Assembly (NCBI RefSeq): GCF_029227915.1
Contig: NC_079885.1
Coordinates: forward strand, 23,127,001 to 23,191,000
Length of the DNA: 64,000 bases
Origin: Hydractinia symbiolongicarpus
Taxonomy: Eukaryota > Cnidaria > Hydrozoa > Anthoathecata > Hydractiniidae
Direction of reading: 5' to 3'
Both the position numbers and the translations under genes were made by a program. A model generated the notes under the pieces. It was not told where the DNA came from. It saw nothing but the letters and a program-made list of their open reading frames with translations, and ran no database searches. Within the stretch, counting starts at the first letter, position 1. Each line of letters opens with the position of its first letter. Of the stretch, positions 1-64,000 are shown piece by piece.

Positions 1-984
1 TATTTTTATATTAACATCTGGATCGGTGTTGTATCGACATATTCTTTGCAACAACGCTTAAACGAAATGTTTTTTCGTTATGTGTGATTTTAAACAAGCA
101 ACTAAATCATCGAACTTCTTCACAAAAAACAATAACAACGTTTATAAGACATTAAACTTTGAGGTCATTAACTTATTTGCATCAGTCTAAAAATGTTTTC
201 GAGAAATACTTGATAACATCCAAATGAATTTGCCTACATACTTTTTTAATAGGAATCATACTTCCCTGCTTAAGCCTCGTGATTCTTTAAAAAGCCGACA
301 TTTTGAGCATCAACATCTTAACAAATAAGTCTTTAAAGAGATTCTTGACTAATTGTTGAAAAAATTGGGATACGTCATTAGATTAAACTTAAGTAAGGAA
401 ATCTACACAAAGATAATTATAGATAGAAATATTTGGTTATAGTACTGCTATGATGAAATGCAAACAACAATTTATATTTAAATGGGGTCATTATGTCGAC
501 CATCGATAAAATAAGAAATAATTCATCTGAGAAAGAGTTTTAAACCTTCTAAATTCAACTCGTATATTAAAATATTTAGCCTTAACACAGCACCATATTC
601 GTTCTTAATCAATGCCAAAAGAAAACGCATGTCTCTTTATTCATACGTATAGAAACGCAGAAAATAATGGGCAGTGGGATGTTTTATCAAATTTAAATTA
701 AATTAAAAAATCCACAATAAGATATGATGTATTATAAATTATAGATTAAATATAGGAATCTTTGACTTCAGCAAGCTCCGAAAAATCATTAATGCACAAT
801 ATCTACTGTTGTGATGAAATGCACACAACAATGGTGTCGTTCAAAAAATTGACGTTTTCAGGATTTTGTCGACCAACGATAAAATAATGTTTTATCCCTT
901 CTAAGAACTTTAAAAAGTTTCTGTAAGTTTATAAAATTTGTTGGTGCATTGTTACATTAACTTAAAAGATGCAGCATATCCTTT
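1..984. other. AT-rich stretch, no gene seen; diverged direct repeat
   Basis: I see no credible coding sequence here on either strand. The stretch holds two diverged copies of one segment at about 443-513 and 804-886. Both contain 'gatgaaatgca.acaacaa' and then 'gtcgacca.cgataaaata'. They may be two remnants of one transposon, but I do not recognise the family. Confidence 0.4.
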
Positions 985-1580
985 GTTGAATTAGTTATCA
1001 ATCTGAAAAAAGGAAAAACGGAAGTAATCATCTTTGGTACGGCTAAAAGATTGACTAAATGTTGAAAAGATCTCTCGTTGCAGTACAATGGTGAAGAAAT
1101 ACAGCATCGTACAAGTACTTAGGGACAATATTGGATAGTTCCCTATCAATGTCCACCAACTTTCAAAATTGTGCAATTATCTCGACAAACAAACAATGAA
1201 TAAGATCTTTCGTGGAATAATTTTACTGTGTTACTTTCAATTCTACTTTTAATCTCAATTTATGCCAAACACAGCTGCAGAAACTTCAATCTATTGACAA
1301 ACAAGCGACCAAGTTAACCGGTACCAATCAAACACCAGTCGCGAATGAGATTAAAAAACATTCTATTTTGCTTTTTCAAAAGTGCTTAGAAAATAAAGTT
1401 TGTGAAAATTTCAATGGCTATTTCAACATGATTTCCCACAATCGGGAAACCATAAATAATGGTTGCATGCTGAAAATCCCATCAAAGAAATTGCAGTATT
1501 CCAAGTCTGTTTTTTTCTGTATGGGTGCCAAACACTATAATGAACTTCCGATTGAAATTTGGAAAAACAGAAAATTTTAA
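985..1580 (+). pseudogene. LINE reverse transcriptase C-terminal remnant
   Basis: Translation across frames gives the end of an animal non-LTR (CR1/L2-like) reverse transcriptase. A 'KTEVIIFGT' segment is followed by 'LGTILDSSLSM', then 'QKLQSIDKQATKLT'. The readable tail at 1368-1580 carries the family-typical 'MGAKHYNELPIEIW' ending. Stops and frameshifts lie at about 1070-1085 and 1195-1230. The RT core with the F/YxDD motif and the endonuclease are absent, so this is a 5'-truncated dead copy. It is unlike the two large LINEs at 45-55 kb in sequence. Homology is by recognition of motifs only; the clade is inferred. Confidence 0.7.
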
Positions 1581-1599
1581 TGATTTTAATGAACTAATA

Positions 1600-4500
1600 G
1601 TTTTTTATCTTTTAATTTTATCCAGATTAAGTTTTTAATGTTTTTTTATTGAGAGTCTGAATTACTAGCAATGTTGTAAATATTAAAATACTTATCCTGT
1701 ATAAAGATTGTTTAAAAAATAAATAAAACTTGTTTGTTGATATTGTTAATGTGACGTAGTTTTAGTAAATCATACGCATATTAAATAGGATTTCATTTGT
1801 TACTGGTCTCACTTTACGTACAAAACAACCCTGACGTCGGTTTAATTTTTGTAACAACAAGTGGAATTGGTAAAATAACAAGGTTTTATAAAAAATTGAA
1901 TTTGAACGAAGCTTTTTAAAAGTTTTTAATTTTTTTTAATTTGAAGATTTGAAGCCTTAATGAATTGTTCTTTGAATATTCCTAATTTCCATTTTTATCA
2001 TTTTTGTAGATTAAAAGAAGCATGTCACCCCTTTTTAGTATTGAAAACGCCCTAAATGTTTTCACAAAAGCCATAATGTTCTTATATGAATTGTTACCAG
2101 TTCGCACGTGTACAGAAAGCAGCCGAATCATCCCTGATGCCCAAGTATTAAGGCGCCCCCCAAATGGCCACCCAAGAGCAATCATATAGTTTGATATGCT
2201 CAAGAAAAGTCCCAATGAATCCTAATAAACATGTTAAACAATTTCAGGATAAAAAAAAACATCCAGCTTTAGACATTGTAAATGGGTAAAGATGAAACAA
2301 AATTTACAAAATAAATTCCGAATTCATGTTGAGGGCAAACAAAAAATCACTTACAAATTTACTTAAAATTTATTATTCTCTTCGTCTGATCATAAAACTT
2401 GTTTTGGTTAATTTCCTTCAAAAGGCGCGTTTAATTAAAACTTTATATGGAAATAGACAACACCATGTTATTTTTGTAACGATGACTACTCACTTATTCA
2501 TATCAAAGAAACTGCATGGAAAGAATTAAAAAGCTAACTTACTAAGCTAACTCGTTTTTGTATAAGAATTTTTAAATTCAACACAAGCTTTTGTAAAAAT
2601 AATATTTTATCTCATTTCGTGTTTTTGTAGCGCAACTTTATTCTCCCACAGACAGAATACGGTTATTTTTATATAGGCTAGTCGATAGCCCGTGGATATT
2701 TCCACGGGTTCGCTTGCCTTTTTTATATCGCATTTCGTGTTTCCGTAACACGACCTTTTTAAAGAAAAAACCTTTTTGTAAAAAAGAAATTGGCAGCGTA
2801 GCATATCTCAGAAACAATGTTGTTGGCAGTACTTTACCAATACGGAATTCTCTCGCAAGCCTGTCAATGTCAAGTCTTTCGTTGGCTAAAAATAGATCCT
2901 TTAAAAAATAAGAACTCAGACTGTCTGGATTGTGAGAACACAGGAACTTTTGGCAAGAAGCTTAGTGGCAAGGTTATGCGAAAGAGTTTTATAAGAGCGA
3001 TATGTAAGTGAAATGCATGTGCTACCACCTCTAGATGAGCAAGTGACACGGTGTAGCTACCTGTATTAACTACTTCATTAATTTTTTTTAACCTTTACAG
3101 GGACTTTTTTAGTTATATCAAAGGGTTTTGACCCTTGTCTTTTTAATGAATAAAGTTGCGACAAAGTTATTTTTAAAAATAGCGTATCCCAAGAGCTCTA
3201 GTTTGGATGCGTGGAAGTATACCTAAAATGCTTTCCCGATTAAAAGCAACATCGCTTAGATGTATTTACTGCCAACCGTCCTGCCAAAATATTATAGGCG
3301 TAAATGTTGATTTACTGCTTAATCGAGCATTACTCGTCAAAAACTTTGCAAGCTTCAGAAGAATTTATTCTGCGATATAAATAATCCTGGACGATTGTTT
3401 TAGCTAGGTATATTGAGATAATAACTCTGTTGTTGAAACTAAAGTCGTGGAAACGTTACAGACGTGTTGCCCAAAAGGGCGGCTCTACTGGATGCGCGAC
3501 AGATGTATTGTACCGAAAGAGACATACAGTATAAAGCGCTCCACCCAGATTACCAACTGCTTGATCGATGAATTGTACCCTTATGTATGTGTATTTTAAG
3601 CCGCCAGAATAAATCTGTTGTTCAGAACTGGGTTGATGAAAAACACCTATTAAGTATAAGCATTTATTACTGCGAACATCAATCCAAAAATGCTCTATTG
3701 ATTCGTCTAACTCGTAATATCACCTCTTAATTTGTATGTTATGTTCAAAATTCAACACCCCTCCACGCTCATCCGTATAGCGGTTTAGATATTTAAGGTT
3801 ACAACCAGGAATGTTTACGAAATTAATCATATACTCATTGTCTCGTAGTCAAGTTTCACTTAAGGCAATAATATCGAACTTGTAAGTACAAACATTAAAC
3901 TGAACTCGTCCAAAGTTGAAATTAAACTTTTAGATGCGCAATGATTACTCGATGTCTATGATTATTCAAAATTTGTAAGTGTGGATTAAAATGTCCATCA
4001 CTATCATGTAGGAAGTTCATGGGACAAACATTTGTCACATGTCCAATTAGTAGGTGCAACATTATCAGTAATGGTGAGAGCGTAGGTAGTTATGACTATT
4101 TTCTAAACAAACGATGAGAATTCGTACAGTTTTATCACATGCACTACATTTAGGTGCTCTATATCGTAATCTAGTATTATTAGGAGCAGGGGTTTCTTTT
4201 TATATCACCTGAAAGTATTAGTTGATAAGAAGCGGCGTGGTCACAGTAATATCGGATTGGGGCTTTTGATCGTTTTATTTTAACAACTTTCAATTCCTAT
4301 CGATAACATCCTTCGGTAGTATATACAGCTTTGTTTTCGGCGACGTTAATAGGTAGTGGTAGAATAGCAATCAACAAGCAAATAAAATAAATCGGTTTTT
4401 TGTTGACACCCATATCTGTAATTAAATTGCGCGCAATTTGTAAATGAAATGTTGCTATGACAACGTATTGTTGTAAAGACTTTCTCATAAGCAATGTTAA

Positions 4501-4800
4501 AAACTTTATCACAGTCAATGAATGTCAAGCAAAATTATAAAACTTCAATTTAAATATTTTCCAATTCCAACAACAAACGAACTGTAAGGTTACAAAGTTT
4601 ACTCGGTAACAAATGTCTCTAGTTTACGATAACAATAAACAACAATAATAATAAGCAATAACGAATATATAAATGTTTAACCGATAACAAAAACACATCT
4701 TCGTTCACCGGTCGCTTCGTTAAAAAAGGTAGGTACTAATAATAATTTCAGCTTAAAAGTTGATAAAACTTATGATTATTTCGGCCGGGTTTAATTTTTC
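1600..4800. other. Long gene-poor stretch with a small palindrome
   Basis: No gene is supported here. Short open frames at 2326-3011 and 4297-4528 show no recognisable domain. A perfect 8-bp hairpin (CCCGTGGA, loop TATT) lies at 2689-2708. It is bracketed by two related segments at 2612-2640 and 2728-2755 ('CATTTCGTGTTT.CGTA' type), so it may be part of a short non-autonomous repeat. The rest is AT-rich sequence with no feature I can name. Confidence 0.35.
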
Positions 4801-4853
4801 TTATTCTTATAATACAAAGCCATATTTGCCTGCTCTGAATTTTTTTTAACTGT

Positions 4854-5446
4854 ATGATTTATATGCCAGACCAAAAAAGAATCCGAGAAAATATGCCCAA
4901 ACGTTTCGAAATATTTAATAATTTTGTTGCAATTATTGATTGCTCTGCGGTTTTTATAGAGACCCCAAAGGATCTGCAGCTACAAAGTGCTACATGGTCC
5001 GATTATAAACATCATAACACGATGAAGTTTCTCATTTCGGTTACTCCAAGTTCATTTACAAATTTCGTACACTTGACAGTGAATTTTTACATATTGTGCC
5101 ACCCTATTCTAGTGTTATGGCTGACAAAGGATTTAATATTGCCAATGAATGTGCTGCCCGTAGTATAAATTTTAGTGTACCACCTGGAAAACGTGGGACA
5201 TCACAAATGATTAAATCCGACGTAAGAAAAACCATCGATATTGCAAAATTAAGAATACTAGTAAAACAGGTTATTCGAAAGGTTAAAACCTTTAGAATTT
5301 TCGCACATGACGTGTTTGCGATGGTAGAAACTTGTTTTAATGATACAATATTTGCACTCTGGTCGCAGCATGTTGATAAATATCTCACCAACAAACCCAT
5401 TGGAATAATATCTGTATCCCTTTACTTCTTTGTATTCACACCCTAA
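4854..5446 (+). pseudogene. ISL2EU-type DDE transposase remnant
   Basis: Two overlapping frames together match the DDE_Tnp_4 core of the transposases at 36.1-37.8 kb and 40.4-41.7 kb. 'IIDCSAVFIETP' carries the first catalytic Asp, then 'SATWSDYKHHNTMKFL', then 'VMADKGFNI' with the second Asp, then 'VPPGKRGTSQM'. A frameshift separates the halves near 5090. At the position of the catalytic Glu (intact copy 'HVERAINRIK') this copy reads 'LVKQVIRKVK', a Lys, so it would be inactive even if the frame were restored. The THAP DNA-binding N-terminus is missing. It runs tail-to-tail into the partner gene remnant at 5400-5617. Confidence 0.8.
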
Positions 5447-5617
5447 CCTTTGCCACAAATTACCTCGTAAAATGACATTTAGGAAATACCTAGACATGTC
5501 CATGAAATATAACTTTGGCCAATAACCTAATCCTTTACTTTCTCCTACCCAACCCAGTTTTATTGTCAAGGGATCTTCCAAAGAGAGAGGCTGACACTTT
5601 TCTGTATACTCTTTCAA
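5400..5617 (-). pseudogene. Fragment of the ISL2EU SWIM/YqaJ partner protein
   Basis: This frame resembles the N-terminal half of the SAP-SWIM-YqaJ protein at 33.9 kb: 'DPLTIKLGWVGESKGLGYWP' aligns with 'DPFKIPHGWMDEQEGIKFWP', and 'GYRYYSNGF' with 'AYSYYKSGW'. The SWIM finger and YqaJ nuclease that should follow are gone, and the sequence runs straight into the antisense of the transposase C-terminus. This copy has therefore lost the middle of the element by deletion. Convergent orientation matches the two larger elements. Confidence 0.65.
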
Positions 5618-5619
5618 TA

Positions 5620-6034
5620 AACGTTCTCGATGTTCAGAATCAACGGGGAGAAGTGAAAAGTGTAGTCATAAAACAAAAAAGCTAGCAAAGGAAAAGAAAC
5701 AAGGATATCGCTAGTTGCTTGTAAGTACCGCAAACCTTGCTCCCAAAGTATCGAATGAACCATTTAAAGGTTTCTTTCTAATAGCTAAGTACTGTTTAAT
5801 TGCATTCGTACTATATAATTTAAAATCGCCAAATAATTTGATCTCAAGCACAAGCAAATTACTTTTTTACTTGACATTTTAAACATCCACTTTCGTTTGT
5901 TTACATATAGCAATTTAAAATTTTACTCGAAATTTTTTTCCCAGTATTTTTGTGGTATATTTTGCAGAACGAATTTTCATTTTGAAAAAAGTGTATTGTT
6001 TTAAAAAAATTAAAGCCAATAACTATATTTTGCC
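5620..6034. other. Spacer without a recognisable gene
   Basis: This AT-rich sequence lies between the truncated ISL2EU element and the USP remnant. I looked for inverted terminal repeats closing the ISL2EU remnant and found none convincing. Confidence 0.3.
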
Positions 6035-6722
6035 AAGGAATGTAAGAAACAAAATACCCGAAAAACTTGATAAAAGATCCTTTAAAGCAATAGTTGCATT
6101 GCCATCTAAACAATGATATCAGGAACAGCTGTCTAAAAAACTTAGGAAACACATGTTATGCAAACTCAACCTTACAATGTCTTTATACACTTGCAATTCA
6201 TGTCATATTCCCCAGCTCCTCAGAAGTTATAGCACCATGCATCCAACTCTCTCTGCACCCTACGTTATAATCTTCCTTAGATAATTTCTTTAAAATTAAG
6301 GAGTTGTCAGATATTAATGCCTACTTCTGCCATGTTTGCAACGCTCATCAGACTGCTCTAGTTAAAAAAGAGGTAGTGTCGTGCGGTTCTCATGTCATTG
6401 TACAGCTAAAAGTTTTGCCAGTGGCAACGGACTTCTGTCAAGAATTACCTCTCGTATTACTGCTTACCCTGGTACCATTTCCATACCTTTTACCGTAAAT
6501 GGAGAAGTAAAATTTCGTAAACATTTTCAATTAAGGGCTATTATGAATCATTGTGGCAACTTAAATAAAGGTCACTACACAACCATAGCCTTCGATCAAA
6601 AGGTTCACAGGTGGATACATTGCAACGATAGAGCATTATTAACTGTCACGAATCATATCGGTGTTAACTGGAATGAGTCAACAAGGGGGCTTGACTGCAC
6701 TCGTCTTGTCATTGGAGAGTGA
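6035..6722 (+). pseudogene. USP domain of RLE-LINE, copy a (internally deleted)
   Basis: The remnant begins in the Lys-rich linker ('KKQNTRKT'-like, about 6040) that precedes USP in copy f. It then reads the Cys box 'NLGNTCYANSTLQC' at about 6145-6185 with catalytic Cys present. Directly after 'TTTATA' near 6190 it jumps to the sequence that is about 280 bp further on in copy f ('ACTTGCAATTC'), so the middle of the domain is deleted. The zinc-binding part 'YFCHVCNAHQT' at 6320 and the His box 'NHCGNLNKGHYTT' at about 6548-6590 remain. At least one frameshift lies in 6400-6440. Ubiquitin-specific proteases (family C19) use this Cys/His pair to cut ubiquitin isopeptide bonds; this copy cannot. 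Confidence 0.8.
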
Positions 6723-6805
6723 CGACTCCACTTATTACCTTATTAAAAATAAAAACAAAATCAAGGGGGTTTGATCATACTTGGTATTGTGTTTGGAGAG
6801 TATGG
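6676..6805 (+). repeat. 3' motif of the USP-LINE, two tandem units
   Basis: Directly after the USP remnant comes ACAAGGGGGCTTGACT..CGTCTTGTC..TTGGAGAGTGACGACTCCACTTATTACC (positions 6681-6739; described in parts). A second unit starts at 6761 (TCAAGGGGGTTTGATCA) and is cut off after TTTGGAGAGTA at about 6802, where the Harbinger remnant begins. The same motif follows USP in copies b, d, e and f. Confidence 0.75.
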
Positions 6806-7860
6806 CAGTCTTCGGCCACCATAAAGCTGAAGCATGTTTATTGCTGGCATTGGTAATAGATGACGATGAAAAAAGGAAGCGAGGCCCTACCAGAAAATGG
6901 ACCCAAAGAAGAGAAGAGCAAGAAGGGCTCTATGCTAATCTCGTCCAGGACCTAATGGCTGAGGATACTAAAATTTATAGAGAAATGATGAGAATGGATC
7001 ACAACTCATTCAAACATATTTTACAGTTTATCGAGCCTTATATCACACCGCAGAAATCTGGTGTTTCTGGACAGCGTGTTGTAACCGCTGCAGAGAGGTT
7101 AGTAGTGACGATTCGATTTCTCGCAACGGGTGAAACTTTTAGCTCTACAATTTCGTATATCAGAAAGAGCTATATCGTATATTGTCGATTCAGTGTCAAA
7201 AGCAATTGTTATTTACATTGGTAAAGAATACATAAAACTATCCTCGTCTTCTCAGGAATGGTAACAGATATCCGAAATATTCCTATCGAGATGAAATTTC
7301 ACAACTTGCCTTTTTAGCAATCGATGGTAAACACATCCAAATAAGACCACCTCCCGATACCGGGTCTGAGTAATTCAAATAAAAAAATACTTTCTCTTAT
7401 AATTCTGCTGGCTATTGCCGGGCCTGATTACGAATGCTTATACGCAGATATTAGCAGTAATGGTCGAATGAAGGACCCGGGTGTTTGAAATGATTCCGAT
7501 ATGCGTAAAAAGATTGAAAGTGAAGATTCAGGAATTCCTCCTACAAAACCACTGCCGTTTGGATGGATCAAATAAAACCTAACAGAGGAGAAACGCGTCT
7601 ACAATTATCGCACAGTCGTGCTCGCAGGATCTTGGAGAACCTGTTTGGTATTTTAGTTAGCAAATGACGCATTTTTCAACGCAACATCTGCCTTAGTCCT
7701 GCATAACTTTTTACGGACAAATAGTAGAATTGCATAAACTCCACCCAGTTTAATTGTTTATATCGACAAAAATGGCCAATTAGTGCAAGGAAGTTGGCGT
7801 ACTGAACAAACGAATCCACTCGAAGTTCCCATCACAAGTTGGTAGGAAGGTGTCTAATAG
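6803..7860 (+). pseudogene. PIF/Harbinger transposase (decayed)
   Basis: The N-terminal part at 6781-7224 reads 'EEQEGLYANLVQDLMAED', then 'RMDHNSFKHILQFIEPYI', then 'AERLVVTIRFLATGETF', all typical of PIF/Harbinger DDE_Tnp_4 transposases. After a frameshift near 7160 the homology continues in pieces: 'AIDGKHIQIRPPPDTGS' (first catalytic Asp, about 7320-7370), 'LLAIAGPDYECLYADI' (second Asp region, about 7405-7455), 'NDSDMRKKIESEDSGIP' and 'ATSALVLHNFLRT'. Several stops and frameshifts make it dead. The partner MADF-type gene lies convergently at 8.1-8.7 kb, the usual two-gene Harbinger layout. Confidence 0.85.
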
Positions 7861-8119
7861 TGCAAAAGCAATTTGAAAAATTTTTACTGAATACTTTATC
7901 AATAAGACAGGCGTAGAATGGCAATGGTAAAAAGCATTTTATTTAGTTGATATATAGTTAAATATGAGAGGATATATAGGATGGGTAATAAAAATATTCT
8001 AACTTTAGTCTTGTAACATTGCTGTATATGGTCCCCTTTGTACCTCAAAGGCGTTATGTAAAGACTGAACATGTTGGGAATGAAATTGTTGACTGTTTAA
8101 TCCAGAGAAACCAACGCCG

Positions 8120-8668
8120 GTGCCAAATTCTTGCATCTTTATATCAAATATAACGTCATTTTTTTTCCAGCGATGAAACGTTGCTTTTTGTTGAGGCCTT
8201 TTAGCTGGTCTGAAACGTATAGTGCGAACGGGTCTTCAATCAACGGGCGCTTTAGACCTTTCAACTTATCCAAAACATCAATACACTTTGCAATTAGCTT
8301 TTATTATTCTTTCTTTGGATTCACGCGCTTTTTCTTGATTTCTTGTGGTAAAGAGTCGACGTGTCTGTAAGCTTTATGGTAGACGTACTCTTGTTTGCTG
8401 TTCTCTGCATAAATGCCCATGAGCTCTCGTATAGTTTATCAACACTTTGGCCACTCTTTGTTTTGATTTCTTTGGCCATTTTTCGTCCGTACTATGTTCT
8501 TAAAGATTTCCATTTGGCTTGGATGATACTAACTTCGATGCCCATCTCTTCTTTTATTTCAGAAAGAGCCTTTTCCTTGACATCTCTTCTTGAGTAGCTT
8601 CTATCTAAAATGTCACAGAGACAGGGTCTTTCTTCGTAAAGGTCAATCAGGTTCTCCACATCGTTCAT
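8120..8668 (-). pseudogene. Harbinger-associated MADF (Myb/SANT-like) protein, decayed
   Basis: On the minus strand, an ATG at about 8668 opens 'MNDVENLIDLYEERPCL', followed by 'DRSYSRRDVKEKALSEIKEE' and 'AKWKSLR', a MADF DNA-binding domain. Later come 'KTKSGQSVDKLYESSW' and a C-terminal 'QLKGLNKKQR'-like segment. A stop follows 'WKSLRT' (about 8490) and more lie downstream. In PIF/Harbinger elements this second protein binds the element ends and helps transposase enter the nucleus. The placement, convergent with the transposase, supports one element spanning about 6.8-8.7 kb or more. Confidence 0.75.
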
Positions 8669-8699
8669 CGTTTCATTTAATTTTTTTACCAGCAGTGGT

Positions 8700-8995
8700 A
8701 GGTGCAGGATCAGCTGAAGCAGTGTGGTTTCGCCATATTTAAAATGTTCGAATTCGCAATTAAATGATTCAAAAATATTGAAAAATACTGCCAGAAATGT
8801 TGATGGCTATAGCAAATCGTAACATGCAAAACTCATCAACAATGTTGATTAACATTTATAAAAAAGTTAATAAATGTTGATCAACATTTTTAGAGGGTTT
8901 TTTCTTCGTCAATATCTTGATACCCATAGCAAATCGAGTCAACAATATTCATCAACAAATGTTGACGGGTAATGTTGCTCAAAAAGTTTCCTCTA
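8700..8995. repeat. Palindrome-rich stretch around GTTGATCAACAT
   Basis: This stretch repeats variants of 'AATGTTGATCAACATTT' and 'GTTGATTAACA' in both orientations at about 8795-8970. It could be the subterminal region of the Harbinger element or a small fold-back element. I could not pair a clean terminal inverted repeat. Confidence 0.35.
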
Positions 8996-8999
8996 TTTG

Positions 9000-9539
9000 C
9001 CCCGGCCTTTAGTTTACTGTTTTGTAGTAACTGTTTCTAGAATCGTTTGCTTGATTGTTTTGGCAAATAAGATTTCGAAGAGAATAGAACCAATTATAGT
9101 GTTTCTTAATATTATAATACATCTTTAAACATGATTCAAAAGCCATTGCTGGAAAAACGTTTACCACAAGAATTGAAAACCTTGAGCTATATAAAATGAA
9201 ATTAGCACAAGAACTAAAATATTTTACTTCGCTAGATAGGATCGATGAGTTATTTTTCATTAAGACAAAGTTTTTGGAAGTGAAACTGCCACTATTCATC
9301 AAAATCCCGATGTAATGGCTGCTGTAATACAGTTTGAGGAAGGTGAGAACGTTGGAAGTTGGAATAGTGGTTATTTAAAAGAAAGGAAGTAAAAATTCTA
9401 TCCAACAGTATACTGTACAAAGGGATAAAGTTGAAACCTGCATTACGGGGACTGTGTTTTGGATACCCAAAACGGGGTGTTGTCTAACCAGACATAAATA
9501 ATAAACATCAATACAATGGCTCTGATCACATTAAAAAAC
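9000..9539. other. No gene seen
   Basis: The short antisense open frame at 9009-9302 has no recognisable domain. Nothing else can be supported here. Confidence 0.3.
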
Positions 9540-10398
9540 CTTTAAAAGGACGCTACCAGTTTGTGTCAACTTGGACCAATTCGCGCTTTCGATCTATATC
9601 AGTCACCAAAACACGATGATTCCACAATCAACTTTACTGGTTATGCATTCTATCGCTCGTTTCAAAATTTTATCGTTCTTACAGAGACCATGCGTCAAGC
9701 CCAGATCAGTTGAATCTTTTACAACGGCTACTTAGAATACGTAATGGATAGATCACTCAACAAGATTGGCAGAATATAAATAGTCGTTACGAAAATGCTT
9801 TGTCCCATACTGAAAAATGTAACTTTCTTCATGGTCACGTCCTGACATTAATGGTTTTCTTCATTAACTTCATTCCATGAAGTTAATGAAGAAAACCACA
9901 ATAAATTAGCCAGCCTTGGTGTGCCAGTTGCTGTTATTTCATCAAGAGGCCGTGGTAAACATCACTCTTTGACCGATAAGCAAGTGAGTCAAATACCGCT
10001 GAGATCTTTAATAGCAGTTGGTGCAACTGTAATACTCACCAAAAACCAAAAAGGTCTTACGGGCCTCAGTCTTAATAATGGTGCCATGGGAAAAGTAATT
10101 GCAATCCTTTATTCACCAAGTACGTCACCACCTGAATTTCCAATAGCTGTTGTTGTCAATTTCCAAAAATAATAAAGGCCCACTATGGATTCCAGAACAT
10201 CCAAAATGGATACCAAATACTACTGCTGAAGGTCGATGTGAATCTCATCGTTGTAACAAAAATAACCTGCCATTGATGCCAGGATATGCGATAACAATTG
10301 TCAAAAGTCAGGGTTCGATTGGAGATGGTATTGAAGATGTATTTTGTCCTTCACCATTTGTAAATTGCGCATGTATAATATGCCTATCTCATTCATAA
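9540..10398 (+). pseudogene. Helitron PIF1-like helicase, C-terminal remnant
   Basis: Pieces in all three frames match the C-terminal half of animal Helitron Rep/helicase proteins. 'GYAFYRSFQNFIVLTETMRQ' is followed by 'NEENHNKLASLGVPVAVISS', then 'GATVILTKNQKGLTGLSLNNG', 'GPLWIPEHPKWIP' and 'LPLMPGYAITIVKSQGS' (helicase motif VI region). Stops and shifts interrupt it, for example before 'NEENH', where an inverted duplication sits. Helitrons move by rolling-circle replication. No Rep (HUH) domain is visible on this side. Confidence 0.8.
9852..9898. repeat. Perfect 22-bp inverted duplication inside the Helitron remnant
   Basis: The left arm is 9852-9873, the spacer TCC is 9874-9876 and the right arm is 9877-9898. 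The right arm carries coding sequence of the helicase ('HEVNEENH'); the left arm is its exact reverse complement, so it looks like a local fold-back duplication that broke the reading frame. Confidence 0.85.
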
Positions 10399-10439
10399 TG
10401 ATAACTACAATCTATTTTTAACCTTTTTTGCAGACAATC

Positions 10440-11390
10440 ACAATCTTGGCCATTAAAAACCATTCTAATCTGAAGAAGGTGGAAATGCAACCTGAACAAT
10501 GTGCATTAACATTGCAGCATTATGCTGATTATTGATGGTGTTGTTGTAGGTGGAGGTGGAGGGTCATAACACAGTCTAATAAAGGTCAGTGATTGTTACA
10601 TTAACCATGGATACATTTGATTTCCAGTTGCATATCTATTTCATCCGCATCCCATTGATCTTCATACCACAATTACCATACCGTTTCGATTTATGGCAAT
10701 CAACATATTGTCCGTACCCTACCGATCATCATACCACAATTACAATGTCGTTTCGACTTATTGCAACCAACATATGGAGTGTGCAAATTAGGAGGCACAT
10801 GACCAAATAAAACCTAAACAACGTGCATTATTATCGCAGCTTTGTGCTGATTATTAATGGCGTTGTAGGCCAATTGCAGCTTGAACAAGGTACATTAGCA
10901 CATGCAACCTGAACAAGGTGCATTACAGCATTAAGCTGATTGCACAATATTTTTTAGGGTAAAACAGAAATGAAGTCATATTTTTGGTAAAAAAGATAAA
11001 CTGAAGTGTGCAAAAACATTATTCTTGCTTGTGCTTATATTTGTACATAACTCAAATTGCTTAAAACAATTTAAATCCAGTTGCTTTAAAAATGAGTTGC
11101 TTATAGAAAAAATTGTGTATTAACATACAGATCCAAATTCAAAACCTGAACAAGGTGTATCACCATTACAACATTATGCTGCTTAATAACATATCGGACC
11201 AAATGCAACTTAAACAGGTGTGTAACATTACAGAATTATGTTTGATACGATTGCAAAGAAATTCGACATTCAGTCTCATTCGTACCCTACCGATCATCGC
11301 AGCTCAATCACCCTACCATTACAACTTACAACAATCAACCTACGAGCCATCACACCTCAATTACTGTAAGTTATGCGACATCAAGTAAAC
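10440..11390. repeat. Diverged repeat cluster downstream of the Helitron
   Basis: Two words recur. One is 'CAACCTGAACAAGGTGCATTA' type, at about 10487, 10818, 10868, 10907 and 11143. The other is a unit of about 50 bp beginning 'ATCATACCACAATTACAAT' and ending 'GCAACCAACATAT', at about 10659-10707 and 10726-10776, with a weaker copy at 11289-11340. Open frames at 10589-10810 and 11113-11388 fall inside the repeats and are not credible genes. Such repeat arrays often lie inside or beside Helitrons. Confidence 0.6.
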
Positions 11391-11779
11391 AAGAACATCA
11401 ACAAAATGGGGTAACTCTTTATTACTCCCTTCTCGTGGTTCAGTTTGTCAAGAAAAGCTTGTAGACATATGAAATCTTTACTTGGGATATTAAAATTTAA
11501 TAAATACATGTTGTTTTCAAGTAGAGTAGAAATGTGTCTACACGCTCTTCATTCCAGCAGCCAGGGTAATAAAACTCTCTTTGCATGAAATGCTTGCAAA
11601 TATTCTTTTTTCTTTCAGTGCTTTTAACTCCCATTAAAAGGTGTTGTATTAGAAATTTACCTAATCGCTTAATATTAGTTTTAAATTTCTATTTAGTAAA
11701 GTAATAAGATGGACAGTGAAGTTGTCAATGTAAGTATTTTTATAGTTTGCTTTTTACCTTTTCATTATTAAATGATGCT

Positions 11780-12060
11780 CATCTCACAATCGCTGAACTG
11801 AGAGATAATTTACAAAATGATGATGATTCAGTTCCACGTAAAATTATTAGCATTGGAAAAAACCTGGTGAATACCGATCCATACTGGAGAGACCAAAAAA
11901 ATTAAAAAAAAATTGGATGCCATGTTGTTTTTTAGGCGAAATGAATTTGACGACTTACCAGCATATTTTAATACCAACAGTTGCGCAGAATTTCATTGAA
12001 AACCATTGCATGAACTACTTATTAAGTATCATTAGTACATGTTTATCGCTATCTCATTGA
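11780..12060 (+). pseudogene. Possible Helitron N-terminal (Helitron-like_N) fragment
   Basis: Frames give 'TDPYWRDQKN', then 'LDAMLFFRRNEFDDLPAYFN', then 'TNSCAEFHWKPLHELLIKYH'. The 'SCAEFHW' element resembles the 'FFTLSCAE..W' core upstream of the Rep motif in Helitron proteins. Stops lie at about 11905 and 11998. If correct, this N-terminal piece lies downstream of the C-terminal piece at 9.5-10.4 kb on the same strand, so the two are from different copies. The assignment rests on one motif. Confidence 0.4.
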
Positions 12061-12629
12061 AGCACTGTTAAAGATTTGGCTCAACGACTACTTCAAAAAA
12101 TTGCTGGTCTTCTAAATGTACCTGGTACTGCTTTGCTCTTTACCTTTTCATTACTAAAATTGTATTTCTTTGATGCAAAATTTTGCATTCATATAAGTCT
12201 TTTTGTATTAAAATTGAATAGTGAAGAAGGTTTGAGACACATTTGTGTCCTATGTTTCTGTCTTGTATCTTTAAAGCAATTGCTAAAGTTTTGCCACATA
12301 AAGGCGGTCTTACATAGACTAGCTGTTGTTATTTGGTTGGTCTCCTGACTGCCATAGATTGTATTATGTATATGAACTCAACGTAATAGATAAAATTGTA
12401 ATTGAAACAGCAAATAAATACTACCACTACTACTTTTAGCGACTAAATGAGATAATATAATAGTTGGATTAGCATACAAGAATATGCATATGAAAGTACA
12501 GTATTAAATTAACTTGAGAGGAAACTTTATGTAGAAGTTAAAGCAGACAATTGAAAAATTGGAGGGGAAAATTGTGGAATTTTAGGAAGAAGTCAAAGTA
12601 AGTTATAGAAATAATTGACAGGCAATATG
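12061..12629. other. No gene supported
   Basis: The open frame 12076-12348 is hydrophobic but has no recognisable domain. The segment is otherwise AT-rich with nothing I can name. Confidence 0.3.
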
Positions 12630-12932
12630 TGAGTGATGAACAAAGTAGTTCTTCTTCAATATGACTTACACGCATTATACTCGCCCGTCATGATCAAAGG
12701 TCTGATCGGGGTGAAGCATTCTCTGTTGATAATGATATACGAATGTGCTACGATAAATATTCCCCTATGTATGCACACCATCCGGATAAACTATCTGAGT
12801 TCATCGCTAACATATTGTCGCACGTATTGTAGTGGGTTCGTCTGCAGCTCGCATTTCTGGGGGCCGTGAATTGAATCCCGCTCACTGTCAGGCAGTATCT
12901 TAGTGATGAACTAAGTAGTTCTTTTTCAATAG
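12630..12932 (+). repeat. Short direct repeats flanking a tRNA-like, SINE-like segment
   Basis: A roughly 30-bp sequence (GTGATGAAC.AAGTAGTTC...TTCAATA) occurs at 12633-12663 and 12902-12932. Between them, at about 12818-12885, lies a tRNA-like sequence: a box-A-like 'TAGTGGGTTCG' and a box-B-like 'TGAATTGAATCCC'. This fits a SINE inserted with a duplicated target, but the A box is poor and no tail is clear. Confidence 0.35.
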
Positions 12933-13729
12933 AATTAATTGCTTTATATTGTAGAATGTGGTAAAATAGTAATAAACAAATTAGTGAATGATTAGAAAAG
13001 TTTGGAATGTAGTATTTCCAATTGTCTCATGTTTTAGGAATTATCAGTTGAGAAAACAGACTTATCTTGGGACGCTTTCCGGGAGTTTTGTTCCCAAAAT
13101 AAATCTTTGGGACCTTTTAGAAGCTCTCAAAATTACAAGTCCTTAAAGGCATTTGAAGGCTCCTGCACATTCACGGAAGAGGACGATGTGCAAGAGCAGA
13201 TGAAGCTAAAGAGGAGGAACAGTGGAAAAGGGAGAGGAGGATATCGGTGGTAAAAAAAATGAACCCATCCCCAGACTTTTCTTCTTATAAAAGTTTTCTT
13301 TTGCACAACAGCATGCGGTTTTAATATTTTGACGTAGTATATAGTTATATAGTCAGTTAGCAAGCCTAACTTTAGGTTATAAAATTCTTTACTAAGCTAT
13401 TATAAAACAATTTACTTAGCTAGCATAGAATTCTGGTAGACTGGTGCGTTTTTTCATTAAAACCTATTAATAGCTAGTAGCTAGCCAATTAGGTAGGTGG
13501 TAGAGGTTAAATCCTCTAAAGATCTCTATTTTCTCCTCCTTGGACGATAGCTCAATGGTGTACTTTTTTTCAGCGATCTTTTTTAAATAGCTTTTGTATC
13601 ATCTTCATACTCTGATCCAAGTGATGAAACCACTTCTTCTTCCAAATGTTTAAAATTTTTAACATCGTCTTTTTAAACAACGAGAACTTTTATTTTGATT
13701 TCCAAACCGCAAAATTACATAATTATTAC

Positions 13730-13799
13730 GCCCTGTTGATCTAATGGCTCTGACACTCTTTGCAAACGAGAGATCCAGGTTCGAACCCTGGGCAGGGGA
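13730..13799 (+). repeat. tRNA-like sequence (pseudo-tRNA or SINE head)
   Basis: A perfect T-arm (CCAGG, loop TTCGAAC, CCTGG) is followed by GCAGGGG, which pairs with GCCCTGT at 13730-13736 in 6 of 7 positions. The middle could form an anticodon arm around GCA, but with mismatches at its ends, and the D-arm is poor. It carries a good pol III B box. I judge it a tRNA-derived repeat or decayed tRNA-Cys-like gene rather than a working tRNA. Confidence 0.5.
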
Positions 13800-13904
13800 T
13801 GAAAAACAATTATCTTGCACCTACAACAACCAGGTGCTAAGATGATTCACTGTATATTGACCTTATATAAATTTAATGCCTTACATTGAGTATATCTTTG
13901 AGTT

Positions 13905-14125
13905 TCTATTAAGTTGCCTGCCTTGCCATTCCTTTGCCATTGCCTACCCTTCCTTTGCCTTTTCTGTTGCCTGCCCACTATGCCCTTACCTGTGCCTCAC
14001 AGGCTTTGCCTACCCCTGCCTTACTGATTCCTTTTCATGTTTCCTTGCTCCTCCTCCTGTATCCTTGCCTGCTTTGCCGTGCCTTGCCGTGACCTTTCCC
14101 TGCCGTGCTTAATGCCTTTACCTTG
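13905..14125. repeat. CCTTGCC-type low-complexity tract
   Basis: The tract is an irregular run of CTTGCC and CCTGCC words on the plus strand, strongly biased to C and T. The open frame through it (13876-14112) is Cys/Pro/Leu-rich as a by-product of the repeat and is not a credible gene. Confidence 0.7.
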
Positions 14126-15954
14126 GCAACATCTCCGCAAGACTTTCTATATTGACTCAATTTCCATAATAATCACGTTACTGTATTTGTCGATCGAAAC
14201 GGAACTGCCCGTTAAATGGCGAATGCTTGGATTCTTGTGTTATTTACAACGCAGTAGTACAAGCTGACGGCCAAGCACCTTTATATTTTAAAGCTAGTGA
14301 AAGTGAGTTCAAAACATAGTACGGCAACCATATGAAATCATCACGGCATAAAAAATGAAGACGAAATGAAATTGTTGGTATTTTTTTAGTAAAAAATGTT
14401 CAGCCCGCGTACATCCAGTGTCGCGTGAAAAAGTTGAAAGGGTTTTATTTGGTTTCAGTTAAAGAATATTCAGTTGTACACGAAACAAGTAATATTAACT
14501 TTCTCTCAGCGAGTCGGATGTTGAAGACAAGGGTGTGGAAAAAGTAAATTCCCACCAACAAAAAAAAGAATACCAAACTTGTACATAATAATCGCAGGCA
14601 TTTAGAAGGAAACTTATCCGCAGGTCAACGGGACCAAATTCTCATTAGAGAAGCCTAGGAAGATGCTCCGTTTCGCAAGGATTTAGCTGAGTGAATGCCT
14701 AAAATAACTGCAAGCTTTCCAACGTCCATGGAACATATAAGTCAATCCATCACCCAACTTTGGAATAGTATTGGTCAGTCTATGGGAATGCTGTCACAAG
14801 GTTACACTTAACGGACTAATGTAATTAGTCGACCCAAGCCACAAGGTAATCCACAAGGGCCATTTTTCTTCAAAATTAGAACTGTTTATCGAAAACAGTA
14901 AGCCTAAAAAAGAAGACGTTTTGTTCATCTGACATTTTGTAACTCTTACAACTATTTTTTGATGACGCGCTGCTTGTTCATTTTTGCGGAAAACGCGCTT
15001 TTTTCGCTTTCATAGATCCCGAACTCGGCACAGGATGTGCTAAAATTTGACTAGTTGTTGTGGACTTTTATGTATGCATCGTTGTCTCTGTCTTGTCTTT
15101 CAATTATGGTTTTATGATTATAAGGTGACAAAACCTTAAGCTGCAATGATGATACTTGTCTAATAACAGCTGACTTGATTCCATGTCATTTTGGAGCTTA
15201 ACACATTTTGTTGCCTCATTTTATCACATTTTATCAATATTACATCATTTTTTAATTTAGTTAGCATTTGAAAATTGGCATTTGTCTTTTTCAAGCTGGT
15301 CCCTCATCATTATTAATCTTTATTCAGCCTTTTTTGATAAACTTTGATTGCATAGAATGAAAATTACAAAGTGCATACACAATGATAAACTCTACCAGTT
15401 AAGTCTTAAAATTTAAATTCTAGAGGTTTTGCTCCTCTAAAGAATATGCTCATATAAAAGAACACAATTCTTAACTCATTATTCTTAATATGTTGGTCAG
15501 CAATTTGGAAATCACTTGACCATCTGTTTAAATATACCAACCCCTCAGTGTTACCGTCTGTTGTAAACATTGAACAACATCCTGTTGCTTTAGTGTTGGG
15601 AGATAACTTTACAGGTTTTCAGGGGATGGTAAATATTTTGTTCAGCACAATAACATGAGTTCTGCTTCTGATGGAAAAGGTCTGATATCTATAGCTGGTG
15701 GTTACATTTTATAGCTATTTATCTATGTGACACGCACAGCAGAGATTGCCACATAAATCTAACAGTCAGTCGATAAACAACGTGCAAGTTCTACAACACA
15801 GAAATACATATGTAAAAACATTTTTGGAAAAAACAATATAATGAAATACGACGTGGAGATTACGCGAAGAAAAAATATATAAAATTTTAAAATTACAATT
15901 AAACAGGCTCGGTTTTTATATGTGTAGTATGTCACAGACGTCTCTATAAGAGGT
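14126..15954. other. Gene-poor stretch; possible USP-LINE 3'-end fragment at 15418-15480
   Basis: I see no supported gene. At 15418-15480 the sequence 'TCTAGAGG...GCTCCTCTA.AGAATATGC' followed by 'CACAATTCTT' resembles the hairpin segment near the 3' end of the USP-LINE (compare 25668-25720). It may be an old 3' fragment in minus orientation. The similarity is partial. Confidence 0.35.
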
Positions 15955-16470
15955 CGGTTGTTAAATTTGATGCTGAGAAATATGACCTGCGGCATCCAGG
16001 CATTATTAATGAAATGAGAGCAGTGGCGGTAGCGATTGCGCGTGGAAAAGGAGTAATCGAATATCATCAATACGAAGGTGACCTCAGTGGTGAGACATGT
16101 GCGCAGTACTTCAGAGATTACTTTCCCGTAATGTTTAAACGTGGAAACAACCAGCGCAGAAGACTATTCCTTCAAGATGAAAACCCGTCACAACACTCTC
16201 GTTTGTCGCGGGATGCTATGGATTCTTTCGGGTGCAGCTCGTTCACCAGACTTTAACCCCATAAAAACATCTTTTATAGGGTTGGTATCCAGCTTAACAA
16301 AAATGTGTGGAAAGAAGACTGAAAAAAACAAGGAGAAAGAAACATGCGTACAGCTCTGTCATCATGTAAAGAGAACACTTTTATATTATCCTTCGAGAAT
16401 TATCGACAATTGTTACCATGTCAAAATGTGTTGACGAGGTAATAAAAGGTGAAGGACGTCTTACCCGGTA
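15955..16470 (+). pseudogene. Tc1/mariner-like transposase C-terminal remnant
   Basis: The frame at 16014-16256 reads 'GVIEYHQYEGDLSGETCAQY', then 'MFKRGNNQRRRLFLQDENPS', 'RDAMDSFGC', and after a shift 'SPDFNPIK'. This is the second-Asp region (LFLQD) and the xSPDxNPIE-type third acidic motif of Tc1-like transposases. At the third acidic position the sequence reads 'NPIKT', so the Glu is replaced by Lys. C-terminal homology continues as 'VKRTLLYYPSRIID' and, after another shift, 'VIKGEGRLTRY' at about 16437-16470. The DNA-binding HTH half and inverted repeats are not seen. Confidence 0.75.
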
Positions 16471-17423
16471 CAAAGCTTGTAAAACACCTTGTAAAGTTGT
16501 GGAAGTTTTGGCGCAACGAGTAACCAACGAGTAACCTTCGAGTAACCGTAGGCTGTTTAGAGGTTTCCTTAGCAAGATATGACAAGTAACACGAGTAATC
16601 GTTTTGTATATAAAGAATATACAGTATTCCTATAATCTAAAGTATGTTTACTCCGCCAGTGAAAATGACCTAGTTGAAAAAAGAATGACTACAAATAATA
16701 ATGATGAACATCGATTATTCAACGATATCCTTTCCGAGATGAAAAGAAATACTGTTAGGTTCCCACGTGCAATCGAACCAAACAAATAAGTTAATGTTAC
16801 TACTAACTGTCTGTGGTATCTTGACGGTAACAAAGAAAAATTAAACACCCGATCGAAAAATACTTCGAAAGTTCAGGTGATCCCGCAAAGGTACGTTTGA
16901 TTTATATGTTAACAACCTCGTACCCCGGTGTTTCTGTAAGCGAGGCTGCTCGGGCAACTTACGGACAGTCCCTAACAGGCCAATGTAGTGATCTCACTAT
17001 GGGGAAAGAACTTTTCATGTCGGTTTTTAGGCTAAAACGTAGCTTTTGATGGACTGTTCTTAAAAAAAGCTGTTTAAATATTATAAACCAAAAAATGACG
17101 TCACAGCGTCGATTTCAAGTTTCCTTGTCGGTTCGTTTTAATTGAATTTATTCAAAAATACGGCTCCCGGAAACTTTTAACAGCTCTTTTGTTAGTCACT
17201 GACATATCAGGCACGAATTGTGACAGATAAAATATTTACAGGTTGCCCGCGCATAGTGAGAACACTGTTTTCCGACAGTTTTTCAAATATTTCGTCAAAA
17301 TAGGGCATTTTCGTCAACATTTGACGACAGTGTCGGGAATACGTCAAGTTTTTCCGTAATGTTAGCAGAATCGCGAAAATTGAAAATGGTAGCTTAAGGC
17401 GGTAAAATATATAAACATTATTT
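16471..17423. other. No gene seen
   Basis: A short GAGTAACC word is repeated three times at about 16518-16547. The open frame at 16604-16789 has no recognisable domain. The start of the multi-exon gene lies just to the right. Confidence 0.3.
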
Positions 17424-20400
17424 TTGCCGAACAATTACTGCAGTATGGGAACTTTTTTTCAATGTGCGTTTATGAGAGCTGAAGTAATACGCAGTACTCA
17501 AAGTATTAGTTATCGCAACAAAGATGTACGTTTTAATAATTTTTTGGCTATGTTTCCGCATCAATCAATAACTAAGGAATATTTTAACAGAAAGGCCGGC
17601 GAGCTTAATGCATTTGTCAGAAAATTTAAATGGATGGGCGAAAAAAGGTGTAAGTACCTGGAGGAGTTTTCAAGAGAAAAGTGGTTAAAGCTGGACAGTG
17701 ACAAGCAAAAATATCATACAACGCACGAATGTGTAGGATGCAGTTCACTTAAAGCCGATATAAATACATTTCCAATTTCAACAACACACAGACGCAAAAA
17801 ACCTAATCGGTTGAAAACACCCTTAGCTGATATCACAAACACACCAGATACACCAATAAATATTACTCTCGAAATTCCGCACACAAAAAATGACATTTCA
17901 TATATGAAAGGAGCAGCCGAGTTTGTTCTTGACAGTGTCAATGACAAATGGGATAAAATATTTGATACACCGTTTCCTAAAATTTTGACGAAAGTGAAAT
18001 CAGCTAACGTTGCGGAAGTAAAAACAAATTGCGAAAAGAAAAGAGAGTTAAGGCAAAAAAATACAAAAATTAAAAAATGCCTGGAAAAAAATGTTTTGGT
18101 CAAGGCAAAGTCATGGATACGATTTTGGGAATCAGACAGTCCAAATCTACCTACAAAAAATCAAGATCCATTCAGTATCTTGAGAATAAAGAAAAAGCAG
18201 TTGAAAGAATGATTGGTAAGAACAAATTTATTTATTTTTTATCCAATATTAGAGCAATGTTATAAATACATATTTTATATATATATATATACATCTATAA
18301 ATATATGTACAGCAACTGTTTCCAACATATGTAAAACTAATTTTAGAACAAGTTAGAACTATACTGGGCTGTATGATTTTTTACAATTTTTGTACAAAAA
18401 CAAACGTTACACACTTTTTAGCAGGAATGAAAGAACTAAAAAAATGTTTAAAACATAATAATAAACAAACCAAATTAAACAAACAAACAAACAAACAAAC
18501 AAACAAACAAACAAACAAATAAACATCTTTTTAGGAAGAAAACAATCACTGCAATCTCAAACAGATGATACACCAATGAAGAAAAAGAGGAATAGTCCAG
18601 ACACGAATAAAATTAATTTTGACAAAAATGCACTGTTAGAAAAAGTAAAGCATATGGAAGATGGTTCAAAGGTAGTTACGAATATAATATTCTGTAAACA
18701 GTACTTACAATATCCATTAACACACGGATAATTTTTATAAATTTTAGATAAATTATTCTGAATTGGCACGAAAGTATGGCATTCCTGGCACCACTGGAAA
18801 TACGGTTGTCATAGAATACCTGGAAAACAATGGCATCGATTTATCGAAATTTACCAACAACTTTGTTAATCCAAACCGAATGCGTCGTAAATACGAAAAA
18901 TTTCCAGGTAAGAATCTAAAGAATAATGTTTTACACATAACAACAGCTTTTTCCTGATTTTCCAATTTTTGAAAGCTTTTTTTTAATAAATTTTGTATTT
19001 TTATCACACAAATTTGTAGTTAAATATTCTAAATATAATATTCTAATGTATATATACTACTTTTGTTCTACTACTGTTCTATGAACTTTATAATCTGTAA
19101 TACTACTGTTCTATAAATTGTAAAATGTATAATACTGTACCAAAAAGATGTATATATATACTTTACAGATGGTAGTGGTGTTTCAGTACCAATGCCTCCC
19201 ACATTTGAAAAGATAAAGAAGGAAGTTTTAAAAAAATTGAATCAGGAGAGATCTTACTTGGGTCTTTAATTGAACCAAAAAAGTATAAAAAGATAGTAAT
19301 GAAAAATGGTCAAATATCAATAGAGGAGTTTACAGTTTCTGGTAGATGCATTTCAATGAGCGAAATACGCAAGAAAATCTTTCTAGAACATGAACAAATG
19401 GGTATATTGAGAAATAAATATTCAACTTTAACAAGATATTTTATACTGTGGTCAGACCATGCATCAATTCTCAATGCTGGACATTAACTGCTGACTGTCA
19501 AAGTTGTGTATGATGATGAAATATTTTATACTGATGAAGAAATGTTTGCCAAAACAGGTAATACACAAATTGTTGTTTTATATATTTTTAAATTCAATGT
19601 CTCATGAAAAACATTAGGCTGAGATTATGCTAGAACTTTGTAAAATAAACATTCAGAATTGACATTTTGTTTCTAAAATAAATCTAACAAAAATATTGAA
19701 CACCTTAAAATCAAACTGTGCTTCTTCTTAAACGCATTTTAAATGTTTCTTTATTTAACATTTGTTTACAAGGCGTTTCACATAACGTACAAGAATTGGT
19801 GGAATGTCCATCAATATACATAGTTGGATTTGCTAAAGATAGTATTGCTGAAAAGCTGTTCTATGTAGAGACAAGACTTAGTGACATAAGAGCCATGTCG
19901 GAGGAAATTATTGTCAATGGCATAAGATTGGTGGATGTGATGAGGTTTTTTCATGGTGGGTGTTATTTTACTACAGTACATTTAAATGCGGAAAAATAAG
20001 TCAAAATACAGGTATCTTAAGAGAAGTAACTAGCTAGAATAAAAATTTTCAAACAATTAGAAGACTATATCATATTGTATTTATAATTTTCATTTTTAAA
20101 TTGAAGTTTAAAAATTAAATTATTTTTTTGTTTCTTTAAGTATAATGTGTAACAATTTCTAGAAAAAATACAATTTTGTGTGAGCTGAATTTCGCAAACA
20201 TTGCAAAAATGATAATGATTCGGAGCACCACAGTTTGCATTAGCAATCAAAAAATTTTAGGAACAACTTATTTTAAGTTGCAATATCAAAAAATTTTATT
20301 TACAAAAATTAGTCCCTTAATGCTATTTTTAGAATGAAAAATGTATAATTAGTTTGATTTATATATAGGTGACCATCCAGAGATACAATATGAAGGTGGC

Positions 20401-23166
20401 AATTTGCATGGAGGAAATCATCCATGCATTTGCGGATGTAAGAAAAGCAGATTTAATGATATTGCACATGTTTACAGCAATAATATAATGTCTTTAGAAG
20501 ACAGAAGACAAAAGGTACACCACTTACAATTTATATACAAGTTAAAATAATACACTATATACTTTGAATAAGCAATGCAAAACACAGGAAAATCTTAAAT
20601 ATCAACTAAACTAATTTAGCATTAACTTAATTCCTTATGATTATTTCTTAACGTTTGTACTCATTATGTAGGTTATTGCCGGACCATCTGGAAGATTATG
20701 CAAGGCTATATCCCCATTTCAACAACTCAAAGTTGATGCTTTGAGCTTAGAAGTTAATTACAGAAATCTTGATCGTAACATATCAACGTACGAAAAACTA
20801 CATAAAAAAGATCTTGAACTATTGTTGAAAAATCATTTGGCAGGTCAGTAAATTTAATTAATTATTTGTTAATTTACTCATTTTGTTGTGAAATTCATAA
20901 CACATATATATATATATATATATGTGAAACCGTTTTATTATTTAATTGAGTGAGTCATTCATATATTTACTATTTTCTTTATGTTAAGGAATATCACGTG
21001 CTCCAGTTCTTTGTTATGGTAATGAGCATGATACCATAGCTTCATTGAATCTTGAAGAATACGAAGTTATGCCAATTGAACCACTACATGACTGCAAGGG
21101 GCATATAAAAATGTGTGGGATGTCCTGCCTGAGATTTTAATACCTAAGGAATATAAAATATTCCAACAATCCTTGGATGCCACATATGGTTATAAAGATA
21201 AAATCAGAGGATCAGACTACCGAATGTCGACAATAGTGGTTTATCAAGCAATGAAAAACAATTGCAGGAACAAAATTGAAGACCTTTTGTACACTTTGAT
21301 GGAGATAGTACGTTTAGCCTACATGAAGTCACAAAAAAGATCACCAAAATTTATTCTACGCATACATAATGTGACCTTTCAGCATGCAATGTTATGTCAG
21401 TCTGTACTTGGAAATAACCTGAAAACAATAACAAAAGAAAAACTCTATGGCATATATTTTCATTCCCTGACCGCTCACCTGCCTGAGGTGTCAAGAATTG
21501 GTGCTCCAAGCTCCTTACATTCAGAAAATGAAGAGCAGTTATTCAGTAAAATAAATCAAATCAGCTTGGGAACATCATCAAGAACGTTGGAGTCTATGCG
21601 TGATAATAGTATCATTCGCATTCAAGAAGAGCAAAAATTCAATATGAAGAATGCTAGAAGTAAAACATCTTCCAGCACTTCTAAAATATCAATGTTTTAC
21701 AAGTCTATTGTTGGTAAGTTTTAATTAGGCGTAATATATATCATAAAAGCTATTTTTTTCCTTTGATTTTATCTTAAATACTTTATCAGCTTTTTTGAAG
21801 GGTGTTGTAATAAAACAATTTAAAAGAATAAAAAAATCCACCCATTTTCTTACGAAACTGAAAATAAGTCCACACAAACTGCACCAAAACTACACTGGCA
21901 TTAATTTATTCTTGCATTAACATAGCCCCAAAGGGTAATTAAATTAAATTTCATCTTACCAATTTTCTTTAGACAATTAGTTTTAGGTATATATAGTTTT
22001 TATTTGCGAGAATTAATTTCCCAAATCAGTCAATAAAAAGTTTCGATCGTGAGATTTTAATAAGCTAAATTGTTTTGCGAAATCATGAAATCCAGAAAAA
22101 TTTCTTTAATTGAAAAAAGAATCTGAAACACGTTATTCAAATTTGTAACCTTCATAAATAGTGTATATACAACAATTATCCACATTTTTTTCCTATACGA
22201 AATTAATGAGCACAAAGTCTCGTGTTAAATTTTAGATGGAGGGAAAAGAAGCAGTTTTGATATAAATCTACCATCACGGAAATATCAAGCTCATTTAGAA
22301 AGACTGGCAGACTTTCTACTTTGTGGTGCTGGTGTTTGGTGGCACATGGAAGAAGATAAAAAACGAGTAATATTTCATGATGGAGAGGAGGATGATAATG
22401 TCAGGGATGAATGACCGCTATGAGCCACTTCAAAAGGGACAACCTTCAATCCATAGCAAGGCATATTAAAATTTGCTGGGAAAGATGTGTGGAAGGTAAC
22501 ATTGAGTTACCAATTGAACAAATTAATTTATTTGATATCAATGGTGACTTTTTGAAGTGCAAAACATTTCAGGATTCCATATGCAAAATAAATAAGGAAA
22601 CAATGGTAGAAGACAAAACAAATATGGAAGCAAATGTAGAAATGTGCGAAACAAACAGGGATGACTTACCAGGAAGCGAAGATAACAATGAAGTTACTGA
22701 AGTTTCACTAGAGGAACAACCTGGAATAATTGACATGGATGATAAAGCCGTCGATTTTGAAAAATTTATACAGGTAAAGGAAAATCATTCTTCCAAGTTG
22801 GTAACAAAAATGGTTGTTACACAGAACAGCGATTTGCTTGTGTCCAGCGTTGGTAAGATGATTGCACATGTTATTGGACACTCAGTAAAATTGCAAGAGT
22901 TTGATAAACATCATGTCTTATTCAAAAATACAAAAAACGAAAACTCAAGAAAAAGGTGTAAAGATTTAATTTTTCATTTCGGCAAATTGATTATGGATGC
23001 TCAACAGGAAGCACAAGTTTGTATTCAAACTTGGGAAAAACAGTTTGTAGACAAAAATTTGAAGGTGCCAAGTATAAATGACTTGCGGTTAAATGACACC
23101 TACAGGGAAAAATATAAAATAAAAAACATTGCTCAGAAACTTTTAGATCAATGGAGGAAGATATAA
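17424..23166 (+). pseudogene. Multi-exon gene of an uncharacterised, probably transposase-derived family
   Basis: Nine exons with consensus borders can be traced: about 17451-18215, 18535-18671, 18748-18907, 19169-19557, 19773-19955, 20369-20514, 20673-20843, 20989-21713 and 22236-23166. The first encodes a Lys-rich N-terminus. The central exons read 'FILWSDHASILNAGH', 'VMRFFHGDHPEIQYEGG' (joined across a splice), 'CICGCKKSRF', 'VMPIEPLHDCKGH', 'RSPKFILRIHNVTFQHAM' and 'KEKLYGIYFHSLTAHLPEV'. I remember this pattern from many unnamed cnidarian proteins but know no function. The Asp residues in SDH and HGD and the Glu in QYE could be an RNase H-like DDE triad; that is inference. Damage: a frameshift near 19210, an in-frame TAA after NAGH at 19485-19487, one missing A in a run near 21107, and a shift plus stop at about 22410. 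A second broken member lies at 32.2 kb. Introns hold (AAAC)n and (TA)n tracts. Confidence 0.7.
18474..18530. repeat. (AAAC)n microsatellite in intron 1
   Basis: About a dozen near-perfect AAAC tetramers lie immediately upstream of the acceptor of exon 2 of the multi-exon gene. A short (TA)n tract sits at 18276-18292 in the same intron and another at about 20903-20924 in a later intron. Confidence 0.9.
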
Positions 23167-24318
23167 AGTGTTTGTTTTTTCAGAATATATATATTGTTAA
23201 ACAATGTTTATATTTTAAATATTATATTCTAGAAATTTTGAGGACAATATTTATAAAAAAGGTCAAATCTTACAAGTCTGGTCTTGCTTTAACTTTACAC
23301 AAGAAATAAGTTTTTCTAAGTCAGCATTTTAATTGCCTGTCGATTTTTTAAACCTGTGCAATACTCCCGTTAAAACATAAACATTAAAACTTGTGAGTAT
23401 ATACATATTATTTTCAACAGCTTTTATTAAATATAGCTTTTGTATATACTTTACCAGCTAGCTATCCTTGATTTAGAAAATTAAAGATATATTGTTTTTA
23501 ACAACCACTAAGGAACTTTTAGACGTACGCCCATGAAACAAGTTCAGATCAGTTTAAAAATAAAATAACAAAATCTTTTCTAAAGCACTCAAAAACTTTC
23601 ACTCATTACGGTTCATTATGTGGTGCATATATCCGTACCCTACTAAAGCAAACTAAACTGCTTTTCTAATTAAGCTACTCTTTTGTACAGAGGCGGGATT
23701 TGCACCCACGACTATTTAGCTAGCTAATCTGTAATCTGCAGTGATCTAAAACCTACATAAAGAGTTTGTATTTTTTGACTGACTGTTTTTTATTACTGTA
23801 GCTTTAGGTATAGCTAGCTAGCTGTCAAACCATGATGGTAAAAATTTAAACTTTAGCTAGCCAGGTAAACACTTTTGGGAGTTCTTAGTAAAATATAATG
23901 TATATAATTTTACCTATAGCTGGAAAGATCAAATATATACAATACAAAATGTATCAACCCTTTTTTTTCTGTGTTCTGTTACAAATACGTCGCAAACATT
24001 TCTGTCAAAAAGACATTCGTAAAGAAGATGGCTGCCTTCTTGCCCTCCTCTCTTCCCACACTTTAAAAATAAAGGCATGTCAGCGATGTATCCTCCCACA
24101 AAATCAGCACGTCAAAAGAACACGTCAAACAGCAAAACGCGGGAAATAATTTAAAGAAACGCGGTATACACGTGCTTCTCCCGAAAAAATTAAAGACGCG
24201 CCGTAAGTTGCCCGAGTGTATTGTATTTTTTCAACCCATGGGTTAATATTATCATACTTTTTATATGTTTAGATTTGTTCATAAATTCAGTAATTAAAAT
24301 GAATGGCGAAAAAAATAA
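23167..24318. other. No gene supported; TAGCTAGC-rich
   Basis: The word TAGCTAGC recurs (23455-23470, 23717-23735, 23810-23825, 23857). A sequence at about 23690-23760 has a T-arm-like 'GGGTGCAAATCCC' on the minus strand but no convincing tRNA fold. The open frame 23898-24149 shows no recognisable domain. Confidence 0.3.
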
Positions 24319-25603
24319 ATTAAAGCTCCACCGCTAAGTTCTGCTGATTTGAAACGTTATTTATGGTGCTTAATGCAATCGTTCACAACAAAGTGGGGAA
24401 AGTTTCGCTCTGACTTGAAATCATTAGCTTCATCAATTGACAGTTATGCTCACTTTCTTGATACAGCAGAATCCAAACAACGGTCCAAGCAACTTTTTCT
24501 GGCTTATCATCAATGATAAGCCAGAAATGTCGAAGCTGGCCCTGCTTCCCTTGTTCTTACTCAAGAACTTTATACGGGTTTGCGCACCTATGTTAAGAAA
24601 ATAAGAAATAAATTTGAAGGGATGTATATTGCCATCGACACGCCAGTGTTTGTAAGATGGAGTGGCAACAAGATGTCATCGTCAATAGCAACGGAACAGA
24701 TAAATTCTTTCTGGGGAAAAGCAATCTGCTGTGTCGAAGGTACATGGGGAAAAAGGGAAATGAAAGGAGATCTGGCCTACTTAATGTGTCACTCTGTTGA
24801 AACAGCTGGTTGAATTCATTATTTGCAAAACAAAAAAGGTTGGACAAAACGGAAAGAAGAACCAAAAGAAGAGCTGGAGAGTTGTGTTAGAGCTTATTCC
24901 AACGAGGAGATATGTAAGAAGAAAATCACACTTATCACAATTCGTCAGAAGATAAAAGAATTCCAGCCTTCACACACATAACTGAAATTGCACTCAGGGA
25001 TGAAATCTATATTATCCATAAAGGCAACCCATTGTTGTGTTATTGAATTTTTAGTTCTCCCACGTTATATATGTCAAATATGTTAAATAAGATTTCCACT
25101 TAGTGAAAAATGTCGCAATTGATTGGTAAGCGGAGAATGTCGAGTCGCGAAAAATAAGAGCCAATTCTAATTTTTCCTGCGAAATCAGCTTCCCTCTTAT
25201 ACATATTACTAACTTTCACATTTTTCCATCTTTAAACGTGCTGTTTGGCCACGTCCGTCAAGGTTTCTATTGTAATTTGTTATTGCCTTTAATTTAGATA
25301 ATTCTTATGAAAACTCAGCAGTTGATGCAGATGATATGGAAATTTATAAAAAGCAATAAAAACCAATCAACTGCACATCAGGGAACAGTCGCAAAAGCAG
25401 AAAGGCAATAGTGGTGTTTACTGAACATGATTTAGAACGAATTCATATGCATTTTAAGTCCCTGATCGAGATTGACCAATCAAATAAAATTTGCATAAAA
25501 GAGTTTAAGAAACTCGTGTCAAATTCAGAACTTAGCATTGTTTTTCTGAAACACGGTGAAGATGGTTCTTCACAATGAAAAAACTGTAAAAATCAGAAGG
25601 AAA
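24319..25603 (+). pseudogene. Unrecognised gene, broken and cut off by a LINE
   Basis: A long open reading starts at about 24319 ('LSSADLKRYLWCLMQSFTTK', 'SYAHFLDTAESKQRSKQLFL') and stops where a fold-back duplication lies (24496-24527). It resumes as 'VEAGPASLVLTQELYTGLRT' and continues to 24813, then after a frameshift as 'WTKRKEEPKEELESCVRAYS' to about 24980. A further coding-like piece at 25390-25580 reads 'IVVFTEHDLERIHMHFKSLI' and 'KEFKKLVSNSELSIVFL', possibly the next exon. I do not recognise the protein. Codon use and residue composition look like real protein. The USP-LINE copy b 3' end abuts at 25604, so the insertion probably truncated it. Confidence 0.4.
24496..24527. repeat. Perfect 15-bp inverted duplication in the broken gene
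   Basis: Arms 24496-24510 and 24513-24527 are exact reverse complements (TTTCTGGCTTATCAT) separated by CA. It falls exactly where the upstream reading frame ends, so the duplicated arm probably caused the break. It has the same form as the event at 9852-9898. Confidence 0.8.
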
Positions 25604-25802
25604 TAATTTACAAAGAGGTGGCAAGCCACCGCAATGATGAACTCAACCTGTTAGGTCTTTGGAAACAAGCTAGAGGTTGTACTCCTCTAGAGAATATGCC
25701 TCTAAAAGCACAATTCTCCCTTTTTCCAAGGAATTAATTAAAAAAATATAAAAAATAAAATAAAAAGGACACAACACATTTGAAAAGATGAACAGAACTT
25801 TA

Positions 25803-25913
25803 ACCAAGGGCAGGTAGGTTTCGACCCATATTTCTGAACCTAAGTACCCTGGATGTCTAGCTGGGTCACCTCGAAGAGGTCCGCGGACGGTCATCAGCAG
25901 AAACTAGACATCC
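25803..25913 (-). ncRNA. Structured RNA segment in the 3' UTR (copy b)
   Basis: On the minus strand a 10-bp helix (GGATGTCTAG with CTAGACATCC; 25913-25904 with 25860-25851) encloses 'CTGCTGATGACC', a CCG/CGG hairpin and an ACCTC/GAGGT hairpin. A second hairpin with AGGTTT/AAACCT follows. The same layout with different bases occurs in copy e (58982-59046), so the fold, not the letters, is kept. A role in binding the element's own reverse transcriptase is inferred. Confidence 0.6.
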
Positions 25914-25978
25914 CTATCTTCCTAAAATTAACTTTGACCACTTTCTGTTCAACTGTGCTATTCTTTGTTTTTAACTCA

Positions 25979-26255
25979 GGTAATAAGTGGAGTCGTTACT
26001 CTCCAAAGACAAGATCATGTGTGATCAAACCCCCTGCTAATATTTTTTTTTTTATTCTTAATTTATTTATTCTTTTTTTTTAACTGGAGTAATAAGTGGA
26101 GTCGTCACTCTCCAAAGACAAGACGTATTGTGATCAAACCCCCTTGCTAACTTAATTCTTATTTGATTTTGTTTTATTTTTGACTGGGGTAACAAGTGGA
26201 GTCGTCACTCTCCAAAGACAAGACTGAGTGTAGTCAAGCCCCCTTGCTGACTCAT
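25979..26255 (-). repeat. USP-LINE 3' motif in three tandem units
   Basis: Read on the minus strand, three units of about 65 conserved bases plus AT-rich spacers start at 26255, 26151 and 26037. Each has AGCAAGGGGG (AGCAGGGGG in the third), then YTTGA, a variable 10-15 bases, CTTGTCTTTGGAGAGT, RACGACTCCACTT and RTTAC. The inner TGGAG and CTCCA can pair around a GTRACGA-containing loop. Copies a, d, e and f carry one or two units at the same place after USP. Confidence 0.85.
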
Positions 26256-26271
26256 TCTGGTTAAAATATTC

Positions 26272-27020
26272 TTATCTCAGCTCTTCTAAAAAGAAAACAT
26301 ATGACTCGTGCCTGTTAATAAGGCGGTCATCACAGAAAATTACTGCTCTATCGTTGCAATGTATCCACCTGTGTACCATTTGGTCGAAGGCTATGGTTGT
26401 GTAGTGACCATTATTTAAGTTGCCGCAATGGTTGATAATAGCCCTTTATTAAAAATTTTTACGAAATTTCACTTCTCCATCTACGGTTAAAGGTATGGAA
26501 AGGGTACCACGGTAAGCAGTAATACGAGGCAATTTTTGACACAAGGCCGTTGGCACTGCCAAAACGTTTTAGCTGTAAAATGAGATGGGAACCGCACGAC
26601 ACTACTTCTTTTTCAATTAGAGCTGTTTGATGAGCGTTGCAAACATGGCAGAAGTAGGCATTGGTGTCTGACAACTCCTCGCTTTCGAAGAAATTTGTAA
26701 CGTAGGGTGCAGAGAAAGTTGGATGCATGGTGCTATAACTTCTGAGTAGCTGGTAATATGACATGAATTGCAAGTGGTTGATGTCTTGATGTCAATACTA
26801 AAAAGACTTCCAAGAAATGGAAAGTCTAATGACAGACCAAGTAGGAGATATTCAAGAACCTCGGGGACGTCGTGCTGAGCAAAGATATTAAATGCACTTC
26901 CCTTCGCAGCTGAGATATGATGTTTCATAGCACGCAAAATATGGGAGGGATCAACTGCACTTCTAGAAACAGCCAAACTTTGAAGAACACCCTTTTCCGC
27001 AGAAGGCACTGAAGATGCTG
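26272..27020 (-). pseudogene. USP domain, copy b (5'-truncated)
   Basis: The reading begins inside the domain ('GVLQSLAVSRSAVDPSHILR'), so the catalytic Cys box is missing. It runs through 'NIFAQHDVPEVLEYLLLG', the zinc-binding CxxC pair 'CNSCH' and 'YFCHVCNAHQT', 'SHLILQLKRF', and the His box with 'HYTTIAFDQ', ending 'VFFLEELR' at the stop TAA (26272-26274). One frameshift lies at about 26650. It is very similar to copy f and clearly diverged from copy d. Confidence 0.85.
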
Positions 27021-27070
27021 TTGCACCAAGACATACATAATACATTTACACTTTTTATGTATATTTCTAT

Positions 27071-27290
27071 TTAACACACTGAATTACTGTTATTTTCTGC
27101 AGTAAGTTTTTTCCAGTGTGCAATGTTATTTAACACACTGAATTACTGTTTTCCCAGTGTGCAATGTTATTCAACACACTGATTACTGTTATTTTATGCA
27201 GTAATTTTTCCAGTGTTCAATGTTGACACGCTGAATTGCTGATATTTTATGCAGTAATTTTTACAGTGTGCAATGTGATTTGTGTGTGTT
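27071..27290. repeat. Four tandem hairpin-forming units of about 55 bp
   Basis: The unit is AACACACTGAATTACTG, a short AT linker ending in TGCAG, then CAGTAATTTTT, CCAGTGTG, CAATGTT. CACACTG pairs with CAGTGTG and AATTACTG with CAGTAAT, so each unit is itself a hairpin. Units start near 27073, 27131, 27172 and 27225 and have diverged by small indels. It lies directly beside the 5'-truncated end of copy b. Confidence 0.75.
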
Positions 27291-27362
27291 ATTTTACATT
27301 TTAAACAAATGTTTGTCTAGGGTGTACAAATTGTACTTTTCACCTTAGGTTACCTAATTAAA

Positions 27363-28110
27363 ATGTCAGTTCATATGGATATAAAAAAGAAAGGCAAAGG
27401 TAAATGATATATTATTCTTTAGAATATTCTTGTGTTACTTTGTATAAAATAATATGGTAAAATTTTATTTTAGACACACGTGGATGGAAAGAGGAAAGAG
27501 GAAGTTCCACTACTTTAAGTTTGGAAAAAGGTACTTTTTTGCTTAAAAATTTTCTTTTCTTGTATTCCTTCAAAAACTTATTGCCCTAGTTTGGCACAAT
27601 CTCTTGTTGTTCAGAAAATTGGAATGAGGTTGACTTTAGAATAAGAAATGTGTGAACAAAAATGTAAAATGTGTAGGTAAGATAAACAAAATGGAAAATT
27701 ACCAAAATAGCAAAAAAAGTATTATTTATTCTTTATTTATCCCTAGCAAGTCTGCGAACTTACTTTTTAAAACAATGAAACATCAGGTAAAAGAAAGAGA
27801 TCGGAGTCAAGTGAAAGAGAAAGAGGTAAATATATTATTTACAAACGAATTAATTTATATTTTTGCACTGAAAAATTGAATGAATTGGTCATGTACTTTT
27901 TTACAGGTACCAAATTTACATGAAAAGAGTTCCGGACATACCGCAAAACCCACCCAGGCCCTAAAAACGATAGAAGTTTTAAGGCCCGGATGAAAAATGG
28001 GGGTCGTGGCCGCGACGGATTTGTTTGGGTGCCAAAAAAGAAAAAGATCACACAATCCACACACCATTACAATCCACACATTTCAAGTCCTCCAGCTCCA
28101 GCTCTACCAC
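27363..28110 (+). CDS. Possible small multi-exon gene, Lys/Arg-rich
   Basis: An ATG at 27363 opens an exon that ends at a GTAAAT donor (27399). It joins in frame to 27474-27530 to give 'MSVHMDIKKKGKDTRGWKEE' and 'SSTTLSLEK'. An exon 'GKRKRSESSERER' at 27787-27825 keeps phase. A last exon from 27904 reads 'EFRTYRKTHPGPKNDRSFKA' and 'GFVWVPKKKK', but has a TGA six codons in. No domain is recognised. The splice borders and phase are the main support. It may be a small basic nuclear protein or a chance chain of exons. Confidence 0.3.
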
Positions 28111-30047
<1,937 letters not shown>

Positions 30048-30172
30048 TTGAAAATAATTTACAAAGAGGTGGCAAGCCACCGCAATGATGAACTCAACCT
30101 GTTAGGTCTTTGGAAACAAGCTAGATGTTGTACTCCTCTAGAGAACATGTCTCTAAAAGCAGGTTGTTATGA
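30048..30172 (-). mobile_element. USP-LINE 3'-terminal fragment
   Basis: The sequence 30052-30160 matches 25602-25712 of copy b nearly base for base, including the AATTTACAAAGAGGTGG end and the TCTAGAGGAGTACAAC hairpin. It breaks off after the 'TCTAAAAGCA' segment. It is therefore an extremely 5'-truncated insertion of only about 120 bp, confirming the 3' end of the family. Confidence 0.85.
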
Positions 30173-30184
30173 CTGGCTACGTTA

Positions 30185-30430
30185 ATTTTTGCGATTAACA
30201 GTTAATGAATTTTATTAACCGTTAATACGACTTTGATATTTATAAATAACTGTAATGACCGACAATCAAAACTATTTACTGTCAACAAACTTTAATAACA
30301 GCCAATCTTTTAAATTGACGGTCAATCTAATTTTTTATCAGTTAATAAAAAAAGTTAACCGGCAACTGAAAACATTGACCGTTAATATCATTGACCGTTA
30401 ACGTAAGAACGTTAACGGTAGCGCTATTTA
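30185..30430. repeat. Degenerate ACCGTTAA-type tract
   Basis: Variants of GTTAAT, ACCGTTAA and TTGACCGTTAA recur irregularly in both orientations, ending in AACGTTAACGGTA near 30420. This is a second cryptic simple repeat with a different word from the one at 29807, separated only by the LINE fragment. Confidence 0.55.
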
Positions 30431-30439
30431 ATAAAAGTG

Positions 30440-31010
30440 GGTTTGGTAGTGCTATCGACTGGTCGTATAGTAAATCGAGAGAACAAACGGGTTTTTCTAA
30501 TTGGAGATTTCAACATGGATTCATTAAAATAAAAAAACTCTCAGTAGGGTTTATACCAATAATTAACAGGTCAATACGGGTGACTAGTATATCTAACACA
30601 ATATTTGACCACATATTTATTAACTCTCTCTTTGAAAGCCACATCACGTCACGTATCATAAAAAGAGATGTTTCTGACCGCTTTCCAGTTTTTTTTACAT
30701 GCAATGCTGCTAAAGATACTCCGTCAATGCAGCGAAAAAAAAGATAATTTACAAAAGAAGTTTTTTTGAACCAGCACTTCAGAAATGTAAACTAGCTCCA
30801 GCGCAATCAAATTGGGAGCAAGTAGTAAACAGTTAAAGTGTTAGACGCGTACAATATATTTATAGAGATCTTCTAAAATAATACATAATAAAATCAAAAT
30901 ATTTGTAGCTTGGATGACGAAGGGAATAATTAAATCATCAGAAATAAAACAGAAACTATATAAAAAAACAGAACTACAATAGCGCATTAACACATAAATA
31001 ATAAAATAAG
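30440..31010 (+). pseudogene. LINE APE-type endonuclease fragment
   Basis: The reading 'FSNWRFQHGFIKIK' near 30495, 'IPIINRSIRVTSISNTIFDH' and 'VSDRFPVFFTCNAAKDTP' matches the C-terminal half of the apurinic-like endonuclease of animal LINEs. The terminal SDH motif is changed to SDRFP, removing the catalytic His. Weaker coding traces continue to about 31000 ('DAYNIFIEIF'). It is a different subfamily from the LINEs at 45 and 52 kb. The upstream catalytic residues and the RT are absent. Confidence 0.7.
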
Positions 31011-31440
31011 TTATAGGTAAAAAACAAAATGTGCAACATTGTCTTCCAGACAGGATAACAAATTATTGAAAACGATACTGAAATAGGTAACACATTTTAT
31101 TAAAGTAGTATATAAAGCTTAAACTTTTTTGTTGTTTTTTTTAGTTTGCTGAGGCAACTTCTAAAGAGAATTGAGAGGATTGAAGAACAACATCAAAAGA
31201 GATATAATGACATTTGCAAATGCATTAGTACCATTAAAAATGTCAAACAAAAGGATAAAAAATTATAGTTTCAAATCATGTAAGGGTAAGTACAGCTAGC
31301 TCATCTTCTAACCCTATTCTATTGAGTCTTTCATTCTTATGATTCTTATAAGTTACCAAGAGTGAGCTGAACTCTTTATCATCTGGGTCGAAAGTTTAAT
31401 GAAAAAAAGGAGGTTTCACTCCAAATAATAAGAAGCCGTT
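31011..31440. other. Spacer; possible USP-LINE 3' fragment at 31350-31391
   Basis: The segment 'AGTTACCAAGAGTGAGCTG' with 'AACTCTTTATCATCTGGGT' resembles 42510-42548 in the 3' region of copy d, in the same orientation. It contains an AGAGT/ACTCT hairpin on the minus strand. No gene is otherwise seen. Confidence 0.4.
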
Positions 31441-31533
31441 AGAGAACTTCTCCATTCTCCTCTTTACAGGGATAATGGGAAAGCTAATGGATTTCGAATG
31501 TACTGAACAAACACCTATGAATGTGCAAACATG
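31441..31533. repeat. Direct repeat, left copy
   Basis: This segment is repeated at 32122-32220 with about 85 percent identity by eye, including 'AAAGCTAATGGATTTCG' and 'AACAAACACCTATGA'. The copies are about 680 bp apart, with unrecognised sequence between. They might be ends of a small element or an old segmental duplication. Confidence 0.65.
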
Positions 31534-32121
31534 AGGATTGGTAAAATTCACTCAAGCTTGGGATCTGGTGCGGGCCCTTGAGTAAGCATCCCCTGCCTCC
31601 TGCAAGACACCAGCCACATTCATTGACACCATCCGCAAAAACCACTAACTTTTGTTAAAAGTTGGAAAAAGAAGAGTCGACAACTACAAATCGTATCGTT
31701 GTTGCTTTTACCTACTGACACAGATCCCAGGGCTAAGAATGTTAGGCTTGGAAGCCAGCCTTAAGAAAGGTTGTGACAAAGAATGAAAAGCAGCAAACCT
31801 GAAAACAAAAGAACTTTCTGACTTTAGACATGAACATTTGAGAAATCGTATCATGATGCTTGGGCTGACCAAGAAACCGTCCCTTAAAAAGGTAGACTTG
31901 GAACCCAGCGGAGCCAACCCAGAAAACCATTACATATCGTCTCGAACATCCAGTCAACTTTTATGCTTCAAAATCTGCTACTCTCCATTCTTTGGCAGGA
32001 GTTATCGTCTCGAGATTGCAACTGAAGACCCATCCTAACCGATGAAGAACACACACTCTTCAGTCACTAAAAACAAAAGGCCTTCATGATCTATGGTCTT
32101 TCTCACAGTCACTAGTCACTG
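31534..32121. other. Unrecognised sequence between the direct repeats
   Basis: Overlapping open frames on both strands (31708-31957 minus, 31838-32038 plus) have no recognisable domain. The plus-strand reading 'LRNRIMMLGLTKKPSLKKVD' looks protein-like but I cannot name it. Confidence 0.25.
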
Positions 32122-32220
32122 GAGAACGTCTGTATTCTCCCCTTTACAGGGATGATCGCGAAAAGCTAATGGATTTCGGATGTACTGAAACAAACACCTA
32201 TGAGTGTGGAAACATGAGCT
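32122..32220. repeat. Direct repeat, right copy
   Basis: This is the partner of 31441-31533. It ends where the coding homology of the following pseudogene begins. Confidence 0.65.
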
Positions 32221-33680
32221 ATTCAAAGAATGTTGTTTATTAAAGCAATCTATTTGTCCTAGTCTTTGGACATTGTGCCATGGAGCACTGCTGCATGCAG
32301 AAAAATGTCTAAAGATAGGTGTCAATACTATGGAAGGTTGCGAACATAAACACCAACGTATTGCAACATATGCAGACAACACTACATATCAGTGCAGATG
32401 GCCAGTAATCTTTAGACATGAGTTCATTCAGCTTATTTACCTGAAGATGCTTGACAGAGAATTGAAAGGAAGACACCGTGCTTCAGCACTGTTTTATCGA
32501 TCACCAAATTGTTCTTTGCCGCAGTTTGGTCTCGCCAATTACAAAGTCTTTCCTTGCGAACCATTACATTGTGTTGCTGGCCATTTAAAAAATACATACA
32601 ATAAACTGCCATTTCATCTAAACAATAATGATAGACAGTTATTTGAAACAACGGTTGCAGCCTCCTTCAGCGTTGAAGAAGCTAAACGTTCTTCTGATTA
32701 AGCTTGGTAGACTACACAAACCACTGGCATGAGAGAGTAGATCGAAAAGTTTTTGAAATTCTTGAAACAGCTTGTGAAATTCAGGAGATCATGTACAGCC
32801 CAGAACAGTGTCGCACACCTACATCCACCTTGCGACTGCACAATACCACCTTTTTACATGCGTTGGCAATGAACGAAGTAATTAAAAGCCCTAAATCGTT
32901 AACCAAACGCAAACTGTATGGTATTGATTGCACATGCACCAGAACAATATCGTATCTTCTCTTGACCTACAACAAATGCAGAAAATAAGGAAAGAAGCTT
33001 CAACTTTCTTAAAGTAATTTCTTCGGAGACCTCAAATCACCAGCCTGCAAATGTAATCCTAAATGCATTTAACAGACTGCAAGTAAAGGAAGAAAACTCG
33101 AACCATACCAATCTATCTGGTACTGAAATTAAAATAACTAAACACAGCAGTGAAATTTCACGTAGAAGAAGCAATACAATTATACCTTACCATGTAATTG
33201 AGAAACATCCTTGGACATACCAATCCCACCTCGAGCACATTGCCGATTATTTGTAAACATCTCAATTTTGGAAAGAAGCGGACAGTGGTATGGAATTCTT
33301 TGACACCAACAAGGCACAAAAAAGCCAAAGACACTCATCACTTTTAACAACATACGATAGAAACAGAAAAGGAGTTAAGTGATCCAGAAAATATACCAGC
33401 CTTCAAAATAAAAATTGGAAATAAGAATGATGGTACATTAATAACGTTTCTGGACGCAATAAGCTTTGGTTCCACTATGAGAGAAGAAATAACACTAACA
33501 GAACCAGCCACTAGCATTGATGCAGTACCAGCATCGTCACCGAATGAGCACCTCAATACTGGACTTTTCAAGCCATCATTCTGCAACACCAATGACTCCT
33601 CCGACAAGCACTCCAAAAGCAGCAGCAACAATAAAAAAAATTACCAGACACAGCAAAACAGTTGCCATCAAATCGTATCA
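32204..33680 (+). pseudogene. Second member of the 17.4-23.2 kb gene family (broken)
   Basis: The reading 'LGVNTMEGCEHKHQRIATYA' type sequence at 32320 and 'RWPVIFRHEFIQLIYLK' at 32397 belongs to a block I remember in the same unnamed cnidarian family. Then come 'LANYKVFPCEPLHCVAGHLK' and, in the next frame, 'STLRLHNTTFLHALAMNEVI' and 'SLTKRKLYGIDC'. These align with 'VMPIEPLHDCKGHIK', 'FILRIHNVTFQHAM' and 'TITKEKLYGIYF' of the gene at 21.0-21.5 kb. A stop at 32699 and a frameshift near 32935 break it. There are no introns in the stretch that is split in the first gene. The residual open frames 33477-33711 may be its low-complexity C-terminus. The ISL2EU-A element starts at 33742. Confidence 0.6.
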
Positions 33681-33741
33681 TCTCCTTAAAAAATGGATAC
33701 AACATAACTGAGCAAGACAGCAAATTTGCTTGTAAAGATAT

Positions 33742-33758
33742 ACACCTATTTAACATTA
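33742..33758 (+). repeat. Terminal inverted repeat, left end of ISL2EU-A
   Basis: ACACCTATTTAACATTA matches the reverse complement of 37896-37912 exactly. Extending outwards, the AT on each side gives a 19-bp match because the target duplication is itself palindromic. Inside, a looser match (GGTAC...GGGGTGCC) continues at 33790-33810 and 37840-37870. Confidence 0.9.
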
Positions 33759-33900
33759 TACGATTACGTAATCCCGGCCGGGAGTCTCGGTACCATTTGG
33801 GGGTGCCGCTAAGATTCAGTACACTTGAGAAAACGAAGTATAAACATCGCGCTATAGCTATCAAATTATTTACCAACTTTTTAAAACATTTAAAACAAAC

Positions 33901-35621
33901 ATGGATTACGATTTAATATCAAAAATGTCTGTCGAAGAGTTGAAGAACTACTTGAGAGTTAGAAATTTAAGGATAAGTGGAAGAAAGGAAGAACTAATTG
34001 CTCGAGTGTTTTCAGCAGCTGAGAACTTCGTCCAGCCTGTGAAAACTGCTCAAGAAGTAGAGAGTAATTTAAAAGAGGAGTATCAGAAGAAGCTGAAAAT
34101 AAACGATAGAACACTTCCAGATCCTTTTAAAATACCTCACGGTTGGATGGATGAGCAAGAAGGAATAAAGTTTTGGCCCATGGTGTTGTATCCTGACATC
34201 TTTAGCTACCTTATGTTTTATCCATCAGAACTAGGTTGTTCAGATTTAAATGACTACAAAAACTCAAAGGCATATAGCTATTATAAATCTGGATGGCTTC
34301 AACCTCTCGCCTATCATGATTTATCGGGAAGTAATTTTTGCATTTTTAAAGGTACATGCAGAAAGTCGCAAGCGATTAACGATCCTTTCCATAAACTATG
34401 GTTAATTCTGGAAAAAAGTGGTAAGATAATGTCGTGCCATTGTACATGCATGGCTGGAATGAGCCAGACATGTAATCATGTTGCGGCTGCTTTATATCGC
34501 ATTGAAGCTGCTGTCAGAATTGGACTTACAAATACAGCTTGTACAAGCACCGCTAACGAGTGGCTTCCTAACAGAAAGCAAGTAGCTCCAACTAAAATTA
34601 AAGACTTGAATTTTAGCAGAGATAACTTTTCAGACAGAGGAAAGAGAAAGCGCCCTTTAGTATCGACACCTAAAAAGAACTTTGATCCTCTTCAACATTG
34701 TGGCGAGAAATTACTTTCTCTTAACGAAATAGCAGACGAATTAAAAGAAATTATTCCTGAAAGTATTTTATTTACTGCTGTACCAAAACCAGAAATTGAC
34801 TTTGTTAAAGAGTGTTTAAGTATTTCTGATGTAACTCAACCATCAGACATATACAGTATAAGTGACATACTTGCAATGTCAAAAACAAAAACTGAATTTG
34901 AATGCAATCTAGTGGCAATCTATATGTAACACCCGAGAAAGTTATTCATATTAAAAAATTAACCCAAGGACAAAGTGAGAATACTGGTTGGTATAATTTT
35001 AGAAAGCATGTAATCTCTGCCTCAAAAGGCCATGAAGTTTTAACAAAAATGAAAAAAGTTAAATCAGGAGGTGGAGGATCCGTTAATATCTGGGCATTAA
35101 ACCAGAAAGTTTCAGGCATGTCATTTATTAGCCCTATACCAGCACTAAAATATGGTCGTACAATGGAAATAAATGCTGTTAATGCATTTACAGACAACTT
35201 CTTACAAGGGCATAAAAATGTGAAGGTTTTAGAGTGTGGCTTGTATTTAGATAAAAACACACCTTACATTGGTGCAAGTCCAGACAGAATAATAACATGT
35301 GATTGTTGTCTGCCAGCATGTTTAGAAGTAAAATGTCCTTTTTCGATTAATTACACGACGCCAAAGGATTTAAACGTAAAACTACCCTACTTGACGCACA
35401 TGGAAGAAAAAACAGTATTGAACAAAAACCACAAATATTACACACAATGTGTTATGCAAATGGGAGTAACTGGCTTTTCCCAATGTCATTTTGTAGATTG
35501 GACACCTCATGGGATGGTGCACGACATTATAAACTTTGAGCCTGAAGTGTGGAATTCTATGAGAAAAACATTTATAGAATATTACGACACATTTTATTTA
35601 AAATCCATATTTTCAGGATGA
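33901..35621 (+). CDS. ISL2EU partner protein: SAP, SWIM finger and YqaJ nuclease
   Basis: ATG at 33901. Residues about 5-40 form a SAP DNA-binding motif ('MSVEELKNYLRVRNLRISGR'). Residues about 178-200 form a SWIM zinc finger ('SCHCTCMAG' then 'CNHVAAALYRIEAAV'). A basic linker ('RGKRKRPL') follows. From about 34930 comes a YqaJ-family (lambda exonuclease-like) nuclease: 'GWYNFRKHVISASKGHEVL', 'LKYGRTMEINAV', 'YIGASPDRII' and 'LEVKCPFS', the last holding the catalytic D...ExK residues. It ends 'HYYTQCVMQMGV'-like and stops at 35621. The SAP-SWIM frame stops at 34929 while the YqaJ frame is already open, so one indel near 34910 splits what is one protein in element B. A role in processing ends or copies of the transposon is inferred. 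Confidence 0.85.
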
Positions 35622-36142
35622 TTTATTTTATGCATAAGCTATCGAAAATTATTTTTGTATATATTTGTCTGTTTAGAAATAAAAGTTTGAAGAGCATATT
35701 TATCTTTCTTTGATTTGAACGTGCTTTACAAATACATTTCAACCAATTTTTTTAAATGCCATCTGTAGCCAGATGTTTCTGCGTTAAAATGACCATGTGT
35801 CTTCTAATCAAAATATTCCCTTAAGAAAAGTATTTGGCATAGGCTACCTCTCATTTAGGCATTAAGTACATACAGTATTTTTTTATATTTCTTTAAACGT
35901 TCCATGAGGTATTCTGATAAATTTTTGTGTGGCCTCGATTTTCCGACACTTACGGCCATTAACTTTAACTATTTCAAGTAGGTAGGCGAGCCCGAAATAT
36001 TAGAATGAGTGCGCATGTAAACAAAGGGAGATACGAGTAGATAACAATAATTAAAAAAACAGAATAACTCAGACAACTTTTTTTGGTAAAAATATTTACA
36101 AAACAAGCAAAAAATGTGAAAAAAGAAAATTTACAAAAGTGT

Positions 36143-37803
36143 TCAAGTAGTTTTTTCTGGTTTCTTTTTAATTAATACAGGCTTTAGGTTACATAATGCA
36201 GCACAGCATTTAACTATATGATCTGCATGTTGTAACATTGTAACAGGCAACACTCCCTTGAGTATGCGGTAAAACTTAATTCTGTTAATTGCTCGCTCAA
36301 CATGAATCCTTAAATTTGCTACATCTTTAGTTTTTTTACATTCAGCACTTGTCATCTGACTTTTTACACGTGCACCTGGTGGAACAACTAATTTGCAAAA
36401 ACGTAACATTAATTCTTCTCTGATTTGAAATCCACGATCTGCCATAACTTCATCATCCCTTCTAACAAATCGTAAAATCCAGAGTCATTTGTAATAAATT
36501 TATCAGACGCGCGCCCACCATAACAATCAGATAAAAAAGTTATATATCCAGAAGGGCTTATACCAACAAGAAATTTTAAAGTATTGTGATGTTTATAGTC
36601 TGACCAAGTAGATGCTTGATTTGTTAAGGATTTTGGTCTGTCAATGAACACCTCAGCACAATCAATTATAACCCGACATTTGGAATAACCTGCTTTGGCA
36701 AATGTTTTAGGCAAGTTATCACGAATGGCTTCTCTTGGCAGCCAGACAACAAGTGCATCACCCAAAACTCTACTTATAATTCTAATCCAAGTTACAAATA
36801 CTGTGGAACATGTTGATGGTGATATTCCAAAACGATCTGCAAGGTCCTCTGTCAGTAAGCCCAAACGAAGTTTCATCAAAACTAACAAAAACTCATCACG
36901 CTGTGTTAACTTTTTCACATGTTTAGTTTGACACTTTATTTTAGTACTTAAACATGCTCGTTTTGACCCCCTCCAATAATTCACTTGCTGTAAGTAAGGC
37001 TTTAATAACAATAACAGAGTGTTAAATAACATGATAGAAGATAGACCAGTGTAATAATTCATTTTGGAATCACTTTTAATGATTCTCCAAGTCATTGTTG
37101 TATTTTTAACAATTTCAAAGGCTTTGCCTCTATACTTCTTTACTTGTACAGTTAAGGAGTTCACTTTACTGACCAAAGATTTGATCATTTCGCTCTTGTC
37201 TTTGCATGATTCACATGTAGGCGGTGAAGAAATAGTGTAAGAGTGGTCTGGTATTGTCGGTGAAAAAAATCCTGATGCGTCAGAAATATTTGAGCAACAA
37301 GGTTCCTCTTCTTGGGCTTCATTGCTGGGAACATTTTCTGAATCAAGAGATGACTTTTCCAGAGAATGTCGAAATAGTTCCCTCCTAGGTTTTTTAGTAA
37401 CAGGAGTGTCGTACCCCAATTCTAGTGTTGGGTCTGGATACTTTTGGGAAGGTGTTCCATCAACAAAATGAACAGAGCATACCCTGTCACTTTGTTTTGG
37501 TACCCAATCACTTTTATCTGGGTTAATTCTTCTCATAGCTTTTATCCAACGCTGTCTCTGTTCGTAATTTCTAAGGACGCTTGGAAAGCAATACAAACTA
37601 AACGGTCGCTGACATGAACATTCTTCATGGTTAACTTCGTGAATTTCACATCGTTCCTTCTTCCATTTTCGCAGCTTCTTAGTGCTATTAAAACAGCCAA
37701 TAACAGCACAGTTTACACTTGGCATGATAAATAATTCTTGAAATAAAAGATTTTGTGCAGATAGATAAATGTAAGCGTGTTGTTTATACTTCGTTTTCAT
37801 CAA
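36143..37803 (-). CDS. ISL2EU transposase: THAP domain plus DDE_Tnp_4
   Basis: The probable start is the ATG at about 37725 ('MPSVNCAVIGCFNSTKKLRK'), which opens a THAP zinc finger (C2CH: CAVIGC, then 'WIKAMRRIN', 'VCSVHFVDG', 'PDPTLELGYD'). A Ser/Cys-rich spacer and a helix 'EMIKSLVSKVNSLTVQVKKY' follow. The HTH-like part 'DLADRFGISPSTCSTVF' precedes the catalytic core: 'CRVIIDCAEVFIDRP' (Asp 1), 'TWSDYKHHNTLKFLVGIS', 'VMADRGFQI' (Asp 2) and 'RIHVERAINRIKFYRIL' (Glu). The frame slips between 'YDLLEG' and 'MADRG' near 36445, at a GGG run that would need one more base. All three catalytic residues are present. The gene is convergent with the YqaJ protein. Confidence 0.87.
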
Positions 37804-37895
37804 GTTTAACTAAGAAGAACACAAGGAAGATTTTATCAGGCACCCCTTCTTAGAACCCAGTACCCTTCCCTAGCGCGGAATAATAATGGCGCGCG

Positions 37896-37912
37896 TAATG
37901 TTAAATAGGTGT
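37896..37912 (-). repeat. Terminal inverted repeat, right end of ISL2EU-A
   Basis: This is the exact reverse complement of 33742-33758, followed by the AT target duplication at 37913-37914. Confidence 0.9.
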
Positions 37913-38311
37913 ATTGGGAGATTGCAAGTTAGTCTGCAAAAAAGACAATAAAACATTGATAAGCCATTGATGTTGGCAAAGTGTAAATCCATGCTCTTTT
38001 ACCGGTCAAACATTATGACAATAGAAAATATTGACACTTCTTTGGGGCGTCACATCATAATTAATGAAGAATAATAAAATGTCAAATCTTTAAACGTGAC
38101 CTTGAAAAGAGACTTCTTAAAAATTTCGAAAGACTTCTTAAACCACTATTTGAGTTTTACAACATTAGTTCAACACCCTTTAAATTAATATTCGAGATTC
38201 TTACTTTTGGAGTGATACAAAATTTCGATATGAAACAAACAATTTAAGTAAGATGACATGATAACAAACGTTTCTTTAATTATATACATATTTTTATAAC
38301 AGTAAAAAATA

Positions 38312-38330
38312 TTTCCGAGGAGCTGGTGAT
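38312..38330 (-). mobile_element. USP copy c, left sliver outside ISL2EU-B
   Basis: TTCCGAGGAGCTGGTGAT matches copy b near 26742-26760 ('TTCTGAGTAGCTGGTAAT'). Together with 41756-41940 it reconstitutes one USP fragment into which ISL2EU-B inserted. Beyond 38312 the homology is lost. Confidence 0.6.
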
Positions 38331-38332
38331 AT

Positions 38333-38348
38333 TCTTGCGGTCGGAATG
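38333..38348 (+). repeat. Terminal inverted repeat, left end of ISL2EU-B
   Basis: TCTTGCGGTCGGAATG is preceded by the AT target duplication at 38331-38332 and is identical to the reverse complement of the right end. Confidence 0.93.
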
Positions 38349-38450
38349 TCACGTGACAAACAATAGTTTTGGCAGCCATTACGATATGGTGTACGCTTTT
38401 TCAGTCTTTCTGTAGCGATTGAAGGGATAAGACGTCTTTTTAATTTTAAA

Positions 38451-40306
38451 ATGTATCAATACGAAGAAAATTTGACTGGAGAAGCTTTAAAACGTTACAA
38501 GGAAAAGATTTTGCTAATTGGTTTAGAAAAATGTCCGTACAAAAGACCTGCAGATGATTGGATAGAAGACCCAACAGAGTGGCCACCACTTTCATATCAT
38601 CATCTTGATCACTACCTTATAAAATCCCCAAGTAAGAATCTTGCTAGCTAGTTTTCAGAAAACTGTTTGTTGAACCTGACTAAATAAATATTTTTGTTTT
38701 AATTTTTGATTCACTTAGGGATCTTCAGTCCAGAGGCAATGGAAAACTATAAATCTTTACAGGCTTATCAATATTTTATTTCTGGTTGGGTGCAAACGAC
38801 TAAACCTATTCATTTTCCTGGTGGTGTAGTGTTTTTTGCTGATGTCAGATCATCCTACCGTACAACTAAGGGAGCCCCATCATCCTTGGGTAGCTGTTGC
38901 AAAGAGTGGAAAGGTTGTAGCTGGTCACTGTACATGCATGGCTGGGTAAGTTTTATTTCTTTGTTGTATATATTACCTCTGATTGTAGCTATAACTAAAA
39001 ATTATTTTAATTATTAGCCTTGGTGAAACATGTTCTCATGTGGCAGCAATTCTTTATAAACTGGAAGCTGCTGTTCGACAAGGTTTAACTCACACCTACA
39101 GACCTTCCTTGCCAGTGGAACCAAAATTTTACCCGGAATGTTAACGCCTCCAAAATCTGTGACATTATTTTTTATTCCGATAAAGGGAAGTCAACAATAA
39201 AATCATATACAAGAAATGATATGCTACCTGCCACATCACAGGAACAAAGTGCATTTTTAGCTGATTTATCAACCGAAAGTAAGAAAGTTGTAGGTTTATC
39301 TCTGTTTGAAGAGCATCAAGATGCTTTCGTACTAAATGAACCTCCACCTGTTCAGCGTAAATTACCTTCTTCATTGTTGAGAACTTAAAGTACAGTGAGT
39401 CAGATCTTTGTTACATCGAAGAAGCGACTAGAAATCAAGCTACTTCTTCAACCTGGTACAAACAGAGAGCTGCAAGAATCACTGGTTCCATTATCCATTC
39501 AGTGCTTCATACAGATGAAACCAACCCAGCCAAAAGTTTAATGGATAAAATTTGTCAGAAGAAAATTTTATCTTTGAATGTGCCACCCCTAAAATGGGGT
39601 AGAGACCATGAACACGAAGCATTGTTATTGTTTCAGGAAATATCAACTTCCGATACTGTAAACAATATTGTAGTGTTGGGAGACCCAGAAACTCACACCG
39701 ATTTTGAATGCAAAGATGTAGGATTATGTGTACATCCAGAACATCCTTGGTTAGGTGCATCCCCTGATGCGTTAGTTTGCTGTGAGTGTTGCGGTTACGG
39801 TGTTGTAGAAGTTAAGTGCCCATACAGTTTACGTGAAGGCTCTTTGTTAGAGGCCATAAATTCTAACACATTTTATGTCAAAAATATCAATGGAATTTAT
39901 AAACTTGATAGTAAACATTGTTATTATGCACAAATTCAAATGGAAATGTTGGTTAACTAATGTCTTGTATGGTGATTTTGTTGTTTGGACACCGCAAGAA
40001 ATTTTAATTTTAAGGATCCCTGTCGATCAAGATTTTACAACCCTTATGAAGAGCAGGCAACATTGTTTTGGAAAAATCATATTTTGCCTTGCTTTAATAA
40101 CAAAATCGTACAACACAGATACAAACGCTCTTACTCCGGAAATAACACCAGAAAACCGTACTTATTGTGTGTGCGAGTCTACGACTGGTGAGGGTGAGAT
40201 GGTTGGATGCGATGAGTGCGACAACTGGTTTCATCCAAGCTGTTTAAAGTTGAAAAAACTTCCAGCCCAGAAGGTCTGGTATTGCTACGAATGTAGAAAA
40301 AAGTGA
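38451..40306 (+). pseudogene. ISL2EU partner protein B: SWIM, YqaJ nuclease and PHD finger
   Basis: Exon 1 (38451-38630, 'MYQYEENLTGEALKRYKEKI') ends at a GTAAGA donor. Exon 2 (about 38719-38945) carries 'AYQYFISGWVQ' and the first half of a SWIM finger ('HCTCMAG') in a frame shifted by one base near 38880. Exon 3 starts near 39019 with the second half ('ETCSHVAAILYKLEAAVRQG'). The YqaJ nuclease spans about 39440-39960: 'TWYKQRAARITGS', 'LKWGRDHEHEALLL', 'HPWLGASPDALVC', 'GVVEVKCPYS', 'CYYAQIQMEML'. After more frame slips a C4HC3 PHD finger closes the protein ('YCVCESTTG', 'VGCDECDNWFHPSC', 'WYCYEC'; 40160-40300). Element A lacks the PHD finger, and this protein lacks an obvious SAP motif. 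PHD fingers read histone tails, so chromatin targeting is a possible role (inference). Confidence 0.82.
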
Positions 40307-40414
40307 ACTGATATGTTTAAACTTTATTGTTACATTTATATACATTTTTACATGTTTATGTGTATGCTAAGGCAGAAATATTTTACAAAAGTCTAACTTC
40401 AAGGTATTTACTTC

Positions 40415-41638
40415 CTATGAACTATGCTTCTCACTTAAGTTACACAATGCTGCGCAAACCGGTGTGACGGAAATAAATACTTTGATTGTACAGTGTTTTT
40501 TGTATTGACTGTAGCATTGTCCCCTTGCTAAAAAATTGCTTGGTGCCTCAATAAATATTTTAAAGCAGTCTATAATGCTTGTTAGCCTTGGAAATTTTTG
40601 CTTAAAAACTGCTGGAATTGTTTGGAATATTTTCTCCCTGTCTGACATCCGAATAAGAAATTTCAGTTTATAGTACATTATGTTAACCCATTTCCAAAAA
40701 CACTCAATGCATGTTGTTGTAGCTATATTTTTAATATATGCCAAGAATTCGAAGTTTGGGTTTTGTTTAAGTTTGATGATCGTTAACAATATCTGATCTT
40801 CAACGTTCAAGGAAGGACTACGACTAACTTCAATGCTGAATTTTTTTAAGTAGGAAATTATTTTATCAAGTATATTGAACTCCAAGCCAGTTAGTTTAAT
40901 ACTCTTGTCTTTATTGTTCCTTAATCCTTCATAGGATAATGCCGTAGTTTTAAGATTTAATTCAGCCCGCAAGATATCTCTTTCATTACGAAGATTAACG
41001 TCTCCATATACAATGGAGTCCTTTCTTCCTCTACCAACGAACTGGATACATTGGTACTTGAATCGGTCTGTTCAGTCAACGTTAATTCCGTCGGTTCTTC
41101 AACACATGTACTTGATGATGGAACTGAAAAGAAAACATTTTTATAGTCAAGGCCTCTTGTCCATTTTTTGTGTATTTTTTATATAAAAAAGTGTAGCTAC
41201 TCACATTCTTTACTCAGAGCCCTGTTAATTCTTCTGTTGACGCGATCCATTTTACCCATTTCTGAAGAGTTGTCTTTAGTTCTCCCAGGGAAAACAGAAG
41301 GAATATAATCAGGATGTTTCTCTTTCTTTCCTAAAAGGATTATTTTTACTAGCTACACATTTCAGTTTCGAATACAGAACAGGCTAACAAAACGCACATG
41401 TACGCAGTTGGGAGTATGCCTTACCAGTTGCAAAATGTTGAGAACAAACAAAATTATGTAGTGATTTGGGTGACCATGTTTTGTCAAGAACTTTTCCAGA
41501 TTCATCAACTTGTGCACGACTTATCGCATTTAGCCATAGTCTTCGACGTTTTTCCTCTTTTGGAATAATATAATAATTTAAATCTTGCCTATTCCTCTTA
41601 TTATTTGTACAGTTTTCAACACAACAACACTTTGGCAT
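40415..41638 (-). pseudogene. ISL2EU transposase B: THAP-DDE with the catalytic half deleted
   Basis: ATG at 41638 opens a THAP finger ('MPKCCCVENCTNNKRNRQDL', 'WLNAISRAQ', 'FVCSQHF'), ending at a GTAAGG donor (exon end 41425). The second exon at about 41332-41209 reads 'HPDYIPSVFPGRTKDNSS'. The third exon from about 41125 has a coiled-coil-like stretch and, after a frameshift, 'LTGLEFNILDKIISYLKKFS', 'IIDCFKIFIEAPSNFLARG' (Asp 1) and 'KHCTIKVFISVTP'. It then jumps at about 40462 to the C-terminal 'VCAALCNL', which in element A lies about 120 residues later. Asp 2 and the catalytic Glu are thus deleted cleanly and in frame, so this copy cannot make active transposase and would depend on a relative. 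Confidence 0.82.
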
Positions 41639-41739
41639 CCTGCTGAGAATATTGAAGCAATGCTGTCTTTCCCGCTTTTTACTACCATATTCTACCCCCA
41701 AGCCAAAATGGCTAGTTATCGTTGCCATGGTGGTGACGT

Positions 41740-41755
41740 CATTCCGACCGCAAGA
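41740..41755 (-). repeat. Terminal inverted repeat, right end of ISL2EU-B
   Basis: CATTCCGACCGCAAGA is followed by AT (41756-41757) and then USP copy c sequence. Confidence 0.93.
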
Positions 41756-41940
41756 ATGACATGTATCACAAGTGGTAGATGTCTTGATACCAATACTAAA
41801 AAGACTTCGAAGAAATGGAACATCTAATGACAGACAAGGTAGAAGATATTCAAGGACCTCGGGACGTCGTGCTGAGCAAAGATATTAAACACGCTTCCCT
41901 TCGCGGTTGCGATATGACTTTTCATAGCACGCAAAAATTG
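41756..41940 (-). mobile_element. USP copy c, main fragment
   Basis: 41758-41938 matches 26763-26940 of copy b closely ('GATGTCTTGAT.CCAATACT', 'GGTAGAAGATATTCAAGGAC'). On the minus strand it encodes the USP middle ('RAMK.H', 'HDVPEVLEYLL', 'FPFLGSLF'). It is cut at 41940 and lacks both catalytic boxes. This fragment is the target into which ISL2EU-B jumped. Confidence 0.8.
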
Positions 41941-42239
41941 AAAAAGGTTTACAATACAGCAAGCTGCACTGAAGTATCTTGTCTACAGGGACGGTGGATG
42001 TAAATAAAATTGGGATTAGGCTCCCAGAAGAAGGTGCTGAATACACTTTCTTGCTTATTACAAGCATGAGTACTGTCCAACTTGGACCTATAACTATTCA
42101 CTGAGAAAATCTTAAAGAGAAAAAACAATCCTTCAATCACAAACAATACAACACAAGACAGAGCTAACAACATAAACGGACTGGTTACAGAACAAACACA
42201 AATGGAAAAAATGTATATGTCAAAAATATATAATATAAA
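41941..42239. other. Spacer without a recognised feature
   Basis: Short open frames on both strands show no domain. It separates the fragment of copy c from the 3' end of copy d. Confidence 0.3.
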
Positions 42240-42256
42240 AAAGAATTATATAAAGC

Positions 42257-42340
42257 CCTCCTGTGCGCCAGAGCTTGTGACTCTGGCTGTAGCTTTCCAC
42301 ATGTGTTACAGGGCCCAAACACTCAGCCTTACACAGGAGG
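42257..42340 (-). ncRNA. Branched hairpin region in the 3' UTR of copy d
   Basis: On the minus strand CCTCCTGTG (42340-42332) pairs with CACAGGAGG (42265-42257). Inside lie a CTGTA/TACAG hairpin and a CCAGAG/CTCTGG hairpin, after a single-stranded CTGAGTG. The outline (outer helix, CTGA-containing strand, two inner hairpins) matches the segments in copies b, e and f although the sequence does not align well. I rate the equivalence as likely but not shown. Confidence 0.45.
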
Positions 42341-42440
42341 TTGTCATGACTGGACCAGCCTGTACATATTTTGACTAAGGACAGCAGGGCTGCCAAGCCT
42401 GAAGAGCAAGTTAGTAAACTTGGGCACCTTATTGAACTGT

Positions 42441-42500
42441 GGTAAAAAGTGGGATCGTTACACCCAAAGACAAGCTGAAAGCAAACCCCCTTGCTAAGCT
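42441..42500 (-). repeat. USP-LINE 3' motif, copy d version
   Basis: On the minus strand this reads AGCAAGGGGGTTTGCTTTC then AGCTTGTCTTTGGGTGTAAC then GATCCCACTTTTTACC. Compared with copy b, the helix TGGAG/CTCCA has become TGGG/CCCA, so both arms changed together while the loop GTAACGA stayed. Confidence 0.8.
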
Positions 42501-42645
42501 TCTTTTAAGTTACCAGAGAAGAGTGAGCTGAACTCTTTACCCTCTGGGTATTGACGGCAAACTGGTTCGAATGAACTAGCTGGGGTAATATAAAACCGCT
42601 CGGATTTACATTTTCCTCCCCCATGACCCTGGAAGTACAGGTTTT

Positions 42646-43659
42646 TTAAACGTAATGATAAATGTATAAGAAAGAAAGAAAAAGCGGATCAACAGCGAAC
42701 GTAACAAAGAATATAACATGAATTGTTGTTGAGAATAGGTGGAGAGCATTTGCAAACCGCTCATCGTTGCAGTGGTACCAAGAATTTGTGGCAGGATCCT
42801 TAACATAAGCCCAATAATGACCTGCGGTTACCGTACCGGAGTGATTAATTGTTGCTAACAATGAGTAGTTCTGATTAAACATTGTGTCCGTATCACTGAC
42901 GAGAGGTAGTTGCAGAAGAGAGTCACGTAAAGAAACACATTCAACAACTCTGTTGTCTTTTACCAGATGTTCACCATGTTTTAAAAACCTTTTAAGATGC
43001 AGGAATAAGATTTCACTAATCCTGCTGATTTGCGTTTCTCTAGTACTCTCTCTATGTGCAAAGCATTGCAGACAAAACCACTTGTTTCCATCAGTTAGAA
43101 TTTCCAGTTCTAAAAATTTGCGGACACAAGATTGGATTTTAGATGTCATTGGCAGTGTGAAAATGTCCTGCATTTCCACATTTACCGAGGTGCACAGGCA
43201 GGTGCTACAGCTTACGGACATTGAGATTTCAGTTGAAATTTTATCTGCAGCAATCGGGGAAAATCCCTTAAGGGCGTCCAAAACCACAAACAAAATCTCT
43301 GCTACATCTTGCTGAGTATTAAATTGGAAGTCCACTTTTCCATCAGAGTGCATTTGACGTTTAAGGGCCCAGAGAAAATTCGAAGGGTCAACAGGTGACA
43401 ATGATTGCTTCAGCTTCGCCATGTTAAGGGAAATAGACCTCGCAATAGGTGATAAATGAAACGATTCTGACCCACTCTGGCACCAGAGTGTTGGAATGGT
43501 ACTTAATACTTGCAAAATGGCGTTGGCGTAACAGGTGTTGCCTTTGTTTAAAAAACCGATGTTTTTATAGACACTAATTGGTTGAGTGTCATTTTTATTT
43601 TTTGCTAACCTTTTTAGATGGCCCCTTTCAGCGAGATGAAACACCCTTGGTCTCCACAA
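42646..43659 (-). CDS. USP (C19) domain, copy d, intact open frame
   Basis: 337 codons. The Cys box 'GFLNKGNTCYANAILQVLS' at residues 32-50 has the catalytic Cys and the Asn/Gln of the family. 'SRISEILFLHLKRFLKHGEH' is the conserved LHLKRF strand, and 'SLLATINHSGTVTAGHYWAY' is the His box with 'SWYHCNDE' after it. Zinc-binding pairs are 'SCSTCLC' and 'WFCLQCF'. Length fits a minimal USP catalytic core. The last 35 residues are hydrophobic and probably read past the natural end, which other copies place about 12 residues after 'CND'. The start is not defined, since in other copies USP is a C-terminal part of a longer protein. It is the only copy here with a complete, undisrupted catalytic core. 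Confidence 0.85.
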   Translation of the reverse strand: MWRPRVFHLAERGHLKRLAKNKNDTQPISVYKNIGFLNKGNTCYANAILQVLSTIPTLWCQSGSESFHLSPIARSISLNMAKLKQSLSPVDPSNFLWALKRQMHSDGKVDFQFNTQQDVAEILFVVLDALKGFSPIAADKISTEISMSVSCSTCLCTSVNVEMQDIFTLPMTSKIQSCVRKFLELEILTDGNKWFCLQCFAHRESTRETQISRISEILFLHLKRFLKHGEHLVKDNRVVECVSLRDSLLQLPLVSDTDTMFNQNYSLLATINHSGTVTAGHYWAYVKDPATNSWYHCNDERFANALHLFSTTIHVIFFVTFAVDPLFLSFLYIYHYV

Positions 43660-43756
43660 TGGGCAAAGCCTGCTTGGATTTGGGTAATTGCATTAAGGAG
43701 TCAGTTGACCAAACATTGGATGAGGGGTCAACTGAACTTCTAGAAGCAACCAAACT

Positions 43757-44566
43757 TAACCCAAGTTATGTGAGGGAAATTGAGAAGATGGCACACTGTG
43801 TGGGCTGTTGGATGTTGCAGGGAATTGTCTAGTAGAGCGCGGGCCCTAATTGTGTCTGCATAACTCAAAATGAGCATTAAATACTCTAGAACTCTCCATC
43901 TAAGCCATGGTCTCTCCTGGAAATAATAGACAGGGTATATCCCTCGATATCTGTGAGTCAAGCCATGTAAAATATGCACATCTATCTATCTATCTAAATT
44001 TCGCGGGGAGAAACTCAGTACCATTCACGCAGGTTGTTTTTTTTAAGTAAAACGAAAAAAAAATCCAATTTCATCAAGTTCCCTACACCACATATAATGA
44101 AATCAAAGTGTTAATTGTGAAAACTGTAGAATATGGACTGTTTACGTTACTATTTGTTATTATCATTGTTACTGTTTCCTTTTGTTTATTTAGAAAACCA
44201 CAATCTTTACTTAAGAAAATATATATAAAGACACTTCGTTTAAGAACCGCTCCAAATATTGCGACTTATGTAATATTTTTGCTACACGAATATGTCTATC
44301 CATGTAATCTACAGCGTGTGAAGCAGCCATTCAGACATCATCGATGTGCATATTTTACATGGCTAGCCTCACAAATATCGAGGGATATACCCTGTCAATT
44401 ATTTCCAGGAGGGGCCATGGCGTAGATGGAGAGTCCTAGAGTATTTAATGCTCATTTTGAGCTACGCAGACCCAATTAGAGCCCGCGCTCTACTAGACAA
44501 CTCCCGGCAACATCCAACGGCCCACACAGTGTGCCATCTTCCCAATTTCCCTCACATGGCTTGGGT
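43757..44566. repeat. Inverted repeat pair of about 210 bp
   Basis: 43757-43985 and 44335-44566 are inverted copies of one sequence containing 'GAGGGATATACCCTGTC', 'GAGTATTTAATGCTCATTTT' and 'CACACAGTGTGCCATCTTC'. The loop between is about 350 bp with no recognised gene. Both copies end in simple repeats: (CTAT)n at 43981-43996 and (TAAG)n at 44567-44591. Two SINE-like repeats inserted head to head, or one fold-back element, would both explain it. The open frame 43740-43979 lies inside the repeat and is not supported as a gene. Confidence 0.8.
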
Positions 44567-44936
44567 AAGTAAGTAAGTAAGTAAGTAAGTAAATATGTAT
44601 TCTGTTTGAAGAATAAAGTTACAACTAAGTATACACAAATACAACCACAAGGGTTTTCTAAGCCGTGTACACCATATAAATATATAAACTTTCTTTTTTA
44701 AAAACTATATACATTTAAAAAAAAATGTTATGGGGGGTGGGGGAACCGAGAAAAGAGCAAAAAGGGGAGTGTTTTTCTTTGACAATGAACTTAAATAAGT
44801 TATAAAATTAAAGGAATAGGTATTGAAAGATTACAAAAACTATTGAGTAGTATTGGTAATACTTTGAGCAAATGATGTTGTTTATAAATACTAATAATAT
44901 ATTATATAGTATCGCATAAAAAATATGTTTGATATA
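44567..44936. other. (TAAG)n tract and AT-rich spacer
   Basis: Six TAAG units at 44567-44591 end the right arm of the inverted repeat. The rest is AT-rich, includes a poly-A and G-rich spot near 44718-44745, and then becomes the likely 3' untranslated part of LINE-1. Confidence 0.5.
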
Positions 44937-47900
44937 CTATAGAACTAACAATTTCTCTTTTAAGTGATGTATAAATGTTGATATGAGAGTATCTTTTTTC
45001 AAGTTTACACAATATTGATTCCAGTAAGTAGGACCAAGATATAGTAAAGGAAGATATCTATTTCTGTGAGGAATATGAAGACCCATGTTTTGAGACTGTC
45101 TGGTGTTATGATTATGTACACTATCAGATTTTTTAAATATGTTGTAAACATTAGGAGGTAGGTTATTTTTATGAAACTGAAATAACAACCTGCAGGCATT
45201 AACCATGTATATCTGATTGAATGATAAAAGTTTCATATCGTTTATAGTTTGATTATTATTGGTTGTTAGAATTTGGTGACAATTATTTACTAATCTATTG
45301 ATGGTGTTTATATTTTTAGTGTTTGGTGATCCCCAGTTGATAACACCATATTGGATATGTGATTAAACTAAACTATAGTATATGGAAAGTAAAGATTTGC
45401 ATGGAAGAATAGGACCGAGACGCCTTAGGATACCAATACCTTGTAAAATTCTACTTAAAACAGATTGTATATGATTATCCCAGGAAAGTTCGTCATCTAT
45501 TATTATTCCCAAATACTTGACAGAATTCTTACGAGTCAGGTTCTTTCCTAGTAACTTGATCTCCGGGATATCGACATGTTTTTCTTTGCTAAAAAATAAG
45601 TAGTTAGATTTGGTAACATTCAGGCTCAAAGCATTTGCAATAAGCCAATCACAGACAGAAGTTAGCTCGTTATTAGTTTTTTTAAATAATTCTTGTTTGT
45701 TGTTACTATCAATAAATAAACTAGTATCATCTGCAAATAGTGTGTATTTAAAAGAAGGGGAAGCATTAGAGATGTCATTTATGTAAAGTAAGAATAATAT
45801 TGGTCCTAAGATTGAACCTTGTGGAACTCCACAACTAATATGTAATGCACTTGACAGAATGTTAGAAACTGATACACTTTGTGTCCGTCCAGATAGATAT
45901 GACTTGAACCATTTATTAGCTATTCCACGAATTCCATAGTGTTCTAGTTTTTTAGTAGTATAGTATGGTTTACTGTGTCGAATGCCTTGGCAAAATCAAG
46001 AAAAATAGCGATAGAGTGACTCTGAGTTGCTAATGAAGAAGATATTTTGGTAATTAGATCCAGGACTGCATAGCTAGTTGACTTACCTTTTTGAAATCCA
46101 TATTGCGAAGGAGATATTATTTTGTATTGATCCAAGAAAGTCATTAGTTTTTTATGCATAATTTTTTCAATTATTTTGTCAAATAACGGAAGAATCGATA
46201 CCGGTCTATAGTTTTTTGCTTCATGCCTTGTCCCATTTTTAAACAAAGGAATCACTTTTGCATATTTCAATGCGTCTGGAAACACACCTTCAGAGAATGA
46301 TTTATTAATGATAATAGATAATGGTTCAGATAGGAGATCACAATTTTGTTTTATGAATTTTATAGGGAAATTATATACATCAACTGCTTTAGTGTGATCC
46401 AACTTAGATAAGTGGTCTTCCACCTCTTGTGGAGAAACTGCAGAGCAAAAAAATGAAAAAGGGTTTCTGTCTTTTAAAAAGTCGTTAAAATTTTTTTTGG
46501 AAGAACTTTTTGGTAATTTTTTGACCAATTCTGGAGCCACATTTGCATAATATAAGTTCATCAAAGAGGCAATGTCTTTTGGATCAGTGAATGTTTTACC
46601 ATCTTGCTTTATAGCAGTTGGTGTGTTTTGATTTTTGTTCCTATTCAAAAACTGATTAATTCCTTTCCAGAATTTTTTGATGTTGTTTTTATTGGTGTCA
46701 AAATAATTTTTATAGTATTGGAATTTTTTAATTTTGATACTATGATTTATTTTATTCCTCAAGAATTTATATTGAGTATATGCTTGCCTATTGCCACTTC
46801 TCATAAACATACCATAGAGTTGATTCTTTTCTTTTATCATAAGTAGCATGTGATCATTTATCCATGGTTTTACAGATCTTTTCAATTGAGTTTTTGACAT
46901 TGGTTTCAATGGTGCATGTTTATCTATTACAGTTGTCAAGTTATCATGAAATACATTATACATTAGGTTTACATCATCCATTGAAGTTAATTCTTGTTTT
47001 TTATTTATACCCATAAGTTCATTTCGAAATTCCTCTGTATTGAATTTTGTATAATCTCTTACCTTTTTGTTGTTCTTCACGCGACTCGTATGAATGTCTT
47101 CAATGGCTAAAAAATTTGGTAAGTGGTCTGTTATATGTGGAATAAGGTTTCCACTGATGCATTCATCTAAAATATCATTGTAAAAAATGTTATCAATTAA
47201 TGTGTATTTACAACTTTTAGCTATTCTAGTAGGTTGTATAATGTGTGGAAGTAAAAAATTACTCAACATTATTTCCAAAAATGAATTTGGCTCTTGATGT
47301 TCTTCGAATTGGAGAAGGTTGATGTTAAAGTCTCCCATGATTACTATTTTTTTATTTTCTTTGTTTATAGAGAAAAGTAACTTTTGCATATGGGCCAGAA
47401 ACTCTGTAGTGTTACATTTAGGGTGCCTGTATATTACTCCTACCAATATATTTTTGGAGTGATCATTAAAAATCTCAATAAACAATATTTCGAATTCCTC
47501 ATTACTCTCGTTAACTACTCCTGAAAGATCATCTCTTACTATATATTTGAGTTCAGAATTAATATAAAAACCACATCCTGCATTTTGAGAATTTCCACTG
47601 ATAAATTCATATGGGTGATAACCTGATAGTGTTATTGAATTAATTTCCTTACCTGAGGAGTGCCATGCCTCTGATAGGCCAATGATGTCGAATTTGTATT
47701 CTAGAGTATGAACTAGATCACACAAATTAGAAATGTTTTTTTGATAAGATCGTATGTTTGTGTGCAAGAAGGATAATGCAGCATTGAGTTGCTTTGATTG
47801 TGTTAGTTTATGAAAATCTTCAAGACTATAGTAGTTAAAATTTAGAACCGATGAGCTGGCATCATCTCTACCTATATTATTAGGGTGTTCAATCTCTAAT

Positions 47901-48448
47901 TTAGGGAGGTTTAGTAAATCATCAAGATTTTTATTTATTAGATATGAGTTGTCATACTTATCAAGCGATGAGTTATACATTAGGTTAAAAAGTTGTTCAC
48001 TATCCATATCGTTAAAAGGAAAGGAGTTACAATTGCTACATATCCAGTTTTTTATGTTAATGCTTTTAAGTTTAGTTTTGTTTAAATTTGCACACTTTAA
48101 ATGGACTTTGTGTTTACCAGTGCTGCAGGTTACGGTGGAATTTACACATTTTATGTTTTTGTTGCAGAAATCACACTCTTTGAAATTATCGCTTATACAA
48201 GAGTTAAAAGTTAGAGAATTCAATGTTATATCAGTAAGAGTTGTACATGGAAGGGTTCTATATATGCATTGTCTACAAAACCATGGGACTTCATCCTGAG
48301 AAAGCTTATTGAAAGTACTTTTAGTCATCTTGAGACAAGACACATGTAACCATGTGTTGCACAAATCACAGAGAATACAGTTATTAAGTGCTATTTTGTT
48401 GCAGATGTGGCAAATCACATTTTCAATCCTGTTAGATGACATAGTCAA
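44937..48448 (-). pseudogene. LINE-1 ORF2: PHD finger, APE endonuclease, reverse transcriptase
   Basis: The main frame (48448-45944, 834 codons) opens with a PHD-type zinc finger ('VICHICNKIALNNCILCDLC', 'WLHVSC', 'WFCRQC') and a second Cys/His-rich segment. The APE endonuclease spans about residues 225-450: 'FLHTNIRSYQKNISNL', 'IIGLSEAWHS', 'VIYRHP', 'IVIMGDFNINLL' and 'HITDHLPNFLA'. The RT starts near residue 700 ('AKVIPLFKNG', 'NYRPVSILPLFDKIIEK', 'QYGFQKGKSTSYAVLDL', 'FLDFAKAFDTVNH'). It breaks at 'LLKN stop', where an A run is one base short, and continues in another frame as 'CGVPQGSILGPILFLLYIND', 'LFADDTSLF' (catalytic YxDD-type motif) and the C-terminal domain ending near 44937. Further slips lie at 45360 and 45236. 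Confidence 0.88.
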
Positions 48449-48555
48449 AGTTCAAAATAGTCATAACACAAAAGATATAACGCGAAGAATAAGTGAAATA
48501 AAAATAAAAATGAAGAAATAAATGAAAGAGAACAAAAAAGTGAATAAAATTTGAA

Positions 48556-49473
48556 TCACTGAAGATCTGATGCACATTTAAAAATATCATCTTTCGATTT
48601 AATGTTAATGATATCTGCAGTGTCTGTTTCTCTAACGTAAACTTGCCCATTTTTTGTCCACACATACTTTACTAATTTCTTGCTCAATAAATGTTCTCTT
48701 GCCTGACGGAAGAGTTCTCCATTCACTGATGTCAGACTTTCGTTTATGTATATTTTCGTAGATCCTTGAAACCCCAAGTCTTGGATGGTCTTTTCACTCA
48801 GCTTCTTTCGACGTTCGTAAAAAATATTACGTTTGTATCTTGAGTTGAATTTTACTATTATACTGGCCTCCTTTTTGTTGGAAGTTCGATGACTGATGTC
48901 TATATCTTCCTTTTCGATTTTTACTTTCATCAGTTCAGCCAGTTGTGTCGTCAAAAGTGTTGTATCTTCATTCTGAACTCTAGGTATGCCTCTGATATCG
49001 ACCATCACCCTTCTCCCATATTGCTCCAGATCGTTAATTTCGGCTCTAAGCTTGTTGATTTTCCCTTCTTTAGTCTTGTTTTCTTTTTTAAGATCACTGA
49101 TGTCCGTTTCAATTTTTGTGTTTCGTGATAGAATGTTGTCACATGTGAACTTCAGACCAGTAATTTCTTCTGTGTGGTTGTTAATCGTAGTGTCATGACT
49201 TGCTTGTTTTTCTATAATACCGCACTGGTTTTTTTTAATTGTATCTACATCGGATTGAAGCTCTTTCATTACTGTGAGGGTGCTTTCGATACCTCCTAGA
49301 CGATTTTCGATTTTGTTTATTTGTTGTAGCATGAGGTCGATCTTTTCTTCCTTTTTTTCCGTTTGATACGAAATAATCTCTCGAAATTGGATATTTTTAA
49401 TCGTTAGTTGGCTGTTGCTGTCTGCTTCTGCATAAACATCAAAGATTACTGAGATATACCACGATTTTAACAA
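48556..49473 (-). CDS. LINE-1 ORF1: coiled-coil RNA-binding protein
   Basis: 305 codons. Residues about 50-150 are a long heptad-rich coiled coil ('NKIENRLGGIESTLTVMKEL', 'DLKKENKTKEGKINKLRAEI'). A 'LEQYGRRVMVDIRGIPRVQ' segment follows, then a folded part with 'DIDISHRTSNKKEASIIVKF' and a C-terminal domain 'KIYINESLTS' to 'VYVRETDTADIINI'. This is the layout of LINE ORF1 proteins that trimerise and coat the RNA. The first about 20 residues may be upstream sequence; a later start is possible. It lies 107 bp upstream of ORF2 on the same strand. Confidence 0.85.
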   Translation of the reverse strand: MLKSWYISVIFDVYAEADSNSQLTIKNIQFREIISYQTEKKEEKIDLMLQQINKIENRLGGIESTLTVMKELQSDVDTIKKNQCGIIEKQASHDTTINNHTEEITGLKFTCDNILSRNTKIETDISDLKKENKTKEGKINKLRAEINDLEQYGRRVMVDIRGIPRVQNEDTTLLTTQLAELMKVKIEKEDIDISHRTSNKKEASIIVKFNSRYKRNIFYERRKKLSEKTIQDLGFQGSTKIYINESLTSVNGELFRQAREHLLSKKLVKYVWTKNGQVYVRETDTADIINIKSKDDIFKCASDLQ

Positions 49474-49498
49474 GAATTTATACCATGTTTTATGTGCG

Positions 49499-49563
49499 TC
49501 GAGTTATCGAACCCCGGTCTCCCGCACAGAGTACGAGAGCCATAACCACTAAACTACGGCGCC
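49499..49563 (-). repeat. tRNA-derived sequence next to the LINE-1 5' end
   Basis: The minus strand reads GGCGCCGTAGTTTAGTGG, then TTATGGCTCTCGTACTC, then TGTGCGGGAGACCGGGG, then TTCGATAACTCG. The A box (TAGTTTAGTGG) and B box (GGTTCGATAAC) are good, and the 3' half resembles tRNA-Asp. The 3' T-stem (AACTCG) no longer pairs with ACCGGGG fully, so it is a tRNA-derived repeat, not a working tRNA. Confidence 0.6.
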
Positions 49564-49589
49564 ACACCTGGTGCTGAACTCCGGACTCA

Positions 49590-49690
49590 CCCAGAATAAC
49601 CCAGAACCTGCCAAAATCACCCAGAACCAGCCAGAATCACCTAGAACCTGCCAGAATCACCTAGCTATCTAGAACCAGCCTACTTATCAA
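49590..49690. repeat. Short tandem repeat with ACCTGCCAGAATCACC units
   Basis: Five to six imperfect copies of an 18-20 bp word (CAGAATCACC.AGAACC.GC) span the junction between the tRNA-like sequence and the USP-LINE copy e. Confidence 0.75.
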
Positions 49691-49735
49691 ATCAACCAAT
49701 GAGCACAAACCTAGCGCTGTATGTTTTTTGGCTGA

Positions 49736-50895
49736 GTGAAACCATCTATATTGTGCCCACTACCTTTAAAAAGTCTATCCTCTGTACTGAAATCTGCTAA
49801 GATCAGTGGTCATCTTCTCCTGCAAGATTCGGCTGATCCTCTAGTCTCACACTCTCCTCCAGACTTAAAGGCTGGACACTGGAAGGTAGATCAGATAGTA
49901 GAATCAGCAGAGAGTCAACTCCAGTTCAAGAAAATACTTGGTTTCCACCAGTTTGGTAGAGCAGGTTTAGGACTGGTAAGCCATAAGAGTGTCTCACCAA
50001 TTGGTACCCATTCTTACCGCAAACTTGTATCAGATGTTGTGCAGGACAACGAGGAAAACATCTATTATGCTCGAGCCTTTTAGCTTCATGTCCAAGGTAA
50101 CTGGACTAAGTGGTGCTCGTTTATTAAATACGATCTTTCTTTGAAAAACCTACTGTCTCTGCCGCCAAGTTTATCTTCGTTTTGCATCAGCGCAACCTAT
50201 GACATGTTTCCTTCTCCTACAAATCTTGTCAAGTGTGGGAATTCAAAATGACAAAAGTTGCACCCTATGTAAAAAACCCTCTTGTAACGTTTCCCACATT
50301 TTAGGCGCTTGTAAATTAGCCCTTTCACAAGGTAGATTCACGTACCGCCACGATACTGTTCTATGTGTGTTAATGACGGCCGTTCGGAAGTTCTTATCCA
50401 ATTGTGAGCCAGCAAAATCATCTAGATGTCATAAAGTATCCTTTGTTCCGGCTGTTAAACGTCTTCCCACCAAAAAGTGTTCAAAAATTCAAGGAATTCT
50501 TCACCTGGCCTCTGATTGGAGGTTATTGTCAGACTTAGATTCAACCTTAATAGTACCACCTTATCTGCCTGTAACTTAACTTCGTCCGGACATACTTTTA
50601 ACTACTGCCATAACCAAAACTGTAGTTATCCTTAAATTAACTTGCCCATGCGAAGAGAACATGGAAACTTGGCATGGAGTTAAGGTTGATAAATACTCGT
50701 CACTTTGTTCCGTCATGAGATTAAACAATTGGTCTGTGCATTTCTTTGCTGTTGCAGTAGGAGCTAGGGGATTTTGTTCTGAAGCAGTTAGAATCTGCCT
50801 CTGTTGTCTCGGCTTTTCTAGCATGTCTGTGCGTTACTGAGTCATCTATGCGATCGTCGTTTTACATCTGGCTATCTCGAGATTCTTTGTCTTGG
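49736..50895 (+). pseudogene. RT C-terminus and RLE nuclease of copy e
   Basis: The reading 'LLLQDSADPLVSHSPPDLKA', 'FHQFGRAGLGL' and, after a stop at 50082, 'HVQGNWTKWCSFIKYDLSLK' is the C-terminal part of a known animal RT family. The RLE region starts with the CCHC knuckle 'CTLCKKPSCNVSHILGAC', then 'ALSQGRFTYRHDTVLCVL' with its R-H pair, then after a TAA at 50577 'RPDILLTTAITKTVVILKLT' (the PD of the PD-(D/E)xK nuclease). Then come 'CPCEENMETWHGVKVDKYSS', 'NWSVHFFAVAVGARGFCSEA' and, past a stop, 'SSFYIWLSRDSLSW'. The element's nuclease nicks the target to prime reverse transcription. Stops and shifts at 50082, 50250, 50577 and 50840 make it dead. Confidence 0.85.
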
Positions 50896-51079
50896 ATTAG
50901 TAGTAGTAGTATTTTTATTTCGTGTGAGATAACTGTATATTTTACATTAAATAAATACCTACGGGGAGACCATCAGATAGTATAAATACTAATGTAGGTG
51001 ATGGCCACCTATATAAGATCAAACGATTGCAATAAGCAGTATGACACTACAAAAAAAAAATTTTTTAGTAAAATCTTTT

Positions 51080-54000
51080 TTATGCAGTGGAGAGATTAGT
51101 GTTATAGCAATCCAGAAGATAAGTTTTGCAGATTTTTTTTAGTTGTTTTAAAGTGAGAGAGGCTAGGTCGTATTGGTGAAAGTGTTGTTGGATATTGTTC
51201 CAATTAATAATAGATTGGTAACGTATAGATTTGAGACCAAATGAGGTAGTCCTAACAGAAGGTCTAGCTAGAAGTTTAATGGATTTACTTCTTGTTGAAT
51301 GATTAGATGAATGGCAGACCAATTTAAAAATATCACAAATATTACCTGGAGAATGCAGATTTATAATATTCAAAGTTAAAATAATGTTGAGAAATTTTAT
51401 AAGATCTGAAAGAGTAAGAATATTAAGATTAAGAAAAATAGGATTTGATGGTAGAAAAAGTAATGATTCGGAGAGCAGCTTTTTGTAAGCGAAAAATTCT
51501 ACACGACTTTGAAGTGAGACCCCACACTTGCGGACTATAAGAAATATGAGAAGAAAATAATGCATGGTAAATTGAAAGTAGGATATCCTTAGGCACATAA
51601 TATCTTAGTTTGCAAAGAGCTCCATTTGTTTTTCTTAATTTATTGCCAATATAAGATATGTGGAAATCCCAATCTAGAAATTCATCTATTAATATACCTA
51701 GATATCTTACATGAGATGAGAATTCAAGTTTTTTTCCATTTAATTTCAGCCTTATATCATAGTTGACTGCTTTATTTCTTTGCCTAAATAGGATGACTTC
51801 AGTCTTTGCTACATTTAATGCTATTTTATTTGCAGTTAGCCATTTATATATACATTTTAAATCTATATTTAAATGCTTCTGCATTTTTTTCAGATTATGG
51901 TTAGCATATAACATGCAAGTGTCATCTGCAAAATGAAAAATTTCTGAAAAAATTATTGAGTTAATTAAATCATTAATATAAAGTAAAAATAAAATAGGAC
52001 CAAGAACGGAACCTTGGGGAACTCCATGTTTAATAAAAAGTTTTTTAGATTTGGTGTTAGTTAGGGAGACATATTGTACCCTATCGCTGAGATAGGAGCG
52101 AAACCAGGAGTTTGTTACACCTCTAATTCCATAATGTTCAGGCTTTGAAAGGAGAATTTCGTGTGATACAGTATCAAAGGCCTTTTGAAGGTCTATGAAG
52201 ATTCCACATGCAAACTTACAATTATCTAAATTTTGTCGAATAGTTTCAGTGAGACTAATTAGTGCATGGGTGGTTGAATGTTTGGTCCTAAATCCAAATT
52301 GTTTATTGGTTATAATTTTATTAGAATCTAGGAAAGAAATTAATCGGTTTTTAATTATTTTTTCAAAGATCTTATCCAAATTGCTTAATAATAATATGGG
52401 TCTATAATTATTTGGATCAAGAGGAGACCCTATATTCTTGTAGATTGGTATGACACTAACCATCTTTAATATGTTTGGGAATACACCTTGTTGTAGGGAA
52501 AGATTAAAACGTTTGGTTAATATTGCAGAAATTGCTATGTTGGCTTGTTTTAAGATAAGATTAGGGACACTGTTTGGGCCCGATGCTTTGGTTAAATCAA
52601 GGTTATTTATGATCTTTAAAACTTCTTCTATTGTTACAGGGTTAAAGAATAATGAGTTACTATTATTATTTTTTAGGTAAGATGAAAAGTGTGTATTGTT
52701 ATGTGGAATTTGGTTTCTAATTTTATCTGCAACAGAAGTAAAATGTTTATTAAAAGCATTAGCTACAGTTAATTTTTCAGAGATTATTTTATCATTTATT
52801 TTTAAGGAAGAAGTGCTAGATCTACTGTTGTTATCTTTATTATTTAAAATATCCTTTATACCTTTCCAAATTTTTCTACTGTTATTTTTGTTGATTAAGA
52901 AAAATTCTTTATAATAGTTTGATTTTGAGTTCCTGATAAGATTAACTATACGATTTCTATAAAATTTATATTGGTTTTGATAATATAATTTTTTTTCTTG
53001 GTTTTTAGCTTTGATTAACTTTTTATAGTAATTATTGCGGATGTTAATGGATTTTAGAATAGCTCCAGTGACCCAAGGTTTATTTCTATTACTTAATTGT
53101 TTTTTTGATAGTTTTTTATTAGGGGTATGTCTACACACAATTTGGTCTAATTGATTAAAAAAAAGGTTAAAAGAGTTATTTACATTATTTTCATTTAAAA
53201 GCAAAGTAGAATCCCAATCTATAGATTCTATGTCATTTATTACGGCATTAATGTTTAAATTTTTCCAATCCTTGTAATAGGTGTCTAAATTATCCTTGAC
53301 TTTAAGTCTATTGTCAAAATAAATTAAAAATTGAGGAAGGTGGTCTGAAATTGAGGTGATGATGTTACCTGAGAAATATTTTGTAAATGGATTAGATGTA
53401 AATATATTATCAATTAAAGTTTTAGATGTATTAGATATTCTGGTTGGATATGTTATAGATGGTTGTAAAAAATTAGAATAAAGTTCATCCAGGAAATCAT
53501 CAACTAGATGGTTACTTTCACATTTTAGAAGATCAATATTAAAATCTCCCATTAAAATAAGTTTTTGTTTTTGCTTAATAGCTACTTCAAAGAAGGGTTT
53601 AAGATACAAATTAATAAATTCAGGAATTGGCATATTAGGGTGTTTATAAATGCACCCAACAATGGTATTTTTACGATTGTTATCTAAGATTTCTACAAAA
53701 GTTGATTCTAATTTACTTTCAAGAAAGAGCAAATTTGAAAGGTCTGAGCGTACCACTACTGTTAGCGAATTAGAAATATACAAGGAAGTACCTCCTGCAT
53801 TGCTGCTTGAAAGGTTATGAAATCCTCTATAACCTTTTAAAATTGGTGTTATTGAGTACTTACTAAGTCTAGTTTCACTGAAGCCTAACACATCAAAGTC
53901 AATATTGAGAGAGTTCAGAAGAATGTTGATATTATCAATATTCTTGGGAAGAGAACAAGTATTAAGATGAAAATAAGAAAAATTAGGTGTAAGGTCCGAA

Positions 54001-54350
54001 GAAGAAAGTTGTTCAAGAGTAGAGTTAAAGCTGTTATATTCATAATATTTACAATTAGTAAACCGTTGATCTTCATCATCAACATTATTTGAAAAAGAGG
54101 TTTCAATATGAGAGTTAACGTCAGAAAAAATCTTGTCTATTGTATTGTCACTCTGGAATGGAAAAATTTCAGAATTACACTTTAAACACGACCATGCCTC
54201 ATCTGAGTTATCCTTGGTGAGTTTTTTGAAGTCATTAGAATTAAGCAAGTTACAACTTGGGTGAACCCAAAGTTTACAAAAATCACAAAAAATACAGTTA
54301 GAATTTGCCCTAATCAATTCACTGCATATACCACAAAAAAACTTACTAAT
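51080..54350 (-). pseudogene. LINE-2 ORF2: partial PHD finger, APE endonuclease, reverse transcriptase
   Basis: The open frame runs from about 54400 with no ATG in frame. It begins with a PHD-type finger ('FFCGICSELI', 'CIFCDFCKLWVHPSC', 'WSCLKC'). APE endonuclease motifs follow: 'FSYFHLNTCSLPKNIDNINI', 'VLGFSETRLS', 'CIYKHPN', 'LILMGDFNIDLL' and 'SISDHLPQFLIYF'. The RT has 'VSVIPIYKNIGSPLDPNNYR', 'QFGFRTKHSTTHALISL', 'GIFIDLQKAFDTVSH', 'HGVPQGSVLGPILFLLYIND' and the catalytic 'FHFADDTCMLY'. The frame slips near 51450 at a T5 run and the C-terminus continues to 51080 ('LNILTLSDLIKFLNIIL', 'IINWNNIQQHF'). Apart from that single slip the ORF is long and clean, so the copy is young. Confidence 0.88.
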
Positions 54351-54533
54351 TCTTAGTTTGCGCGTTTGAGAGGGAAGCCAAAGAACTCACATAAATTACT
54401 GCATGAGCATCAGACTAATTTTAGCACATCTTCGCCGCCATATTAGAAATCAATCATAGATCGTACTAACAAAAAATTTTCCTAGTTGGTAATTATACTA
54501 AAAATATTAGTAAGCGTGGAGAATCGAAAAAAT

Positions 54534-55373
54534 TTATTCGGCATCAGCGTTAAAGTTGAAAGTTGGAAATAGGCCAGAAAGTTTATCAAAGTGATCTATC
54601 TTAATTTTCTGATCATTTTCTTCAACAACGATGAAGAGATTTCCATTAAAAACCCAAAAACGATTGATCATCTTCTTTGAATGAAGTCTCTTACATTTGC
54701 CCCACAGGAACTTCATGTACGGGGATAGGTTAAAATTAATAAAAATATTTTCTTTCAGACCAATTTCTCGCAATTTCTTTTTAGTTTTCGAGTTCGAATC
54801 TTTTAACTTGAATTTATTTGCATGTAAAAGGTCGCAGTTTTTTTTGTTAACGAAGCGTACAATCGTCTTCTTAGTTTCGTTTTCTCTAGCGTAAAGGCGG
54901 TGGCATGCTTCAACATCGCTTTCAGAAAATTCAACACCTATAGCCTTAGCAATCTCAATGACTTTATCTTGAAGCTCATCTTGGTCAATAGAATTAGGTA
55001 TACCACAAACCTCAACATTGTTCCGTCGGACGTACTGTTGGAGATTAATCACGTCTTTTTCCAATTCCAGCATGAATTTATCTTTTTCTTGATTTTTCTC
55101 TTTCATTGCATCAATTTCATCTCTTAAAACTTTATTTTCAGTTCTTAGTTGTTCAACGATATCATTTTTTTGTTGCAATAGTCCGTTTTTGAAATATTCT
55201 TTGAGGTTAGAGATCTGCTCAATAAGGAAGTCTTGTGTGATTGCCAAGTTGGATGAGGATTCTTCCGGGAGCATTTCACTTTTCGTGTTGTTGTTGGTTG
55301 TGTTGGTGGTCTTGGCTCTTACATTACTCCTTAGGTTGATACTGATGGGGCTTGTGTTGGTGGACATATTCAA
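54534..55373 (-). CDS. LINE-2 ORF1: coiled-coil RNA-binding protein
   Basis: 279 codons, intact. A Thr/Asn/Ser-rich N-terminus is followed by a coiled coil at residues about 55-115 ('KEYFKNGLLQQKNDIVEQLR', 'DEIDAMKEKNQEKDKFMLEL'). An RRM-like part follows ('LQQYVRRNNVEVCGIPNSID', 'VEACHRLYA', 'TIVRFVNKKNCDLL'), then a C-terminal domain ('IFINFNLSPYMKFLWGKCKR', 'FWVFNGNLFIVVEENDQ'). It is similar in plan to LINE-1 ORF1 but only distantly in sequence. It lies about 180 bp upstream of the ORF2 finger. Confidence 0.87.
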   Translation of the reverse strand: MNMSTNTSPISINLRSNVRAKTTNTTNNNTKSEMLPEESSSNLAITQDFLIEQISNLKEYFKNGLLQQKNDIVEQLRTENKVLRDEIDAMKEKNQEKDKFMLELEKDVINLQQYVRRNNVEVCGIPNSIDQDELQDKVIEIAKAIGVEFSESDVEACHRLYARENETKKTIVRFVNKKNCDLLHANKFKLKDSNSKTKKKLREIGLKENIFINFNLSPYMKFLWGKCKRLHSKKMINRFWVFNGNLFIVVEENDQKIKIDHFDKLSGLFPTFNFNADAE

Positions 55374-55489
55374 GTCTTTAGTTCTTTAAAGTTAAAATGA
55401 GTTTTTTGACACAGGCGACGCCCTTTTTTTGCGCGGCAAAAAGACGTCTGAACAGTATGAAGGTCAGATCGGAAGATTCATCCTGGTAG

Positions 55490-56496
55490 GGACCCACAGC
55501 ATACGACTCAATTGATACCAACTGTTTCCCAACTGTTTCAAAGAAATCATCCAAGTCACAAGCAACTTCGACCACTAGCTTTAAGGACACGAATCCCCAG
55601 GACATAACAAAGACCTCCACTACCTTGCCTGCACAAGAATCACTAGGCAGCAACAGCGGCTTGCTAAATGGGCAACACATGTTACATCAATTCCTTCTTG
55701 CATCAATTCCATGTTTTTATGTGTTACCGGCAGTCGCCACAGCCAATTCTGCAAATGATTCCAATATGGCGATAAGTAAAAGTTTGTAAGTATTCTACGC
55801 AAACTATCCTCCACCAAGGTTCCAGTGAACACTTCTTCATTTCTAAATGCATTAAAAGGCCATGTTTCTAATACAAGGGTTGTTGCTTTTAATCCGTTCT
55901 CTCAGCAAGATGCCCTAGATACTCTTGAGTATCTCATACCAGAGTGGTTCTTAGTCTTTCCTTTCTTTGGTAGATTATTCAACACTCTTGTTAAAATCTA
56001 CAATACTTGCAGCGCTTGCAATAATATTAGCACCTCTGAGCAAGTAAGTCCATTTCTTCAACTGCCCTTGGCATCGACTGTACAATTTTCAGTAGATAAC
56101 TTTTTGCAGAGCGAAGAATTGTCAGGTGTCAACTCGTACTTCTGTCACTACTGCAATAGTTACCAAACTGCAACAGTTGAAAAAGATTCTGCAATTAAAG
56201 CGCTTTGCCTATAACAAAGGTCTTTTGTCTAATGTTTCTTCTCCTGTCACATCTTACCCGGGCACCGTTTCTATACCTATCACTATAGACAGTAAAGTCT
56301 CTTGTCACAAGCACTACAACTTAGGGCTGTAATTAACCACTCTGGAAATTTGAACAATGGCCATTACACTACTGTTGCTTATAACCAAGTGCATGGTAAG
56401 TGGTTTCATTGCAACGACAGAGAAGTGGTCCCTTGCAAACAAAGCTTGCTTGATGATGTACAACCTTACATCCTTTTCCTTGAAAAGCTTAGGTAA
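55490..56496 (+). pseudogene. USP domain of copy e
   Basis: A Ser/Thr/Lys-rich linker ('TVSKKSSKSQATSTTSFKDT', 55520-55620) leads into 'LGSNSGLLN'. After a 1-base slip the Cys box 'GNTCYINSFLHQF' follows (55662-55705) with catalytic Cys present. 'SSFLNALKGHV' and 'FNPFSQQDALDTLEYLIPEW' continue in the frame at 55825-56214, with zinc-binding 'CSAC' and 'YFCHYCNSYQT'. The frame slips near 56170 into 'KRFAYNKGLLSNVSSPVTSY' and again near 56325 to the His box 'VINHSGNLNNGHYTTVAYNQ' and 'WFHCND', with stop TAA at 56494-56496. The antisense open frames at 55378-55832 are shadows. Confidence 0.82.
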
Positions 56497-56523
56497 ATTG
56501 CAGTCACCACAACTTCCGGCTTA

Positions 56524-56548
56524 TGTCAGCAAGGGGGTTTGACTATTC
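56524..56548 (+). repeat. 3' motif of copy e, first half, cut by copy f
   Basis: TCAGCAAGGGGGTTTGACTA begins the 3' motif 28 bases after the USP stop. The expected continuation (GTAGTCTTGTCTTTGGAGAGTG) is found at 58856-58876, on the far side of copy f. Confidence 0.8.
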
Positions 56549-56583
56549 TTATTTTATTTTTTTTATATTTATTTTTTTTATTA

Positions 56584-57540
56584 TGTGAAAAATGATTTAT
56601 CTTGGAGAACAATTCTTTCACTGCCACAATGTCTAACTTCCTTTTGTATAGGGGCAACCTACGACACCCTTCTCTCTCCAACCAATCTAGTGAGATGGGG
56701 AATTGAGAAACACAAAAGTTGCATTCTGTGCAAGAAACCATCCTCAAATGTCTCTCACATACTGGGTGCCTGTAGGACCTCCTTTACGCAGGGTAGATAC
56801 ACATGCCGTCATGACTCGGTTTTAATAGTTTTGGTTAAGGCATTAACAGAGTTTTTGGTATCATATGAACCTCTTAAGGTTTCTAAGTGCAACAAAATTA
56901 ATTTAATTACGGCCGGTTAATCACCATCTAAGAAGAGGCATACAAAGTGTCCAGGCCTTCTTCACCTTGCTTCCGATTGAAAAATACTGTCACATTTAGA
57001 TTCCGTTTTAGTTGTTCCACCATACATTGCAATAACACAACTACACCCAAACGTGTCATTAATATCCAGTTCTTCCAAAACTGTAATTATGTTAGAACTG
57101 ACTTGTCCATGTGAAGAGAACACGGAATATTGGCACAAACAAAAAAATATTCTTCACTTTGTTATGCTATGAAAAACAATGGATGGATCGTGCATTTCTT
57201 TGCCATTGAGGTGAGCACAAGGGGTTTCAGTTCAGAATCAGTAAGGACCTGTTTTCGTCGCCTTAGTTTCCCTAACAAGCCTTTACGTTCCCTATTACAA
57301 TCCGTAACTTTTACCTCCATGAGTGCTTCTTTTAACATCTGGATGTCTCGAAATTCTACCACTTGGGTTGAGCCTGAAAAGGCCCCAATCATTCCTGAAG
57401 TTTCGTCTGTTACAAATATGGAATGTAAGAAATCAAAAACCCCTGAGAAATCTTCCGCAAATCACACAAAATCTTGTAAAATCAAAAAACCCGAAAAACT
57501 TGCTACAAGGTCTTCCAAAACAACAGTCGCATTGCCATCT
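56584..57540 (+). pseudogene. RT C-terminus, RLE nuclease and linker of copy f
   Basis: It reads 'LSWRTILSLPQCLTSFCIGA', 'YDTLLSPTNLVRWGI' (end of the RT thumb-like region), then the knuckle 'CILCKKPSSNVSHILGAC', 'QGRYTCRHDSVLIVL', and after slips 'LHLASD', 'SSSKTVIMLELTCPCEENTE' and 'NGWIVHFFAIEVSTRGFSSE'. It closes with 'SFNIWMSRNSTTW', the point where related LINE proteins end, as I remember them. Here the frame stays open through about 50 more residues rich in Lys, Ser and Pro ('KKSKTPEKSSANHTKSCKIK') into 'NPDFRNSGLK', the start of USP. The RPD of the nuclease is replaced by HPN in this copy, so it is inactive. Confidence 0.85.
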
Positions 57541-58423
57541 AACCCTGATTTTAGGAATAGCGGCCTAAAAAAACTTGGGAAACACATATTATGCAAACTC
57601 CATCTTACAATGTTTTTATAACCTTCCAAAAGTTAAAGAAGCCATTTCTGTCAGCAAAACAACCTCAAAATTAGGCGAAGCATTTGTAGGTGTTCTTCAA
57701 AGTTTGGCTGTTTCTAGAAGTCCAGTTGATCGCTCCCATTTTTTGCGTGCTATGAAACATCATATCTCAGCTGCGAAGGGAAGTGCATTTAATATCTTTG
57801 CTCAGCTCGACGTCCCTGAGGTTCTTGAATATCTCCTACCTGGTCTGTCATTAGACTTTCCATTTCTTGGAAGTCTTTTTAGTATTGGCATCAAGACATC
57901 AACCACTTGCAATTCATGTCATATTACCAGCTCCTCAGAAGTTATAGCACCATGAATCCTACTTTCTCTGCACATTGCGTTACAATCTTCCTTAGATAAT
58001 TTCTTCGAAAGCGAGGAGTTGTCAGACACCAATGCCTACTTCTGCCATGTTTGCAACGCTCATCAAACTGCTCTAGTTGAAAAAGAGGTAGTGTCTTGCG
58101 GTTCCCATCTCATTTTACATCTAAAACGTTTTGCCAGTGCCAACGGCCTTGTGTCAAAAATTGCCTCTCGTATTACTGCTTACCCTGGTACCCTTTCCAT
58201 ACCTTTAACCGTAGATGGAGAAGTGAAATTTCGTAAAAATTTTCAATTAAGGGCTGTTATCAACCATTGCGGCAACTTAAATATTGGTCACTACACAACC
58301 ATAGCGTTCGACCAAATGTTACACAGGTGGATACATTGCAACGATGGAGCAGTAATTTTCTGTGATGACCGCCTTATTAACAGTCACGAGTCATATGTTT
58401 TCTTTTTAGAAGAGCTGAGATAA
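57541..58423 (+). pseudogene. USP domain of copy f, catalytic Cys replaced by Tyr
   Basis: The domain starts in frame with the RLE and linker ('NSGLK'), then slips by one at an A7 run near 57553 (one A too many) and continues as 'NLGNTYYANSILQCFYNLPK'. The catalytic Cys of the GNTCY motif is Tyr (TAT). Then come 'GVLQSLAVSRSPVDRSHFLR', 'IFAQLDVPEVLEYLLPG', 'CNSCH', a TGA near 57955, 'YFCHVCNAHQTALVEKEVV', 'LILHLKRFASANGLVSKIAS', and the His box 'VINHCGNLNIGHYTTIAFDQ' with 'WIHCNDGAV', ending 'VFFLEELR' at 58423. It is closest to copy b. Confidence 0.88.
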
Positions 58424-58443
58424 GAATATTTTAACCGGAATGA

Positions 58444-58490
58444 GTCAGCAAGGGGGCTTGACTACACTCAGTCTTGTCTTTGGAGAGTGG
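58444..58490 (+). repeat. 3' motif of copy f, single unit
   Basis: TCAGCAAGGGGGCTTGACTA, CACTCAGTCTTGTCTTTGG, AGAGTGG starts 23 bases after the stop codon. The ACGACTCC arm is lost; in copy b the same position is followed by two further units, so this copy probably lost them by deletion. Confidence 0.8.
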
Positions 58491-58530
58491 TCAAAAGTGA
58501 AAGTGGTCAAAGTTAATTTTAGGAAGATAG

Positions 58531-58640
58531 GGATGTCTAGTTTCTGCTGATGACCGTCCTCGGACCTCTTCGAGGTGACCCAGCTAGACATCCAGGGTAC
58601 TTAGGTTTAGAAATATGGGTCGAAACCTACCTGCCCTTGG
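58531..58640 (+). ncRNA. Structured RNA segment in the 3' UTR (copy f)
   Basis: The outer helix is GGATGTCTAG (58531-58540) with CTAGACATCC (58584-58593). It encloses 'CTGCTGATGACC', a CCG/CGG hairpin and an ACCTC/GAGGT hairpin. A second stem-loop (CAGGG..AGGTTT with AAACCT..CCCTTG, 58593-58640) carries GGGTCGAAACC, which also resembles a pol III B box. It is nearly identical to copy b and structurally equivalent to 58982-59095 of copy e. Confidence 0.65.
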
Positions 58641-58856
58641 TTATTGTTCTGTTCATCTTTTCAAATGTGTTGTGTCCTTTTTATTTTATTTTTTTTATAT
58701 ATTTTTTTTAATTCCTTGTGAAAAGGGAGAATTGTGCTTTTAGAGGCATATTCTCTAGAGGAGTACAACCTCTAGCTTTTTTTCAAAGACCTAACCGGTT
58801 GAGTTCATCATTGCGGTGGCTTCCCACCTCTTTGTAAATTATTTTCTTTTTTTTGT

Positions 58857-59110
58857 AGTCTTGTCTTTGGAGAGTGCTTAACAGATTTGCACTTAACTCT
58901 AGAGATTTCTTTAATCAGGTAGTGAAAGTCCACTGGATTTATAAGAAGGTAATATTACACCTAGGTTTAAGTGAAAGAAAGAGAGGCTGAGTCACTGCTG
59001 ATGACCCTTACAGGGACCTTAGTTAAGGTGAACCCGCTCAGCTTCTAAGTAAATCAGCTTGTTCAGTGAAAGGGTTCGAAACTGCTGATATACTAGGTTG
59101 GATAGGATTG
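58857..59110 (+). mobile_element. 3' UTR of copy e, resumed after copy f
   Basis: GTAGTCTTGTCTTTGGAGAG at 58855-58874 completes the motif broken at 56545. Downstream, at 58982-59046, a 10-bp helix AGAGGCTGAG/CTCAGCTTCT encloses CTGCTGATGACC, a CCC/GGG hairpin (loop TTACA), and an ACCTT/AAGGT hairpin. A stem ATCAGC/GCTGAT with GGGTTCGAAAC follows (59053-59090). Helices match copies b and f in position with different base pairs. Confidence 0.7.
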
Positions 59111-59389
59111 GGGGTGTTATAGTTAAAATATGTTCTCTTTTCTGAACTGTGTCACTTGAAATGTATGCCGTTGTATTGATAGTTAAGATTGTGACGGTTG
59201 GTAGCGCTCCGTTAGTTCGTTGGAAGTGTAGTTTGACACTCTACACTAGAGCATAAACTGTGGCAGAGTTTTGCTAGGTTCATGTCTATCAATACATTGC
59301 TGGATATGTTCTGCCCGCATAATGAACATTGGCCTGATTAAGTACGGCAGCTTGCCCCGGTTAAGAACAGGGCAGAAAATACATAATCA
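59111..59389. other. Spacer before the tandem repeat
   Basis: A GTGTAG/CTACAC hairpin sits at 59226-59246. No gene or further 3' end of copy e can be identified; its 3' terminus should lie in here but does not match the copy b/f end. Confidence 0.35.
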
Positions 59390-59755
59390 GGGCAACATAA
59401 TCAGGACAGGCCGGCTTATTACTCAAAAAATATTATTTGGCACTTATAAAAGAAACATAATCAGGGCAGGCCAGTTTATATACGACAGTGTAATATTATT
59501 TCTCACTTATTATAGAACGAACATAATCGGGGCAGGCCGACTTATGTATGACAGTCAAATATTATTCGAGACTTATAGAACGAACGTAATCGGGGCCGAC
59601 CGGCTTATGTATGACATTTTTCTATTATTTCTCACTTATTATAGAACGCACATAATCGGGGAAGGCCGGCTTATGTATGACAGTCAAATATTATTCGACA
59701 CTTATACAACGAACGTAATCGGGGCCGACCGGCTTTTATATCATTCGTGACAAGC
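59390..59755. repeat. Tandem repeat of about 60 bp arranged as dimers
   Basis: About six units begin 'AACATAATCGGGGCAGGCC' or 'AACGTAATCGGGGCCGACC' and continue 'GGCTTATGTATGACA'. Two unit types alternate: one ends 'CTATTATTTCTCACTTATTA' and the other 'CAAATATTATTCGACACTTA'. The true period is therefore a dimer of about 125 bp. The 159-codon open frame through it (59271-59750) comes from the repeat having a length compatible with three and is not supported as a gene. Confidence 0.85.
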
Positions 59756-59920
59756 AAATAGGAAAGTATCCCAAATGAAACGAAATTCGCAATTTACGTG
59801 GAGCCTTTTTTTCTTTCGCCAGACAGGATGTCTATTTTTTTACAAATTCGAAGAAAACGTTCGAAAAAACTTTCATTTAAATTTTTCAATCGTCGGAGCT
59901 ACACTAGTTTTAGTTAAGCC

Positions 59921-62900
59921 ATGGAAGTTCTTCGCCAAAAATTTGAACAATTTGCCCAGCCTTACACGGGCACTGGTAAAAGACCAACGAGTGGCACAAT
60001 AACAAGAGAGTTCCGGAAGAAAATTTCCCAGAACTTAAAAAGCAATGAGTCGGACAGTAAAAAGGGTACAGAAGCACGTCGCTTCAGATTATTGACCCAG
60101 AAGGTTAAGCTGATGAACTGCGAAGACCTGGTAAAGGTGGATATTTTGATTGTGCCTTCACAAGAAGCTGTAAGTGAAAAATCGTGATTTCAAATTTTTA
60201 GTTCGATGTTCGGCAATGTAAGTAATTATTATAACCGTTACTTTTTTCAGAAAAACCATACAAGTAATCAATCGATACCTGAAGGTTACTAAGAGTGGCA
60301 TACGTAGATGAATTCTTTGACATCATACGCTCAATTCACTGTAATGAATTAAAACACGCTGGTGTGAAAAAGACATTCAAAAAGGTATTAGTGTTTTCTT
60401 ATCAGAATTAATAACTATATTTACATAAAAAATTGTACCCTAGACAAAATATAAAGATTGATACAAATAACTACTCAATTCGTATTTTTCCTACTAAGGT
60501 TTCAAGTTTATTTTGGGGTATCCCAAGATCGGCTATTGAAGAGTATATCAATCTTTGCGAAACTTGCCACTTAAAACAGCCACAGAAGACTGTACCGCCA
60601 ATCAAGCCTATTATATCAAATGGCTTCATGAAACGCTTCCAAGTAAGTTCGCACACACCTGAACTAAAATAACAAAACGCTCTTAATAATGCTTGATTTT
60701 TCAACCGGAGATTTCTTTGCCTCAACATCAAATGCTTAAAATTTACATATGTTTGTTTTATATTTTTTATGAACTTTTCACTTTCCGCATTTTTAGGTTG
60801 ATTTAATAGACATGAGTCATATGCCTGATGGAGACTATAAGTATATCCTTCATTCCATTGATCATTGGTCATTGGTCGAGATTTAATTTTCTTGCTGCCC
60901 TGGAGAGAAAGGAAAGCGCTCCAATCACTGTTGAGTTGGAAAAAATATTTTCATTGTTCGGACCACCAAAGATCTTTCATTCCGATAACGGTTCAGAATT
61001 TGTAAATAAATCAGTAGATCATCTTATCGAAGCTTGGCCAGGGGAGATTCAGGTGGTTCGTGGTCGTCCTCGCCATCCACAGAGTCAAGGCATGATAGAA
61101 CAGGCTCATATCAATGTGGAGCATAAAGTATCAGTCATGATAGCTGAGTGTGCCAGTGAAACTAAACCTTGGAGCTCGTGGTTGCCACAAATATGTTGTA
61201 GGTTGATAACAATAGTTCCGAAATGCAGATCGAATTGTCGTTACTTATTTTTCATTTTTTCAATAGATGCCATCAACACACAACAACACAGCGCTACAGG
61301 ATTTACTCCCTACGAGCTGGTATTTGGACAGCCACCATCAACCACAATCATACCGACTGTTTCAAAACAGTCGAAGGTTATCACTGATTCGAACTTTGAT
61401 AACGATGAAGACATCGACTTTTTCTCCATACCTGTTAAAGAACAAATGAATTACAAACGTCATGCTGAACAGCCACACGATGGTATGTACTTTTTCTTCA
61501 ACTGAACTGAAATTAAAATTGACGTTTTATTATGAATTCTGTGTTTAATCTTTGTTGTGAATCAATTGTGTAGGCGAAGAGAATACGAATTCGAAGAACG
61601 TCACAAATGAAGCACATGTTATTGAAGACGATTGCGAAACTTGTTGTAAGTACTGACACGTTTTTAAAAAATATATATAAAAACTTACAAGTGGACCTTT
61701 CATATTAATGAAAAATAATCAATTTTTAAAGAAGAAACATATAGTACATAAAAATATTTACCATGAAAACCATCAACATGGTGCTTTTCCATTCACAAGA
61801 CAATAAGAAATAGTAACGTCCATACTCAGTTTTTTTATATTTATATTAATAGTTCTTGCATATATTACAGCATTGTCAACACTCCAACGACATTGGACTC
61901 CACGAACAACAGCTTCTAAAAAGATAAAAAAAACGAGAGAGGAGATGGTTCAACGGTTTGAGAAAAACCATTGCAGCAAAGAGAGACATTATCAACTGCT
62001 TACACAACATGGCGTATTGCACAATAAATACAGATCTGGGGATCTAGAATTTTTCAGGGGAAATTTCAACATGGACCTTAAAAATTCTGATAAGTTTGTC
62101 AGCTTGAGGGAAGCAAATCGCCTTCAAAATGTAACAGATAATGTAGTGAGTCGATGTGGTTGTAAGTCAGGATGCAAAACAAACATATGCAAATGCATCA
62201 AAGAAAACGTCACATGCAATTTGAAATGCCATTCTGGCGTAAAATGTGGAAATCAAAAAGCTGGTAAGTAATAGGTGTCGAAATTGCATTGTTTAGTTGT
62301 GCTCCACTTTTGCTGATACTTCATTTCGTTATTGCTATTCTGAATAGGCTTCTAAAACAGATCTTTTTTTTCTCCAGAAAACATAGAACAATTTTGCATT
62401 AAGCTCCCAATGTTTGGTGGAACTGTGAACCTAAATGGACGAAACATTACATTCAACAACACTTGTACATTGGACACATGGTTTTCAATATTGAAAGTGA
62501 CTTTCAACGAATATCCTAGATTCTATACACGATTATGTGATGAATCTTGTGACTAAAATAAAGAAATGCTCTGTTTACTAAATGATGCAAAATATGATGC
62601 TGCCAAGCATCATGTAGCAATAGCACTTCTTTACCTGAAAAGAATGATATACTTAATTTTTATGGTGATGAGCATATCTTTATCAATACTTACTTGGGAC
62701 CTGTGATGAAACATTGCATAACATCAAATTGCAATAGTCCAAATTGTCCTGCACCGAACAAAACATTAATTCACACTGAATTTCCTGCTGTTGATTTCCA
62801 AAATTACAAAGAAACTGATTGGATTCCCCCTGAAGTGTTCACAGAGCAAATCATACAATGGTTCAAATCTGCAAACACATCAAGATGTGGAGAATCGCTC

Positions 62901-63815
62901 AAATGTGAAACAAATCATTCAGAATGGACATTCTGGGATGACAACATCACAAAAGGGTATAGCATAAATTTTGTGTTAAACCTATTCATGCAACCTGAAA
63001 TTCGTGCATCCCAGCACTGCACATTTGAGAGCGAATTTACGCATAATTAAGGTATATGATTCATGATTTTTTTAATTACAGAACTTGGAGACCATTTTGT
63101 AATGGTCAGCGACGTTCAAACTTCAGAACATTTAAAAAATCACCTATGGTTTTACCAGTTAATGTTGAAGTGGCAGGCTTGGACAGAAGGATTGATTTCC
63201 ATTCAATACCTATGATGATGGATCTTGAAATCAATGGAAATTATGTCAGGCAAGTATATGCCATTTTTCATAATTACTTACTTTTATGTGTGGCAACAAC
63301 AAGGTAATGTATTTTTTCAAGTGTTTATATTATACAATAGAGTAACATTGTGGGAATATCAACTTTTTGACAACTATCCACAAAGTTTTATTATAACTCT
63401 TTGTAAAGATATATTTTCAATATACATGATTCCGAATGCCTTGACGCCAAAATGTTATGTCTAAAGTTATGTGTAACGAATAATAATAATATCATATAGG
63501 TATGACTTGGTTGCAGTTTCACTTTGTAACATGTACCACTACATGGGATTGTTGCGACACAACAATAGGTGGTACGAATTTGATGGTCTTAAGAAACCTC
63601 AAATAAAAAAAAGTGATGGTGGATTGGAAACACTTTACAGACCTTCACACTGTTTATTTGGTATGTAAACATGTCATATCATAACATCGGCATTACTTGT
63701 ACTAAATTTTGCACAGCTGGACAGAATTTTTCGTGATGAATAAGATATTTTTTAGTGCTCAAGGAAGACTCACAAAGCAATGAAATAATACAAGACAAAG
63801 CCCACAGTGCAGAAG
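59921..63815 (+). pseudogene. KRBA2-like integrase gene with CXC and peptidase-like C-terminus (11+ exons)
   Basis: Exons with consensus borders: 59921-60169, 60251-60384, 60444-60642, 60797-61197, 61267-61482, 61574-61645, 61871-62263, 62378-63051, 63082-63249, 63500-63660 and 63756-63815, continuing beyond the window. Exon 1 reads 'MEVLRQKFEQFAQPYTGTGK'. Exons 2-3 hold an integrase zinc-binding H..C2 part ('LKHAGVKKTF', 'IPRSAIEEYINLCETCHLKQ'). Exon 4 is the retroviral-type integrase core: 'VDLIDMSHMPDGDYKYILHS', 'FHSDNGSEFVNKS' and 'RHPQSQGMIEQAH', with the D, D, E residues. Exon 7 has a CXC cysteine-rich domain ('RCGCKSGCKTNICKCI'). Exons 8-10 are treated separately. A 7-bp tandem duplication (TCATTGG twice, 60862-60875) shifts the frame after 'HSIDHWS'; another slip lies in exon 2. 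I recall this exon pattern as 'KRAB-A domain-containing protein 2-like' in cnidarians, a domesticated or Ginger-related integrase. Confidence 0.75.
62378..63660 (+). pseudogene. Peptidase-like C-terminal region of the integrase gene
   Basis: Exon 8 reads 'LPMFGGTVNLNGRNITFNNT' then 'CTLDTWFSIL', a Cys followed by a hydrophobic helix as in papain-fold peptidases. Later come 'HCITSNCNSPNC' and 'WTFWDDNITKGYSINF'. Exon 9 has 'DFHSIPMMMDLEINGNYVR' and exon 10 'YDLVAVSLCNMYHYMGLLRH' with 'NNRWYEFDGLKKP', closely echoing the USP/USPL1 ending Y-L-x-A-V...HY...W..(F/Y)DG. I infer a ubiquitin- or SUMO-peptidase-like fold with Cys in NTC and His in MYHYMG. Frame slips lie near 62555 and 62645. The intron between exons 9 and 10 has a GC donor (CAG|GCAAGT), and joining there restores 'NGNYVRYDLVAV'. 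Confidence 0.5.
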
Positions 63816-64000
63816 GTACTGTACATTTAAATTGTTACACTACTTTGTATTGCAGGGTAATGCCTTTTTTGCACACAAAATACCATTTCTTATGCTAAAA
63901 ATCTACAAGAACTAGTTGCTAATTTCATGATTATTTTGAAAATTTACCACAAATGCTACGTTATTTATGCAGTAAGCAGATAAGACTGAAATCTAAGGGC
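63816..64000. other. Intron running off the window
   Basis: The last exon of the integrase gene seen here ends at a GTACTG donor near 63815. The next exon is not visible. Confidence 0.4.

Follow-up and report, generated by a model that had tools for sequence, protein, structure and literature searches.

The window, a 64-kb stretch of Hydractinia symbiolongicarpus DNA, holds on its plus strand two copies (e and f) of a LINE family whose protein carries a C19 ubiquitin-specific protease (USP) beyond the RLE nuclease, together with further USP copies and solo 3' ends (Table 1). The copies within the window were broken or truncated. The order proposed in the initial annotation (CCHC knuckle, RLE nuclease, W-end, Lys/Ser linker, C19 USP) was present in both e and f. 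The copies had also been thought to reach into the C-terminus of the reverse transcriptase (RT): the region between RT and CCHC was found, since 49.8–50.2 kb matches residues 716–856 of protein P0006, in which the RT match ends at 647, while the RT catalytic core is absent from e and f.

Table 1. Features of the element copies in the window, with the basis of each assignment
Feature	Positions	Strand	Basis
5'-truncated copy: linker, USP, 3'UTR tags	6041..6773	+	82% DNA identity to f
Solo 3' end, older	15380..15471	-	78% DNA identity, 92 columns
5'-truncated copy: USP and 3'UTR	25573..27036	-	94.5% DNA identity to f, 801 columns
Solo 3' end of f-type family	30050..30161	-	94% DNA identity, 112 columns
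USP fragment	41735..41952	-	88% DNA identity to f, 186 columns
Copy d, 5'-truncated: linker, USP, 3'UTR	42301..43721	-	UCH 9.7e-31
Copy e left: RT-CCHC interval, CCHC knuckle, RLE, W-end (broken)	49754..50898	+	tblastn to P0006
APE-type LINE (PHD, endonuclease, RT) between RLE and USP of e	50899..55474	-	Pfam
Copy e right: linker and USP (broken)	55475..56496	+	90% DNA identity to L029 across the joint
Copy e 3'UTR start with AGCAAGGGGGTTTG tag	56497..56545	+	tag match
Copy f, 5'-truncated insertion within the 3'UTR of e	56546..58858	+	e 3'UTR motif flanks f on both sides
Copy f: end of pre-CCHC region, CCHC knuckle, RLE to W-end (SFNIWMSRNSTTW)	56585..57366	+	91-92% to P0001
Copy f: Lys/Ser-rich linker, in frame with C-terminal half of RLE	57367..57567	+	open frame
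Copy f: USP (C19) domain, one in-frame stop	57569..58420	+	Pfam UCH
Copy f: 3'UTR with AGCAAGGGGG tag and stem-forming segment	58421..58846	+	93% to 26 kb copy
Copy e 3'UTR remainder, resuming past f	58859..59060	+	alignable to f 3'UTR

The left part of copy e matched Hydractinia P0006 at 70–84% in two long pieces (tblastn) and was 91% identical in DNA to locus L029; the Pfam matches of this copy were weak (zf-RVT 0.0044, UCH_1 0.0076). RVT_1, Exo_endo_phos and PHD were found in 51432–54386, inside the LINE that divides it. Three loci (L029, L049 and L052) read straight across the joint, with a 4-base overlap, indicating that the LINE is an insertion and that copy e keeps the same domain order around it, as originally described. 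No stretch of 8 bases or longer was shared between the two sides of this LINE.

The e 3'UTR motif is split by copy f, yet both f and the 26 kb copy carry it uninterrupted. Because f sits within the 3'UTR of e, tandem duplication was rejected as the source of the two copies. Copy f has a T-rich 5' edge, its exact edges being uncertain (the 5' edge within about 40 bases), and where its 3'UTR aligns with the solo 3' ends (30.1 kb and 15.4 kb), the matches end at the same place or earlier. It was contiguous with locus L048 over 1835 columns (95.9%). Pfam located zf-RVT at 56543–56917 (E 2e-5; 25.6 bits, slightly below the curated 27.5) and UCH (PF00443) at 57569–57952 (4.7e-9) and 57956–58420 (5.2e-13), the USP presenting the Cys box, zinc CxxC pairs, GHY box and CND box. 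One open frame (57115–57618) begins in the middle of the RLE and, over 57115–57568, takes in the W-end, the linker and the first USP residues. The domain order claimed for f thus stands, but the single reading does not, owing to in-frame stops at 56918, 56978 and 57953; frameshifts lie near 57147 and 57568.

Additional USP copies had been placed at several points of the window; they were recovered at about 6.0, 26, 41.8 and 42.3–43.7 kb, while none was found at 38.3 kb. The USP part of the first lies at 6.04–6.72 kb (+), followed by two tags with one mismatch each, and that of the second at 26.2–27.04 kb (-), with a threefold tag region. Allowing at most one mismatch, the 3'UTR tag AGCAAGGGGGYTTG gave seven matches behind five of the USP copies versus 0.00 expected. 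Copy d was 97.8–97.9% identical to loci L009, L012, L013 and L014, and can be assigned to a different, younger subfamily with intact copies elsewhere. Between e and f the outer stem of the 3'UTR is preserved with different bases; its score was weak in f (z -0.98) and better in e (z -2.77), and given the weak score in f the stem is a side note only. Rfam returned no match at gathering scores in the window, and around f two matches, well below gathering scores.

To cover copies beyond the window, we sampled 54 loci holding the 56 best UCH matches in the H. symbiolongicarpus genome. An RLE lay just upstream of the USP in 45 of them, so that the adjacency is repeated across the genome and is not a property of this locus. 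The other nine divide into seven apparent 5'-truncated copies and two apparent host USP genes (L023 and L024); these two gave the best UCH matches, lack an upstream RLE and resembled none of the element loci. A stop-free frame of 1426 aa was present at six loci; L009 is one of them, and the other five share 99.5–99.7% DNA identity with it. Pfam found RVT_1 and UCH together in one stop-free frame at all three loci tested (L009, L016 and L018), the frame lengths being 1426, 1422 and 1379 aa. Elements with intact frames have evidently been copied recently. In eleven loci read individually, the 5' ends were variable and the 3' end common; dispersed copies, 5' truncation and a constant 3' end are the marks of an RLE-type non-LTR retrotransposon. 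The 3' flanks of these loci were mutually different and gave no sign of a fixed target.

That the USP is a separate host gene or retrogene lying beside an RLE by chance would fit the occurrence of host USP genes in this genome. We consider this reading ruled out, its probability being negligible, by the adjacency at 45/54 loci, the 1426-aa fusion frames, the fusion in many database proteins, the 3'UTR tag shared by five USP copies and the correlated RT-RLE and USP distances, the last described below.

A protein database was searched with this family as seed, and the best 120 of 309 and best 120 of 353 matches were listed; the proportions that follow are therefore not a census. Among the listed RT+RLE proteins, 91 had at least 150 aa beyond the RLE. 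With 26 of these as seeds, a USP profile matched 90 of the 91, including 64 of the 65 non-seed proteins among the matches listed, and the 91st terminates in a USP Cys box that is broken. No protein among the matches listed carried a USP before the RLE end. Viral and prokaryote contigs were scanned for relatives and none was confirmed. With stop-free RVT_1+UCH frames in its own genome and many full-length relatives elsewhere, the proposal of a LINE family with a USP C-terminal of the RLE was borne out, and its protein evidently reads, in one frame, as an N-terminal region, RT, CCHC, RLE, linker and USP.

In the nine proteins submitted to Pfam, RVT_1 was found in 9/9 and UCH also in 9/9, the latter at 106–144 bits (74 bits in P0096) against a curated cut-off of 23.9. 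In an alignment of 131 proteins, the Asp of RT motif A was present in 74/74 and the DD pair in 93/94 and 93/93 of the rows with a letter there; the CCHC residues were retained in 125/126, 126/127, 126/128 and 127/127, and the RLE Asp, Glu and Lys in 120/122, 119/121 and 118/119, respectively. Because counting over all 131 proteins forces some fragments into the USP columns, the triad was counted anew in the 59 proteins with long RT, RLE and USP matches. Cys, His and Asp were each present in 59/59, the oxyanion Asn in 58/59 and the zinc Cys in 57 to 59 of 59. Among the same 59 proteins, RT-RLE and USP distances correlated with r 0.82, against a permutation maximum of 0.20. The parts of the element have conserved active sites and have diverged in step.

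Between e and f, third-position changes were in excess in both the RLE (p 1.9e-9) and the USP (p 1.8e-5); this was the only comparison of f with other window copies to show a bias, since those with the 26 kb (codon positions 9/11/8, p 0.79), 6 kb (22/12/24, p 0.11) and 41.8 kb (8/3/10, p 0.15) copies showed none that was significant. The median dN/dS of the USP at dS <0.02 was 0.54, above that of RT (0.22) and RLE (0.29), while at dS 0.02–0.10 it was 0.49, below 0.56 and 0.64 for RT and RLE. No pair fell at dS between 0.4 and 1.2 (NG86), the range for a between-family reading of dN/dS. The higher ratio among near-identical copies and the repeated loss described below would suit an inactive USP kept as a ubiquitin-binding or structural part; set against the invariant triad, near-invariant oxyanion Asn and zinc Cys, we regard this as very improbable.

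The AlphaFold model of P0106 presented confident RLE and USP regions with a low-confidence linker between them. Foldseek matched it to 332 chains, the best being 2hd5 (USP2 with ubiquitin; TM 0.80 to target), and the 50 matches listed were all USPs, with no nuclease among them; the predicted fold is that of peptidase C19. The C19 USP of the H. symbiolongicarpus family looks, as far as residues and model can tell, like a working ubiquitin-removing enzyme. Taken together, our results point to a group of related RLE-type non-LTR retrotransposons, each encoding one protein with a constrained USP at its C-terminus, a reading to which we give a probability of about 0.93 on the sequence evidence; this figure covers the element and the constraint and excludes the ubiquitin target.

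In a tree of 49 chosen rows, a single USP clade was rejected (p 1.5e-25), and one gain followed by three losses of the USP is the simplest history. Such a history makes the USP an accessory: descendant lineages lost it and kept RT and RLE, so it is accessory to the copying chemistry, and its loss in several lineages means that it is not indispensable. In keeping with the initial annotation, related RLE elements stop at the W-end: all 35 rows of the tree that fall outside this clade end 3–15 aa past the RLE. These rows include fish and bivalve RLE proteins. Several captures from different host genes would account for clade USPs being only about 26% identical at the median, and the host references were solved USPs only. 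In contrast, the USP of another subclade outscored any solved USP in 5/5 cases (P0028, P0148, P0160, P0096 and P0081; for P0028 the whole protein was the query), the USP precedes the RLE end in no protein among the matches listed, and RT-RLE and USP distances correlate, which leaves repeated capture unlikely.

We compared the family with known systems. R2 has an RT followed by CCHC and RLE, and to our knowledge no USP. The RT region of P0028 matched R2 protein 9nl3 (E 6.3e-18; other solved R2 proteins are 9dou and 8gh6), the match spanning the RT only, and the Hydractinia family differs in carrying the USP. Nor does insertion at one 28S rDNA site, which characterizes the R2 clade, seem to describe it, given the differing 3' flanks of the eleven loci. 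The RT-CCHC-RLE order and W-end are shared with P0188 (Tetraodon polyprotein Q7T1J8), P0180 (Astyanax) and P0212 (Mercenaria), which are among the rows outside the USP clade, have no USP and are candidate members of the HERO/Zebulon group. Dualen/RandI are LINEs with an OTU-type protease and both APE and RLE nucleases; they resemble our family in carrying a protease of the ubiquitin field but differ in the OTU and APE, and Exo_endo_phos had no Pfam match at 1e-3 in the nine proteins. According to PMC4640811, NeSL and Utopia-1_TSP of nematodes are likewise RLE retrotransposons with a cysteine protease of the ubiquitin/SUMO field, but theirs is Ulp1-like and N-terminal, while that of Hydractinia is a C-terminal C19 USP; no N-terminal Ulp1-like protease matched at 1e-3 in the same nine proteins. 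PMC2836005 describes C-terminal OTU or Ulp1 domains in Ginger1 DNA transposons and a C19 domain on a transposase of Trichomonas, mobile-element proteins fused to deubiquitinase-type domains as here; these are DNA transposons with integrase-like or transposase_11 domains rather than reverse transcriptases. A literature search found no description of a LINE with a C-terminal USP in published papers.

The combination of RT, RLE and deubiquitinase in one protein suggests editing of cellular ubiquitin tags by the element, in aid of its own spread. The element protein would bind its own RNA, the RLE would nick DNA and the RT, as in R2, would use target-primed reverse transcription to copy the RNA; the tethered USP would meanwhile strip ubiquitin near the complex. 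The active site is conserved and the fold is predicted to be that of a USP, with the RNP or chromatin as putative substrates. By a modest balance of probability, the likeliest targets are the protein of the element itself and the host proteins bound to it, and their deubiquitination would shield the RNP from ubiquitin-dependent turnover or restriction. The USP might instead act where the element integrates, on chromatin or on repair factors, such as ubiquitinated histones or PCNA. A probably flexible linker, modelled at low confidence, would let it reach neighbours, the structural matches include the SAGA deubiquitinase Ubp8 in a structure with a ubiquitinated nucleosome, and a DNA-repair role was proposed for OTU and Ulp1 domains on DNA transposons in PMC2836005. 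However, the closest solved sequences are USP2 and USP15, nearly equalled by USP8 and USP21, indicating no single substrate; 332 chains match in structure, and lineages without the USP exist. We therefore hold integration-site action to be rather unlikely and prefer the element's own complex as target; the USP could also act on another ubiquitin-like tag. More tentatively, and with somewhat less than even odds, a large undescribed LINE clade would have captured a C-terminal USP once as an active weapon against ubiquitin-based host control, which freed descendants later dropped.

Proteases of the ubiquitin field are reported, in the papers cited, on DNA transposons and, N-terminally, on some nematode RLE elements. 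In Hydractinia, the present clade is represented by intact members that were copied recently, and it also has relatives that lost the USP. Hydractinia is a colonial hydroid kept in laboratories. Since forms with and without the USP both exist, why mobile elements carry deubiquitinases is directly testable by comparison.

The initial annotation had described a LINE family whose protein carries a ubiquitin-specific protease (USP, peptidase C19) after the restriction-like nuclease (RLE), and had read copy f of the window in one frame across both. A single open frame spans 57115-57568, from the middle of the RLE to the first USP residues, but the copy as a whole carries three in-frame stops and two frameshifts and is not one continuous reading. 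Pfam gave two UCH matches in copy f (E 4.7e-9 and 5.2e-13) and a zf-RVT match just below the cut-off (2e-5). The same order of parts around a LINE insertion, proposed for copy e, was confirmed by three genomic loci (L029, L049, L052) that match copy e on either side of the inserted LINE and run on without interruption at that point, the two matches overlapping by 4 bases. Copy e is 90-91% identical to L029 and copy f 95.9% to L048; both lack the catalytic core of the reverse transcriptase (RT). Copy f is an insertion inside the 3'UTR of copy e, because the halves of a 3'UTR motif flank it and are joined both within copy f and in the copy at 26 kb. Further USP copies were located as had been claimed, except at 38.3 kb, where no USP was found. 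The one at 42-43 kb is 97.8-97.9% identical to the genomic family with 1426-aa frames (the young family, L009 and its kin). A 3'UTR tag, AGCAAGGGGGYTTG, was found seven times behind five USP copies when up to one mismatch was allowed (expected 0.00).

Positions of features in the window
Feature	Position	Strand	Description
Copy f	56.55-58.86 kb	+	CCHC knuckle, RLE nuclease ending in SFNIWMSRNSTTW, Lys/Ser linker, C19 USP
Copy e	49.75-56.5 kb	+	Part order as copy f; an APE-type LINE of ~4.6 kb separates RLE from USP
Further USP copies	6.0, 26-27, 41.7-42.0, 42.3-43.7 kb		
3'UTR tag region	26106-26250	-	Present repeatedly in some copies
3'UTR tag region	6680-6773	+	Present repeatedly in some copies
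3'UTR stem of f	58525-58603		Outer stem kept with different bases in f and e, around conserved CTGCTGATGACC
3'UTR stem of e	58978-59060		Counterpart of the f stem
APE-type LINE	45366-48451	-	Second protein begins with a PHD finger; separate shorter upstream frame, coiled-coil-like by eye
APE-type LINE	51432-54386	-	Same upstream frame type; second protein likewise begins with a PHD finger
YqaJ-type exonuclease domain	39361-40303	+	Followed by a PHD finger in a different frame
rve (integrase core) match	60816-61502	+	Weak, below cut-off; likely a remnant of another mobile element

The 481 Mb Hydractinia genome assembly that holds the window (contig positions 23127001-23191000) gave at least 150 matches to PF00443 (149 of 1015 candidates scored), and the same search gave none in 14 control genomes. 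We examined 54 loci, together holding the 56 best of these matches. The RLE lay directly upstream of the USP in 45 of the 54, two of which rest on short RLE remnants of 21 and 26 bits (L057 and L060), and the adjacency thus extends beyond the window locus. In seven of the nine loci without an RLE, the USP was 95-99.9% identical to the best RLE-bearing locus over about 0.9-1.1 kb, and these look like 5'-truncated copies. The two loci with the top-ranking UCH matches, L023 and L024, show a USP divided into blocks, and neither has a relative in the set of element loci. L023 holds an 886-aa open frame; in L024 nine stops fall between the blocks, as would be expected of introns. We read both as host USP genes. 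A stop-free frame of 1426 aa was present in six loci (L009, L010 and L012-L015), the other five being 99.5-99.7% identical in DNA to L009, and frames of 1422, 1423 and 1379 aa were present in L016, L017 and L018, respectively. RVT_1 and UCH were both found by Pfam in all three frames tested (L009, L016 and L018).

L009 carries an identical 480-base direct repeat at its positions 209-688 and 5577-6056, and L010, L012 and L019 hold two units head-to-tail, ~5.37 kb apart. Because of this pattern, a full unit of the young family, where present, has another unit's truncated 3' end before it. The 5' repeat is shorter in L013, L015 and L017 (291, 204 and 111 bases) with a constant 3' end, as if RNAs started in the 3' region of the upstream unit; L020-L022 are truncated and lack the 5' repeat. 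Zebulon of pufferfish is a tandem RLE element, which the Hydractinia pattern may parallel. Seven loci showed no shared flank stretch longer than 6 bases, and no target was common to the 3' flanks of eleven.

Three protein searches, all with queries from this element family, listed 217 proteins (two lists being the best 120 of 309 and of 353). By local profiles, 188 of them have RT and RLE, and 97 of these also a USP. At least 150 aa follow the RLE in 91, of which 90 match the USP profile. Leaving aside the 26 used as seeds for that profile, 64 of 65 match. The exception is P0171, whose C-terminal end is a USP Cys box that breaks off. No USP match started before the end of the RLE among listed proteins with both RT and RLE. 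Fifty-nine proteins have long matches to each of RT, RLE and USP. All of these retain the USP Cys, His and Asp; 58 retain the oxyanion Asn, the four zinc Cys are conserved in 57, 59, 59 and 59, and the RLE-USP linker measures 34-455 aa (median 58). Proteins named Hydractinia symbiolongicarpus are among those listed (e.g. P0001, P0006, P0014, P0021, P0085, P0112). The only other organism name among listed USP-clade members is a Pseudomonadales MAG (P0051, P0083), probably eukaryotic contamination of the bin.

An AlphaFold model of P0106 (42 sequences; mean pLDDT 83.5) was confident in the RLE and USP regions, with a low-confidence linker (340-372) and a pTM of 0.49 that leaves their relative placement open. 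In Foldseek it matched USP2 with ubiquitin best (E 4.9e-24; TM 0.80, relative to the target); the 50 rows listed were all USPs, so they do not confirm the RLE fold. By sequence, the element RT is closest to R2 (9nl3, E 6.3e-18) and the tested USPs to USP2 or USP15.

In a 121-row RT-RLE tree, from which 67 other RT+RLE proteins were left out as too short, all 63 USP rows fall in one 86-row clade (SH-aLRT 100; first split drawn open). The 35 rows outside it, with fish and bivalve among those named, lack the USP and end 3-15 aa past the RLE; P0202, one of those left out, has a 73-aa tail without USP. Within the clade 22 rows lack the USP: 14 form a nested group (P0121 and kin) and four another group (P0153, P0161, P0163, P0165); the rest are P0147 and three that are cut short or frameshifted (P0168, P0077, P0055). 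On 49 hand-chosen rows (28 with USP, 21 without, cut-short rows dropped), four changes of USP state were needed and a tree forcing all USP rows together was rejected (p 1.5e-25). One gain and three losses is the simplest reading; the trees themselves do not tell which way each change went. RT-RLE and USP distances were correlated (r 0.82; the highest value in 2000 permutations was 0.20).

Between copies e and f, differences were most frequent at third codon positions in both the RLE (78/46/126, p 1.9e-9) and the USP (74/62/118, p 1.8e-5), and the bias was not significant between f and the copies at 26, 6 and 41.8 kb (p 0.79, 0.11 and 0.15). Median dN/dS in copies with dS <0.02 was 0.22 for RT (36 pairs), 0.29 for RLE (64) and 0.54 for USP (154), and at dS 0.02-0.10 it was 0.56 (2), 0.64 (24) and 0.49 (26); all medians lie below 1, from pairs that are not independent and in sets that differ.

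Our data document the architecture, conserved active sites, recent copying and USP absence in some close lineages. In the model we propose, the element would copy by target-primed reverse transcription, as in R2, and the tethered deubiquitinase would have as its substrate either the element's own complex or host factors attached to that complex. The main rival is that the USP targets chromatin instead, and the present evidence fits either target. Searching literature that took in few subscription journals, we found no LINE with a USP, and an earlier description in such journals, Repbase or Dfam is possible. Related proteases are described at the N-terminus of nematode NeSL and Utopia-1_TSP (Ulp1-like; PMC4640811), at the C-terminus of Ginger1 (OTU or Ulp1) and, as a C19 domain, in a Trichomonas transposase (both PMC2836005).

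The 3'UTR stem segments of e and f matched no Rfam family at gathering score. Among the listed proteins, pre-RT regions reach 797 aa; Pfam gave PF00096 for P0147, P0154 and P0159, and C2H2-like zinc fingers were seen by eye near the N-terminus of P0096, P0148, P0147 and P0081.
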